64,000 nt of DNA, from positions 8,715,384-8,779,383 of the forward strand of contig JASKMD010000015.1 in assembly GCA_030144725.1 (NCBI GenBank). Reading direction: 5' to 3'. This DNA comes from Haematococcus lacustris (lineage: Eukaryota; Chlorophyta; Chlorophyceae; Chlamydomonadales; Haematococcaceae). The translations under genes were made by a program, and so were the position numbers. How positions within the stretch are numbered: the stretch's first letter is position 1; the number at the start of each line of letters is the position of its first letter. Below are positions 1 through 64,000 of the stretch, in pieces. The notes under the pieces were generated by a model, which worked only from the letters and a program-made list of their open reading frames with translations, did no database searches and had not been told where the DNA came from.

Positions 1-409
1 GGGGCGTGCGGGAGGCAGCCCGCCGCTGAGCCCACCATCCCTTCTGCCACCCTCTTCCTTAATTCCTCGCTTTGAACTGGCTCCTCGTGTTCCCTACCAC
101 CTACCTCAACTCCCCGCTCCTCTTCCTCGGGCTCCTCCTCCTCGGCCTTTTCCCCCTCCTCCTCGGCCTCTTCTCCGTGCCCCCTACTGGCTACCCACAC
201 TCCCTCTTCCTCCTACACCACAACCCTCTCTTCCCTCTCCACGTTTCCGTGCCCCACTCTTCTGCCTTACTGCGCCCTGCCAGGCCCGCGGTGCTAACTG
301 CCCTCCATGCAGCCCCCTTCCTAAGCAGTCAGCTCAGCCCCTGGGCAGCTCCAAGTCTCCGGGACAGCCTACTCTGGATGTAGAGTCCTCCCCATGCCCA
401 TCCGCACCT
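1..409 (+). pseudogene. 3' end of a Ty3/gypsy gag, decayed and cut by the window edge
   Basis: This stretch precedes the pol reading frame and is Pro/Leu-rich in all plus frames. Around 268-300 one frame reads Y-C-A-L-P-G followed by a Cys, which looks like the remains of a CCHC zinc knuckle (C-x2-C-x4-H-x4-C) with the His lost and a stop just after it. That is the expected end of a nucleocapsid domain. The 5' part of the element lies outside the window. The assignment rests on position and a weak motif. Confidence 0.4.
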
Positions 410-3400
410 GTGTGCAGTGGTACTCCGCGTCACTCCTCGTCGCCTAGCCTGCCAGAGCCCCTAGTCATGTCGTCGCTCTCCGTGGACTCCAAGCCTTTCA
501 TCCTCCATGGTACCTTCTCTGGACACCGTGCTCGTTTCCTGCTAGACAGTGGTGCCACGGGCAACATTGTCAGCAGCCGCTTCTTGCAGCAAGCCGGCCT
601 GCGCATGGCGGGCAAGGCTGCTCCTGGCCGTCTGCTCCTTCCTGGGCCCTCCCCTTCCTACCTTCCCACCTACGAGCTTTCCCACTGCACGGTACACCTC
701 TCTACCTACCATGATCGGGTGCCCTTCGTTATGGCTGATATCAGCAATGCCGACTACGATGTGGTGTTGGGCAAGCCATGGCTCACAGCAAAGAATCCTG
801 ATATCGACTGGCCTCTTGAGCGCATCACTCTCCGCCATGCCGGGGCCGTACACACCCTAGCTGCTCCACCTTCTCCTGCCCCCAACCCCTCAGCCTCCCA
901 GCTGTTGTCACCTGCGCGCTTCCGCAAAGCCGCCCGCAAGGACGCCGTATTCGTGGCAGTTCTCACGGACTCAAGTCCTCCCCTTTCACCCTCTCCAGTT
1001 GTGCCCTCCTCCCACACTTCAACCTCAACCTCCCCGCCACCTGATCAACCACAGTGGCCCCCTTCTCTTCCCCCAAGCGCTACCGCCCTACTATCTGAGC
1101 ACATCGAGGTCTTTCCCAAGGAGCTTCCATCCGTACATGATCTACCACATCGCTCTGTTGATCATGTGATCCAGCTGGAGTCTGGCACCCCTCCCAACCG
1201 CCCTGTCTATCGCATGTCTCAAGAGGAGCTAGACGAGCTCAAGCGGCAGCTGGACGAACTCCTAGCCAAGGGCTACATCAGGCCATCCACGTCACCATTT
1301 GGCTCTGCAGTCCTCTTTGTGCGCAAGAAAGACGGGAGCCTGCGCTTGTGCGTAGACTACCGGGCCCTAAACCAGCTGACCATCAAGAACCGCTATCCCC
1401 TTCCCCGCATTGACGACCTCCTGGACCAGCTGGCTGGTGCTAGAGTCTTTTCCAAGATTGACCTCAAGTCTGGGTACCATCAGATCCGAGTGGCCGAGGC
1501 TGACATCCACAAGACAGCATTCCGTACCCGCTACGGCCACTATGAATACACCGTCATGCCATTTGGCCTGTGCAACGCTCCCGCCACCTTTCAACGCCTC
1601 ATGAATGACATCTTCCGCCCACACTTGGATCAGTTTGTACTAGTCTACCTGGACGACATTCTCATTTACTCCCGGTCTGAGGCTGAGCACCTGGAGCACC
1701 TCCGCACCGTTCTAGGCCTCCTTCGCCAATACCAGCTATATGCCAACCTCTCCAAGTGCGCCTTCTTCCTTCCCTCTATGGACTTCCTGGGTCACATCAT
1801 CTCGGCTGCGGGCATTCACCCTGACCCAGCTAAGATTAGTGCCATGGTTCAATGGCCGGTACCCCGCAATCTCAACGACCTCCGCTCCTTCCTCGGCAGT
1901 GCCAATTACTATCGTCGCCTCATCCACCACCATGCCCACCTCATCCTTCCCCTCACCAACCTCCTCAAGGCCGAGACACCATGGTCATGGGGCCCAGAAC
2001 AACAAGAGGCTTTTGAGCGTGTCAAAGCTGCTCTAGCCAGCAACCCCGTGGTGCGCCCCCCAGACTTCTCCCGGCCTTTTACCGTGAAGACGGATGCGTC
2101 GTTGTATGCCATTGGAGCAGTGCTATCACAACGGGACGACAATGGCGCCGAGTACGTTGTGGCATATGAGTCACGCAAGCTTCAGCCCGCGGAGATCAAC
2201 TACCCTACCCACGATCGCGAGCTACTCGCTGTGGTGCATGCCCTTACTCTTTGGCGTCACTACCTTCTGGGTCGGCCTTTCACCATTGAGACGGACAACT
2301 GCCCGATCACTCACATCATGACCCAACCGCATCTCAGCGCTCGACAACTTCGATGGACCCAACTGTTGGCCCCTTACTCCTTTACTCTGGTGCACAAGGC
2401 TGGCAAGACACACATTGTGCCAGATGCGCTCTCCCGACGGCCTGACTACCAGTTATCAGCCCTCTCCGTTGCCACCCCGGACTCTGCCTTCTTCGCTACC
2501 TATGACCACCATGCCCCACAAGACGCCGCCTATCAAGCAGCTTTCTCTCATACTCTTTCCCACAACCCCTCTGGCCCCTCCTCTTGGCACCTACGAGTCA
2601 TAGATGGGCGCTTATATACAGCTTCTGAGCCCCCCCGCCTCTACGTCCCAGCCTCACCTCTCCGCTCCCAGTTGCTCCATGAGGCGCATGATGCAGTCAC
2701 CTCGGCTCATCTAGGCCGTGCCAAAACCCTTGAACGCTTGCAGCGACACTTCTATTGGCCCCAAATGGAGCAGACAGTGCGCGAATATGTGAGGACCTGC
2801 GACCAGTGCCAACGGAACAAGGCCACCAACCAAGTTCCTCCTGGGCTGCTTCAACCTCTCCCCATTCCCAACCGCAACTGGCAACATGTCAGTATGGATT
2901 TCATCGGCCCCCTTCCTCCTACTTCTCACGGCTACGACATGGTCGTTACAGTTGTGGACAAGTTAAGCAAGATGTTACACCTCATCCCTACCACTGCCAC
3001 TGCCACCGCCCCTGACATCGCCAAGCTTTTCTTCGACCATGTTTTCAAGCACCATGGGCTACCTGAGGCAATTGTCTCTGACAGAGATCCAAAATTTACT
3101 TCGGACTTCTGGACATCCCTCTTTCACCTCACCGGCACTCGCCTACTCATGTCCTCTGCCTACCATCCCCAAACAGACGGGCAATCAGAGCGCGCCAACC
3201 GGACAGTGGAGGATATGCTACGACCATACCTCAACCACTACAAGACAGATTGGGACCAACATCTAGCCGCTGTGGAGTTTGCATACAATAGCTCCACCCA
3301 TGTTGGCACAGGCTTCTCCCCTTTCTACCTCAATTACGGCCATCACCCCCGCACACCTGAGGCTTTGTTGCAGCCCCCCTCCACTCTTGTTCCCAGCCCC

Positions 3401-4204
3401 GCTGCTGACGCCTTTGTCACCACCATGCGCTCCAACATCGACATAGCCAAGGCAGCCCTGCAGCGTGCGGTTGACAAGCAAAAGCAACAGGCGGATAAGC
3501 ACCGCCGTCATCTTGAGTTCAATGTGGGTGATAAGGTGCTCCTCTCTACTGCCACCCTTAACCTCAAGACGCCTAGTAACAGCGCCAAGCTACAACCCCG
3601 CTATGTTGGCCCCTTCAAGGTTCTGACCAAGATATCACCTGTGGCTTACAAGCTGGACCTACCCACCACGATGAGGATCACACCCACCTTCCACATCTCC
3701 AAGCTGCGGCCGTACCTTACCACCAGCTCCTTTCCCGACCGCCATGTTGACCTGCAACCACTACCCCAATTGGAGGACGGTGAGGAGTACTTCACCATTG
3801 AAACCATCTTGGGCCGACGCTGGAACGACTCCCAGCATGCTTTTCAATACCTTGTGAAGTGGAAGGGCTACGACGACTCCTTCAACTCGTGGGAATGGAG
3901 CCCAGCACTGGCCGAACAAGAGGACGTGGCTGCGATGATCAGAGAATACACGGCTCGCCACCACGTACCTCCAGACAAGCCGGTAGACGACGATCCTGCA
4001 TGCCAGATTTGCGCAAGCCGCGCTAGCCACCCTCCCATGTTACTTTGCGACAAGTGTGACCAAGGTTATCACATCACCTGCCTCACTCCACCTTTACGCA
4101 GTGTTCCTAAAGGAGCATGGCTATGTCATGAGTGCAGGCGGAACAGTGTACGGAGGTCACGACGGTTAAATGTTTCGGGGCGCAACATTTCAGGGAGGGG
4201 GTGA
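410..4204 (+). CDS. pol: Ty3/gypsy chromovirus Pol polyprotein with C-terminal chromodomain and PHD finger
   Basis: An open frame of about 1264 codons encodes a complete Pol. In order: a retropepsin-type aspartic protease (LLDSGAT near residue 45); reverse transcriptase with the YLDD box near residue 412; RNase H beginning at KTDAS near residue 562; integrase with an H-H-C-C zinc-binding region (HLGRAKTLE through CDQCQ) and a DDE core ([22 protein letters not shown]); a chromodomain near residues 1126-1165 ([17 protein letters not shown]); and a PHD finger near residues 1194-1243 ([23 protein letters not shown]). The first codon of the open frame is not a credible start; pol is probably made as a Gag-Pol fusion or by frameshifting. 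The frame has no internal stop, so the copy may be young. The stop codon TGA is also the first three bases of the LTR. A PHD finger after the chromodomain is unusual for chromoviruses. Confidence 0.93.
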
Positions 4205-4432
4205 ATGCAACGGTTTGCATGCATGCTTATCCATGCAGCCCGGCAGCGGTGGTCTTTTTACATGTCATGCACGGTTTAGATATCATCTGTTTTCTGCATG
4301 GAACCTTCTAGATATGTGAGACGGTGTGAGCTACCCTGTTTTAAGCACAGAACAGTTGTTTATGGACATTCCGTGTAAGACGCAAGTGCGTGTCACCGCT
4401 CTCCCGGATTCCTGTGGCTTCTCCCCGTTACA
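4202..4432 (+). repeat. LTR of the Ty3/gypsy element
   Basis: The boundaries are inferred. A purine run (gggaggggg, ending at 4201) is a typical polypurine tract, the next bases are TG, and the segment ends TTACA at 4432 (TG...CA). It is followed by TTT and TGGTGCCC from 4436, which is where a tRNA primer-binding site starting TGG is expected. Length is about 231 bp. Because gag begins again downstream, this LTR can serve as the 3' LTR of the left copy and the 5' LTR of the right copy. The second LTR of neither copy is in the window, so identity between LTRs cannot be checked. Confidence 0.7.
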
Positions 4433-4487
4433 TTTTGGTGCCCTCAATCGGGAACAAACCGCCTTTACTACGGAGACTAGAGACTTG

Positions 4488-4977
4488 ATGGAGGAACTAT
4501 CGCCCATTGCGTATCAAGTCTCCGAGCTCATGCGCCAAGTCGGCGAGCTCACTCTTCTGACCGGCAGCCTGCGGCAGCAATTCGAGCACTTTGTCACAAC
4601 GCAGCCCGTTGCTACCCCCGCTTCTACACCTCTAGAACCTTCTGGACAATCCGCCCCTCCCGCCCCTCCCGCAGCCACCTCCGTTCCGCTGCCTTTTCGG
4701 CCCCCTCCACCACCGTCCTTCTGTGGGACCCCCAACGCGGATGCGGGTCAATGGCTGTGGCGCATCGACAACCATTTCGACCTTTTCGCCATGCCTGCCC
4801 AACAACGGCTGTTGGCTGTTGCTTCCTACCTCGACGGCGCTGCCCTCACCTGGTACCGCAGCCTGCTGTCATTCAAGAGCGAGGTCCCCCTTAAACTCAA
4901 CGATCTATCGTTCTATCGGAGCGGATTGTCCATCCGATGCATAAAAGACCCTCGCGTCGGCCTTATTTATCGTGAGT
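4488..4977 (+). pseudogene. gag: Gag (5' part) of a second, tandem Ty3/gypsy copy, truncated
   Basis: The frame from the ATG at 4488 encodes an N-terminal helical region, a Pro/Ala-rich linker and then a Ty3-type Gag core (AGQWLWRIDNHFDLF and LAVASYLDGAALTWYRSL). It lies 55 bp after the LTR, as expected for gag. The Gag similarity stops near 4960-4977, where the sequence switches to the inverted copy of the transposase-like gene. The capsid C-terminus, zinc knuckle and pol are missing, so this copy was destroyed by a later insertion or rearrangement. Confidence 0.75.
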
Positions 4978-5755
4978 GGTGTGTGTGTGCAAAACCTGCT
5001 GGAACATCAAGCTCATGCTGACAGTCCTGGCACAGCATAAAGCCGACCTTGCACTTGAGTTGTTTGGCCCAGCCCCTGGCACTGCAGCACCCCTGCCCGC
5101 TGCCCCCGGGGCTGGCACCGCAGCCCCCCCCCCTTGGGGCCCTAGGGGCTGCTGGGGAGGATGGGGATGGAGTCACAGCACACTTGCTAGCTGCCGACTC
5201 ACCTTTTGTGGACCCCAACGGCGGGGTTGAGCACCCCCACCCTCACCACCACCTCCCAGTCCCTCCTCCTGTCCTGGCTGCCTTCCCCACCCAATTGAGT
5301 GCCACCACTGTTCGTGGTCTTTACATGTGTTCCTGCGGACCTGATGCACCCCACCAAGCACGTTGCTGTCACCGCACGTGTTCTGACTGCAAGGACAAGT
5401 GCATGAAGCTGAAGCCAGGTGTGGATGGGTCTATCATGCTCTTTGTCAAGCAATACGCACCAGTCAAGCAGAAGGAAGGGCCAGCAAGGATTGAGTTGCA
5501 GCAATTCAGGTTGAGCCTGCGTGAGGTAGTGGACAAGCTAAACGAGCAGATGCCTAGCTACATTTGGCACCACTTTGTAGCTCATCATCAGCTAGTTGTG
5601 TTCCGGCGGCAGCAGCAGGCAGTGTAGGAGAAGGGTGATCATGGGAGGGTGGTCATCTCGTGTGATTGGTCTGAGCGCCTGATCGTAGAGCGGCCCACAG
5701 AGATTCAGTCTGATCACTAGCACCATCACAATGTGGGCATCTTTGTAGCATGTGC
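4978..5755 (+). repeat. Left arm of a 778-bp inverted repeat (partial, inverted copy of the transposase-like gene)
   Basis: The segment is the near-identical reverse complement of 6408-7184. It encodes, on the plus strand, the same Cys-rich middle region as the minus-strand gene, including GLYMCSCGPDAPHQARCC and CSDCKDKCMKLKPGVDGS. This arm is frameshifted in a poly-C run near 5128 and shares the same in-frame TAG (about 5625) as the other arm. It abuts the 3' end of the minus-strand copy at 5756, so the two arms and a 652-bp centre form a fold-back structure. Confidence 0.85.
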
Positions 5756-6292
5756 TGCCCATGTGCCTCACACACGCACGTGCAGTCTCAAACTACATGG
5801 GCGCAACCCCATCTGCAGAGAAGAACATTGCATGCATGGCCCACGCCCCAGAGATGGTGCGCAACAGCCTGTGGGCATAAGGGTCAGGCTCAGCACACTG
5901 TTCAACCTCCTCATCCTTCATCACCAAACACCACCGTCGCTGCACGCTTCCCCTAGTCTGATGCGCAACACTGGCAGCTAGCTGTGCAGCAGGCACCTCG
6001 CACTCTACATTATGCTCACCTGCCAACTGCTGAGCCTTGCACTCTGCACTAAGACCTGGATGATCAGCCAAGACTCTGGCTGCCATGCTGTGCTTGAATA
6101 CCCCACCCTTGGAGTCATGGCGGCCCTTGGAATGAGAAGTGGCCCCATACGACCACCACACTGACACCCTGTACCTCATGGCCATGCGCCGGTGCAGCTG
6201 CAATGCCGGTGTGCCCTTGAACTGGGTTGCGCACCCATATGACCACATGCACAGCTGCTTCATGACCATGCACCGCTCACCATGTAGATAAC

Positions 6293-6314
6293 CCTAACCC
6301 TAACCCTAACCCAA
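6293..6314. repeat. Interstitial telomere-type repeat (CCCTAA)n
   Basis: About three and a half CCCTAA units lie inside the transposase-like gene exactly where its frame breaks. On the coding strand they read Val-Arg repeats followed by a stop. The unit is the TTAGGG type, not the TTTTAGGG type of Chlamydomonas reinhardtii. Confidence 0.8.
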
Positions 6315-6407
6315 GCTGCTTGTGTCACAACAGAATACTGATCCTTCCCATCTGTCAAGACATACACAGTCTCCTCCCGATACTCATCTCTGTCATTCCT
6401 AAAGTAT

Positions 6408-7184
6408 GCACATGCTTCAAAGATGCCCACATTGTGATGGTGCCAGTGATCAGACTGAATCTCTGTGGGCCGCTCTACGATCAGGCGCTCAGACCAATCA
6501 CACGAGATGACCACCCTCCCATGATCACCCTTCTCCTACACTGCCTGCTGCTGCCGCCGGAACACAACTAGCTGATGATGAGCTACAAAATGGTGCCAAA
6601 TGTAGCTAGGCATCTGCTCGTTTAGCTTGTCCACTACCTCACGCAGACTCAACCTGAATTGCTGCAACTCAATCCTTGCTGGCCCTTCCTTCTGCTTGAC
6701 TGGTGCGTATTGCTTGACAAAGAGCATGATAGACCCATCCACACCTGGCTTCAGCTTCATGCACTTGTCCTTGCAGTCAGAACACGTGCGGTGACAGCAA
6801 CGTGCTTGGTGGGGTGCATCAGGTCCGCAGGAACACATGTAGAGGCCACGAATAGTGGTGGCACTCAATTGGGTGGGGAAGGCAGCCAGGACAGGAGGAG
6901 GGACTGGGAGGTGGTGGTGAGGGTGGGGGTGCTCAAACTCGCCGTTGGGGTCCACAACAGGTGAGTCGGCAGCTAGCAAGTGTGCTGTGACTCCATCCCC
7001 ATCCTCCCCAGCAGCCCCTAGGGCCCCAGGGGGGGGGGCTGCGGTGCTAGCCCCGGGGGCAGCGGGCAGGGGTGCTATAGCGCCAGGGGCTGGGCCAGGC
7101 AACTCAAGTGCAAGGCCGGCTTTATGCTGTGCCAGGACTGTCAGCATGAGCTTGATGTTCCAGCAGGTTTTGCACACACACACC
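6408..7184 (-). repeat. Right arm of the 778-bp inverted repeat
   Basis: This is the counterpart of 4978-5755. In this arm the Pro/Ala-rich linker stays in frame, so this is the better preserved, probably original copy. The shared similarity ends at ggtgtgtgtgtgc on one side (7184) and at gcatgtgc on the other (6408). Confidence 0.85.
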
Positions 7185-7549
7185 TGCCATTGAGCAGCTG
7201 AGAGACGCGCAATCCAGGGCGGCATGAGGGCCATGAAGGTGTGGCGAGAGACGGCGGGCTGCCCAGCAGCTGCCTGCTCTTGCATGTACATGCGATACAG
7301 GTCGGGGACCGAGCAGTCTGTAAAACGCTTAGTCTCAGTCACAGTGTTGGTTGGCTCCTCCTTCCTACGCACATGGCAACACTACAATTGGCCACCCTTA
7401 CACACAACAATTGGCCACCCTTACTCTCACCCCATGTCCCCATGCCATCGATGGTGGGTGCCCTGCACATGGGTCACAGCAGGTCACAGCAGGTCAGTAG
7501 CACATGGGGCACAGTAGGTCACAACATGTCACATCACGTCACAGCAGGT

Positions 7550-8140
7550 CAAGCTCTCACCTCATGCATGCGTCCATGTGCTGACGCAACAGTAGCTCGC
7601 TGCGCTCCAGCCCCGTCTTGCCGTTCTGCAGCTGCTCAAGGGCGTGAGCCAGCTGCTGTTGGGCACTCTGCAGACGCTGAAGGTCCAGGGCCAGCAGCTG
7701 TTGGGCACCATGTTGTTGCTGCTGGTCTAGGGTGATCTGTTGCTGGGCACGCTGCAGCAGCTGCTAGTCCACAGCCAGTTGGTGCTGGGCACCCTGCAGC
7801 TGCTGCTGATGCAGGCTTAACTGGTGCTGGGCATCCTGCAGTTGCTGTTGGTCCAGGGTGATCTGGTGCTGGCACCATGCAGTTGGTGCTGGGCACCATG
7901 CAGCTGCTGCTGGTCCAAGGCAACAGGTGCTGGGCACCCTGCAGCTGCTCCTGATCCAGGGTCAGCTGCCGCTTGGTACCCTGCAACTGTTGCTGGTCCA
8001 GAGCTAGCTGTTGCTGGTTCAGAGCTAGATGCTGTTGGGCACCCAGCAGCTGCTGCTAGTCAAGAGCGAGTTGGTGTTGGGCACCTTGCAACTGCTTCTG
8101 GTCCATGATGAGCTGTTGCAAGGCGCTCCAGCCAAGGCAG
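7550..8140 (-). repeat. Coding-type tandem repeat, about 42 bp, probable coiled coil upstream of the transposase-like gene
   Basis: About a dozen imperfect units contain ctgctg, gtcca and gggcaccctgcag. On the minus strand the best frame reads repeats like LQGAQHQLALDQ, i.e. 14 residues or two heptads, typical of a coiled coil. Stops and frame changes break it (LALD is followed by a stop, for instance). It lies upstream of, and on the same strand as, the transposase-like gene and may be its 5' exon. Bases 7373-7549 hold two copies of a 17-bp unit (taagggtggccaattgt, near 7392-7425). Confidence 0.5.
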
Positions 8141-9505
8141 GTGCGTGGGCGCTTCCGGCCCCATGTGTTGGCATCCCTACTTGACTGTTGTGGTGTTGCA
8201 AGGGCTATTTGAAGGGCCGGCAGCTCGGTAGGGCTCTGCAGGGTGTAGGATGGAGGAGGAGGATGTAAAGGTATAGGTTCCCGCCACAATGGGGGTTCCC
8301 GCCACAATGGAGGTTTCCGCCACTGCCAATGCAACTACTTACCCGCTTTGCACGTATCGCTGTCGCCTGTGCCAGGCCAGCGCGGCGTCGGGGTCCAGGC
8401 GGGCCCATCGCAAATTTCGGCTTAGAATTCGCGCAGAGTGCGAGAAATGTAGCGATGTGGGCGCCTAGCGACTACACAAGGTCAAACCTGTCGGGGATAC
8501 CTCCCAGGACGCCGCCAGACGCCGCCAATCGCCCCCTGTGATGAGCTCGCCCCATGCCACATTCACCCTCTGTCACATGTTGTCATTGTATGTACCACAC
8601 AAGGTGATGGAGCATGTCTTGCACCGCATCCCGAAATATAGACCCGCCCAGCTATCAGTGAAAGGTGGAAGCACGTGGAAAGGACCACTGACCGAAAAGT
8701 TTAAGGACTTGAACGAAGCCCAAAAATGATGGGGTCTGGGCTTCAGCAAATTGCACGGTAGCGAAACAAAGTCAACGAACGGTGCTGCTAACACCTCATG
8801 GAGATGCTCTGCTTGCTTGGAGGCAGGGTTAGGCAGGTCTCGGGCCAGGTGTCAGGAAGGGCCCGGGCCATGAGGGGTCCCGACCCAACCCAGGGAATCT
8901 TGCGCTTCGCCCTGCGACCCACGTACGGTCGCACCCCGTTGAGCCCCAGGCTGCAGCGAGCGACCATGTTCACAGTCCGCGGGAATGGCGGGCGGAGTGA
9001 TCTGGGAAGCTTCAGTCTTAAACGCGAGTTTTAGCGCGCGTGACTTACCGCGATAGCCTTAGCTACCCTTCATTAGCGCGTGGTGTGAGCGGCAGGCCTG
9101 GCACGGATTGGCGGGACCAACGGCCGGGGTGACCTTCAGCACTAAGCAATACATGTGTGCACCCAGCAATAACAGCGTGTGACCTACGCAGGTCAGGACA
9201 GACAAGAGGAGGGTCACTCTCACTCCCAGCCACGCACCTTTGACAAGCCGGGGAGGCTACTGCACCCAGGGCGTTGGGTACTCGTGGCATGCCCAGCTGC
9301 TATGCCGCACCCCTCCCCTCAGGGTGGTCAGGCCAGTGGTGACACACTAGGCTTGAAGGCAGGAGGCTAGTGGCAGGTGAGGCGTAGTTGCTAGCTCGTG
9401 AATGGCCAAAGTAAGTTGGAGGTTGAAACAGAGGGGGGCAGCCCTGTATTTTGCCTCTGCGCGAGCTCAGGTTTGCCCCGACATCTTTGTTGTAATGGCT
9501 GCAGC
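8141..9505. other. No recognisable gene
   Basis: I see no recognisable gene in this stretch. There is a short direct repeat (cccgccacaatgg) at 8280-8315. Two short plus-strand frames (8329-8541 and 8538-8729) have no recognisable motif. Confidence 0.4.
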
Positions 9506-10543
9506 ATGCGCCAGCCAGGGGCAAACACCGACATGGCGCCATCCGTTCAAGACCTCGTGCCGCATGATAAGCGCGGCGCAGAGCTGCTACTCGCCTTCGA
9601 GGACTGCCTGGCCGCTCACAAGTACCGCGTGTTCGGAGGTCCGCTGCCAACCCTCCCTCGCTCCACTTGCAGCCCTGCGCGCAGTAGAGGAGAATTGTAT
9701 GCACCGGCTCAGGCTACAGTTGCTCTGCAGCCTGCCAGCAGGGCGCGCAGCTTGGCTCAGTGGTCCACCGCACCTCACGCGCTGCGCCCCTCAGCCCCCC
9801 TGTGCCTGTTTGCCTGCAGTAACCTGGGCGCTGACCATCCCCTGGTCCTACCGCTCCAAGTCCCTGGCGCCACTGAGCCTGGGCTCTGCCCTGGCAGTGC
9901 TGCCTGACATCTTGTACGGTGAGGAAGGGTGCACCAGTCAGCCCACCCCAGCCACACCCCTCCTAGGCTTAGGGCCAGTAATCCTTCAGCTCGTACTGAC
10001 AAACAACCTTCATCATTGGGTGTGCATCAAGGGAGGAGAGTAGCCTCAGGGCATGCTAAAGGCAGGGCAGCACTCGTTAGAGGGATGGCCTCGACGGGAC
10101 AAACATAGTATAGCGCGAACTAAGACTGCCTAAGTCAAGTACTCCTAGAAACTCTGATAGTCTGACTGACCTCAACCTCCTTACTCCAACACATGCCCTT
10201 GCTGCCCACCCTTCTTCACTGCTGGTGCACTGCGGTGCACCTGGGGTGGGCGGGAGGGAGTGCTGGCTGAGCACCCCATTCATGCGCTGCGGGCCTCACC
10301 TGTCCCTCACCGCTCACTGCAGGCAGCCAGCCCCTGCAGCCCCTGCTGGACCTGCCGCCTGCCTGCCTGCCCCGCTTGCAGCCAACTGGTGCTGCCAGAC
10401 GCAAGCCGAAACTCTCAAGGCCTACACGGACAGCTACCATCAGCACCAGAGGGCCGCTGGCAGTGAGGAGCCGTTCAGGCCCAACAGGCGATGATGGCTG
10501 CGGCAGCAACCGGTGGGGCCGGCAGCGCCTGACCCAGCCATGA
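9506..10543 (+). CDS. Small three-exon protein of unknown function, possible membrane segment
   Basis: Proposed exons are 9506-9638, 9820-9918 and 10323-10543. Introns have GT-AG ends (the donor gtccgc of intron 1 is weak) and the phases close to 151 codons. Exon 1 encodes an acidic N-terminus with KRGAELLLAFEDCLAAHKY. Exon 2 encodes WALTIPWSYRSKSLAPL followed by a short hydrophobic stretch (SLGSALAVLPDILYG), which could be one membrane segment. Exon 3 is basic and low in information. I do not recognise the family. Exons 1-2 look convincingly coding; exon 3 is less certain. Confidence 0.45.
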
Positions 10544-11129
10544 CACCCACAGCCGTGGCTCAGCCTCCTCTGCTGCGCATGCTGCCGGCTCTGCTGCAGC
10601 CTCAATCTGTGGGCACCTGCAGCAGCCAGTGAGGCCCTGTAGGGACTGCTGCAGTCCATGTGCAGTGGCAGCAGCCAGGGAGGTCAGGGAGGCCAGCCAG
10701 GGAGGTGGGGGACAGGTTGCCTCCATGGTTGCCTGAGTCGAGCTGAGTTTAAAGCCCCAAGACTCCCACCTGTATCAGGGCAGGCGCTACATGCCCATTG
10801 CAAGGCTGGCCCCTGGACCCTCTCCTTGCACTCACCTCCTCCCCCTGGACTCGATGGCGAGGGTGAGCCCGCACTTCATCAAGCAGAGGGCTCCGCGGGG
10901 CTTGCTGGGCATGATGAAGGCCATGTGCCGGCTAGAGGGTGGGGCAGGGCTGTGCAGGGGAGCTGTGGGGTCTTGCAGGGTGGTGCTGCCTGTGCCGATG
11001 AGGCAGAGGGGGATGGCGGCGGTCGCCTGGCCTGTTCGATCGCCATGCCCACCTGAGCTGGCCACTAGCAGCTTGCGCCGGACTGGTCAGCAGTAGGCTC
11101 AGCTGACCCAGGTATCACCATGAAGATGC
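10544..11129. other. No recognisable gene
   Basis: The stretch is GC-rich with short frames on both strands and no recognisable motif. It ends where the Fanzor-like relic begins. Confidence 0.35.
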
Positions 11130-11496
11130 CTCTCGTGTCCAGCCGAGCCCACCAAGCGCAACAAGCGCAACAAGCGCAGCAAGCACACGTAGGCTGAGCA
11201 GGCAGCTGAAGCCACCCAGCCCACTAGAAGCAAAGGCCAATGCACAGTTGCTAAAGCCCAAATCAGCCCCTCAGCCAGGCAGGTGGGTAGACTGGGACTG
11301 CAATGCAGCGCTGAACATGCAGCGCATTGGGGAGAGCAGGTGGCGCCAGCTGGAGCTGTGCTGGTGGCCTGAACAGCTGAAGCTGCTGGCTGCGGGGAAG
11401 GAGTACCCAGGCCTGGGCTGTGTGCGGCTGCGAGACCCAGCCCCAATTGCCCAGGCCCTGCAGCCTGCTGTGGCACCACTACGTGTGCCACGTTGA
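11130..11496 (+). pseudogene. Relic 1 of a Fanzor/TnpB-like nuclease (C-terminal part)
   Basis: The frame 11248-11496 contains RWVDWDCNAALNMQRIGESR and then LELCWWPEQ and GKEYPGLGCVRLRD. The block D-x-D-x-N-A-A-L-N is the third RuvC motif of TnpB and Fanzor proteins (usually DRDxNAAxN); here the Arg is Trp. Upstream, 11140-11240 encodes a Lys/Arg-rich linker (PTKRNKRNKRSKH) in another frame and with a stop. It is closely similar to 35483-36036, which carries more of the protein. The copy is truncated and frameshifted, hence not functional. Family assignment is by motif only. Confidence 0.55.
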
Positions 11497-11704
11497 TGCC
11501 GTGTCAGCTTACATCATCATGCATGTGGATCGCGCCAAACCGGCTGGTCCCTCCCAAGAGTGATTAGGCGGCAGTGTGGGGGTAGGCAGCCGCAGCATCG
11601 AGGACGTGGTCCTAGATACAGTGGTCCCTGGGGCTGCCCCTCACTGCCCTCACTGGCAGTCTGTACGTCTTGCCTCGACCTGTCTGTTAGCTTTTTAGCG
11701 TTAA

Positions 11705-11895
11705 GCTGTTAGTTTTAGTAAGGTGCCTAGTGGTCGTGGGGCTGGCACACGGAACGTGCCATCGATGTAGGGTTTGCAGTCATCAAGGGTACAACCGAGG
11801 ATGCTTCAATGTGATTGTAGCGGAGTGAGATTACCCACAGTCAAACATGTTGTTCCCCGTTAAATGAGTTTTGTTGACTGTTAGTCTGCTAGACG
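11705..11895 (+). repeat. Dispersed repeat, copy 1
   Basis: This copy is about 80% identical by eye to the reverse complement of 16725-16917, and partly similar to the reverse complement of 38866-38955. Shared words include gaggatgcttcaat, gtagcggagtgagattaccc and acatgttgttcc. Function is unknown; it could be the end of a DNA transposon or a SINE. Bases 11896-12618 hold no recognisable gene. Confidence 0.7.
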
Positions 11896-12618
11896 CTATG
11901 GTAGACCAGTTGCAGTCAACACCATGTTCCAATGCAGCAACTCTGGTGGGTTGCCGACTATAGCTAACACACCACCCACATACCCAGGGGAGCAGCTACG
12001 GTTATCGACTACGACAAGACCACGACTTGTCCGTGTGTGATGCCAAGTGATCACACCCCTGCGGGTTCTGTAATCCGGAAGTGGCAGCCGAGCTCAACAT
12101 CAACCGTTGTCGACTCAGGGCCACGTCCCACTGAGCTTTGCAAATGGGAAGCCCGCCCAGCGATGCCTAAGCCATGCAGGCCAGGCCAGGAGTGGGTGTA
12201 CATGCCCGACAAGGCCCTGTGCGCAAGTGGCGGCAAAAGCCAGCTACAACAGGTCAACCCCACCAGAGTTAACTCAACTCCTCACAAAGGGGATGTGTAT
12301 TAGCAAGAGCTTTAGGAGGTTCAGCTAGCAATGGTGGCACACACACACACCAGATGGGCGGAGCTGGAGCACACTAGGCTGATGTGGGGAATATGCACAC
12401 CAGTTGCCTCTATTGCTGTGAGCTCGCAGCCTGTGCTTGCCTACAACTCTTTTTATACTTCGGTGTAGCAAGAAAGTTGTGTGCTTGCATGCCATATTTG
12501 CGCCAGCCGACGGCTTCGACTGCTTGCCTGGGATGTCCTCTCAGCTCAGCGTTGCCTCAGTCGTCAGCGGTGCTCGATTGTATCGTAGGGTGGAGGCTGG
12601 GATCCATTGCGCGTAACG

Positions 12619-15600
12619 CCGATGCGCCACGCGAGACTTGTCCCCTGTGCTGCGCCTGATGCGGTCTTCCGGAGGTGTCGGCCAGTCAGTTGTCGAGGAT
12701 CCGGTCGAGAGCCTTCTGCCATTGCCTCGCAGCTCAGCGCCTCCTACCGCCTGCAGCTGCAGAGCCTGCAGCCGCTTCTGACACCTGAGGCGGTGCAGCA
12801 GCTGCAGCGCAGCCTGGGCCCAGAGGACCTGGTGCAGCTGCAGTACGTGCTGGAGGACATCGAGGCGGTGTGTGGCCCTACAGCCTCCAGCGACAGGGCA
12901 GGCCAGGCCCCCCCTTCACCTGTGGAGGCAGCCAGCAGCAGCCGGTACGAGGATGTGGCCCAGCTGCTGCACCACCTCCCCCCAGACTTTGACAGGTGCG
13001 CCCGATCCAGCCCCACCTGTGTTGCCCAGGCAGCTGCCAGCTGTGCGCGTGCAGCCTGCCGCACTGTGCCTGTGCTGTGTGGCCACTGCTGGTGGTGGTG
13101 GGGCCTAGGGGAGGCCAGGGGGGGTGCCAGGGGGCAGGGGGGGCTAGGAGAGGCAAGGAGAGGTCAGGGGGGAGGCCAGGGGGTAGGGGGGGCTAGGGTG
13201 TCAGGGTGTCAGGGCTGGGTGATGCGGGTTGAGCCCCCAGGCGCCGTAGTCAGGTGCTGCTGGTGTGCGCTGCCGTGCCTGCCTGCCTGCCTGCAGCTAC
13301 CTGATTGAACACATGATGGGGGGCGGGGGGCGGCAGGAGCTGGAGGCCATGAAGGACGCAATGGGCCGCCACACCCTGGAGCAGCTGGCGCTGTGAGTCA
13401 TGGCCTGCGCCGCACAGCAGGGGCAAGCCAGCCTCTAGGGCCGAGCCAAGGCTAAGGCCAAGGCCAAGGCGAGGGCGAGGCAAGCCAGCCTCTAGGGCAA
13501 GCCAGCTAGCTATAGCTGGGCCGCACAGCGGGGGCAAGCCAGCTACCCCTGCCCACCGGGTGGTGTATTTTGGCAGGGTCAGAGGCGGCACAGCAGGGGC
13601 CAGCCAGCCTGTAGGACCAAGCCAAGGCCAAGGCCAGGGCGAGGCAAGCCAGCCTTTAGGGCAAGCCAGCTAGCTAGGCAACCCCTGCCCACCGGGTGGT
13701 GTACTGTGGCAGGGTCAGAGTCGGGCAGCGCAGTGCAGCAGCAGCACTGGGGACAGCAGCGAGGGCCCTCAGGGGCCTGGCTGCCCACCTCCCCCTCCCT
13801 CTGCCCTGCTGCCAGCTCCCACCCCCCCTGCCTGCCCTGCTGCCTGCCTCCCCCGCCCCTGCCCCCCCTGCTGGCTGCCAGGGTGTACGCTGAGCTGCTG
13901 GACTTCAGCTCACAGCCGCATGAGCTGATGGCAGAAAAGGTACAGGTCACTGGGGGGGCAGGGTCAAGATGGGTGGGGGCAGGGGCAGGAGCAGGGCCTC
14001 AAGGGCAGGGGCAGGGGCAGGGGCAGGGGCAGGGGCAGGGGCAGGTGAGGTGAGGTGAGGGTTAGGGTGAGGTGAGGGTTAGGGTGGGACGGTGGGAGGG
14101 CAGGCCCTGGCCCTGTACCCCCCCGTGCCCCCCTGCTGCAACTACTGCCACCGCGGGCACCTTGCGCCTCCTGCTGCCACTCATCTCCTGCTGGTGGTTC
14201 TACTACCCCTGCTGCTGCTGCTGCTGCTGCTGCCTGACTCATTGCCTGCAGTACCTGGAGCTGACTCAGCGCATGGCCCAGCTGGCCAGTGAGGGCGCAG
14301 GGGAGGAGCCCCCCGCCCCCCAGCCCCTGCTGCCAACCACGGTGGTGCGTCAACACCTGCAGGGGCAGCAGCAGGGCCAGGGGCAGCAGCAGGGGAGGCA
14401 GCAAGGGCAGGGACAGCAGCAGGGGAGGCAGCAAGGGCAGGGACAGCAGCAGGGGAGGCAGCAGCAGGGACAGCAGCAGCATGGCCAGGGACAGCAGCAG
14501 GGGAGGGAGCAGCAGGGGCAGCAGCAGCATCAGGGCCAGCAGCAGCATGAGGGCCAGGGGCCTCCAAGGCGTAGACTGAGCAGGCAGTGGGGCAGGCAGG
14601 CGGGTCAGCAGCAGGCGGGGCGGGGAGTGGCCCCATCCAGCAGCTGGCAGTCACCCCCACTACCTGCCCCTCCCCCACAGCAGCAGCAGCAGCAGCAGCA
14701 GGGGGGGCAGCAGGAGGACAGCGGGCTTCCTGGGCAGTGGGGTGGGTGGGAGGAGGCTGGGGCCCAGGGGGATGGCTGGCAGGTGCAGTCTGCCCCCAGC
14801 AGCCGCCACAGCCTGTGGCCTCAGTGGCAGCCCCTGGAGCCTGAGGGCAAGGCAGCAGCAGCAGCAGCGGCTCCACCCCCCCCCCAGCAGCAGCAGCAGC
14901 AGCCAGGGCAGCCGGCAGCACCTCACTGCCACCCTCCAGCCTTTGGCCCGTTCCCCGCCCCCCCCTCCGCCCCCCCACCCACCCCAGCAACCAGAGCCAG
15001 CAGCCAGCAGCAGGCCTGGCCCCGCAGCCTGGGCCGCTTACACACAGCAGCAGGCACCAGACCCCCCGGCCCCCCTAGGCCCCCTGGCCCCCCTAGCAGC
15101 TCGAGCAGCAGCAGGACAGGGGGGGTGCTGCCTCACCCCCAGCAAGGCAGCAGCAGGTTCAGCCAGGGCCAGGCGGGGGACTACGGCATAGCAGGGGCAG
15201 GGGCACACAGTCAGGGCAGGCATCCTAGCCCTGGCCCTGGCTCCGGTCCCTCCTTCACCTCCAGTGCAGGGCCAGGGGGGCCGGGGCCTGACGCCCCCCA
15301 CACCCCCCCTAGCCAGACGTGGGACAGGCCGCACTCTCAGCAGTCTGGCACAACCACGGGGCGTCCAGCGCCACCAGCCTCCCCTGCAGCTGCCGCTGCG
15401 GCCTCTCCCCCCTCCCCCAGCCTATTGCAACCGCCACGGGGCCAGGGGCCAGGGCCAGAGCCTGGGAGCCCCCCCCCGCCCCCTGCAGGGCCCCCCCCAC
15501 CTGACCCCGCAGCAGCTGCACCTTCTCAGGCACCATCCCAGACACACCCACCAACCTCGCGGCTGCTGCTGGGCCAGGCCAGGGGGCTGGGGGGCCCTAG

Positions 15601-15667
15601 GTCCTCAGGGGAGGGGGGGGGGCGCCGGCTGCTGGCAGTCAGGGGGCGGGGACCGGGCAGCCGCTGA
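12619..15667 (+). CDS. Protein of unknown function with helical N-terminus and long Gln/Gly/Pro-rich C-terminus
   Basis: Exons are about 12619-12995, 13297-13392, 13882-13939 and 14252-15667, with consistent phases and GT-AG ends. The N-terminal part is rich in Leu/Gln helices (LQLQSLQPLLTPEAVQQLQ, YLIEHMMGGGGRQELEAMK, VYAELLDFSSQPHELMAEK, YLELTQRMAQL). The last exon (471 codons) is low complexity: QQQGRQQGQG tandem units at 14361-14560, then Pro-, Gln- and Ser-rich sequence. The start codon is uncertain; a second ATG at 12659 lies in another frame and would need a small intron. I do not recognise the family. The long last exon is more open than chance but its composition is extreme. Confidence 0.5.
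13413..13728. repeat. Two tandem copies of about 160 bp in an intron
   Basis: Words such as ggcgaggcaagccagcct and cccctgcccaccgggtggt occur in the same order twice, at 13440-13570 and 13620-13710. They lie in intron 2 of the Gln/Pro-rich gene and have no coding potential. Confidence 0.7.
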
Positions 15668-16349
15668 TGCTCGGGTCAGTCGGACTGGCGCTGCCTATAC
15701 TGCCCATGCTGCTGGGGGCTGCTTAGTGGGGCTGGGCGCTCTGGTTGTCCCTGGCTCCTAAATTGCGCTCCGTGTCTCCTGATCAGGACCAGGCTGGCGG
15801 TGACGGCTGGGCCGGGCGGCGTGAGGCGGGGCGGATGTGGCACCCTGGAGCAGCCGTTCTCTTTCAGTCGAGCCTAGACAGTTGGTGCCGTGTGTAGAGC
15901 TATAGTCCTTTTTTTATGCGCCTGGGTCGTCCCGGGCTTTGTCAGTGCTGTGCGATTCCAAGCCCCCTCTTGGTTGCACTCAGTTATGGTAGACAACATT
16001 TCGAGCGTTACCCTACACCATAGCAGGGTACATGAGTTAAACGACTAAACGATTAAACTAGTCAGTTGGTGACGACGTTGGTGACGCCCCACCTTTGAAA
16101 GGGGGTGGGGCCAGGGAAGTAGGCCGGGACAACGATAATAGATAACACAGCCCCTTGTTAAGGGGGAGATGCATGCAGTGTCATTTGATTAGTTCTTTGG
16201 ATGACTTCTTGCTCAGTCCCAGCCGAGCACACAAACAGCCACATCACGAGGCCATGATGGCGCCATAGGCTCATAGCGGCTGTGTTAAGGTCGCGGGGGG
16301 TTAACCCTGACCATAACCCTGCGTACTGTGCCTATGCGATGGCACAGAG
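15668..16349. other. 3' flank of the Gln/Pro-rich gene, no further gene seen
   Basis: The stretch holds untranslated or intergenic sequence between the Gln/Pro-rich gene and the tRNA locus. I see no frame with a recognisable motif. Confidence 0.4.
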
Positions 16350-16362
16350 AAAAAGGGCGCAT

Positions 16363-16441
16363 CCCAAAGCGAGAATCATACCACTAGACCAAGTCCCCAG
16401 GGAATGGGGGACTACGGGAATCGAACCCGTGACCTCTTGCA
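16363..16441 (-). tRNA. Permuted tRNA-Pro (anticodon TGG): 3' half precedes 5' half
   Basis: On the minus strand the order is 3' half (16441-16406), a 7-nt linker attccct (16405-16399) and 5' half (16398-16363). The 5' half has GGGGACT acceptor strand, box A TGGTCTAGTGG, CTCGC anticodon stem and loop TTTGGG with anticodon TGG. The 3' half has GCAAG stem, AGGTC variable loop, T-arm ACGGG-TTCGATT-CCCGT with box B GGTTCGATTCC, and AGTCCCC pairing with GGGGACT; C73 is the usual eukaryotic tRNA-Pro discriminator. The halves would join at 37/38, the normal intron position. Outside the halves, gatgc-gccc (16364-16355) pairs with gggc-a-gcatc (16456-16447), as in a bulge-helix-bulge, and TTTTT (16354-16350) ends it like a Pol III terminator. 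One anticodon-stem pair is C-A. No CCA is encoded. The alternative is two tRNA fragments side by side. Confidence 0.75.
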
Positions 16442-16479
16442 TGTTTGATGCTGCCCAGGTTATGTGTGTTTGTTGCTAT

Positions 16480-16632
16480 GTCAAGGTTGTGTGTTACACA
16501 TATAATACATTTGTTATCTATAGTCTATCCTATATATATTATGTATATAGTATATAGTATATATATACCATAGTAGTGCTCTGTCAAGGTTGTGTGTTAC
16601 ACATATAATACATTTGTTATCTATAGTCTATC
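16480..16632. repeat. AT-rich tandem duplication
   Basis: A 51-bp unit beginning gtcaaggttgtgtgttacac occurs at 16480-16530 and 16583-16632, separated by (TA)-rich sequence. The AT content contrasts sharply with the GC-rich surroundings. It lies upstream of the permuted tRNA with respect to its transcription. Confidence 0.85.
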
Positions 16633-16724
16633 CGTAGTATCCGGAGCTTCCAGGGTCCGGATCTTCCAGGGTTGCACATATGGCAGAACATGGCTGCCTG
16701 CCGAGATCCTTTCTTTGCAGGACA

Positions 16725-16917
16725 GCAGCTAAGCAGGCCAACAAAACTCATTCAACAAGGAACAACATGTCGGCCTGTGGGTAATCTCACTCCGCTACAA
16801 TCATATTGAAGCATCCTCGGTCGCACCCTTAATGACTGCAAAACCCACTCTGGTGGCACTCGTTCAAGGGGCTAATCCCCCTTGACCACTGGGCTCCTCA
16901 TCAAAACTAACAGCTTT
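16725..16917 (-). repeat. Dispersed repeat, copy 2
   Basis: This is an inverted relative of 11705-11895. On the plus strand it reads gtgggtaatctcactccgc and further shared words. Confidence 0.7.
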
Positions 16918-17049
16918 AATTGCAGTATACTGAATCCCTGAATCCGACAGCAGCTAAGCAGTCTCCCCGCTCATGGTAACTAGAGACTACGTGACCGGGT
17001 GGTTTGTGGGAGCAATAGCAGCCGCAGCAGCTACAACAACCGTAGCAGC

Positions 17050-17163
17050 ATGAGGCTGGGGCTGGGGCTGGGGCTGGGGCTGGGGCTGGGGCTGGGGCTG
17101 GGGCTGGGGCTGGGGCTGAGGCTGGGGCTGGGGCTGGGGCTGGGGCTGGGGCTGGGGCTGACG
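17050..17163. repeat. (GGGGCT)n hexanucleotide microsatellite
   Basis: About 19 units of ggggct occur with one gaggct interruption. Bases 17164-17853 contain no frame that I can recognise. Confidence 0.95.
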
Positions 17164-17853
17164 CGGGCGAAGCCGTGGTGCAACATGTGTCCGTGGTAGT
17201 CCACGGCCGGCATGAGCTCAGTGATGGAAGGGTTCCGGACACAGAGACGAGGTCCAGACAAGCACTGCAAGCGCTAGTGTAACTTACACTGTGTAAGGCT
17301 TCAGGGTAGGAGTCGGACCGTTGGGTGTGGCCGGTGCGCGGCGATGCGACACGGAAGCAAGGTCGCAACTCCATAGGATGCAGCTCCACCTTCAGCGGGC
17401 TGCAGGCACTGAACAAGCAGCGACCTGCGACCGGGAGCTGTCCCGCTGGCCTGACCTGGTCTTGCCTGACCTTGACGGCCCAAACTGGGACATCCCGGAC
17501 GCCGAGGCCAGCGGCGGGACATCGATCGGCTGGGCTTGCGCGGGTAGGGCTAGGTGCAGCTCTTCAGGGGCCGTCAGCAACATGCTGACTGGCCAGAGGC
17601 GACGATGTTGCATCTTATGCAACGCCCCCTTGTCCCAAGCTTGAAACAGCTAATCAATTCGCCTGGAAGTGCAGCCGTGAGCAGCTGGAACAGAGGCCAC
17701 GGACACCTGACCGTGTATATGACCATGCATATACTGGTACATGGCGGCTTCTCGGGGGTTTTCATCCGTGGGGTATCCAGCTCAATGCACTGTAGTATCT
17801 TAACCTGCCGCCAGCGCGGTGACTAGGGAGCGGGACAGTTGCAAAAAAGTTCC

Positions 17854-20800
17854 ATGGCAGGCGCTCGCATCGGGAAGCGGCAGAAGATTGTTTACAGGGA
17901 TGACCCGCACGAGAAGGTAGTAAGCGCACAGCGAGCCATCCGCACCAGACCCCATTGCCCCCATGCCTCTGCGACCCCTTCATCTCATCAGCGGTTGGTT
18001 GCCAGGTCATTGAGCTGGAAGAGTTCTTGTTTGGCGCCCGTGGAGGAGCAGCCTCAGTGTTCAGTGCGCGAGCTGAGCAGGATGAGGAGGGCGAGGACGC
18101 CACCCTGTCTGACCTGCTGCACAAGGTAATGCCAAGGGAGGTGCAGGGAGGAGCCGTGTGGCATGTCAGGTGTTGTGAAGGCTTGGGGAGAGGGAGGCAG
18201 GCAGGCAGGCAGGGAGGAGCTCAGAAGGAGGGAGGGAGGCTGCTCATGGTAGGAGGGAGGCTGCTTGAGCAGTGGAAAAGGAAGGGGTCACAGGGAAAGC
18301 GAGGACAAGTGGCTAAGTTGCCTGGAGAGACATTGAGGGCCGGCAGGGAGGGGCAAAGACAAGGGACTGACCTTAAGACCCCTCCCTCCCTCGCTGCTCA
18401 GCCGTCTTGCCATCCCCCACCTCCTTACTGCTGTCTTCTTCCATATGCAGCAATGGTGGCAGCAGCGGCAGCAGCAGCAGCAGCAGCAGCTGGCACTTTG
18501 GCATAAGGAGTCCAGGGGCAGAGACCTGCTGCTTGCAACACCTGACAGCACCCAAGCCTGCTGCTCAAGCTGCGGCCCTCTGCCCTCTTCCCCACGCCCT
18601 CCCACCTAGGTGCTTGACCCTGTAACCGCTGCTGCTCCTCAGTCCGACCCCCTCACACCACGTCACTCCCCGCCACTCCCCCCTCACTCCCCCTCACTCC
18701 TCCTCACACCCCTTAGCCCCCCCTCCCCTGTTGCCCACCTGTTGCAGTCCCTAGGCCGCCCCCCGGGGGCGGGTGGCTCAGACGCCGCCCCCTCCCCCCT
18801 GTTCTTCGAGGACAAGGGACCCAGGCGCCCCCCCCCCCCAGCTAAGCGCAGGGCTAGCAGGGCAAGCAAGCGGCCTGTGGACAGCAGCAGCAGCAGCAGT
18901 GATGGCGGCAGCGGGGGGGGGCAGCAGCGGGGAGGAGGGGGGCAGCAGTGAGCAGGGCATGGGTATGGCCAGCAGTGGAGATGAAGGTAGCACCCGTGGC
19001 GGCAGCAGCAGCAGCAGCAGCAGCGGGGCCAGTGAGGGCAGTGGGGGGCCAGAGGACAGCAGCAGCAGCGAGGAGGGGTCAGACAAGGAAGGAGGGGGCA
19101 CTGCCACTGCCACTGGGGGTGCCCAGGGCGTGAGGGAGGGAGAGGGGGGAGGGAGGGGTGGGGTAGGTCAGGGCAGGATCCGGCGGGCGGTGTGGGCAGA
19201 CCCAGCCGACGCTGCGCTGTCCGTCAGCCTGGCTTCCTCTGCTCGCACCCGCAAGCTGCGCAACTCACACAAACAGGACAAAGTCAGCGGTGAGGGGTGG
19301 AGGGGGGAGGGTCCTGTGGGGGGTGGAGGGGGGGGAGCAGCAGGGCTGAGGCATGAGGGGGAGGGGCAGGGCAGCAGGGCTGAGGCCAAGTAGGTAGGGG
19401 CCTAACCAGGTGCCTACTTGTCAGCCCCCCTCCCCCTCCCCTGCCCCCCTCCAGACCTGCCAGCCCCCCACACGTTGCCCCCCCTCACACCCCCCTCTGA
19501 TACCCCTCCTGACCTGCCAGCTCGCTACCCCTTGCCCCCCCTGCCCCCCTCCCCCCCTCTGCCCCCCAGGCCTGGCCTACGAGGCGGCGCTGCGCAAGCA
19601 GCATGCGGCGCTGCACACCCGCACCGCCTGGGCCCAGGTCAAGCCCCGCAGCAGCCTAGCTGGACGTCAGGCGGGGCTGGGGGGGGACCCAGCGGGGGAG
19701 GAGGAGGAGGAGGAGGAGGACAGGGGGGTGGCTGGCCTCCTCACCTCAGCCCACAGCCTGCTGGACAGGGGCCCGGGCCGCCTGCCCCCTGGTGAGTGTG
19801 ACCAGGGTGACCAGGGTGACCAGGGTGACAAGAGGGGCAGGTGGTGCATGTGATGGAGACGCCTGTAGAGGTCAGCACAGCCGGTGATGTGAAGGGGAGT
19901 GTACCCAGTGAGGTTCATGGTTTGAATAGGCCTGATCTGATATGGTTTGGCCATTCTGCCTTACTCGCCCTTGAACACGCCCGCTTTGTTTCACACCCGG
20001 TCGTTGAAGGAGGCGAGGATAGTGCGGATTGGTTGGGGACGAATCATTGCGGTGTGCCGGCTGAGATGTGGCTGTCGCCGTGTAGGGGTCAGCACTGTGG
20101 GCTGGCCAGCACCCTAGCACCTTAGCACAGTGGCTCAGTGGCCTGCAGCTTTGTCAGCCCTGCAGGCTGGCCAGCACTGTAGCACAGTGGACTACAGCCT
20201 GTAGCGCTGTCAGCTCTGCGGTCTAGTCAGCGGTTCATCCCACTACGTCATCCGCTGGCCCTGTCTCCGCTACGGCTCATGTGCTGCATGTGAAGGCGAT
20301 GAACATGGGGGGGGGTGGCCTGGCTTGACCTTGGGTCAGCCTGGGGCCAGCCATCACCCCTGCTGTCGCTGGCCCCCTGTGGTGGCCCCAGCCTTGGCCC
20401 TTGGGGCGATGGCCTCCACTCTCTAGCCGCCACCCATGGGGATGATGGCCCCCCTCATCCCCCCTTGCCCTATACTGTCGCCCCCGCCCTTCTAAACCTC
20501 CCCCCCCCCCACCTCCACCCTCCAAACCACCTCCCTTCCCCCACACCTCAATAACACACCCTCACCCCCCCCATGCCTTCTTCACCCCCTCCCCTGCCTC
20601 CTGCCCCCCCAGGGCTGTTGGAGACCTCCCGGGTGAAGGACGCCAACCAGGGCGAGCCCTGCCAGGGGGTGGTGCGCAGCGTCAGCTTCCACCCAGCTGC
20701 CGCTGGCCTCATGCTCACAGCCAGCCTGGACCGCAAGCTACGCCTCTTCCAGGTCGGACACCCACAGGGGGGGGGGTGGGTGGGGAGGGGGGGGGGGGTC

Positions 20801-23800
20801 AGCAGCCGGGCAGGGGGGTGGCAGCAAGCAGGGCAGGGGTGGCAGGGCAGCAGGGGGCAACAGGGACAGGGGAGAAGGGCGGCGGTAGTAGGCACAGAAC
20901 AGGATTCGAATGCGTTGGTCTGAACAGAAACTGTATTGAGAGGTGTTGGTGTTGGTGGGAGTCGAACTGAGGACCTGGTCTGGCGGCCTGTGTGACAGTG
21001 TGAGAAGAGTAGATGTGGTGTGGTGTGGTGTGATGGTCTGGTTGCAGGTGGACGGCGTCCGCAACAGCGCTGTGCAGACTGTGTTCCTGGCTGACTGCCC
21101 CATCCAGCAGGCCAGCTGGGCAGCGGGGGGGGCTCAGGTGGTCATGGCGGGGCGCAGGCCGCACTTCTACTGCTACGACTTGGGAGGGGGGCGGGTGGAG
21201 CGGGTGCTAGGGCCAGCAGGTGGGGGGGTGGGTGGGGGGGTGAAGGGCAGGGGGAGGAGGGGAGGAGGGAGGGCGCGGGGGAGGGAGGGGGGAGGGTGGG
21301 GGGAGGGTGGGGGGGAGGGAGGGGGAAGGGGGAGGGGGAGGGAGGGGGGAGGGTGGGGGGAGGATGGGGGGGAGGGAGGGGGAAGGGTGAGGGAGGGGGG
21401 AGGGGGAGGGGGAGGGGGAGGGGGAGGGGGAGGGGGAGGGGGAGGGGGAGGGGGAGGGGGAGGGGGAGGGGGAGGGGGAGGGGGAGGGGGAGGGGGAGGG
21501 GGAGGGGGAGGGGGAGGGGGAGGGGGAGGGGGAGGGGGAGGGGGAGGGGGACATTGTCAGTCACGAGGGCGGTACGCATTGTCCAGCTGAGTGGGACTGA
21601 GTTATGCCGTGGCAGGTGCAACGGGTAGCGTGCAGTGGGTTGTGAGCAGATGAGGCCAGGCATGAGAGAAACGAAAAGAGAGAAGGGGTGGAGAGGGAGG
21701 CCAAGATCAGGGTCGTGGGTGAGGGGGGTATGATGTGGCAGGGAGGTGGCAGACCAGCATCATGGCCAAGCTGTTCAGCTGCTGCTGCTGTTGCCCTGCA
21801 GGCTGCCCAGGGCTGAAGAGCCTGGAGCGCTTTGCCGCGTCGCCAGCTGCCAGTGGGTCAGCGGGCGGGGGAGGCAGTGAGTCACTGCTGGCTTTCATGG
21901 GCGACCAGGTGGGGCCAACAAGGGGCAGGGGTAATCAAGAGGGGGGGAGTGGGAGAGGGGACAGGGGGCCAGGGAGAGGGGGGGTGAAGATGTAGGGGGG
22001 TGGGGAGGTAAGAGGGAGGGAGGGGGAAGGGAAGGGAAAACGTGGGGGTAGAGGGGGAAATGGGGACCGAGCCTGGAGCCTGGAACGCTGGCAGGAGGGT
22101 TAAGGGCAGGAGGTGTGGGGCCCAGGTCAGGGTCAAGATCAGGTGCAGGTTGGAGCAAACCTGCCATGGGGCAGGGGCGGTGGCAGTCATGAGCAGGTGT
22201 GGACAGAGCTGCAGTGTGTCGGCCCTGCTGCCCTCGCAGGGCTACCTCCCTCTCATGTCGCTGTCCAGCCGGCAGTGGGTGGCCAACCTGAAGATGTCGG
22301 GCTCCGCACGCTGCGCAGCCTTCGTGCCCGGCACTCACGAGCTTATGTCGCTCGGTGAGGCCTCCCGCGCCGGCCTTCGTGTCCGGGCCCGGTTCTTCCT
22401 GGTCGGGGATGCATGAGGTGCAGGGACGCCTCAGCGGTAGATTCGCTTCAATACTTTCCTCTGGTCGCGGGCTCAAATCTTGCTGGGCGCAGCCATAAGT
22501 GAAAGGGCCGGTCTGTGAAAGTCAGGCAAACTCCCTGGATCTGGTTGCCGGCTGCAGGCAGCGATGGCGTCGTGCACTCATGGGACTTGCGCACCCGGCG
22601 CTGCCTGTGGCAGCTCCGTGACACTGCCAACGTGGCGCCTAGCGCGCTGGCGGTGTCGCGCGACGGCCGGTACTGGGCTACTGGGTCCGGCTCGGGCGTG
22701 GTCAACGTCTACAACGTCAACTCGGGGCAGTTGGTCGCGGACGCAACCGCCGCCAAGCTCGCCGCGAGTCTTTCTCTCCCGGAGTCGCTCGCTGTAGACC
22801 GCGATGAAGAGGACGAAGCAGACGACGAGCAGGGAGGGGCGCTGGCGGCGGGCGGCGCGTTGCTCCAATCGCAATCCGCGGCCCGACCGCGGCCTACTGT
22901 GCTGGGCGGCGGTATAGTGCAGGTGCCGCCGCAGCGCGAGGTACTGAACCTCACGACAACGGTCGACAGCCTGACATTCAGCCCCGATGGTCAGGTGAGG
23001 GGAGATGTCAGTAAGGGGGCACCTGTACACGAGAAAATGACCTGCTGGCCTGTAGTCCTGGCTGGCCAGCTGGCTGGTTGGCTGGCTCAGCAGCTAGCTG
23101 CCCTTTCCATACCCAAACCAGCTGCTGGTGCATGAAGCCAAGGGCTTCCATTGCCTTGCTGCCAGGCAGACTGTCTTGGTCGCCTTGTTGCACACTTCAG
23201 CTTGCTGCACTTTACCCGTGCATTGCAAGTGTTAGCCTGTTGTAGCTGGCTCTAGCAAAAGCTTGCCAGGTAGCTTTCCCATTGTTGATAATGCAGCCAT
23301 GAGTTAGGTTTGAGATATGGCAGAAATGTACGGGCGCAACTAAGAATAATAGGCGTCCGTAGTTAGCCCCTGAACTTCCCCCCGTAATAAATACTTTGAA
23401 AATCATGGGCCCAGTTACGGGGGCCCTCGCCAAAATGGGTCAAAAGTACAGGGGCCCCGTACGGGGGGTCGAACCCTGGCAGGTACAGCCCCTTACCCCG
23501 CACCCCTTGCGCACCTTTCCTGCCGTGCTCAGCTGTCTTCAGTTCCCTGTTCCGTCATACCCTGTCCTGCCCTGCCCTGCCAGGTCATGGCCATGGCAAG
23601 CCGCATGAAGCGTGACGCCATGCGCCTGGTGCACCTGCCCTCAGCCACCGTGTTCTCCAACTGGCCCACAAGCAGGCAAGTCCACAATGTTAGGGAAGGC
23701 CCGGGCGGGCCCGGGCGGGCCCGGCACGGGCGGGGCGGGGCGGGCCCGGGCGGGCCCGGCACGGGCGGGGCGGGGCGGGGCGGGGCGGGGCGGGGCGGGG

Positions 23801-24188
23801 CGGGGCGGGGCGGGGCGGGGCGGGGCGGGGCGGGGCGGGGCGGGGCGGGGCGGCCTTCCCCCACCCCCTTCTGCTGACCCACAACTGCTTGTTTGCTTTC
23901 TAGGGCAGGACAGACTGTTTTCTGGGTTGGTCTAATTTATAGCAGGGGTGAGCTGCTTGGACCCACCGCCTTTGACGGCTATTGCAACAAGCTGAGTTGC
24001 ACCTAACCCTAACCCCAACCCTAACCCTAACCCCCCGTTGCACCTAGCTAGCGCACCCTCGTGGCTGCAGGTCCCCGCTGCACTACGTGCACTCCGTAGC
24101 CTTCTCTCCCAATGGCGGCTTCCTGGCGGTTGGCAATGCACGGGGCAAGGTGCTGCTTTACCGCTTGCACCATTACACGCACATCTAG
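17854..24188 (+). CDS. UTP18: UTP18, WD40 protein of the U3 snoRNP / small-subunit processome
   Basis: UTP18 acts in the nucleolus in 18S pre-rRNA processing as part of the UTP-B complex. Eleven exons: 17854-17916, 18006-18125, 18748-19289, 19570-19791, 20613-20752, 21048-21219, 21802-21908, 22240-22354, 22558-22994, 23584-23675, 24071-24188. The product has an acidic N-terminus (VIELEEFLFGARGG), a Ser/Glu-rich linker, the conserved block AVWADPADAALSVSLA...RTRKLRNSHK, a WD40 propeller (VRSVSFHPAAAGLMLTASLD; GSDGVVHSWDLRTRRCLW; GSGSGVVNVYN) and the diagnostic C-terminus VRLVHLPSATVFSNWP-type plus KVLLYRLHHYTHI. Exons sum to 2128 nt, one more than a multiple of three: the extra base lies in the poly-G run near 18912-18920 of exon 3. 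With it removed the protein would be about 708 residues. Intron 10 has a GC donor (gcaagt). A TGTAA poly(A) signal of the green-algal type lies at about 24351. Confidence 0.9.
21369..21551. repeat. (GGGGGA)n microsatellite in UTP18 intron 6
   Basis: About 25 units of gggggag follow a less regular G/A-rich region that starts at 21220. The coding strand of UTP18 is the G-rich strand. Confidence 0.95.
23697..23851. repeat. (GGGGC)n array in UTP18 intron 10
   Basis: The array starts with cgggcgggcc units and passes into about 20 perfect ggggc units. At 24003-24035 the same intron holds ctaaccctaaccccaaccctaa-type telomere-like sequence. Confidence 0.95.
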
Positions 24189-24195
24189 GGCGGCA

Positions 24196-24262
24196 CACAA
24201 GACCAGACATGAACAGACCAGACTAGACATGAACAGACCAGACCAGACCAGACCAGACATGA
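24196..24262. repeat. Short tandem repeat (agaccagaccaga / gacatgaac)
   Basis: Pentamer cagac units and two copies of gacatgaacagaccaga lie in the 3' flank of UTP18. Confidence 0.7.
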
Positions 24263-24552
24263 CCCTGTGGCCAACGCAGCTGAGGGGTAGGCTGATATTA
24301 GGAGGGGCCGCACCAGACACACACAGGGTGGCCAGCGCAGAGTGAGGTTGTTGTAAGAGGACAATGGCAGCTGGACAAGGAGTTCAGGTGGCAGCCATGA
24401 AGGGCCTGAAGGTGGGGTCGGGGCCAGGGTCCCGTGTGGTTCAGCAGGGCAGCCAGGTGCAGGTGGGGTGGGCAGGGCCAGGGCCAGGGCAGGGTGGGGT
24501 GCTGGCTGACATCACCCTCAGCACCCTCGGCCCACTGGATACCTGAACTGGT

Positions 24553-24830
24553 TAGCGTGCAGTAGCTTAGCTCAAGACCTCGAGGAGTGTCCAGGATGTC
24601 ATGACCTTATCTTTGTCGGCCGCTGGACTCTGTAACGGGGTTCGACCCTGTCCCATGTTGAGAACCTGACCTTGACGGGGCAGGGCAGGGTGCTCCGGTG
24701 AGCGTGCAGTGGGTAATGCCGCGGCCTCGGCGGAGGCCTAGGATGTCGTGATGTTATGCTTTTTTGCCTCTGTAAGGCGTTTCGACTCTGTCCCATTGAA
24801 GGGTTGGTAGCTTGTAAAGGGTGCCGATCG
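24553..24830 (+). repeat. Two tandem tRNA-like (SINE-like) units
   Basis: Two related units of about 110-150 bp begin gcgtgcagt at 24556 and 24703. Both contain aggatgtc-tgatg and ttcgac-ctgtccca. The first has a Box A-like TAGCTTAG at about 24562 and a Box B-like GGTTCGACCC at 24639, as in tRNA-derived SINEs, though the spacing is longer than in a tRNA. No tRNA can be folded from either. Bases 24831-25126 hold nothing I recognise. Confidence 0.35.
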
Positions 24831-25126
24831 ACAGGGGGTCTGATCCTAGCTACGGGAATGAGGACCTTGTCTAACTTGAGCGCCAGTTGCCAAAGTTGCC
24901 AAAGCCAGGAAGTCAGTAAGAGAGCGTAAGTCAGTAATGGCAAGCATGATGACATCGACCACACTAGTAACCACCAGACTTCCCATCATCATATCGTGAT
25001 GATAATAATGATGAGCTGAGTGTGTGCAATCCCTTTAGATAACCCGTCAGAGAAGGGCGGTGCATCCATCACCTGCTGCAGCTGCCCAAGCTGCCACTAC
25101 ATCCCTTCTTTTTCCCTTTTAATCCC

Positions 25127-25225
25127 TTCTTTTTCCCTTTCTCTCTGTTCTCTCCTTAGTCTTTTACCTTTGGAGGTTGGCTTGTATCCACCCGAGCCCT
25201 ACCTCCATAGTGTAACAACTACTAC
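25127..25225 (+). repeat. Dispersed repeat shared with 34980-35078
   Basis: Almost identical words run through both copies: tctctgttctctccttagtc, ggaggttggcttgtatccac and agtgtaacaactact. Both copies end in act triplets, which suggests a non-LTR or SINE 3' end. Bases 25226-25814 contain no recognisable gene. Confidence 0.8.
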
Positions 25226-25814
25226 TACTACACCTTGCCCCACGGGTTGCCTGCCCTGCGGCTGCCCCCCCGCCGGCTGCCCCTCTACCGGCTGCCACCC
25301 AGCTGCCACAACCTAGAGGCTGGCGGGTGCGGGCTGCTGCTGCCTCCCTCTCCGCCCTCTCTGGCCCTTAGCACAGAGCGAGATCGACCGCTGTGATCGA
25401 CCCGAGCTACCCCGCCAGGTAGCCACGCTGTGCACCAGCAATCCTACCTTGCTCTACCCCTGGCCCGACCCAGTGACTGCCTGCCGCCTCCCTCCCTCCC
25501 TGCCCTGCTCCCTGCTCATTTCACTTCTGCTGGGCTGAGTGGCCCTCAGTGCCCTGTGCCCCTGTAAAGGCGGCGGGCCGTCAGTCCCTCCCCGCCCTGT
25601 CTCACTGTGCTGCTGTGTGGCCCTCATCGTGCCTATTGGCCCTGTGACCCTGTGAGGCCCAGGCCAGACTGGCACTGCACCGTAGGCGGTGGGCCGGCCT
25701 AGTGTGACAGCTCATCGTGCAGCCCAGCCAACCATAGCAGGCCAGGCCAACACCTCAGCCACCCAGCCACAACTACACCTGCCACCCCCGCCCACTTCAC
25801 CATCTACCCTTCAC

Positions 25815-28063
25815 TCACACCTTTAGTCGCACTGGGCGGGGCAGCAGCACTGGTGCCTGGCCTGCCCGCTGTGATGGGAGCACGCTTTTGCCTGCACTCT
25901 TGGCCTGGGCAGCTTGCAGGTGGAGTGCGCCCTGTTGCCTTGCCTGCTGCCCAGCTGACACGCTGACTCCCTGCTGCTGCTGAGCTGCTGGTGTGGCTGC
26001 AGCTGGTGGCCCCTCCTGGCCTGCACCGTGTCCCCCCTCTGCCTGCAGCAGCTGCCGCCACGCCTCAGCCTCAGGCAGGCTGGCCCGCACCTGCTCACGC
26101 ATGAAGGCTGCCCGCTCACTGTCACTGCCCAGCTGGTCAAAGACTGGTTTATTGACCACCACGCATGCATCAAAGTGGGTCAGCTGCTGCAGCTTGGCAA
26201 CAGCCACCACCCCTGACATGCTGCCATCAGGCAAGTAGTAAGGGCTGTCGTCCACTGATATGCCCTGGATCAGCCCAGGCCCCTGCACCAGCAGCTGGGT
26301 GCAGTAGGTGCCATCTAGGCTAAGTGCTGCCTGCTGCACCTCAGCATAACCAGCAGATGCCAGTGCCTGTACTAGCTTGCTAAAATCAATACACAAAAAA
26401 GCTTTTTGCAATCCAACTTTGCTGGGCACATTGGCTGCCAGCTCTCGCACTGCTGGCAATGCAGCCAAGGATATCTGGCCTCCAGTGCAGGCATGCAGCC
26501 ACTGACTGGCTGCGTACAGCTGTCTGTGATGTTCTTCCGTCAACTGCCCAACACATATTTCCCTCCTGCTGCACTCCCTCCACAGTGCTGCTGCCATGCT
26601 GTTCAGCTGCGGCTCACTGGCCAGCTGGCTGTGACCTGATGACACTGCCTGGTGGAGGGACAGGGCAAGGAACATGCTCCTGGCGTACAGCATGTTGGCC
26701 AGTTGCTGAGGTTGAATAGCTGTCAGGTCTGCCTTGGCCACCCCTGCTGCCAGGCTGCGCACTGAGCTGTCCAGGTAGCCAAGGCGGGCCAAGGCATACA
26801 GGCTATTAGCCAGGTCTTGGCCATTGGCAGCCTGTTGTGTCAGTGCTGCCCTCTCAGCCAGCTGCATGCAGACCTCTTTGTCATGCCACAGCGCCAAGCC
26901 CATGGCGTACAGGATGTTGCTCACATCCTGAGCCTTGAAGCCAGGCACCACTGCCTGTGCTCTGGCTGCAAACTGCCCCAGCAGCTGCCTTGCCTCCTCC
27001 CTGCAGCCAGGCAGTTTGCTGGCAGCCCAAATCAGGTTGGCCCAGGCTTGAGGTTTAGCATCCCTCATGACCTCACCCTGGCTGATGGCAGCTGTGACTG
27101 ACTGCAGCAGGGGCTGGGCACTGCCTGCATAGCCTGACTTGACCATGGTCAACAGTGTCATACTGATGTCCTGGCCAGCAGCACCCCTTGCCAGCTTGTG
27201 AGGCAGCAGCTGCACTGCCTGGTCGCACAGACTGGTCAGGTCTGGGCTGCTGCTGCACTGCATGCCAGCTGTGGCCAGGCCATGCAGCAGATTGCTCCAG
27301 TCACGCCAGTTGCCCCTCTTTAGGACCTCACTGCTTGCACTGTGGCGGGCAAGGGTTGTGCAGGCTGAGGTGACAGCGGCAGCAGGGAGGTGGGGTCTGA
27401 GCTTGCCCATGGACCAGGCTGCCATAGACAGCTGACGAGCATTGAATTGATGCAGTGCTGGAGATGGTGCAGGCCGGCCAGCCTTGCCAACCCCAGCCCC
27501 TCCAGCCAGGCATTGCAGCAGGGCCAGCACTGCGTTGAGCTGAGCCTGGGTCAGGTGGGCTCTCCTGTTCTCTGGCTGCTTGGCCCAGTCTGCAAAGCAC
27601 CACAGGAGCTGTGACGTCTGCTCCACCTGGCTGCTGCTGTTAAGGAAGGGAAGCTCCTCCACCGCTGACACCAGCTGCTCCAGTTCCTGCTTGGTTCGGG
27701 GTGCCGGGTCATACTGGCGCAGGGCTGCAAGGGGCAGGGGCAAGGCCGGGTGGTGGTGAGCCTTGCTCAGCCCTTGGCCCAGCCATTGGTGGTGTATAAG
27801 GAGCGCACCAGCTGCTAGCTATGCTGGTGGCAGTGGCTGGCTGTCCCGCAACAGCGATGTGTGGTGGCAGCAGGTGGGCTCAGCAGGCTGTGCCGCTCAC
27901 TGTGTGCTGTCGCCCTGAGTTTCCGCGATGGCACGCTGGTCAGCCAGGGCAGCAGGCTGGTGCAAGGCTTAGGGCAGTAAACGAAGCCAGCCGACCGCGA
28001 ACCCCAGCTGATGGAAAGCCCGGGTCGGGAGGTGCTAGTGCGCGCAATCAGCAGCGGCCGCAT
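25815..28063 (-). CDS. OPR/RAP-like protein, probable organelle RNA factor (copy 1)
   Basis: Exon 1 (28063-27901) starts at a true ATG and encodes an Arg/Ser-rich leader (MRPLLIARTSTSRPGLS) resembling a chloroplast or mitochondrial transit peptide. Exon 2 (27724-25815) encodes the rest; phases match (1 nt overhang). The protein, about 689 residues, has repeated helical pairs of the octotricopeptide/FASTK style: PQAWANLIWAASKLPG, VSNILYAMGLALW, LANSLYALARLGYLDS, LANMLYARSMFLAL. Near the C-terminus, FDACVVVNKPVFDQLGSDSE followed by FMREQVRASL resembles a degenerate RAP domain, a putative RNA-binding/nuclease-like fold. Such proteins bind organelle transcripts and control their stability or translation. 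The C-terminal tail is Gln/Ala-rich. A close paralog lies at 43585-45794 on the same strand. Confidence 0.75.
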
Positions 28064-29509
28064 GGTGGGGGCCCGCGATGAGGGGCGTGCGGGACGAGGG
28101 TTACTGAATGCAAAGATTACAAGGACAATCAAATTTTAGGGAACATTGGCGAAACCGGCACGTATCTAAGAAGGAAGAGGACAGAAGATCAGCACCCCTG
28201 TACCTGTGGCCGTTGGAAAACCTCTGTTTCTGTACCAGCCCCAATGCCCCTTCCTTCATCGCACAGGGCCCTCTACAACATCATCAACATCATCATTGCT
28301 GGCCAGCCCTCAGCAGCCAGCCAGCCTGCCTGGCCAGCCAGCCTGTCAGCCAAAAGGAACCCAGGCCCTGACGCTGACGTTGTGCAGTGCAGTTCTACTG
28401 TTCAGTGCCACTGCCTAGAGACGACTGCGGAGAGCACATCATTTGGACCGGGGCTGAAGCTTCAAATCTGCATCACCTTGACCCAATGAGCAGGAATTGA
28501 AGGCGAGGAATGGGCTGTTGCGCGACACTGCTGCGAGGTCCTGTTGCGGGTGCTGGACAACCTGGCTGAATACTGAGCGCGCATCATCAAGGACAGTTAG
28601 AGCTGTGCGACGCGGGGGACATCTTCATCCGCTCAGAGCGCGTGCTCACTGCATTCGCTTCTGTGAGGTATACAATAATTAAGAACAGAGCGGTTCTGAG
28701 CTGAGTTCCGAGAATTGCCGGAACCTGCATGGCTCAAAAGAACTGAGACCGTCCTGTTCATCTGTACCATAGTCAGGTGCATTCAGAGTGTCAATGCGGC
28801 CAGCTATCATGCACAGGATGTAGGTATAACTCCTCTGCTGGCTGTGCACGGGGTGCGGGAGTGAAAGGTGGGGTTCACTTTATCAACCAAGGCCGTGGCA
28901 GCGTCAATACCTGCATGGGCCCCCCGAGTGAAGAGCATGACATCTCCGTCTGATAGCTCCGGCTCACGGACAGCCGGTACGAATAGGTGTCAGGTTGTCA
29001 CAACAATCCCCAAACCCGGACTAATGCGCCCCCAAGTTGGGGCCCAACATTCAAAAAATGGCAGTAAACCGACCCCTGGTAGTAGGACGGCTGGCTACCC
29101 CTCCCATTGAACCACCAACCCCCCTAACGATAACACTGTGTAGTGCCATTAACACTGTGCAGTGCTACACAATGTGCGGAGTAGACTTCTGACGTTTCTT
29201 ACTCGGGGACAATCAGAGCAGAGTATCATGCGACTATCCAGGGTGCTTAGTGCAGGGAGATCACCCACAGGCCAGGACCTTAGCAGGAGATGCCTTGCGT
29301 TACTTTTCATCCGAGATCGTGTCGTGGGGCCAGTCATGGTGGTGGACGTACGGTGAACTCAGTGATCGATAAGGTCACGTTGAACTCCCAGGATACACCA
29401 GGCGTGAAAGCAGGAATTTGTATGAATGTGTATGAAGGGTTGCATCATGGACGAAACGTTACCCTCGTCGTGAGGTGTCGCGACAGAGCATCCTCGGGTC
29501 GCGCGCATC
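28064..29509. other. Divergent intergenic region between the OPR gene and the VAMP7 gene
   Basis: The two genes are transcribed away from each other, so promoters of both should lie here. I see no convincing exon, repeat or known motif. Short frames at 28497-28682 and on the minus strand at 28870-29000 look faintly coding but lack any recognised motif. Confidence 0.4.
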
Positions 29510-32500
29510 ATGCGTCAACAGCCCAAGCTCCTGTACGCAGTAGTTGCTCGCGGCACAGTCACGCTCGCGGAACATAGGTGCGCAAGGGCATCTCTTTTGG
29601 GCCTGCTTTAGTTCCTAAACTGAACAGCCGTGGTTGCGCAGCAATGTCGCTGGAAATGCAAACCTCATCGCCGTGCGCATCTTGGAAAAGCTGGGTCCCG
29701 AGGACACGTAAGTACAAGCTGGCCTGTCGCTATCTGTGCTGCACGCCTTCACGCGAGACACCACCGTAATTGCGCATTCCCTAGGTTTTCACTAACACGA
29801 ATTGGATTGCCTGGTTCAGCTGCTTGCTTCATTGGGCTCGCCATGTTGCCTCACCACTGCAGCCGGGTGTCCTACAGCCAAGAGCGACACATGTTTCATG
29901 TGTTGGTGCAAGATGGGCTAACCTGCATGGTGATGGCTGAGGAGGTGGGTGGCAGCAGGTTTGCCTCTTCTGGCTTCTCTTCTCCTTTGCCTCTTCCCTT
30001 CTGGCGCAAGATGGAAGGTCAGGTCAGGTCAGGTCAGAAGAGAGGCAGCGAGGCAGTGCAGCTGGTGGGGAGAGGAGCACAGCCAGCCCACAGTCCGCCC
30101 AGGCCAAGGCCAAGGCGTCCTAAACCACCTCCCAGGCCAATGAAGTTGTGCCGGCACCCTTAGCACCAGCGCTCAGCCATCATCCAAATACTCTTGCATC
30201 CCTCTGCTTCGCCCTGAACCAGCTCCTCATCCTCCCACGTGCCAAGGGTGCCAAAGGGTTGGTGCTGACACAACCACCACCAGCACTCAGCCAGCATCCT
30301 TGTGACCCTGCAGCCCTCTGCGACCCCCTGCAGCCCCCTGCTGCTCCCCTGCCGACCCCTGCCAACCCTTGCTGCCCACTGCTACTCCCTGCCACCCACT
30401 GTGTTGTGCGGTGTGCCCGCATAAGCACGCCCCAGCAGTGTGCAGCCCCCTGCCCTGCAGAGCTCAGGGCGGCGCATCCCCTTTGCCTTCCTGGACGACA
30501 TCCGTGCACGCTTCTATGCCAGCTACGGCAATGCCCGGGAGGTCAGCCTGCTCCATACCCACCACCCCACACCCGCCACCACCTCCCCCACATTCCTCCC
30601 AGCCCAGCACACTGCTCCCAGCCACACACTCACAAGCAGCCCCCCCGCCTACCCCAGCCACATAACCCACACCCTACCCCAGTCTTATTTAGGTCACCCC
30701 ACTCCCACACCCTTCTGACATGGCCTGCCAGGCCTGTGCAAGCTAGCAGCGTGGTGAGAATAGCGCTAGCGGCTTGAAGTGCCACCCTCCGCTGTGCCTC
30801 CCTCGTTGGCTAGGGAGGGCAGGCTCTTGCAGCTCTGCCTGGCTTGAGCTGGTACATGGCATGTTGCGGCTAGGCCAGGCTGGCATCGACTAGATCAGAT
30901 CAGATCAGATCAGGCTGGCATCGACTAGATCAGATCAGATCAGGCTGGCATCGACTAGATCAGATCAGATTAGGCCGGCATCGACTAGATCAGATCAGAT
31001 CAGGCTGGCATTGACTAGATCAGATCAGATCAGGCTGGCATTGATCAGATCAGATCAGGCTGGCAAGAGTCAGGCCACCGGTGAGGCCAAGCTGGGCCAC
31101 GAGCACACGAGCCGCACTGGCACCCAGCTGAGCTGGAATGTGTCCCTTCCTAGCTCAGACAAGCTCAGGCATAGCCAAATAAGGCCACGCAATGGTCAGT
31201 AATGGCATGGCTTGTTTAGGCAAGGTGGCTGGCGTGCCTGAGCAGGCGCTGGCATACGAGTACTCCACTGACTTTGGGCCTGTGTTGGCGGAGCGCATGG
31301 CCTTTTTTGGCAACGACCCGGCAGCCGACACCATCACCAGGGTCAAGGTGGGTGGGAACAGCAAGGCGCCCACCCTCAGAAGCAATGAAGCCCAAAGGGG
31401 TGATGGTGGGAGGGGTGTGTGGAGGGGTGATGTGGGCCGAGTATTGGGCCTAGACGATGGGCCCAAGTGTTGCGCTTGAATGAGGTGGAGGGCTAGAGTG
31501 TGGGGCTCGGGGGGCTGGGTTGGAGTGGAGTGAGGTGGTGTGAGATGCAGGGGTGGGTGTCAGCTAGCCCACCTGTGCAGTGGTTGTGCTCTCACTTGGC
31601 CTGGGCTGAGGACAACTCCTCAAAGTCTCAGCCTGGGCTTGCCTGTGTCCCTGTCCCCATACCCTGCACTGTGCAACCCTGCCACGCGCACTAGGCCTTA
31701 ACCCCTGACATCTCTCCACTGCATCATTGCTCACGCAGCAAGCCAGGCTCCTGCTCCCTTCCTCCATGCCTAGGAGCCCTGCCCCACCCCCTGAAGCTGG
31801 CATGCCAGGACACAGCTGCCAGGCTGGCATTGCCCCCTCTACCTGACGGACTGGACATGGACATCACACAGACTGATGAACAGCATGTGCATGTGCATGG
31901 CACGGCCGGAAAACACTGTGGAAAACCATTGTCTCAACCTCAGCTTGCCATCATCATCATCATGATCAGCAGCAGCAGTAACATCTGTTGGATTGGTTGT
32001 GAGTCACAAAGGCAGTTGACGCGGCGGCTGGCTGCAGGGTGAGCTGCTGGAGGTGAAGAACATCATGATTGAGAACATTGAAAAGGTGCTGGAGCGTGGC
32101 GAGAAGCTGGACCTGCTGGTGGACAAGACGGACAACCTGCAGGTCAGGGATGGCTGCGAGACCCTAACCCCAACTCCCCTAATCTTACAACCAATTCCTG
32201 ACCCTGCTGGTAGACAAGACGGACAACCTGCAGGCAGGGACAAGCGGCAGGGCACTAGCCCTAACCCTGACCCTAACCTTACATCCAATCCCTAACCCTA
32301 ACCTTGACTCTGGGGTTGAACTTCACCATTCACAGTCACAACCCCGACCTTAGCCCTAGCTCCATTGCACGGCGGCACCCCCGCCCCTGCCTCTCTATAC
32401 CACGCCTCCATGACCACGAGCTCCGCCCTGGCCTTGCAGTGAGCATGCAGCCGCCGACCTCACTCCTGCTGCTGGCTGCTGCTGCTCCTCAAACTGCTGT

Positions 32501-32964
32501 GACAAGGCCTTAACCCATCCATCCATTGTTTGATTTGACTGCCTGCCCACCTGCCCGGCTGCGTGCCTGCCTGCCTGCTGTGGTGCAGGAGACGGCATTC
32601 ACATTCAGGCGGGAGGCACGCAGGATGCGGCGCACAATGTGGTGGCGGGTGGGTGGTTGGGCGGTTGGGCGGATGAGTCAGGGGCAACGGACAGCCGGCA
32701 GTCCAGGTCATACAGGTAGTGAGTGCAGGTGCTGAGGTACCCTCATGAACACATGTGTATGTTCTGTTTAGGCATGATGGGGGACATTGGCAGCAACCCC
32801 CTGTTGATTCATGAGTATACAGGGCCTGGAGTTGTAGTCCCTCTGCTGCGCCTGGTCCTTACCTGCAGAATGTCAAGCTGTGGTTTGCCATCGGGGCCTT
32901 CCTCCTGCTGCTGCTCTACACCGTGCTGGCCATGACTTGCGGACCCACCCTCAGCCATTGCTGA
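29510..32964 (+). CDS. VAMP7: VAMP7/VAMP72-type longin R-SNARE
   Basis: This R-SNARE drives fusion of secretory or endosomal vesicles. Eight exons: 29510-29577, 29642-29707, 29863-29944, 30461-30541, 31225-31347, 32038-32142, 32589-32648, 32869-32964. They sum to 681 nt, giving 226 residues, the usual family length. The N-terminal longin domain includes LLYAVVARGTVTLAEHS, FHVLVQDGLTCMVMAEE and RRIPFAFLDDIRARFYASYG. The SNARE motif includes VKNIMIENIEKVLERGEKLD, with the Arg of VLERGE as layer-0 residue, and LLVDKTDNLQETAF. A Trp-Trp-Arg juxtamembrane stretch precedes one C-terminal membrane anchor (WFAIGAFLLLLLYTVLAMT) and a short luminal tail. Plants and green algae have this family as VAMP71/VAMP72; the subfamily is not resolved here. 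Confidence 0.93.
30878..31066. repeat. Minisatellite, 30-bp unit, in VAMP7 intron 4
   Basis: About six units of ggctggcatcgactagatca followed by gatcagatca occur. The units contain overlapping GATC sites. Confidence 0.95.
32201..32237 (+). repeat. Partial duplicate of VAMP7 exon 6 inside intron 6
   Basis: The segment ctgctggtagacaagacgga-caacctgcag repeats the last 30 bp of exon 6 (ending at 32142) with one change, about 90 bp downstream. The copy is followed by gcaggg instead of the true donor gtcagg. Degenerate CCCTAA repeats flank both copies (32160-32180 and 32262-32300). Confidence 0.85.
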
Positions 32965-33000
32965 GCTGCACAGCGGGGGAGGCATGCGAGAGGTGAGGAG

Positions 33001-33128
33001 GACCCCACCCCACCCCACCCCACCCCACCCCACCCCACCCCACCCCACCCCACCCCACCCCACCCCACCCCACCCCACCCCACCCCACCCCACCCCACCC
33101 CACCCCACCCCACCCCACCCCACCCCAC
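33001..33128. repeat. (CCCCA)n microsatellite downstream of VAMP7
   Basis: About 25 perfect ccacc/cccca units start 37 bp after the VAMP7 stop codon, so they are probably transcribed in its 3' untranslated region. Confidence 0.95.
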
Positions 33129-34586
33129 CTCCGGGCGCAGCCTGTGCTGCCATGCTCTGTCGATGAATGGTAGCAGGCAGCGGTGGTGACAGAGGCGACT
33201 ATTGAAAACAGGGCCCTCTGGAGCAACACAAGGCTGGCGGACAGGCATCAAGGAGGGGTGGAAGGGGGTGGGCACCGCCCGGAGAGGGGAGGACACCGCC
33301 CCGGGTGTCTGCTATGCTCAACATTGCATCTGAACTGCCCTGCGTTGCCCTGTACTGCCCATTCCGGCTACAAGTGGTGGCAGGCAGCAGTGGTGGCAGT
33401 GGCGGCTAAGGATGGCAAGATGGGGTGTGGGCAGATGATCATGGGCTGCATCTCCACATCCTTGACGCCCTGTGCAGTGGCACAGGGTTAGCCCTAACTC
33501 TAACCCAAACCTGAAATTAAGGAGCGTGGGTGGAGGGGGGTGGCCCCAGGGGCGAACCAGGGTGACCCTCCCGACTGATGCGGTGGGAGGGTGAGATGGT
33601 GAGGCAGAGCGCTGCTGCTGCGTTCCTTCCCGAGTCGTGTTCCCCGCAACCTCCCTCAAGCTGGGTTACTGCCATGGGCCTGGCGCACAACCAATCGGTG
33701 TGACCCACCCGCTGTGTTGTGTTGTATTGTGGGATGTGAGGGCTGCTTGCTTTCATCTGCAACAAGTGCATGTGCTTTTGTGTTGTGTGCAGTGGCGGTC
33801 TTTGGTGGTCTGGGGGCGGCACAGTCTAGTTGCATAATCCTGGTAGCCTGGCTGGCTTGCCATCCTCTTACAAGATTGGAGTCATGCAATAGTGACGTGT
33901 GACGTGTAGCAACAAGCCATGTGGCGTTGCTGAAGCTGTGGCATAGTGTGTAGTTGATGCTTGCTGCTGGCGACTGATGTGCTGCCACCTTGCGTTGGCG
34001 CTGCGTTACTAACAGTGATGCGTAATTGCATGTAAATACACGCCTAAGTTTGTACCTTTGTAGTTAGATGCAGCTATGTAACAATGTAACCACAAGCCAA
34101 TTTGCTGTCATTACATGGCGTAAGTAAGTAAGTAAGTTTGTGACTTTGTAATTCTGCATCACTGTAGGTTGCAGTGGGGTGACGGTAATAATAAGACGAT
34201 GATAAGGTATGATCAAGGCTTACGCATACATAGCTTTCCTTCTCATCTCTAGATTCTCTCATCGGAGGGAATAGGGACCAAACTTGCAATGAAGTACTAC
34301 ACTGAACCTAGATTTTCCTCAATCTAGCACCTGTCTCTCCCTTGCCCCATGAATATGGTGGTATGGATGACGCTAGAGTGGTAGACCTGTAGTTGACAGC
34401 CTGGCCACAGCCTGGCTGCAACTATGGTTCATGACAAGCCTGGCTGCAACTATGGTTCATGACTCATGAGTGTTGTGTGCTTACCTATCCTAGTGGTGCC
34501 ACCAAACTAACAATGACAAACTAACAATAACCTTTTGCGTCTTTAGCTTATCCGCTTCTCTGGCTCCTCCGCTTCTCGAGGTCTCT
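33129..34586. other. 3' flank of VAMP7, no further gene seen
   Basis: The stretch contains telomere-like words at 33488-33510 (cctaactctaaccc), a (taag)n run at 34122-34138 and TGTAA at 34031. The region from about 33900 is AT-richer. I find no supported gene. Confidence 0.4.
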
Positions 34587-34909
34587 CACTCGTAGGAATT
34601 AGCAGCCAGGCGCCTAGACCGACTTTCGTATTTTTGACTGAAACTTTGCCCATCAGTAGCATGGAATGAGAGCATTGGGGCAGGCCAAAAAAGTGAAAGG
34701 GCATAGCAATGAACACACTGAACATAGCACTGAACACACTGAACATAGCACTGAACACACTGAACAATACCACCCAGCCTCAGCCTTTGACTTTTTCGAC
34801 ATGGTTTCTTTTGGGTCATGTTTTTTACATTACAAGCTACAAATGAGCCAAGTTTCAGCCCAAACGGCTAAAGTCGGTCTAGGGGCCTGGCTGCTAATTC
34901 CTACGAGTG
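34587..34909. mobile_element. MITE-like element with perfect 21-bp terminal inverted repeats
   Basis: The left end cactcgtaggaattagcagc-c and the right end are exact reverse complements over 21 bp, and imperfect similarity continues to about 60 bp (words gcctagaccgacttt and tgaaactt). The interior has three tandem copies of a 21-bp unit (gaacacactgaacatagcact, 34709-34768 region). There is no coding capacity. Target-site duplication is not clear. Length is 323 bp. Confidence 0.8.
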
Positions 34910-34979
34910 CTCCCCCGCTCCCTGTAGCTCCCTTCCCCTTCCTTCTCTAAGTTCTTTCTCTCCTAGGCAGTTCCCTTTC

Positions 34980-35078
34980 TCTTTCCCTTTTTCTCTGTTC
35001 TCTCCTTAGTCTTTTACCTTTGGAGGTTGGCTTGTATCCACCCAAGCCCTACCTCCTTAGTGTAACAACTACTGCTAC
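34980..35078 (+). repeat. Dispersed repeat shared with 25127-25225
   Basis: This is the second copy of the element end that finishes in aacaactact. It lies directly before the LINE fragment and the Fanzor-like relic. Confidence 0.8.
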
Positions 35079-35092
35079 AGCGCAGCACATAC

Positions 35093-35204
35093 TACCTAGG
35101 AGGTTTGTCTCTTCTCTCGCTTGACGGTGGGAGCAGGCCGCCAGACGGTGGATTAGTCTTCTTCTCTTCTTCTTCTTCTTCTTCTTCTTCTTCTTCTTCT
35201 TCTT
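35093..35204 (+). mobile_element. Short LINE 3'-end fragment with TTC tail and 12-bp target-site duplication
   Basis: The insert contains ggtgggagcaggccgcc, a word shared with the Dualen 3' end at 54265-54290 (minus strand) and with 62920-62945, and ends in about 15 TTC triplets. It is flanked by cgcagcacatac at 35081-35092 and again at 35205-35216. This is the signature of a severely 5'-truncated LINE insertion. It interrupts sequence that would read through into the Fanzor-like relic. Confidence 0.85.
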
Positions 35205-35209
35205 CGCAG

Positions 35210-35984
35210 CACATACGGATAGCTTACTTCAGACGAGGAGGACATGGCAGAGGTGGCCACGGAGCGCCATGGGCTTGCCAAGCAGCTGGTGGTATTCTTT
35301 GGAGCAGCTAGCATTGGCACTGGGGGTGGGTGGGGTGCTGATGCGGTGTTGCGGGCCTGCTGCAAGGTGGTGTGCAGGCCCATGGGCTGAGACCAGCTGC
35401 AGGGCAGGGTGGTGCTTGTGGATGAGCACCGCACCACCCTGGTCAGCTCAGCAGTAGATGGCCAGCAGCCCTGTGAGCAGCCATGAGCAGCCATGAGCAG
35501 CCCACCAGGCGTGCAGACTGGAAGCCCCCAGCAGGGCAGGTGGAACATCGGCTGCTCCGCCCAGCCTGGAGCCAGCAGCGTGACCAGCCAGTGCGGGGCC
35601 TGATGTGGTGCCCGATAGTGGCCCCCCGCAAGCCCCCACAGGCCCCATGCAGCAGCCAGAAGGCCACCCAGCCAGCAGCCTCAGAGCCTGGGCCTAGCAC
35701 TCCCCCACCAGCCAAGCGCAGCAAGCGCACCAAGGCTGAGCAGGCAGCTGAGCCTACCCAGCCCACCAAGGCTGCCAAAGCCAAGCCAGCACCACAGGCA
35801 AGCAGGTGGCTGGACAGGGACTGCAGCGGGGCACTGAACATGCAGCGCATTGGGGAGAGCAGGTGGCGCCCGCTGGAGCTGTGCTACTGGCCAGAGCAGG
35901 GAGGTGGCCAGAGCAGCTGAGGCTGCCAGCCAAGGAGTACCCTGAGCATGGATACAAGCGGCTGCAAGACAAGCCACCCAAGGC

Positions 35985-36021
<37 letters not shown>

Positions 36022-36036
36022 GCTGAGGCACAGTAG
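35210..36036 (+). pseudogene. Relic 2 of a Fanzor/TnpB-like nuclease
   Basis: The frame from 35243 encodes KQLVVFFGAASIGTGGGWGA (the strand before the second RuvC motif), then after a TGA VVLVDEHRTTLVSSAVDG, which matches the RuvC-II block E-x-x-T-S plus the start of the zinc ribbon. After a frame change at about 35480, GLMWCPIVAPRK corresponds to the second half of the ribbon, a basic linker PPPAKRSKRTKAEQ follows (a possible nuclear-localisation signal), and RWLDRDCSGALNMQRIGESR is the RuvC-III block DRDxxAAxN-like. A duplication of ggtggccagagcag near 35900 shifts the frame again before the Gln-rich end. Several zinc-ribbon Cys are replaced by Ser or Val. The RuvC-I block and N-terminus are not visible. 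TnpB and Fanzor are RNA-guided nucleases; this copy is dead, and family membership rests on motif order. Confidence 0.6.
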
Positions 36037-36688
36037 TGTGTGTCTCCTTTATAGCTGTCATCAGCTCACAATCAGTGCATGTTTGTCATGCCAACTCTAC
36101 ACATAGACCTCGTGGTCAGGCAATAGTGTAGGTGGTAGGCACTCATGCACCACATCCATGTGCATTGGGTATACTCCACACAGCCCGTCAACACCATTTG
36201 AGTCGGGCCGCTAGTGATCCCTAGTAGTCCCGCTAGTGGCCACTAGTGGTCCGGCTCAAATGGAGGCCTTAGTGAGGGAGAAGGGGGCAGATGGCTTACC
36301 TCTCTCTTCGCAGAAGCTCTCTGTGACAATACAATACAGTTGGATTACTGACAGTTGGAACACGACGCTACAGCACAGTGCAATACACGATGCTTACATG
36401 TAGCGGATCAAAGACTCAACAAAACAGTGGGCCAGCAGCGGGGGTCATCAGCAGTCAAAACGAGTAAAACGGAGCGTGTCAGCTCTTGCGAGTTAGCAGG
36501 TACTCTCTGCATTGGCCCGACTTGTGTCACAGGCAGATGCGCTGATGTCACGACCTCAAGCTCCGACACGTCTACCGTGCTACTGTGTCCACATGCACGG
36601 ACCTCAATGAAGTGTGGTGCATGGGTAGCCGCGAGCTTACGACCTCCTCCTCTTCTGCCGGCCTCTTTGCCTGCGGGCTTCCCACAAG
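36037..36688. other. Upstream region of the ubiquitin-eL40 gene
   Basis: The promoter and 5' untranslated region should lie here. A complementary pair agtggccactagtggtc-like (36230-36250) and ctagtgatccctagtagtcc make a small inverted-repeat cluster at 36210-36252. I see no TATA box or further gene that I would call. Confidence 0.35.
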
Positions 36689-38021
<1,333 letters not shown>

Positions 38022-39351
38022 ACTGCTGGGCGCTCACATGGTGGCAGACAACTTCGCAGTCAAGCTGCTGTGCTGTGATGTCAGCTGGTCTGGCTATGAC
38101 CGAGCTCCTTCAGCCTTGTGTTGCCCCGGCATGTGAGAGGCTGTGGTAGCTGGTGGCAAAGCAAGGGCTGCGGCAAGTTGATGCTGAATGACACCTGCCA
38201 GCCAGTGTCTTGTTGGCCAGGTGCAGTCAACTGTCGTACAATGGCTGCAGCCACACGGCGGACAACTCAGTTATTGGAGAAACATTGTCAGTTATTGCCG
38301 AGCGCTCACCTCATGGAGATATATGCAAGCTGGAGACTTTGCTACTTTCTTTTCAGTTGCCAGCAGACGGCAAATTCCAATGCTGACTCGTCCTACACTT
38401 TCAGCCGTACACGTTCAGTTGTTTCTTGTAACCGTGTACACAGACGTGACGCAGACTTAGCAGCAATGTTAAATAGCCTCAAACCTAGGCTTGCAATATC
38501 AGAGGAATTGCACAAGTCACCGAGCTCTCTCAACTCCCAGACCATGATTGTTCAACCTGAACGTGATCAAGCTTGTATGAAGCTGTGCTGAGCGCTGCTT
38601 GTTCGGCAGGTGTGGCCCTAGGTGACTCAAGCTGACTCGTGCATGAACTATGTGTATGTACCATTTTGTGTATGCTGTGGAAGAACTCGGCAGGTACACA
38701 GCTATGAGTAGAATGGCGTACAGCGTTCCTTTACTTTCAAGGGGTCAGAGAAAGCAGCAGAGGTGCAACTCTCGAGATCGCGGTATGCAGTCTCAGGCAC
38801 ATTAGGATCTGTTGCAAAGCCAGCCTGACTAATCCATTCACCATGGAGCCATGTGTAGCATGTGGGTAATCTCACGCAGCTTCAACTTCATCATAACATC
38901 ATTGATCGCACCCTTGACTACTGCAAACCCCATGCTGATGGCACGGCTCCTTCTAAACAACTGGGCACGCGCTCTTACATATCCAACCCACTGCCAGCCC
39001 TGACGCTTATAGCTATTTTGCCTCCATGGTATTGGGTTTAAATCATGAGTGAAATATGGGAAAAGTGGTCACGTATAGGGTGGGTGAGTGCCAAAATGCC
39101 AAGGGATGGGGCAATGGATGGTGAGGCTGGGTTGGGTGGGGCGACCAGCGTTCGCGAGGCGCGACAACGATTGCTGAGGACACCACAGAATCATGTCAAG
39201 ACATCCATGCAAGACAAACGAAGGTGATGGCAGAGGTCTGACATTGTGTTCGGACTTTCGTTATTGTCCCCCCATGAGCACACCAGTTCCGTTGTCATCT
39301 GTCATCAGGCTGTGTCACAAATAGCTCTCAGGCATCTGCCATCAGGCTGTC
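38022..39351. other. Intergenic region between UBA52 and PLMT, with dispersed repeat copy 3
   Basis: UBA52 and PLMT converge here. The segment 38866-38955 matches the dispersed repeat of 11705-11895 in inverted orientation (gtgggtaatctcac, atcgcacccttgactactgc). A short direct repeat of catctg-catcaggctgt-ctcac lies at 39297-39358. No gene is supported. Confidence 0.5.
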
Positions 39352-42300
39352 TCACAGATAGCTCTCAATAACTGCAGACATAGCATACAACAAGCTCCAA
39401 AACGCAGCCAGGCCCAGCACCAGCGAGTTCGCCAGCCCTCCGCAGCAGTCGGGTGGCAGCTGGTTTGCCAGCAGGGCCGCCACGCCCCACACACTGAGCG
39501 CGCTGCCGACGTATTGAGGGTGAGGCACCACGGAGAAGGGGAAGCCTGTGACCCAGGGCACGGTGTGGCCCAGCCGGGTGCCGTAGTACACCCCAACCTT
39601 GCCAATAGCCCTGCATGTGGTGTGGGCAGGGTAGAGAGGGTGGAGTGGGCAGGGTGGGCAGGGTGGGTGGGGTGGGCAGGGTGGGTGGGGTGGGTGGGGT
39701 GGGTGGGGTGGGCAGGGTGGGTGGGGTGGGTGGGGTGGGTGGGGTGGGTGGGGTGGGTGGGGTGGGTGGGGTGGGTGGGGTGGGTGGGGTGGGTGGGGTG
39801 GGTGGGGTGGGCAGGGTGGGTGGGGTGGGCAGGGTGGGCAGGGTGGGTGGGGTGGGCGGGGTGGGTGGGGTGGGGTGGGTGGGGTGGGTGGGGTGGGTGG
39901 GGTGGGTGGGGTGGGTGGGGTGGGCAGGGTGGGTGGGGTGGGCAGGGTGGGTGGGGTGGGTGGGGTGGGTGGGGTGGGTGGGGTGGGTGGGGTGGGTGGG
40001 GTGGGTGGGGTGGGTGGGGTGGGTGGGGTGGGTGGGGTGGGTGGGGTGGGTGGGGTGGGCAGGGTGGGTGGGGTGGGTGGGGTGGGTGGGGTGGGCAGGG
40101 TGGGTGGGGTGGGTGGGGTGGGCAGGGTGGGTGGGGTGGGTGGGGTGGGTGGGGTGGGTGGGGTGGGCAGGGTGGGCAGGGTGGGCAGGGTGGGTGGGGT
40201 GGGTGGGGTGGGTGGGGTGGGTGGGGTGGGTGGGGTGGGTGGGGTGGGTGGGGTGGGCAGGGTGGGTGGGGTGGGTGGGGTGGGTGGGGTGGGTGGGGTG
40301 GGCAGGGTGGGTGGGGTGGGTGGGGTGGGTGGGCAGGGTGGGTGGGGTGGGTGGGGTGGGTGGGGTGGGCAGGGTGGGTGGGGTGGGTGGGGTGGGTGGG
40401 GTGGGCAGGGTGGGTGGGGTGGGTGGGGTGGGCAGGGTGGGTGGGGTGGGTGGGGTGGGTGGGGTGGGCAGGGTGTGTGGGGTGGGTGGGGTGGGCAGGG
40501 TGGGTGGGGTGGGTGGGGTGGGTGGGGTGGGTGGGGTGGGCAGGGTGGGCAGGGTGGGCAGGGTGGGTGGGGTGGGTGGGGTGGGTGGGGTGGGTGGGGT
40601 GGGTGGGGTGGGTGGGGTGGGTGGGGTGGGTGGGGTGGGTGGGGTGGGCAGGGTGGGTGGGGTGGGTGGGGTGGGTGGGGTGGGTGGGGTGGGTGGGGTG
40701 GGCAGGGTGGGTGGGGTGGGTGGGGTGGGTGGGCAGGGTGGGCAGGGTGGGTGGGGTGGGTGGGGTGGGCAGGGTGGGCAGGGTGGGTGGGGTGGGTGGG
40801 GTGGGTGGGGTGGGTGGGGTGGGTGGGGTGGGTGGGGTGGGTGGGGTGGGTGGGGTGGGTGGGGTGGGCAGGGTGGGCAGGGTGGGTGGGGTGGGCGGGG
40901 TGGGTGGGGTGGGGTGGGTGGGGTGGGTGGGGTGGGTGGGGTGGGTGGGGTGGGTGGGGTGGGCAGGGTGGGTGGGGTGGGTGGGGTGGGTGGGGTGGGT
41001 GGGGTGGGTGGGGTGGGTGGGGTGGGTGGGGTGGGTGGGGTGGGCAGGGTGGGCAGGGTGGGTGGGGTGGGTGGGGTGGGCAGGGTGGGCAGGGTGGGTG
41101 GGGTGGGTGGGGTGGGTGGGGTGGGCAGGGTGGGCAGGGTGGGTGGGGTGGGTGGGGTGGGCAGGGTGGGCAGGGTGGGTGGGGTGGGTGGGGTGGGTGG
41201 GGTGGGTTGGGTGGGTTGGGTGGGTTGGGTGGGGTGGGTGGGGTGGGCAGGGTGGGTGGGGTGGGTGGGGTGGGTGGGGTGGGTGGGGTGGGTGGGGTGG
41301 GCAGGGTGGGTGGGGTGGGTGGGGTGGGTGGGGTGGGCAGGGTGGGCAGGGTGGGTGGGGTGGGTGGGGTGGGTGGGCAGGGTGGGTGGGGTGGGTGGGG
41401 TGGGCAGGGTGGGTGGGGTGGGTGGGGTGGGTGGGGTGGGTGGGGTGGGCAGGGTGGGCAGGGTGGGTGGGGTGGGTGGGGTGGGTGGGGTGGGTGGGGT
41501 GGGCAGGGTGGGTGGGGTGGGTGGGGTGGGTGGGGTGGGTGGGGTGGGTGGGGTGGGCAGGGTGGGTGGGGAGGGTGGGGTGGGTGGGGTGGGTGGGGTG
41601 GGCAGGGTGGGCAGGGTGGGTGGGGTGGGTGGGGTGGGTGGGGTGGGTTGGGTGGGTTGGGTGGGGTGGGTGGGTTGGGTGGGGTGGGTGGGGTGGGCAG
41701 GGTGGGTGGGGTGGGTGGGGTGGGTGGGGTGGGTGGGGTGGGTGGGGTGGGCAGGGTGGGCAGGGTGGGTGGGGTGGGTGGGGTGGGTGGGGTGGGCAGG
41801 GTGGGTGGGGTGGGTGGGGTGGGTGGGGTGGGTGGGGTGGGCAGGGTGGGTGGGGTGGGTGGGGTGGGTGGGGTGGGTGGGGTGGGCAGGGTGGGCAGGG
41901 TGGGTGGGGTGGGTGGGGTGGGTGGGGTGGGGTGGGTGGGGTGGGTGGGGTGGGTGGGGTGGGCAGGGTGGGTGGGGTGGGTGGGGTGGGCAGGGTGGGT
42001 GGGGTGGGCAGGGTGGGTGGGGTGGGCAGGGTGGGTGGGGTGGGTGGGGTGGGTGGGGTGGGTGGGGTGGGTGGGGTGGGCAGGGTGGGTGGGGTGGGTG
42101 GGGTGGGTGGGGTGGGCAGGGTGGGTGGGGTGGGTGGGGTGGGTGGGGTGGGTGGGGTGGGGAGGAAGGTGTGGGTGGTGTGGGCAGGGTGGGGCAGGCT
42201 GAGGGCAGGGACCAGGCTGAGAGCAGGTGCCAGTGGGACTCACTTGTAAATGCCCACGTTGAGGGCCTGGCCAAAGGAGAAGAGGAGGAGGGCGGCCAGC

Positions 42301-43140
42301 CACTGCCACAGGTGTGTGCGTGACAGGTCCAGGCACAGGCCCTGGGGCCGCTGGCTCCACAGCCAAACTAGCACCGCCTCAGCCTGCAGCACTGCGGGGC
42401 ACTGGCAGACTGGGGCGCTGCAAGCCTGGGGCAGCAGCAGCAGCAGCAGCAGCAACACTGCAGGGACGAGGCAGGATGACAACCCCGCAGGCGCAAGGGG
42501 GCAGCAGGGCAGGAGGGAAGCGAGGCTGCAATAGTAGGATGACAGCCTGGAATACAAACTTTGCATGCCCTGCCCCTGGCCCTGCCCCTGGTCTGGGATG
42601 GTGATGGCTGAGAGAGGGGTCACATGGCTCCTGTTGACGAGGGGGCTGCTGCACTCATCTCCCATGCGCGGACTTACATTTGCCAAAGCCAGCCACTACG
42701 GCAAAGACTTCCACAGGCGACTTTTGAAAAGTTGCACGCCACCAGCCCGGCTGCACACACCATGAACAAAGGTAGAGAGGGAGGGGGGTCTTGCAGGGAG
42801 CTGCTTAGGGGGGGACACAGTGGGAAGGCTGAGGGTCAAGCACGCATGCAGGCAGTGAAGGGGAGCAGGACAGTAAGCAGGGCGGGCAGGAAGGCAGTCA
42901 GGCAGGTCAGAATGGAGAAAGGCAGGTGGGTCGACCATTTCGCGCTGCAGCAACCGTATTTTTGCCTGTTGTCTATGCTCCTCTATGAAGGCACCTGAAT
43001 GATGTCACTGGGATGGATCGCACCTTCAGCCAAATTGCGGCGTACAGGATGTGGGGCAGCGACAACGCGGCCAGCAAGCATCTGTTGGCTAGCGCAGGGT
43101 CCAGAGCAAGAGAACGGCACAGCGCGAGGGGGAAGTCCAT
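39352..43140 (-). CDS. PLMT: Phospholipid N-methyltransferase (PLMT/OPI3 type)
   Basis: The enzyme carries out the S-adenosylmethionine-dependent methylations that turn phosphatidyl-monomethylethanolamine into phosphatidylcholine in the ER membrane. Four exons: 43140-43024, 42750-42678, 42391-42244, 39610-39352; phases close to 199 codons (198 residues). The N-terminus MDFPLALCRSLALDPALA is followed by a first hydrophobic segment (LLAALSLPHILYAAIWLK), a second around VEVFAVVAGFGK, a third LAALLLFSFGQALNVGIYK, and the conserved block AIGKVGVYYGTRLGHTVPWV-TGFPFSVVPHPQYVGS, then a last membrane segment ending in the acidic IESYL. The GXYYG and PQYVGS motifs are those of plant PLMT. Intron 3 (42243-39611) is 2.6 kb, almost all minisatellite. 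Exon 3 uses an acceptor (ccccgcag) that fits the phase; an alternative acceptor 20 nt upstream does not. Confidence 0.9.
39630..42163. repeat. 2.5-kb G-rich minisatellite filling PLMT intron 3
   Basis: The array is about 250 copies of the 10-bp unit gggtggggtg with frequent gggcagggtg variants and a few larger-order blocks. The plus strand is G-rich, so the PLMT transcript is C-rich here. Several very long reading frames in both strands are purely artefacts of this repeat. Confidence 0.97.
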
Positions 43141-43254
43141 TGCAACAACCAGTCCTTATAATGCAAAGCGTTCACGCAGCGAAACACTTACATCCGTTTC
43201 AAACTGTGCCGCGGCGGGACAAGAGCAATCTTTCATGCAAGCATGACGTCGTGC

Positions 43255-43402
43255 AAGCACAATTTCTGTGAGTACCAGCCATGCCCTTGGTTGCTTGACG
43301 AACCTCTGCCTATGACTAGAGACATGGCTTTGGCCCCTAACCCTGTAAGCTGTCCACATGGAGAGCCAGGCTGCCAGCTGCTAATGTAACATCTGCATAC
43401 GT
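43255..43402 (+). repeat. Direct repeat flanking OPR copy 2 (left)
   Basis: It shares words with 46015-46203 in the same order: tttctgtg, gattgcttgacga/ggttgcttgacga, gctgtccacatgga, gccag-tgctaatgtaac-atctgcatacg. Identity by eye is about 75-80% with one length difference. Confidence 0.7.
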
Positions 43403-43584
43403 ACTCCAATCCCCAAGCAGCCATCCAGCAATGGCTGGCTGTGTAATCCAGCAATGTAATCCAGCAATGGCTGGCATACCCCTGGCAGGCAGGCACATGT
43501 CACTGAGCCCATCAGCTACACCTGACCTGCCCTGACACCTTACCTGACCTGACGCCGGATGCTATGCTAGGATTAACACATGAC

Positions 43585-45794
43585 TCACACCCTTGGCCGC
43601 ACTGGGCGGGGCAGCAGCCCTGGTGCCTGGCTTGCCCGCTGTGATGGGAGCACGCTTTTGCCTGCACTCTTGGCCTGGGCGGCTGGCAGGGGCAGTGCGC
43701 CCTGCTGCCTTGCCTGCTGCCCAGCTGACACGCTGACTCCCTGCTTCTGCTGAGCTGCCAGTGTGGCTGCAGCTGGTGGCCCCTCCTGGCCTGCACCGTG
43801 TCCCCCCTCTGCCAGCAGCAGCTGCCGCCAGGCCTCAGCCTCAGGCAGGCTGGCCCGCACCTGCTCACGCATGAAGGCTGCCCGCTCACTGTCACTGCCC
43901 AGCTGGTCAAAGACTGGTTTATTCACTATGACAACGGCATCAAAGTGGGTCAGCTGCTGCAGCTTGGCATGAGCCATCACCCCTGACATGCTGCCATTAT
44001 GCAGGAAGCTGGGGCTTTGGACAACTGATATGCCCCGGGTTAGCCCTGGCCCCTGCACCAGCAACTCAGCACACTTGATGCCGTCTTGGCTGAGCACTGC
44101 CTGCTGCACCTCACCGTGGCCAGCAGCTGCTAGTGCTTGCACCAGCTGGTCGAGATTGCTGTTCGCTAGAGCGCTTTGCAGCTTTCTTATTGTGGTTTCT
44201 CTATAGGCCAAAGCCTTGGCAACCAGCTCTTGCAATGCTGGTGATGCTGCCAGGGATATCTGGCCTCCAGTGCAGATATGCAGCCACTGACTGGCTGTAT
44301 ACAGCTGAGTGAGATTATCCTCGCCCCACAGCCCCTCACCCTGTCCCCTCCTTCCACACTCCCTCCACAGTGCTGCTGCCATGCTGTTCAGCTGCGGCTC
44401 ACTGGCCAGCTGGCTGTGACCTGATGACACTGCCTGGTGAATGGACAGGGCAAGGAACATGCTCCTGGCATACAGCAGGTTGACGATAGCTTGGGTGGTG
44501 AAGGCTGCCAGGTCTGCCTTGGCCACCCCTGCTGCCAGGCTGCGCACTGAGCTGTCCAGGTAGCCAAGACGCGCCAAGCCATACAGGCTGTTAGCCAGGT
44601 CTTGACCATTGGCAGCCTGTTGTGTCTGTGCTGCCCGCTCAGTCAGCTGCTTGCAGACCTCCTCATGATGCCACATCACTAAGCTCATGGCATACAGGAT
44701 GTTGCTGATGCTTTGAGCTTCAAGGCCAGGCACCACAGCCTGTGCCCTGATTGCAAACAGGCTCAGCAGCTGCCTTGCCTCTGCCCTGCAGCCAGGCAGC
44801 TTGCTGGTGGCCCAGATCAGGTTGGCCCAGGCTTGCGGTTTAGCATCCCTCATGACCTCACCCTGGCTGATGGCGGCTGTGACTGACTGCAGCAGGGACT
44901 GGGCACTGCCTGTGTAGCCTGACTTGGCCATGGCCCAGAGCGCCATGCTGATGGATTGACCATCAGCACCCCTGGCAACCCTCTTTGGCAGCAGCTGCAC
45001 TGCCTGCTCACACAGCCTGGTCAGGTCTGGGCTGCTGCCGCACTGCATGCCAGCTGTGGCCAGGCCATGCAGCAGATTGCTCCAGTCACGCCAGCCAGCT
45101 CTTTTCATCGCCTCACTTGTGGCACTGTGGCGGGCAAGGGCTGTGCAGGCTGAAGTGACAGCAGCAGCAGGGAGGTGAGGCTTGAGCTTGCTCAGGGACC
45201 AGGCTGACAGGGAAAGCTGCTTGGCTGTGTAATGTGTAGGCTCCCCTGCATTGACACCTCCAGCCCCTACAGCCATGTGCTGCAACAGGGCCAGCAATGC
45301 ATGGCTCTGAGCCTGGGTCATGCGGGCTCTCCTGTTTTCTGGCTGCTTGGCCCAGTCTGCAAAGCACCACAGCAGCTGTGACGTCTGCTCCACCTGGCTG
45401 CTGCTGTTGAGGAAGGAAAGCTCCTGCACCGCTGACACCAGCTCCTTCAAGTCCTGCTTGGGTCGGGGTGCCGGGTCATACTGGCGCAGGGCTGCAAGGC
45501 AGGTAGTGAAGGGCTAGGCTGTTAACCTTGTGTATTGCTAGCTAGGTTGGTGGCAGGCAGCAGGTGGCATTTGCAGTGCTGCCCCATAGCAGCAGTGAAT
45601 GCTGGCAGCAGGTGGGGCCAGCAGGCCAGCAGGCTGTGCCGCTCACTGTGTGCTGATGCGCGGAGTGTCCGCGACGGGATGCTGGGCAGCCAGGCAGCAG
45701 GCAGGTGCGAGGCGCAGGGCTGTGCAAGGGGGCTACCGGGTCGCAAACCACAGCGATTGCTAAACCCAGGTCGGGAGTGCAGCAGCAGCCGCAT
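43585..45794 (-). CDS. OPR/RAP-like protein, copy 2
   Basis: This gene is a paralog of the gene at 25815-28063 with the same structure. Exon 1 is 45794-45647 (true ATG, MRLLLHSRPGFSNRC leader, probable transit peptide); exon 2 is 45491-43585. The donor and acceptor sit at the same residues and phase in both copies. The repeat region has LSLSAWSLSKLKPHLPAA, PQAWANLIWATSKLPGC, ISNILYAMSLVMWH, LANSLYGLARLGYLDS, and the RAP-like C-terminus (FDAVVIVNKPVFDQLGSDSE). It is roughly 80% identical to copy 1 by eye, with both frames open, so both may be functional. Likely role: organelle RNA binding. It is flanked by a pair of direct repeats. Confidence 0.75.
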
Positions 45795-46014
45795 GGCAGG
45801 ATCAGCGCATCAAGCTACAGAAGCGGCATCAGGCCTGTCGGCATCAGGCTTCATTCTTCCCCGGTATCACAAATTAGTGTTGTTTAGATAACCGCTAGCA
45901 TCGTGTCATCATCCATCATCGTGATGCGTGTCTCATCTATCATTGAGTAATCAGTACAATTCCAACACGGTAATAACATCATCGTCATGCATGACTTTTT
46001 CACAAAGTTTGTGC

Positions 46015-46203
46015 AAGCTCAGTTTCTGTGGGTGCCACCCATGTCTTGATTGCTTGACGATTTTCTGTCTTTAACGACTTTGGCTGATGCAGATCTGCAC
46101 ACCAGCGCCCCGCGAGGAAAACTAGCAGGTGGTCGCCACTCACATCCAAGCTGTCCGCATGGATAGCCAAGTTGCCAGTTGCTAATGTAACATCTGCATA
46201 CGC
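46015..46203 (+). repeat. Direct repeat flanking OPR copy 2 (right)
   Basis: This is the partner of 43255-43402. It lies just upstream of the OPR copy 2 promoter region. Confidence 0.7.
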
Positions 46204-46307
46204 CCCACCATTTGATGCAAGTGTACCAATGCAGCACATGCAGCACTGTGCCGGCCTCTACTCCTGCCTCTGTCACCCACCCTCCCCGCTTGCCCTCGGT
46301 CCTCACC

Positions 46308-47327
46308 CTACACTTCAATGGCGGCGGCTGTGGCTGTTGCTGCTGCTGTGTCTGCTTCACTAGCTGCCGCTTCCACTGCAGCTGACACGCTTGTTGCTGT
46401 TTCTGGAGTCTCTGGGTCGGCCGCTTTCCCCTCTTGCTCCTCACCCACCACCTGCTGACCTGCTTCCCCCTCTGCTCCCTGCCCCGCCTCATGAGCCGCC
46501 TCTTGTCCCTCCTTCTCGCCCTCATGCCCTACCTGCCCGTCTGCATGCCCCTGCGCCTCATCACGCCCCCCACCCCCACCTCCCCCCCAAGCCCCTCCCC
46601 CTCCTCCGTCCTCTGCCCCCCACTCAGTCTCTCCCCCCTCCCCCTCCCCCCCCTGCAATGTCCCCTCCTGTTCTTCCTCTTTCATTGCCAACTGCCCCTG
46701 CCCGCTGCCCTTCCCCACCTCCTCCACCAGCTCTTGACCCCCCATGCCCACCCCCTGCACCTCCCCCCCCCTTCCCTCCTCCCCCCTCCTCCTCCCCCCT
46801 CCCCCCTCCTCCTCCCCCTCCTCCTCCTCCCCCCTCCTCCTCCAGCTCCAGCTCCAGGTCCCACTGCCGGCCCCGTGGGCTGCTCCCCCTCCCTGCCGGG
46901 GGTCCCTGCCCCGTGCCCCTCCCCCACCCCACAGGGCAGCGGCCTGCTCCTGACCCGCTGGGCTGCTGGCGGCGGCCTCCAGGGCAGCGCCTAGGCGGCC
47001 ACGGCTGCCGCGAGGGCTGGGACCAGGGCCAGGGGAGACCAGCGCTGAATCTACATGCCCCTGCTGCTGCTGCTGCTGCTGCTGCTGCCCACTGGGAGGT
47101 GGGTGGGGGGTTGCTGCTGCTGCTGCAGGCGCTACTGCTGCTGCTGGCGCTGGTGGCGTTCCCTCTGGTGAGTCATGAGAGGGATGGCCCTGCAGGGTTA
47201 GGGGTGGGGGGGCTGCTGCTGGGGGGGAGGCCAGGTGTAGGCAGCTCCTGGGGCTGAGGAGGGCGGGGGGGGGGGCGGGGCAGGGGGCTGGCGGAACAGG
47301 GCCAAGCTCGCCTGCAGGCAGCGGCAT
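46308..47327 (-). CDS. Low-complexity Pro/Gln/Glu/Gly-rich reading frame, doubtful
   Basis: The frame is open from an ATG near 47327 (MPLPAGELGPVPPAP) to a TAG at 46308. It is Pro/Ala-rich, then has a poly-Gln run, a Glu/Gly-rich half and an Ala/Thr/Glu-rich end. Possible splice sites surround it, including an acceptor gcctgcag at about 47315. The composition alone keeps several frames open (the plus strand has one too), so this could be an exon of an unseen gene or nothing. No domain is recognised. Confidence 0.3.
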   Translation of the reverse strand: MPLPAGELGPVPPAPCPAPPPALLSPRSCLHLASPPAAAPPPLTLQGHPSHDSPEGTPPAPAAAVAPAAAAATPHPPPSGQQQQQQQQQGHVDSALVSPGPGPSPRGSRGRLGAALEAAASSPAGQEQAAALWGGGGARGRDPRQGGGAAHGAGSGTWSWSWRRRGEEEEGEEEGGGGRRRGEEGRGGEVQGVGMGGQELVEEVGKGSGQGQLAMKEEEQEGTLQGGEGEGGETEWGAEDGGGGGAWGGGGGGGRDEAQGHADGQVGHEGEKEGQEAAHEAGQGAEGEAGQQVVGEEQEGKAADPETPETATSVSAAVEAAASEADTAAATATAAAIEV

Positions 47328-47562
47328 ACGCACATGTACAGCAGCCACTGCCCCTCGCCCCTTTGTTCCGCAGACGGCCAGGGTGTTGAAGTAAGGAGGT
47401 CGAGGTCAGTCGGACCATCAGAGCTTCCAGGTGAATTTGAACTTGAATTCGAATCTAGGTAAACTCGAATCCAGGGTGAGTTTGAATCAACCGCATTGGA
47501 TTTTAGCGAATATGAAGCGCGTGTGAGGCAGTTTCAGCTCGCGCTCTTCGGTGTGGCCCTGA

Positions 47563-49823
47563 CTACATTGGTCCGCTCGAGTGCCGTCCCTCTGACAAGC
47601 GCTGTGCTGTCTTCACAGGGGGCATGGCACTGGCCTGGGCAAAGCTGACCCACCCCCCTGGTCCTTGCAGCTCCCATCGCAGCCTTCCTCCACCCCACCA
47701 CTTGCCCTCCACCACACGCTGGGCAACCCTGGTCGACCCCTGTGACTCCCTCCCCCAGCTCCCTCAAGACCCCCCCCTCCAGCCACCCCCCAGGGCACCC
47801 TATGCGCCATTCACCCAGGCACCCCCCAGCCCCCTGAGACACTCCCCCACCCCCCTCCAGCCACCCCCCTCCAGCCCCCCCCCTCCAGCCCCCTCCCAGC
47901 CCCCCCCCCATCAGGCCCCCCAAGCCCCTCCCAGGCCCAGGCCCCCCCTGGTGCTGCACCCACCTGGCCCACACTCTCTGGCTCAGCGGCTGGGTCCACC
48001 CCTACCCCCTCCAGGGGGTCTTCTGCCTCCCCTGCCGCCAGGGCCATGGAGGTGGCGCTCATGGGGGGGAGCAGCAGGGCCAGGAGGCCTGGGTCAAGGG
48101 GGGGCGCCCGCCACAAGGGGCGGGGGGTGGGGGCCAGCTGCCAGTGCTGCCCCCCCTGGCCCTGCACCTCCTGGCCGGCATTGAAGTCGTACACCTGGCA
48201 GCAGCAGGGCAGGGGCAGGCCTGGGGGGCGGGGGGGGTCAGAGGGGCAGGCCCTCACTGCCTTGTGGTTCTCTACACTTGAGCTGAGGGCTGCATGCACC
48301 TGTGGCCAGCACGAAGCAGGGCTGTTTTCCTATCAGGCCTTGAGGCACACGCATGCCACAAACACCATGTCCCCAACTGCCTATCCGTCATGCCAACCGA
48401 ATGACCACCTGGCCCCACCTGGTCCCAGGAGTTGATCTGGGGGTCCAGGTGGGCGGCAGCAAAGTGTGACACAGCGCCTGGGTAGGCCCCCCGCCAGGCA
48501 CTAAAGGTGATGTGGCTGCTGGTCTCAATGGACGGGTTGGTGGGGCAGTACAGCGCTGCAGGCGGTACGGGTGGCAGGGTGGGGGGTCGGCAGGGGTGGG
48601 CAGGGGGGATGGGTAGGCAGGGGGTGGGCAGGGGTGGGCAGCTAGGCGGCAGCAGAGCCATGGGGTTGGTACCGCTAAGGGAGAAAGAAGCATTGGGACG
48701 CCTCCGGCACTGCAGCGCACAATCCAACCTAACCACCCCTTCTCCCCTTTCCCTCTGCCGCAGGCCAACCAGGCAGCCTGACTAACCTGCTGCTGCTGCT
48801 ACTGCCGCCGCTGCTGCTGCTGCTGCTGCTGGTGGTGGCTGGCTTTACTTACAAATGTTCAGGCGCTGGCAGTCACGAGTGCGCAGCTGCCTGGCAGCTA
48901 CACACAACACACAGTCTTTGCAATCCCTTGCAAACACTGACCCGTCACATGGGCCTATGCAGCAGGCACACAGGCGGTAGGCAGGTATGGTAGCTGATAA
49001 GAGTGCAACGGCACAAAGAGGGGGAGGGGGAGGGGGAGGGGGAGGGGGAGGGGGAGGGGGAGGGGGAGGGGGAGGGGGAGGGGGAGGGGGAGGGGGAGGG
49101 GGAGGGGGAGGGGGAGGGGGAGGGGGAGGGGGAGGGGGAGGGGGAGGGGGAGGGGGAGGGGGAGGGGGAGGGGGAGGGGGAGGGGGAGGGGGAGGGGGAG
49201 GGGGAGGGGGAGGGGGAGGGGGAGGGGGAGGGGGAGGGGGAGGGGGAGGGGGAGGGGGAGGGGGAGGGGGAGGGGGAGGGGGAGGGGGAGGGGGAGGGGG
49301 AGGGGGAGGGGGAAGGGGAAGGGGAGGGGGAGGGGGCTCACCAATAAAGATGCGGCAGTTAACTGCGCATTGCAGGGCAAGGCAGGTGCAAGGCACTTAA
49401 ACATAAGTAGGGGTCACGGATCAGTGGTTCTGCAAAGTAGCTGTGTGGTAGGGTGGCCCAGTCATACTGAAGTCGACATTCTGGCAACAGCATTCCACCA
49501 CGTATGCCTGGCTGGGCAGCAGCTCATCCCGCCCCTAGCTGTAGGCAGTCTGCGCTGCGGGCTGTTGCGTGTGGCTCTCACCACAGTCGTCCACCTGCAC
49601 CTGGGAGGTGTGGTCGAGAATGTACACCTCGCAGTCAGACAGCCGGTCAAGGATGAAGCCGTTGCTGCATACAAGTAGCCATTGCGGTGGCCGTGTGACC
49701 GAACACGCTACTGTGAGGACAAACCTTTCGCGCGACTCACCCTGCGATGGAGCCCGGGACTTTGATCAGTATCTGTCCTTGCAACTTCCTGAAAACGTAG
49801 TCGTTGATGTCTTTAGATGCCAT
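47563..49823 (-). CDS. RP2: RP2-like TBCC/C-CAP domain protein
   Basis: RP2 proteins carry a tubulin-cofactor-C-like beta-helix and act as GTPase-activating factors for ARL3 at the cilium base. Exons: 49823-49741, 49664-49582, 49362-49342 (21 nt), 48954-48853, 48555-48419, 48194-47964 and probably 47634-47563. Phases all close; total 242 residues. Sequence landmarks: DINDYVFRKLQGQILIKVPG, DCEVYILDHTSQVQVDDC, VNCRIFIGPCDGSVFARDC, CVAARQLRTRDCQRLNI, TNPSIETSSHITFSAW and QINSWDQVYDFNAG. The beta-helix Cys ladder and the Q-x-R-x-R/D-C block, whose Arg is catalytic in RP2, are present (RQLRTRDC). Compared with human RP2 the C-terminal nucleoside-diphosphate-kinase-like domain is missing. No N-terminal Met-Gly-Cys acylation signal is seen. 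The last exon is the least certain. Confidence 0.85.
48788..48834. repeat. (CTG)n/(GCT)n triplet run in RP2-like intron 4
   Basis: Trinucleotide units are interrupted by ctactgccgccg. The run lies near the donor of exon 4. Confidence 0.85.
49019..49336. repeat. (GGGGGA)n microsatellite in RP2-like intron 3
   Basis: About 52 units occur, nearly perfect, with two aaggggaagg variants at the right end. The array starts only 6 bp beyond the donor of the 21-nt exon 3. Confidence 0.97.
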
Positions 49824-50408
49824 CTTGCGGCACACTCCGCCCAACCCGGTACAGACGGATGATGGTGTAGACATGTGACATGCCATGAACCTACCCATTC
49901 GCATGGCTGTACTGTCAGCTACACTGTAGGCTGTAGGCTACAGACTGGCCTCTGCCCTTCAGAGATCTAAACCCTACAGTCCTCGCGCTTCTCCAAGCTC
50001 AAGCAAGAGTTGTAATCGAACACAGGCCACCAACACATCATTGCATCATTGCTATTACATCATTGCTGTTGCCTGTAACGTGCTGAACCACGCTATAAGC
50101 CGAGCGATCGTCTAGCGTGTGACTGCGAAGAAACTGTCATGGAGCGGAGTTACAGAGAACTCAGGCGTTCCCAACTACCTGAAAACCACCCCCCTGTGAT
50201 AGGAAGCCCGTATCTCCGCAGCCAACCAGTCAAAAGTAGTAGGTAATTGAGTTTTACATACATGTAAACAGTGCTTTAAACAGAGGAGACTCAAAGCTAC
50301 GAGATGGCCGACGCAGCAAAAACTATCTCGCTCTCAGCGGTGCTCAGTGCCTGCCCAAAGATCGACATTTGTATTCATGCGATTTTGCCTCATGCGAGGC
50401 GCGCCACA
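49824..50408. other. Upstream region of the RP2-like gene
   Basis: The region should hold the promoter of the RP2-like gene. Direct words attgctattacatcattgct occur at 50047-50068. No gene is supported. Confidence 0.35.
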
Positions 50409-51122
50409 CTAGCACGCTTCGCCACACCGTTGTTGCTGGCACCTGCAACACGCAGCAGCAGTCGGAACATGTTTTGCTTTTGGCATGTGGACGCGACGAC
50501 GGCAGTCGTGACGACTGGATACCACTACTAGCATTTGGAGCTGCTGCTGGCGCAAGTGCATTACCGGCTGCTCTACTACGCTTAACAAGGTGCTAGGTGC
50601 AGTACGTGGTGTTGTCTCACCTCGCTTTGCTGCCCTCGACTTGTTAGCTGCAGGTGCCTCTTGCTTACGTGACGTGCTTGCCGCTGCCAGCTGTTGCTGC
50701 TGCTGAGGGGGTGTACCAGCAGGCACAGCCAGCTCAGGGATGGTGCCTGCAGGTGTCAGCTGCTGCTAAGGGGGCGCAGCTGCGGCGAGCTTCCCACGGA
50801 TGTGGGTGCACACGTGGCTCTGTAGCTTTGGTACCCTCCAGCTCGTGTGTACCTCCTGCTTGTGAAACTGGAGGTATGACTGAAGCTGCTTTCCTGTCAT
50901 CTTCATTGCCTCCTCGACAGTTGTGTGGCCATAATCACGCCCCCCAAAGGCAAGGGCATGGGCCGCTGCAAGCCGCTCTTGGCACGCATGGTCACCCACA
51001 TTAATCACAACCCTCCCCACCTTGTGCGCTGCATCTGTGATCTGGCGCTCTGCCTTTGCTGACCGCTGTGCTGCAGCTGCGGCATCCTCCTTACGCTGCA
51101 CTTCAGCACGGAGCTGACCCAT
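50409..51122 (-). pseudogene. Coding remnant with coiled coil, one in-frame stop
   Basis: Two open segments (51122-50766 and 50726-50409) are in the same frame, separated by a single TAG. The first reads a coiled-coil start (LRAEVQRKEDAAAAAQRSAK), then MKMTGKQLQSYLQFHK and a helical VPKLQSHVCTHIRG, reminiscent of a SAP-like DNA-binding helix pair. The second is Gln/Ala/Lys-rich. It looks like part of a transposon or nuclear protein gene, but I cannot name the family. Confidence 0.35.
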
Positions 51123-52415
51123 ACAACCCCTTCAGCCCCCCCCCTACCACCCCCTACCACTGCCGCATAGCGGCACCCCCTTCCACCACCAGCTTCCACT
51201 CTCTCTCGCCCAGCAACCCATCCACAGGCCCAACGCGCCACACCTGCAGCCGCTGCCCCTCAGCATGCAGGTCAAGGGGGGAGATGGGTGGGGCAAGAGG
51301 CTGATGGCAGGCTGGGAGGAGGGGCTACTGGGAGCTGGGCGGGGTAGACGAGGTTGGGAGGTGGTGGGTTAGGATGTGTTGGTGGTGGCCACGCGGCGGA
51401 GTGGTAAGCCAAGCTCAGTCGGCTCCTCGTGCACCTGTAGCCATCAGCATGTGTACCTTGTAAGCGGTATAACTTGTCACATACAAACCCAATGATTGAG
51501 TTGCATAGTGCCATGGACGCGTTAATGAGTATGCTACAAATGTTATGTGTGAGGTCAGGCTGTTTGTTCAATGGTGCAAAACATAAAGCGGATCATAGCT
51601 GGAGGGGGTGACTAGTCCCTACTGTGCCGCCCACCATTACAGCGATACAGCGCTGCCACACACAACCGGGGTTCACACAAACCGGGGTTCACACAAACCG
51701 GGGTTCACATCCTCGCCAAGCGGCCTGCACCATCAAGAAGCTCGCGCAGCCATGTTTGCCGGACTTCGGTGGTGTGCGCCACCTGTAACAGTAGTGTTTG
51801 TGCGGTCAAGATGCATGGTCGGCTGGAACACAAACCTACCATTCCTCCTAGCTAACTGTCTGGACTGTTACACCACCAACATGTCGCGCATCGCTAACGG
51901 ATAGCCAAGGACGTAGCTTACCAGTGTAGATAACCACGGTCTCTGATTGGGACACATCCGGGGTCACATGTGGCTGCCCGCATCGAAAGACTCCGATGGC
52001 AATTCCAGTCGAACATTAAACGCGCAATTTCGCATTGCAGCAGACGCAGCAAACGTTACATCAAATGATGGAGTAGATGGGCCGCAGTTGCATGAAGATT
52101 ACCAACCCCATGTTGGGAACGCCTGACAGAGAACCTCGTGAGAGGGCTAGGGCTTAGAACGGGGCCCCTTGGAATCGAACCAGTTGTCCTCACAGCTACG
52201 CTGCTAGGCTTTAACCTGCCCAACTCACTCGGTAAAAGTAATGCGCCCACCTGCGCCCGCCATAGGCAGTACACAGGTGTCGCGGGCAAAGGGGAACGTG
52301 TGAAGGGGCACAGCCGTGCCTATTACATTAGTTCAAGGAAGAACACAAGTACAGATGCATAAGCGGTGCACTAGAGGCTGACGCCCTACGTGCAACAGAT
52401 AGAACGACACCATAC
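51123..52415. other. Intergenic, small tandem repeat only
   Basis: Three tandem units of aaccggggttcacac lie at 51664-51708. Two copies of tgtgaaggggcacagccgtg occur at 52299 and 52416; they may mark an LTR end of the copia element. No gene is supported. Confidence 0.4.
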
Positions 52416-52773
52416 CTGTGAAGGGGCACAGCCGTGCCAACTTCACAGGTGCACCACGCAGCCTAAGCAAGGCTGGTCACACTAAACAAGTATAACCTAG
52501 GCAAGTGGTCTTGGACTGACATCCCCACTACACTCCCACTCAGGCCTAGACCATGAAGCCAAGTGAAGGAACGTCATAAGAAAAGAGACTACATGCAAGA
52601 GACCATGCGTGTCCATGCAAGCTCACAAGCAGAAGTGAAGAAATGACTTAGTGATATGTTGTTAGGAGGAGATGACATGTGAGCACTATGTAACAGCAGA
52701 TGATGAAGCAACAAGTGTAGAGTGCATGCAAGCTAGCAGGTATAGGCAAGACAGGTAAGCACTTCTAACAAAA
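52416..52773 (-). repeat. Possible 3' LTR of the copia element
   Basis: On the minus strand the segment begins TGTTAGAAGTGC (52773) and ends CCCTTCACA (52416), i.e. TG...CA, and follows the copia stop codon by about 100 bp. No second LTR is visible for comparison and no clear polypurine tract precedes it. Confidence 0.3.
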
Positions 52774-52880
52774 GCTGCACACATGGATTTCAGACTTCAA
52801 AGATGGCTCGATCGCTGTACGCAGACATGCCACCAAACCACAGGTCACAGCAAAAGCTGGCCTGTCCCACCAGGCTGACC

Positions 52881-54161
52881 CTAGCCCACTCCCATGCCTT
52901 CCTTGCATGCCAGAAACTTCTTGCCAGGCAGCGCCTTGGTCGGCACGTCAGCCACCATGTCTGCCGTGGGGCAGTAGGTGAACTGCACTTCGCCTCGCCA
53001 CACACGCTCGCGCGCCATGTGGTGCATGACGGCTATGTGCTTGCTGCGCTGGGACTCCACTGGGTTCTTCAGCAACGCAACTGCTCCCTGGCTGTCGCAG
53101 AAGATGGGCACAGGCCCGCTGGTGGAGGTGAGCTCATGCATGAGCTTGCGGAGGAAGAGGGTCTCTCTTGTGGCGTCAGCAGCTGCCTGGTACTCAGCTT
53201 CGGTGGTTGAGGCAGCTACAGTGGTCTGTAGCTTGCTGCGCCAGGACACAGCAGCACCACTCAGGGAGAAGACGTACCCCGTAGTGCCGCGGTAGGAGAC
53301 CTGGTCACTGGCGTAGTCGCTGTCGCAATACCCGAGAAGCCCCCCCCGACTGCCGCCCCTGTACACCAACCCATCTGTTGCTGTTCGCTTGAGGTAGCGC
53401 AGCACCCCATGGGCTGCACGCTCGTGGTCAGCTGTGGGTGCCTGCATGAAACGGGTGAGCTGACTCACAGCCAGCGCAATGTCAGGACGTGTGCACGTAG
53501 AGGCATAGAGGAGGGCTCCCACCAGCTCACGGTAAGCATGGGTGTCAGCGTTGCTAAGCAGCTCACCCTCCTTGACTAGCTTGGTGCCAGCTTCCAGGGT
53601 GAGCTGCCTGCCATTGCACTCAGCCTTGCCAAATCTCTGCAACAGCTGCTCAATGTAACGCTGTTGGCTGAGCCGCAGTGTGCGTGATGCACGGTTGTAG
53701 CTGATGCGCATGCCCAAGAAACCCGCAGCTGGCCCCATGTCATGGACCTCGAAGGCCTGCTGCAGCTGCTGCTTGACTGCTTGCACAGCTGCTGCGTCTG
53801 ACGAGGCAAGAATGCAGTCATCGACATATACAAGCATGTGCACCATGCTGCCATTGCTGCTGCGCATGCTGAACAGACTCGGGTCAGCCGCTGAGGCGTG
53901 GAAGCCAATCAACTCTAGCTGCTTGCGAAGACACAGATACCAGGCACGTGGTGCCTGCTTAAGCCCATACACAGTCTTCAGCAGCTGACACACCTGCCCA
54001 CTGCCCACCTCATATCCCTCTGGCTGCTCAACATAGATCAGGGGGTCTGCCTCAGTGAGCTCGCTGTTCAGAAAAGTTGTCTTGAAGTCTATTTGCCACA
54101 GGCCCCAATTCCGCTGCACTGCCAGGGCGAAGATGAAGCGCTGTGTTGTGTGCATCACCAC
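52881..54161 (-). pseudogene. Ty1/copia Pol, C-terminal part (reverse transcriptase and RNase H), 5'-truncated
   Basis: The frame encodes LWQIDFKTTFLNSELTE, YGLKQAPRAWYLCLRKQLE, the YVDD catalytic box (MLVYVDDCILAS), the connection region YRELVGALLYAS-CTRPDIA, and an RNase H with GYCDSDYASD, STTEAEYQAA and CDSQGAVALLKNP, then the terminal HIAVMHHMARERV block. Protease, integrase and the first half of reverse transcriptase are missing. The coding stops exactly where the GAA tract and 3' end of the Dualen LINE begin (about 54165), so the LINE insertion split this element. The remaining 426 codons are open, so decay is recent. Confidence 0.92.
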
Positions 54162-54293
54162 TGGAGCAGAAGAAGAAGAAGAAGAAGAAGAAGAAGAAGA
54201 CTACGCCGGTATTCACCGGCGTGCATTAAGGGAGGAGCAACCGCCTGGGGCGCGGCCTGCTCCCACCATCAAGCTCGAGAAGTAACCGACCCC

Positions 54294-57200
54294 CTACCCC
54301 CCCCCCTTTCTAATAGCTCTTAGTCTGTAACTTGTTTTGGCAATGGTGTGGGCTGCTTCTACCGCATGTCTCGTGAGCTTGTTTAGTAGCTTGGTGGCGT
54401 TGCTTTGAGTGATACCCAGGGCCATGAGGTGTTGACGTGTGTGTGTTTCATAAGTAATACCACCTATACCCAGTAGGATTGGTCTGATCTCAACCATGTG
54501 GCCTATTTTTCGCATGGTGTGTGCCAATTTGTTATGTTGATTCAGGGCCTTGTCCAGTTGCTCCATCCACCTCGAGTCCGCACAGTATTTGATTTCTACG
54601 ATGGTGATCCTTTTAATGGCTTTGCCTCGTTTGCCCGTCATCTTTTGTGGCGCCACCACGAGTATGTCTGGTCTGGTAGTGTTTTTGGTCGCTGTTGGTT
54701 TCAGGCCGAGTGCCCGTAGTGTGGTGCGTAGTGTGTCGTTAGGGAGGTCAAGGTTTTCTCTTGCGCCCTTCTCCCAGCTGCCGGTGTCCGCAAACCGGAT
54801 GCACCCGCCCAGGGTTCCTTTGCTGATGGCTTTGGCGATGAGGCGGCCAGCACCGTTATGCCTTTCTTGCACGAGCGGCAGGGTCTCGCTGCAGCCCGAT
54901 AGGAGGTGTGTGGCACTGTCGGCCTCCCCACAGAGCGGGCAGCGGTCGTCTGTCGCCTGCTTCCAACGCATAGCTAGCTTTTGGTTGTAGAGCCCTCCAG
55001 TACGGTAGAGTAGGGCGGTCCTTTGCGCGGGGGTGGAGATGGTCGCATCGGTCATCACTCTTTCGCCCGCTCCTTTGGCCGCGGCTTTGGTGATATCTTG
55101 GGTCATCTGGTAGTAGATGCTGTCTTGGTTGGCGAGACCTAACTTGTGCTTGCTGTGCATGTGTGCTCGCACGCTTTGTCGGCAGTCCGGCAGCGGGGCG
55201 AGGGTTTCGCTATCGGTCCCGTGGTTGAGCCAGATGCCCCTCTCTTTAGGTATGGTCGGGTGGTACCCTAGAGTGTTTGCCTGCTCCGGGTGTAGCGCTG
55301 CGTGTTTAGCAAGGGCATCTGCGCCTTCGTTGCCGATGATGCCCGAGTGTGCCCGGACTTTGTAGAACTGGATCGTGTCGGGGCTGTCGATGATGAGGGT
55401 GGCGATGTCCGTCAGGATGTCGTTGTGTCTATGATTGATAAGGGACATCGGGTTAGCGAGAGCTCGACGGATCTGGTAGAGAGAGCAGAGGCTGTCGGTG
55501 GCGATGCGTCTGGCCCCCGCTTTGAGTGCCGCGTGTATCGCTGTGAGTTCTGCCTTGTTGATGGTGTTGTTTTCTAGGTCGTTCATCGCAATGGTAAGAA
55601 GGGCGTTGCTTTCCGGGATATAGACCCCCGCCCCGACGCGCGCCGGGTCTGGCTCGGATGTCTTAATGCAGCTACCGTCAGTGTACGCTACTGTGGTCCA
55701 TTCGGTGATGGCCATCCGTGGTAGCGTGGTGGAGTGGTGTGTGAGTTGGTGTTGGCTGCGTGTGTGCCCCAGCGTGGGTAGAGTCCTGTCGAGCGGGAGG
55801 CGGAGGTGCTGTTTGTGGCCATTGGGGAGAGTGGCTGGCTGTTTTTGATTGTGGGGTCTGCGAAGGAGAGGGTGTGTCTCCCTGTCCGGGTGTAGGGCAG
55901 TGGCTGTGCTAGCCATCCATCCTTGTGGGTTGCCTTTCGTGGTGAGTAGTTGCCCTGCCTCATTCCATATGACGTAGACGAGGAGGGTGGCGTGTTTGCC
56001 AAGTTTGGAGCAGTTGGTATTGGTGAGGGGTATGCTGGCCAGGTGCTGGCAGTACTCTGGGTAGCGTCTTAGGGTGTCAATGTGTTTGGGGTAGGAGATG
56101 CCCTTTTTACCAGGGATTAACATGATGGTGGCCATGGCCTCCTCCTGGTGTGCTGAGTGTATAGCATGGTTGACGCATTTCAAGGCCACCGCATCATCGG
56201 CTGGTACATTCCATGTGGATAGCCCAGTGTGGCGTACCAGTAGGCAGTTGTGGTGTGCCCCAAAGGCCGTGTCATTGATGTCAGGGCTCCAGTAGGTAGT
56301 GGTTTCCGGTCTAACTGTGAGTGGATCAGCCCACCTTTGGACGGTACTTGGAAAGCTGCGTGTGGTGTGTAGGGTGGTGAGGGCTTTGTCTTGTGCCAGT
56401 CTCAAGGGGTGGCGGCTGCTCTGTGTGTCATGTCTCCTGAGGAGGGCCACCAGTTCTGTGGCCCGGTTGCGTGTGTGTGGTGTGTGTTGTAGCCAAGCGT
56501 GTAGGTGTTGGTGTTGTTGTTTGGTTAGAAGGCCTATTGTGCGGCCCGACTCATCGTGAACCGTTACATGTTGCACTAGGTCGTGCTTGGGCATGATGGG
56601 CTCTCCCGTGCTGAGGTTCATCGCGGGGGTGGTCATGTGGGGGTGCAGTTGGAGGAAGGTTTCGCATTTGCCCGTCCCGACGATGTCCGTCTGCGGGTTG
56701 ATGGGGTACGTGTGGAAGGTGGCCTTCGAGTGAAGGTTGGTGCACCGGGGTAGCCAGGTGTGCGGGTCCGGCAGTCCCTGCCGGGTGTGTGTTGGCAGCT
56801 GTGTGTCAGGCCGCGCGTATCTAGCTTCTTGTATCCTCTTATTTTCCTCTTCATAGTCGCTGCGTCGCGCCAGGTAGTCCAGGTGTGCCGTGATGAGAGG
56901 TGCCGGTTCGAGGGTGGGGCGCCAGTGAACTCGTATGAGGTCCGAGTGCGCTGACTGACGCATAGTCGTTTTGAACTCGTTGCTGCCAAACTTGCATATT
57001 GGGCACAGCCAGTGGCCTGGTTCTTTGTGTCCCGACAGGAGGGCTTCCTCAAGGCAGGCTGGGTGGTAGGCCCTCTTGCAGTTGTGGCACATTGGGCTGT
57101 CTCCTCTTGGTAGCCAGCATAGCTCACATGTGCATACGTCTTTAGCCTCTTCCCTGCTGATGGGTTCTATGTGTGTGGGTGTATAGCCTTCTTCTGCACA

Positions 57201-57569
57201 TAGTGGTAATGCCCATTTATCTATGATTGTGGGCTTCCAATGCACCTTGTAGTAGCTTTCTTTGTTGATGCCGTCCCATTGCCATCCATCTATGCTGGTG
57301 ATGGCCTCTTGGTGGCCGTACATGGCCCCTAGTATGCTGCCTAGGTCCTTGGGTTTACAACGGCAGGCTTTATCCACCTTCCAGCTGGAGAGCCCTGGGA
57401 GGTCGAGGCCTATTATGTGCACTATATCCTCCGGGATGGTTTGTATCTGTCTGCCCTCAGTGTTCCGTTTCGTGCCCGCCTTGGGTCGGGCGGGTTTTGT
57501 TGGGGGCGGTTGGGTTTCCCTGTTCTCTCGCTTTAGCAGCCGGGAGCTACTCTTGATGTTGTGTTGCAT
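54294..57569 (-). CDS. Dualen second open frame: PHD finger, RNase H and restriction-like endonuclease
   Basis: The frame starts at a true ATG at 57569, overlapping the end of the upstream frame by 23 nt, and runs 1091 codons. A PHD finger lies near residues 147-195 (CTCELCWLPRGDSPMCHNC, WLCPICKFG). RNase H shows YTDGS, NKAELTAIHAALK, ATDSL and HSGIIGNEGADALAKH. The C-terminus has a zinc site CPLCGEADSATHLLSGC and the restriction-like core RPDILVV with EIKY, the PD-(D/E)xK pattern. RNase H removes template RNA; the endonuclease can nick target DNA for priming. Translation probably needs reinitiation or a frameshift at the overlap. The frame is intact. Confidence 0.85.
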   Translation of the reverse strand: MQHNIKSSSRLLKRENRETQPPPTKPARPKAGTKRNTEGRQIQTIPEDIVHIIGLDLPGLSSWKVDKACRCKPKDLGSILGAMYGHQEAITSIDGWQWDGINKESYYKVHWKPTIIDKWALPLCAEEGYTPTHIEPISREEAKDVCTCELCWLPRGDSPMCHNCKRAYHPACLEEALLSGHKEPGHWLCPICKFGSNEFKTTMRQSAHSDLIRVHWRPTLEPAPLITAHLDYLARRSDYEEENKRIQEARYARPDTQLPTHTRQGLPDPHTWLPRCTNLHSKATFHTYPINPQTDIVGTGKCETFLQLHPHMTTPAMNLSTGEPIMPKHDLVQHVTVHDESGRTIGLLTKQQHQHLHAWLQHTPHTRNRATELVALLRRHDTQSSRHPLRLAQDKALTTLHTTRSFPSTVQRWADPLTVRPETTTYWSPDINDTAFGAHHNCLLVRHTGLSTWNVPADDAVALKCVNHAIHSAHQEEAMATIMLIPGKKGISYPKHIDTLRRYPEYCQHLASIPLTNTNCSKLGKHATLLVYVIWNEAGQLLTTKGNPQGWMASTATALHPDRETHPLLRRPHNQKQPATLPNGHKQHLRLPLDRTLPTLGHTRSQHQLTHHSTTLPRMAITEWTTVAYTDGSCIKTSEPDPARVGAGVYIPESNALLTIAMNDLENNTINKAELTAIHAALKAGARRIATDSLCSLYQIRRALANPMSLINHRHNDILTDIATLIIDSPDTIQFYKVRAHSGIIGNEGADALAKHAALHPEQANTLGYHPTIPKERGIWLNHGTDSETLAPLPDCRQSVRAHMHSKHKLGLANQDSIYYQMTQDITKAAAKGAGERVMTDATISTPAQRTALLYRTGGLYNQKLAMRWKQATDDRCPLCGEADSATHLLSGCSETLPLVQERHNGAGRLIAKAISKGTLGGCIRFADTGSWEKGARENLDLPNDTLRTTLRALGLKPTATKNTTRPDILVVAPQKMTGKRGKAIKRITIVEIKYCADSRWMEQLDKALNQHNKLAHTMRKIGHMVEIRPILLGIGGITYETHTRQHLMALGITQSNATKLLNKLTRHAVEAAHTIAKTSYRLRAIRKGGG

Positions 57570-60500
57570 GTTCGGTCACGTGCGTCGCTTCGGTCGGTGT
57601 GGGCTTCTTGGCAGTCACATACGCCCTAATATCAGCGTAGCGGTGTTTTGTGTCTTCCTCGACGTCGGTTGGTGCAAGCTCCGTCAGACCCGCGGCCCAT
57701 GGTTTAATGAGTCTTTGCGCAGCGGGCAGGTCTAGGGTGGTGTCTCGTTTGGCTGCGATGTCTTTCGCTTCTGTTGTGGTTGGGCATCTGTCCTGGGTCG
57801 CCATGGTCGTTAGTCTGTTGAGGGCGATATAGTGTTTTTGTTTAACTTTGTTGTGGAAGCGTTCTTTAAGCATCTTTCCTGATATGATGTAGGTATGGCC
57901 AGCGATGGTGTGTTGGAGCTCTGTGGCATGTCGGATGCCCAAGCTTTTGAGGCACGTCATGCAAGCACTAACTATGTCGAGTGGAAGGGGGCTGGTATTC
58001 TGTGTGATGAGTTGTCCAAGCAGTTTGGTTTCCTTATGGTAGAGTTCTTGTCCTTCCTGGGTGGCAGTGAGCTGCGCCGTGGTGGCATGTAGGAGTTGTC
58101 TGGCTCGTAGGGTGTGTCGCAGCATAATGAGCATGCGATGTCCATGCTTGGCAGCTTGAGCGTAGAGCCAAGTGATCTGTTTGTGTAGCATGCATCTGGT
58201 TATGTGGGCATGTGTGGTGTCTGTGGACTGGAGGCTGTGTAGGAGGGCTGTAGTGTTTCTGGTATGGTACTCTTTGGCTGTTGAGCTGATGCCAAGGCCG
58301 AGCTTGTCGATGTCCTCCCTGACAACGGCATTGGGTGTGCCTAGTGGGAGTCTAAGTTTTTTCTTAATACATTGATTAATTGCTCTGTCGTAGAGGTCTA
58401 GGTCTCCCGGTGTGCATGGGGCTACGCAGAACACTCCGGGAAATTAAGGATGGACCAAACTCCCGACCTCGTTTTTTTGACCCAGTTTCTTTTCCGATGG
58501 AAAGATCAGAGATCATAACAAGAAGTCTTCTCTTGAACCATCGTGGAACTCTCGCTGGTTGAAGAGTTGTACCGTGTACAAAACAGTTTTTCTGAGTTTT
58601 GCGACATGCCACTTGGCATAGCTCCTCAACCGCTGAGAGTTGCACAATGGTGCAAGATGACAGCTTCACTTGTGATGTCCAAGCATTCCAATTAAAAAGG
58701 AACGGGGTCAAAATAACGAGGTCTAGGATTTTGGCAATCCTTAATTTCCCGGAGTGAAGCTATAGGCTAGACTGGGGATGATGGCTGTCTTGATGATGTG
58801 GATGGCTTGTCTGGCGCTAGCGAATGAGCGTCGTAGTCTTTCTAGCTTCTGTCTGAGTTGTGTCATCATGGCTATGTGTTGTGGTTTCCAGTTGAGCGTC
58901 ATGGTAAGTAAGACACCAAGGTAAGTGAAGGGGGAGGTCGGTTTGAGGTAGGTGACAGGTTTCCCTTGTAGCGTTACGGCTTGCAGTTCTCTACGGGCTT
59001 GCTTTTCCGCTTCTGCCATGGTGCTGCATCTGCCGGATTGGTGCGCTTTGTGGAGCGCCGCTGTGGCGAGGGTTTTGCTGTGGGATACGATTAGGTGGCC
59101 CCAATCCGAGTAGGCGGAGAGCTTGTCTGCCTGACAGCGTAGGTTGCTGATCGAGTTGCATAGGATAGCGATGTCATCGGCGTAATCGATGCTGCCGATT
59201 GTAAATCGCCCGGCACTGTCGGTTGTGTCGGATGTAAATTTGTACCCCCTCGCTCCTACTTGGAGCCATCGCAGTAAGGGTTCGATGTAGATGAGGAACA
59301 GGAAGGGTGAGAGTGAGTCGCCCTGGATGGTGCCCCGGTCTACAGGTACCGGGTCGGTGGGGCCGTAGGGAGTTCTAAAGCGCGTTGTAGCGCCCGTGTA
59401 CAGGTCCTTCACCGCGTCTGTGGCGTCGGTGGGGAAGCCAAGGTCGTGCATGATCCATAGCAGTTTGTCTTGGCAGGTGGTGTTGAAGGCACTAGTGAAG
59501 TCGACCAGTAGCGCATAGATATCTACTTTGGCTAGCTTGGCGTCTTCCAGGGCCATGACCAACATTTGGAGCTGTTGTGTGGTGTCCCTATGGGAGCGGA
59601 AGCCTGCTTGGCAGTTACTTAACATCCCGTTAGCCTCAGCATACTCGTACAGCGCCTTGGTTATGAGGCTGGTCCAGAGTTTGTAGATGGTATTGGCCAG
59701 CCCAACAGGTCTGTAGGCGTTGAGGTCTGTTTCTTGGCCCTTGTCCTTGTAGAGCAGGCAGGTGTCACTGGTTTTCCATGTTGTGGGTGTGCAGCCAGTG
59801 GCCCACATGATGATGAATAGTTGGTGTATGGTGTCCCTCATCTCCCATGGCAGCATCTTGATGATCTCGTTTTCAATGCCGTCTGGGCCAGGCGCTTTGC
59901 CCCCCGATAGTCTGCTGATGCATTCTTGAAACCCTGCTCTGTCCATGATGGCTGTGTGCATCCAGTGTATATTTTGGCAGGTGTGCAACGTGAAGGGGTC
60001 CACGGCTTTGGGGCGGGTCCAGGGGTAATTTCTGGTCTGTGTGTTTGTGTAGTGGCCTGTTTTGGGAGTCGGCGGCGTGAGCTTTTGTCTGTAGGCGGCG
60101 GTGATAATCCGGTTGAGGTCGGCCGGGGCGGTGCAGATGTTCTTGGTATCGGGGTCGGCTAGTGCCTGCAGTCCTTTGTGGTCGGTGCGAGAAGGGCGTA
60201 GTATGTATTTGTTGGCTTTTTTGGGTTGGGTGCTGATGAGGTGTTGCATTCTGAGACGCGCCTGTGCAATGGCAAGTGCGGAGTCGTCGTCATCTAGCTT
60301 GTGGATTTGGTCGCGATAGGAGTTGGTCAGCTGGGCGAGCGCGGCTTGCACGAAATTTTCGGTTGTACCGTCGCCCTGGCGTGCTTGCACCGCCTCCCTT
60401 ACCTCCGCGTTGATCGTGTCTGTCTCTGGGAGTAGGTCATCGATAGACGGGTGGACGTTGTTTTGTTTGTAGAACATTCTAGCCTTCCGGCTGAGTTCTC

Positions 60501-62409
60501 TGGTGGTTTTGAGCTTCTTCCCCAGTGCCAGTCTGATCTTGCACATGCTCCTGCGTTGGTAATGCTGGCCTCCTCTGGTCAATGTCTTGGTGTTGCATGT
60601 CTGCATGGCAGTTCCCCTGCAGGTTTCCAGGAGCGTTGTGAGCATGGTGGCTGCGGTGTCGACAGCTTCTCTAGCCGGGAGGCCTGCAACTAGTGTCAAG
60701 CGTTGTGGTTGCTGTGGGCTGGCCTTGTCTAGTGTGGTCAGGAAGTGGGTAGCGTCTGTGTACATGGGAGCTAGGTATGCTGTCAGTTGTGCATGCAGTT
60801 GTGGAGCGCCTGAGCTGGGTTGTTGCACTCCAAGCCGGTATGCTTCCCTATCCTTGTTGGTGATTGGGGTGGTGAGAATGGTGTGGCTGTGTTTTAAGGG
60901 TTGATGTGTGGCTGCTAGATCTAGGCCCAGTCTGGTAGTGGTGAGTGTGGCGGTGAGCGGTCTGTGGTCGCTGAGGTACGCGTTTGTGTCGACGTGTGTG
61001 CGATGCCCAGGGCCTTGTCTCGCGTCGCGCGTCAAGATGGCGTCGATGCGGCTGTTGCAGTGTGGTTGCTGGTAGGTCCAGGCCCGGTCGCCTGGGTCAG
61101 CTTCAGATAGGCGCATCTCTGTGGCGAACTCCCTCATCATGTGGTCTTGTGTGTATTCAGTGTGTTCGGAGCGGTCCTCTGCCCTCATCGTGGCGTTGAT
61201 GTCTCCCGCCAGAATGAGTGAGCCGGGCAGGTGTCCCGTGGCTGTTCGTATGTGTTCTTGCATCTTTCTCCTTAATGGGATCGCGTCGTCGTTGTTCCCT
61301 GACGGCCAGTACGTGGCAACGAGTGTAAGTTCCTCGCTTTGCCGTTGGCGGAGGCTTAGGATGACGCATCGGGTGTTTACATCCGCATCTGTACACGGCG
61401 GCAGCATGGTGGTTTGCATCTGGATAGCTAGATCGTGTCTGATGCCAATGAGGACCTCACTATGGCCTTCGTGACGGTGGACGGTGTAGTTGGGCATGAC
61501 CCTCTTCAGCCAGCCAGAGCTAGGTTTGTTGCTCTTGGGTTGGGTCATAGTCTCAGTGAGGATCAAGATGTCCGGGCTATGTTTGTGCACCAGGTTTAGG
61601 ACCTCGTTTCTAGATCTGCATAGGCCTCTGACATTGAAGGTTGTGAGGGTGATGTGTTGCCTGTTGTGGGTTGCTTGGGGCAGTTCGGTTGGGGGGTTAT
61701 TGTGTTGGCTCGTGCGAGAGTCATTGTCCGGCGTGGTTTGTGGTGTCTCAGCTAAGGCGGGGTTCAGCCTTGTGGTGTGGGCTCCGGTAGTGGGTTTGCG
61801 GAGGTATTGGGACATGAGGGTTTGTGTGTGCGTGTCGTTGCGGTGTGCCTTGGTGGCTCGTACCCGCTTAGCGGACGGGCCAATGTTGGTATCGACACGC
61901 GTGGTGGGTCGATTGGTACGCGGCGTACCTGAGGGGACTGGCGGGCGGAGGGTAACAGTGGGAATGTCCCGGCGCTGTCGCGACCGGGCAGGTTCCTCGT
62001 GTAATGGAGTGTCCTCTACTGTAGTGTTGCGCTTGGTGTCTAGTGTAGAGTTCTTGTCGGCGTCAATGGTAGTCACGGACGGTGGGGCGAGTATCTCTCC
62101 TACCTCTATGTGGTTGGTGAGATCAATCGGGTCAGTGTGATCTTGAAAGTGTGCTGCTAGTGCTGATGCGGTGGTGGCCTCCAACGGGTCCGCTATCCAG
62201 ATCTCCCTCCTAACGAACCTTGTGTGTCTCACGTTGCCTGTGCAGATGGTGAGCAAGTTCCCTTGGAGGCGTCCCCAGTCGTTAGGTGTGGAGAGTGGTT
62301 TTGGCACACGGTTGAATGAGTCCAGCTGGTACCAGCCTTGTTGTGTGTGTTTAATGACAGTTGCATGGTGGTGTGATAGCAAGATAACAACATCAGTGTG
62401 TGTCGCCCC
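57547..62409 (-). pseudogene. Dualen first open frame, main part: protease His half, APE endonuclease and reverse transcriptase, interrupted
   Basis: Coding segments 62409-58757 and 58431-57547 belong together; the 325-bp MITE between them adds a stop. From the start: HHHATVIKHTQQGWYQLDSF (His box of the Josephin-like cysteine protease); APE endonuclease with FNVRGL, LILTET, LAGDINATM, SRIDAILT and YLSDHRPL; reverse transcriptase with GGKAPGPDGIENE, LVDFTSAFNT, GTIQGDSLSPFLF, SIDYADDIAIL and the thumb; then a helical region with IRHATELQHTIAGH. All catalytic motifs are intact, so this copy was lost through insertions rather than slow decay. Confidence 0.85.
58432..58756. mobile_element. MITE inserted in the Dualen reverse-transcriptase frame
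   Basis: The ends cactccgggaaattaagga are inverted copies, and similarity continues for about 60 bp (words gacctcgtt and ttttgaccc). The flanking dinucleotide AA occurs on both sides as a 2-bp target duplication. Removing the element and one AA rejoins the reading frame (YSF joined to CVAPC). There is no coding capacity. Confidence 0.88.
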
Positions 62410-63011
62410 GGGGCTGGCGGTGAGGCACCTCCACGCGGTGGCCCTGGTAACAATCCGCGTTGACTTCGGTCGCACGGATTGGCTAAGCTACCTCACCACC
62501 GCACCCAGCGGTATATAAATTGGGATGCAACGGGAAAGCCTTCCCAGGCTTGAACGGGCACCGCTTTGTCCAGCGGAATACAAATGAGGTCCGGGTGCCG
62601 CACACGACCGCTGCGGGTCACCGAGCTGTTGTGGAGTTGCTGGCGTCGTCAAGGAGGGAGCAGAGCTACCTCAACGCGGGACGTTGGCTGACAGCTGAAG
62701 TTTGGACTTTTGGAGCCTGAACTTCAGCTTCTAGTGCGACATCTGGCGGACAAGGCTGGAATTGCTCTCGTCAACGAGGAGAAGAGATAAGGCCAGCTGC
62801 CGAGTGCACTAGTCTTTGCTCCTCTCATGCCTCTTTGTTTGCCTTGGGTGCTAGCTGTGGTCTGTGGCTACAGCTAGGGCAGCTTGGTGGGGACATGTCC
62901 AGCCTGTGTCCAACGTTTGGAGGTGGGAGCAGGCCGCGCCACAGGCGGAAGCTCCTCCCTTAATGCACGCCGGTTTGTACCGGAGTAGTTTTCTTTCTTC
63001 TTCTTTCTTTC
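62410..63011 (+). mobile_element. 602-bp non-autonomous LINE/SINE insertion with 11-bp target duplication
   Basis: The insertion is flanked by tgtgtcgcccc at 62399-62409 and 63012-63022. The insert is in plus orientation and ends in a pyrimidine tail (ttttctttcttcttctttct). Its last 90 bp (ggtgggagcaggccgcgcc, ctcccttaatgcacgccggt) match the Dualen 3' end. The rest does not match the Dualen coding sequence in the window. A TATATAA word occurs at 62512. Removing it rejoins the Dualen protease reading frame. Confidence 0.85.
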
Positions 63012-63634
63012 TGTGTCGCCCCCGTGCTTGCAATAGCTGTAGTGATCACCTCTGGTGTGATACTGTGGGTTGGTAGGTAGATTGTTGCTGGGTGCAGGTA
63101 CGTGCGCATCTCATGGTGCTGGCGGTGTAGGTAGTGGTTCAGTGTGTCAGACGAGAACTTGCCTTTCTCGTGATAGATGTGGTCAGTATTGAAGGATCGA
63201 ATTGTATGCCCTGCTTCTCGTGCTGCTTGTGCTAGATGTTGTAGGTGCTCGGCTAGTTGCTTGCAGTGTCTGATGACTGCATGGTAATCTATGCATTTCT
63301 TTCCCATGGCCATGTTGAATGCATGTACCAGGCAGCATTCTTCGTGTTGCCCTTCCATGTAGGGTTGTGCAGGGTTGTGGGTCGGTGTATATGTGGGGCC
63401 GGGTGCTGTAGTGTTGCGATCATGGTCGCATGTTTGTTCCGCATGGCTGATGATGTGGTGAATGCCCTTTTCCTCACACCGGCGTATCTGCTCCCGTGAG
63501 CGGATATTAGGCGTGATGACAAAGAGTTGGTGCATAATCCGCTTGGTTGCAGCAGGAATGTGCAAGAGGGGTGTGGCTGTCGTTTTCAAGGAGTCCAGTT
63601 CGGGCGGCCCCAACATGGGGGTGGTAATGTTCAT
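63012..63634 (-). CDS. Dualen first open frame, 5' part: protease Cys half
   Basis: The frame starts at a true ATG at 63634 (MNITTPMLGPPELD). The block MEGQHEECCLVHAFNMAMGK resembles the Q...C...H-x-L-N box of Josephin-type cysteine proteases (deubiquitinase fold); the His box follows after the insertion. Dualen is known to encode a cysteine protease. The frame continues into 62409 once the 602-bp insertion and one target duplication are removed. Bases 63635-64000 probably hold the element's 5' untranslated region; I see nothing else there. Confidence 0.7.
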
Positions 63635-64000
63635 GCAAATACTCTCTCAAATCTGCACCGTTTTAGATACCGTTTATCACATTGGTATCTGCAAAGCAAT
63701 GCGCGTCATTTGATCATCAGCGCAAGCCATTGGAGTCTTTGCTCGCGTACTGCCACATGTGCCCGCGAACAAATAACAGCGGCGAGACGGGTATCCTTGG
63801 GACGGTGAGCCACATCCCTGTGGCGCCATCTATCTGGCGCAGTGAGCGGGTTGTGCACACATGGAATGTCCGGCAAACACCCATCGCGATGCCTGCCGGG
63901 CGTGCAGGGCACCTAGACGGGGTGAATGAAACATATCATCGTACTCGCTTCCGCCGAATACACCATATGGGTCGGCGCACACTAAGGTATCACCGGGTTA

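What the first reader, a model, noticed from the sequence alone, without database searches (positions are those of the whole stretch)
16350..16456. A permuted tRNA-Pro(UGG) gene in a chlorophycean alga
The 3' half of tRNA-Pro lies upstream of its 5' half, with only a 7-nt linker joining the acceptor ends. All tRNA parts are present once, box B comes before box A, a T5 terminator follows, and the outer flanks are complementary (gatgc-gccc with gggc-a-gcatc), as needed for a bulge-helix-bulge cut at 37/38. Permuted tRNA genes are known from Cyanidioschyzon and a few prasinophyte and nucleomorph genomes. I do not know of a described one in this group.
Basis: partly seen in the sequence, partly recalled or inferred. 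Interest (0 to 1): 0.88.

Follow-up and report, generated by a model that had tools for sequence, protein, structure and literature searches.

The report
Back-to-front proline tRNA genes, Haematococcus
In the astaxanthin-making green alga Haematococcus lacustris, the genes found for two of its three kinds of proline transfer RNA are written back to front, so the cell must cut and re-join the RNA, probably through a circle, before it can be used.

Summary
On the minus strand of 16350-16456, U38-C73 of tRNA-Pro(UGG) precedes G1-G37, with a 7-nt linker, a bulge-helix-bulge (BHB) at 37/38 and a T5 terminator. The host is Haematococcus lacustris (Chlorophyceae). It is no lone oddity. A 5'-half pattern hits 46 places in the 308-Mb assembly, all read: 5 are ordinary tRNA-Pro(CGG) genes; 27 Pro(AGG) and 10 Pro(UGG) genes are permuted and intact; 4 more are damaged. 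No ordinary-order Pro(AGG) or Pro(UGG) gene was found within the limits of the pattern searches. Bodies barely vary (10 of 10 UGG and 25 of 27 AGG identical) while leaders, linkers and trailers diverge. The BHB is kept by compensatory change: leader A opposite U34, leader U opposite A34 (35 of 37); GGGC/GCCC against GGGU/ACCC between recent duplicates. None of 20,000 leader-trailer re-pairings pairs as well. 'Two truncated copies' is rejected. Known kind: type II permuted tRNA gene. Not seen in the papers searched: a chlorophycean case, a proline case, a family of dozens. Untested: transcripts, circular intermediate, aminoacylation. All 10 UGG genes carry a C29-A41 mismatch.

The parts
16442..16456 (-). 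Leader next to the 3' half, GGGCAGCATCAAACA: outer-helix arm GGGC-A-GCA(U), central-helix arm CAAA, first two nt (CA) of the 3' bulge
   Evidence: family-wide register
16406..16441 (-). 3' half of tRNA-Pro(UGG), U38 to C73 (box B in the T arm); CCA not encoded; A41 faces C29
16399..16405 (-). 7-nt intervening sequence ATTCCCT joining C73 to G1 (7-18 nt in the 37 intact copies)
16363..16398 (-). 5' half of tRNA-Pro(UGG), G1 to G37 (box A in the D arm, anticodon UGG)
16355..16362 (-). Trailer ATGCGCCC: last nt of the 5' bulge (A) and outer-helix arm UGC-GCCC
16350..16354 (-). TTTTT, RNA polymerase III terminator-like run
   Evidence: TTTT within 25 nt of the junction in 35 of 37 intact family members
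16499..16507 (-). TATA-like TATTATATG 66 nt upstream of U38 in an AT-rich stretch; candidate upstream promoter (inferred)
   Evidence: no TATA-like word in the 75 nt upstream of many AGG copies
16468..16475 (-). CAACAAAC 34 nt upstream of U38; candidate transcription-start motif by analogy with plant tRNA genes (recalled, inferred)

Best explanation
The locus is a working, circularly permuted tRNA-Pro(UGG) gene with its junction at 37/38 (type II), one of a large family that supplies two of the three proline isoacceptors of Haematococcus lacustris. Polymerase III transcribes leader, 3' half, linker, 5' half and trailer as one RNA ending at the T run (inferred). The leader pairs with nt 32-35 and with the trailer, making a BHB with bulges GG^A and CA^U (shown by sequence and covariation). 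The tRNA-splicing endonuclease cuts after G37 and before U38, and the ligase joins G37 to U38, giving a circle (inferred from work on other algae). RNase P and tRNase Z remove the linker, and CCA is added (inferred). This copy arose by duplication of an already permuted gene (its block has two relatives on the same contig), not by a fresh break-up of an ordinary gene here.
For: Order, complete cloverleaf, linker and terminator. Pattern search of the 308-Mb assembly: 46 five-prime halves, 0 in the backwards control. All 46 were read: 5 ordinary intronless Pro(CGG), 37 intact permuted (27 AGG, 10 UGG), 4 damaged. Bodies identical in 10 of 10 UGG and 25 of 27 AGG over 26 distinct leader/trailer pairs. 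Compensatory change at nt 34 in 35 of 37. Central helix 85 of 88 standard pairs in register against 19-49 of 88 when slid by 1-4 nt. Outer helix: 0 of 20,000 re-pairings reach the observed mean energy. Window copy GGGC/GCCC against GGGU/ACCC in its two block duplicates. TTTT within 25 nt in 35 of 37. Model R1 of the permuted shape scores 11 of 11 intact permuted loci given at 74-87 bits and ordinary tRNA genes at 25.2 bits or less; Pro sequences of this family are in the model, so their scores are partly by construction.
Against: No RNA data. C29-A41 mismatch in all 10 UGG genes. Two of 10 UGG genes have a U-U in the central helix and two of 27 AGG genes an A-C. In 6 of 26 distinct leader/trailer pairs the outer pairing is weak, -3.3 to -5.0 kcal/mol. 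Promoter elements are not uniform. Some copies may be alleles or duplicated haplotypes, since another assembly of the species is 151 Mb (PMC7617258, abstract start in the listing). Related copies share sequence by descent, so invariance alone is weak, and the re-pairing test does not correct for relatedness.
Confidence: 0.88

Rival explanations
1. Dead remnant: tandem ordinary tRNA-Pro genes lost their outer halves and the block is not used.
For: C29-A41 mismatch. Four damaged copies exist (L043, L054, L064, L075). The flanks look like the two ends of a 37/38 intron, as the duplication-and-loss model predicts (PMC3978253, section 10, part 1).
Against: No ordinary Pro(UGG) or Pro(AGG) gene was found to do the work. 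10 of 10 UGG bodies are identical and share A41. The BHB is held by compensatory change. As an account of how the family first arose it remains open; as an account of this locus it fails.
Confidence: 0.05
2. A mobile, tRNA-derived repeat (SINE-like) that happens to carry the halves in permuted order and has spread without a tRNA function.
For: Many copies, some clustered; the window copy lies in a multi-kb duplicated block. The genome holds tRNA-like SINE-type repeats with a similar 3' part.
Against: No shared word of 8 nt or more, such as a target-site repeat, between the two flanks examined. Leaders, linkers and trailers differ widely while tRNA letters do not. The SINE-like copies read lack the Pro 5' half. 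A selfish repeat has no reason to keep the BHB register.
Confidence: 0.04
3. A Y-RNA-like non-coding RNA with a permuted tRNA-like module, like bacterial YrlA.
For: Relaxed Rfam search: YrlA 19.5 bits over 16372-16437, E 0.099, because that family also runs T arm - acceptor - D arm.
Against: Far under the gathering score of 69 bits; only model positions 24-84 of 114 match; nuclear genome of an alga; a full cloverleaf with anticodon and splicing motif.
Confidence: 0.02

Closest known systems
Type II permuted tRNA genes of prasinophytes (Ostreococcus, Micromonas) and of the Bigelowiella nucleomorph (PMC3978253, Table 1; original Maruyama et al. 2010 not read)
   Same: 3' half first, junction 37/38 in all but one of those genes, BHB at the termini, short linker, AT-rich upstream in some.
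   Different: Those are Ser, Leu, Cys, Arg, Asn or iMet, 2 to 6 genes per genome; here proline, two isoacceptors, 37 intact copies in the assembly, in class Chlorophyceae, and with an outer leader-trailer helix of -6.2 kcal/mol or better in 20 of 26 distinct copies, where the review describes hBH for green algae.
Permuted tRNA genes of Cyanidioschyzon merolae (PMC3978253, sections 4-6)
   Same: Includes type II genes, two of them with a 7-bp intervening sequence; CCA not encoded; circular intermediate and aminoacylation shown there.
   Different: Red alga; junctions at four kinds of site; at most two copies of one gene (Gly CCC) in Table 1.
Permuted tRNA genes of Auxenochlorella (PMC12636532 and PMC12633428, passages read; Supplementary Fig. 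S1 not available)
   Same: Green alga (trebouxiophyte), found because tRNAscan-SE gave an incomplete set.
   Different: Other class; which tRNAs and how many could not be seen.
Ordinary tRNA-Pro(CGG) of the same alga (L073, L074, L076-L078)
   Same: Nearly the same 5' half (23 of the 24 pattern letters).
   Different: Ordinary order, no intron, five copies.

Membership tests
Type II circularly permuted tRNA gene | 3' half upstream of 5' half in one stretch | tested here: met
   37 intact copies genome-wide
Type II circularly permuted tRNA gene | Re-joined halves give a complete, standard cloverleaf | tested here: met
   ARAGORN tRNA-Pro(tgg); one mismatch C29-A41
Type II circularly permuted tRNA gene | BHB at the 37/38 junction, formed by leader, 5' half and trailer | tested here: met
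   register and compensatory change; definition of BHB from PMC4090602 (passage)
Type II circularly permuted tRNA gene | Short intervening sequence (1-74 nt in Table 1 of PMC3978253) without terminator | tested here: met
   7 nt here, 7-18 nt in the 37 intact copies; no TTTT between the halves of the window copy
Type II circularly permuted tRNA gene | Polymerase III terminator after the 5' half | tested here: met
   TTTTT at 16354-16350; 35 of 37 copies have TTTT within 25 nt
Type II circularly permuted tRNA gene | TATA-like or AT-rich upstream region | tested here: inconclusive
   present at the window locus, not uniform in the family
Type II circularly permuted tRNA gene | Linear precursor, circular intermediate, mature charged tRNA in cells | not testable with these tools
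   needs RNA
Ordinary tRNA-Pro gene, with or without intron | 5' half upstream of 3' half | tested here: not met
   no 3' half found within 140 nt downstream of the 5' half, and no second 5' half upstream of the 3' half, in 37 of 37 intact copies, as far as the fetched stretches reach: about 250 nt in those read as 3-kb loci, less than 100 nt upstream in the 301-nt stretches
YrlA (RF02553) | Match over the curated gathering score | tested here: not met
   19.5 against 69 bits

The most novel reading that the evidence does not exclude
In H. lacustris all cytosolic tRNA-Pro(AGG) and tRNA-Pro(UGG), hence the reading of CCU, CCC and CCA codons, depends on permuted genes and a circular RNA intermediate. 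The permuted form has replaced the ordinary genes and has then been amplified into a multigene family kept by selection on the splicing motif, while Pro(CGG) stayed ordinary. The C29-A41 mismatch fixed in all 10 intact UGG copies may be tolerated or repaired at the RNA level.
Probability: 0.7. Interest if true: 0.8.

Novelty: new member of a known kind. Interest (0 to 1): 0.7.

Why it matters
Permuted tRNA genes are known from few genomes, at most two copies of one gene in the 2014 table. A family of dozens, in a cultured alga of industrial use, with an ordinary sister isoacceptor (CGG) as built-in control, makes open questions testable: how such genes arise, why they persist, how polymerase III reads inverted A and B boxes, and whether the circular intermediate has a use. 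It also warns that tRNA gene counts made by programs that expect the ordinary order may miss whole isoacceptors here.

Tried and rejected
Chance alignment: rejected. Ordinary gene missed by the programs: rejected, the order is inverted. Tandem truncated copies: rejected as a description of the present state. YrlA-like RNA: rejected. Viral or prokaryote contigs holding the same permuted order: gapped patterns in viral contigs and genome contigs gave 0, and the plain 5' half in viral contigs gave 0; these collections are not expected to hold the alga. Are other isotypes permuted? Not settled: the pattern typed for Cys found nothing; the one for initiator Met found 4 places, 1 in the backwards control, and the one place read is no tRNA; the one for Ser did not complete. 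Ordinary-order Ala, Phe, Lys, Asn, Thr, Arg and Pro(CGG) genes do exist; RF00005 scored only 63 of 6533 first-look candidates, so there is no census. Pol III promoter: candidate elements only. The 3'-half pattern gave 396 places (8 in the backwards control), of which 100 are listed: 32 exact. By comparing coordinates, 26 of these 32 lie in the permuted AGG genes; the other 6 were read and are not tRNA-Pro. Two mismatched places outside the known genes were read too, neither a tRNA-Pro; the rest were not read. A DNA search of the genome with the whole 136-nt locus did not complete.

Full report
What is there. The feature lies on the minus strand of window 16350-16456. In transcription order: leader ...GGGCAGCATCAAACA; U38-C73 (36 nt); linker AUUCCCU (7 nt); G1-G37 (36 nt, anticodon UGG); AUGCGCCC; UUUUU. 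Put in the usual order the halves give a 72-nt tRNA-Pro(TGG) that ARAGORN accepts: 7-bp acceptor, 5-bp T stem, a weak D stem that the ordinary Pro(CGG) genes share, and an anticodon stem with C29 facing A41. ARAGORN and Rfam at gathering scores find nothing in the window, as expected for inverted order. With relaxed thresholds Rfam's highest-scoring hit is YrlA (19.5 bits, gathering 69), a family whose tRNA-like part also runs T arm, acceptor, D arm; the other hit is a tmRNA T arm (13.1 bits).

Chance. A conserved part of each half occurs once in 64 kb with 3 mismatches allowed; shuffles expect 0.01 and 0.00. A permuted-order ARAGORN scan gave 7 rows, 5 of them this locus, against at most 1 row in each of 10 Markov shuffles. 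For this locus alone the pairing of leader with trailer is only moderately unusual: 328 of 20,000 random flanks from the GC-rich window and 35 of 20,000 shuffles do as well.

Host. The Ty3 ORF at window 2-4201 matches nine Haematococcus lacustris proteins at 97-100% identity as its nine best hits, one of them at 100% over 87% on a contig of 10,026,745 bases. Contig lengths of the window's assembly (4,970,000; 8,246,294; 7,935,624; 10,026,745) recur among the contig lengths of those records. The window is G000:C49:8715384-8779383 of 307,914,905 bases in 597 contigs, and C49 has 10,026,745 bases. Class Chlorophyceae is stated in PMC5864939 (abstract start, listing).

Genome-wide. The 24-nt 5'-half pattern with up to 2 mismatches hits 46 places, 0 in the backwards control. 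I read all 46 (20 as loci, 26 fetched and read; table). Five (L073, L074, L076-L078) are ordinary, intronless tRNA-Pro(CGG) genes. Of the other 41, 27 Pro(AGG) and 10 Pro(UGG) have a complete 3' half just upstream; four are damaged: L043, L054 and L064 keep only part of a 3' half upstream and L075 none. In one search the script accepted 36; L044, with one changed letter, was added, making 37. In none of the 37 was a 3' half found within 140 nt downstream or a second 5' half upstream (the upstream check reaches about 250 nt in the 3-kb loci but less than 100 nt in the 301-nt stretches). From the 3' side, 32 exact matches to the AGG 3' half are listed: by coordinates 26 lie in these permuted genes, and the other 6 were read and are not tRNA-Pro (five look like tRNA-derived repeats, one is unclassified). 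So no ordinary-order Pro(AGG) or Pro(UGG) gene was found. Limits: up to 2 mismatches; only 100 of 396 three-prime places are listed and most mismatched ones were not read; the assembly may hold both haplotypes, and another assembly of the species has 151 Mb (PMC7617258, abstract start in a listing).

Selection. The 10 UGG bodies are identical and 25 of 27 AGG bodies are identical, while the 37 genes have 26 distinct leader/trailer pairs and linkers of 7-18 nt. One register gives a BHB as defined in PMC4090602 (passage), with the first two anticodon letters in the central 4-bp helix: nt 32-35 pair with leader -6 to -3, the 5' bulge is G36 G37 ^ N and the 3' bulge NN ^ U38. Counts: 35-C in 37 of 37; 34-A in 10 of 10 UGG and 34-U in 25 of 27 AGG (A-C in 2), a compensatory switch between isoacceptors; 33-A or G in 35 of 37 (U-U in 2 UGG); 32-A or G in 37 of 37. 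So 33 of 37 genes have four standard pairs. Over 22 distinct sets, 85 of 88 pairs are standard in this register against 19-49 of 88 when slid by 1-4 nt. Outer pairing: mean duplex energy of own leader with own trailer -8.6 kcal/mol against -5.5 for other partners; 0 of 20,000 permutations reach it; the test does not correct for relatedness. Not all copies pair well there: L033, L040, L063, L070, L072 and L044 give only -3.3 to -5.0, the other 20 of 26 distinct pairs -6.2 or better. The window gene and two copies on the same contig (L035, L036; 95-97% alike over long stretches) differ by GGGC/GCCC against GGGU/ACCC, a two-sided change in the outer helix among recent duplicates. TTTT follows within 25 nt in 35 of 37. 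A covariance model of the permuted shape (R1) gives 74-87 bits to the 11 intact permuted loci tested, 44 to damaged L043 and at most 25.2 to ordinary tRNA genes (the model contains Pro sequences of this family), and nothing above 8.1 bits elsewhere in the window.

Mechanism. Shown by sequence and covariation: the order, the BHB, the terminator, and the maintenance of the family. Inferred from work on other algae (PMC3978253, sections 5, 6 and 8 read): transcription from upstream elements because boxes A and B are inverted; cleavage and ligation at 37/38 to a circle; removal of the linker by RNase P and tRNase Z; addition of CCA. A TATA-like element 66 nt and a CAACAAAC 34 nt upstream of U38 are candidates at this locus, but such elements are not uniform across the family. 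The C29-A41 mismatch in 10 of 10 UGG genes, absent from all 27 AGG genes, is either tolerated or repaired in the RNA; nothing here tells which.

Origin. The flanks resemble the two ends of a 37/38 intron, which fits the duplication-and-loss model (PMC3978253, section 10, part 1), but no ordinary parent gene was found in the assembly as searched, and Pro(CGG) is intronless. The window copy itself is a segmental duplicate of an already permuted gene.

Literature. PMC3978253, Table 1 (section 4, part 1 read): 34 permuted genes to 2014, none for proline, and C. reinhardtii is said to have none (section 10, part 1). PMC4494063 (passages): two tRNA-Ser genes in one further nucleomorph. PMC12633428 and PMC12636532 (passages): permuted tRNA genes in Auxenochlorella, details in a supplement not available to me. 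PMC7272542 (passages): 277 tRNAs called with tRNAscan-SE in H. lacustris NIES-144; PMC7617258 (passages): the word 'permuted' does not occur. PMC4033280 (passages) lists the same groups; PMC12301720 (passages): no word beginning with 'permut'. Searches of the open-licence PMC library listed no paper that by title, abstract start or the passages read reports a permuted tRNA gene in Chlorophyceae or for proline; several of these lists were cut (40 of 45, 20 of 41, 20 of 165, 10 of 85 papers shown), and subscription papers, bioRxiv and supplements were not covered. Meanings of anticodons (AGG read as IGG) and the plant CAA motif are recalled.

Verdict. Real, well supported by its family, mechanistically of a known kind, and new in extent and in host as far as the searched papers go.

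Noticed in passing
L035, L036, L037, L063, L065-L069, L071 (tRNA-Pro(UGG) genes): C29-A41 mismatch in the anticodon stem, fixed in 10 of 10 intact UGG copies, with G41 in all 27 intact AGG copies; possible tolerated mismatch or RNA-level repair.
   Followed up: partly
L043, L054, L064, L075: Four tRNA-Pro copies with a broken or missing 3' half; L043 and L054 have a CT-rich upstream stretch similar to that of intact L040, which suggests recombination.
   Followed up: partly
L079, L080, L082, L083, L085 and perhaps other places: Apparently a tRNA-derived (SINE-like) repeat with box A before box B and a 3' part close to that of tRNA-Pro (GCGAGAGGTYACGGGTTC); many one-mismatch places are listed, few were read.
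   Followed up: partly
window 16739-16916, 11703-11876, 38835-38944: Interspersed repeat, 74-81% alike, unidentified.
   Followed up: no
window 16474-16530 and 16577-16633: 57-nt direct repeat (98%) separated by a TATATA-rich spacer, just upstream of the permuted gene.
   Followed up: partly
window 2-4201: Ty3-type retrotransposon ORF with chromodomain and PHD finger, 97-100% identical to its nine best H. lacustris hits, which suggests recent activity.
   Followed up: no
window 52881-62487: Copia-type reverse transcriptase ORF, an RNase H ORF, and a LINE-like ORF with endonuclease and reverse transcriptase, all on the minus strand.
   Followed up: no
window 39638-42194: 2.6-kb array of a 9-nt G-rich unit (GGGTGGGGT), open in several reading frames.
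   Followed up: no
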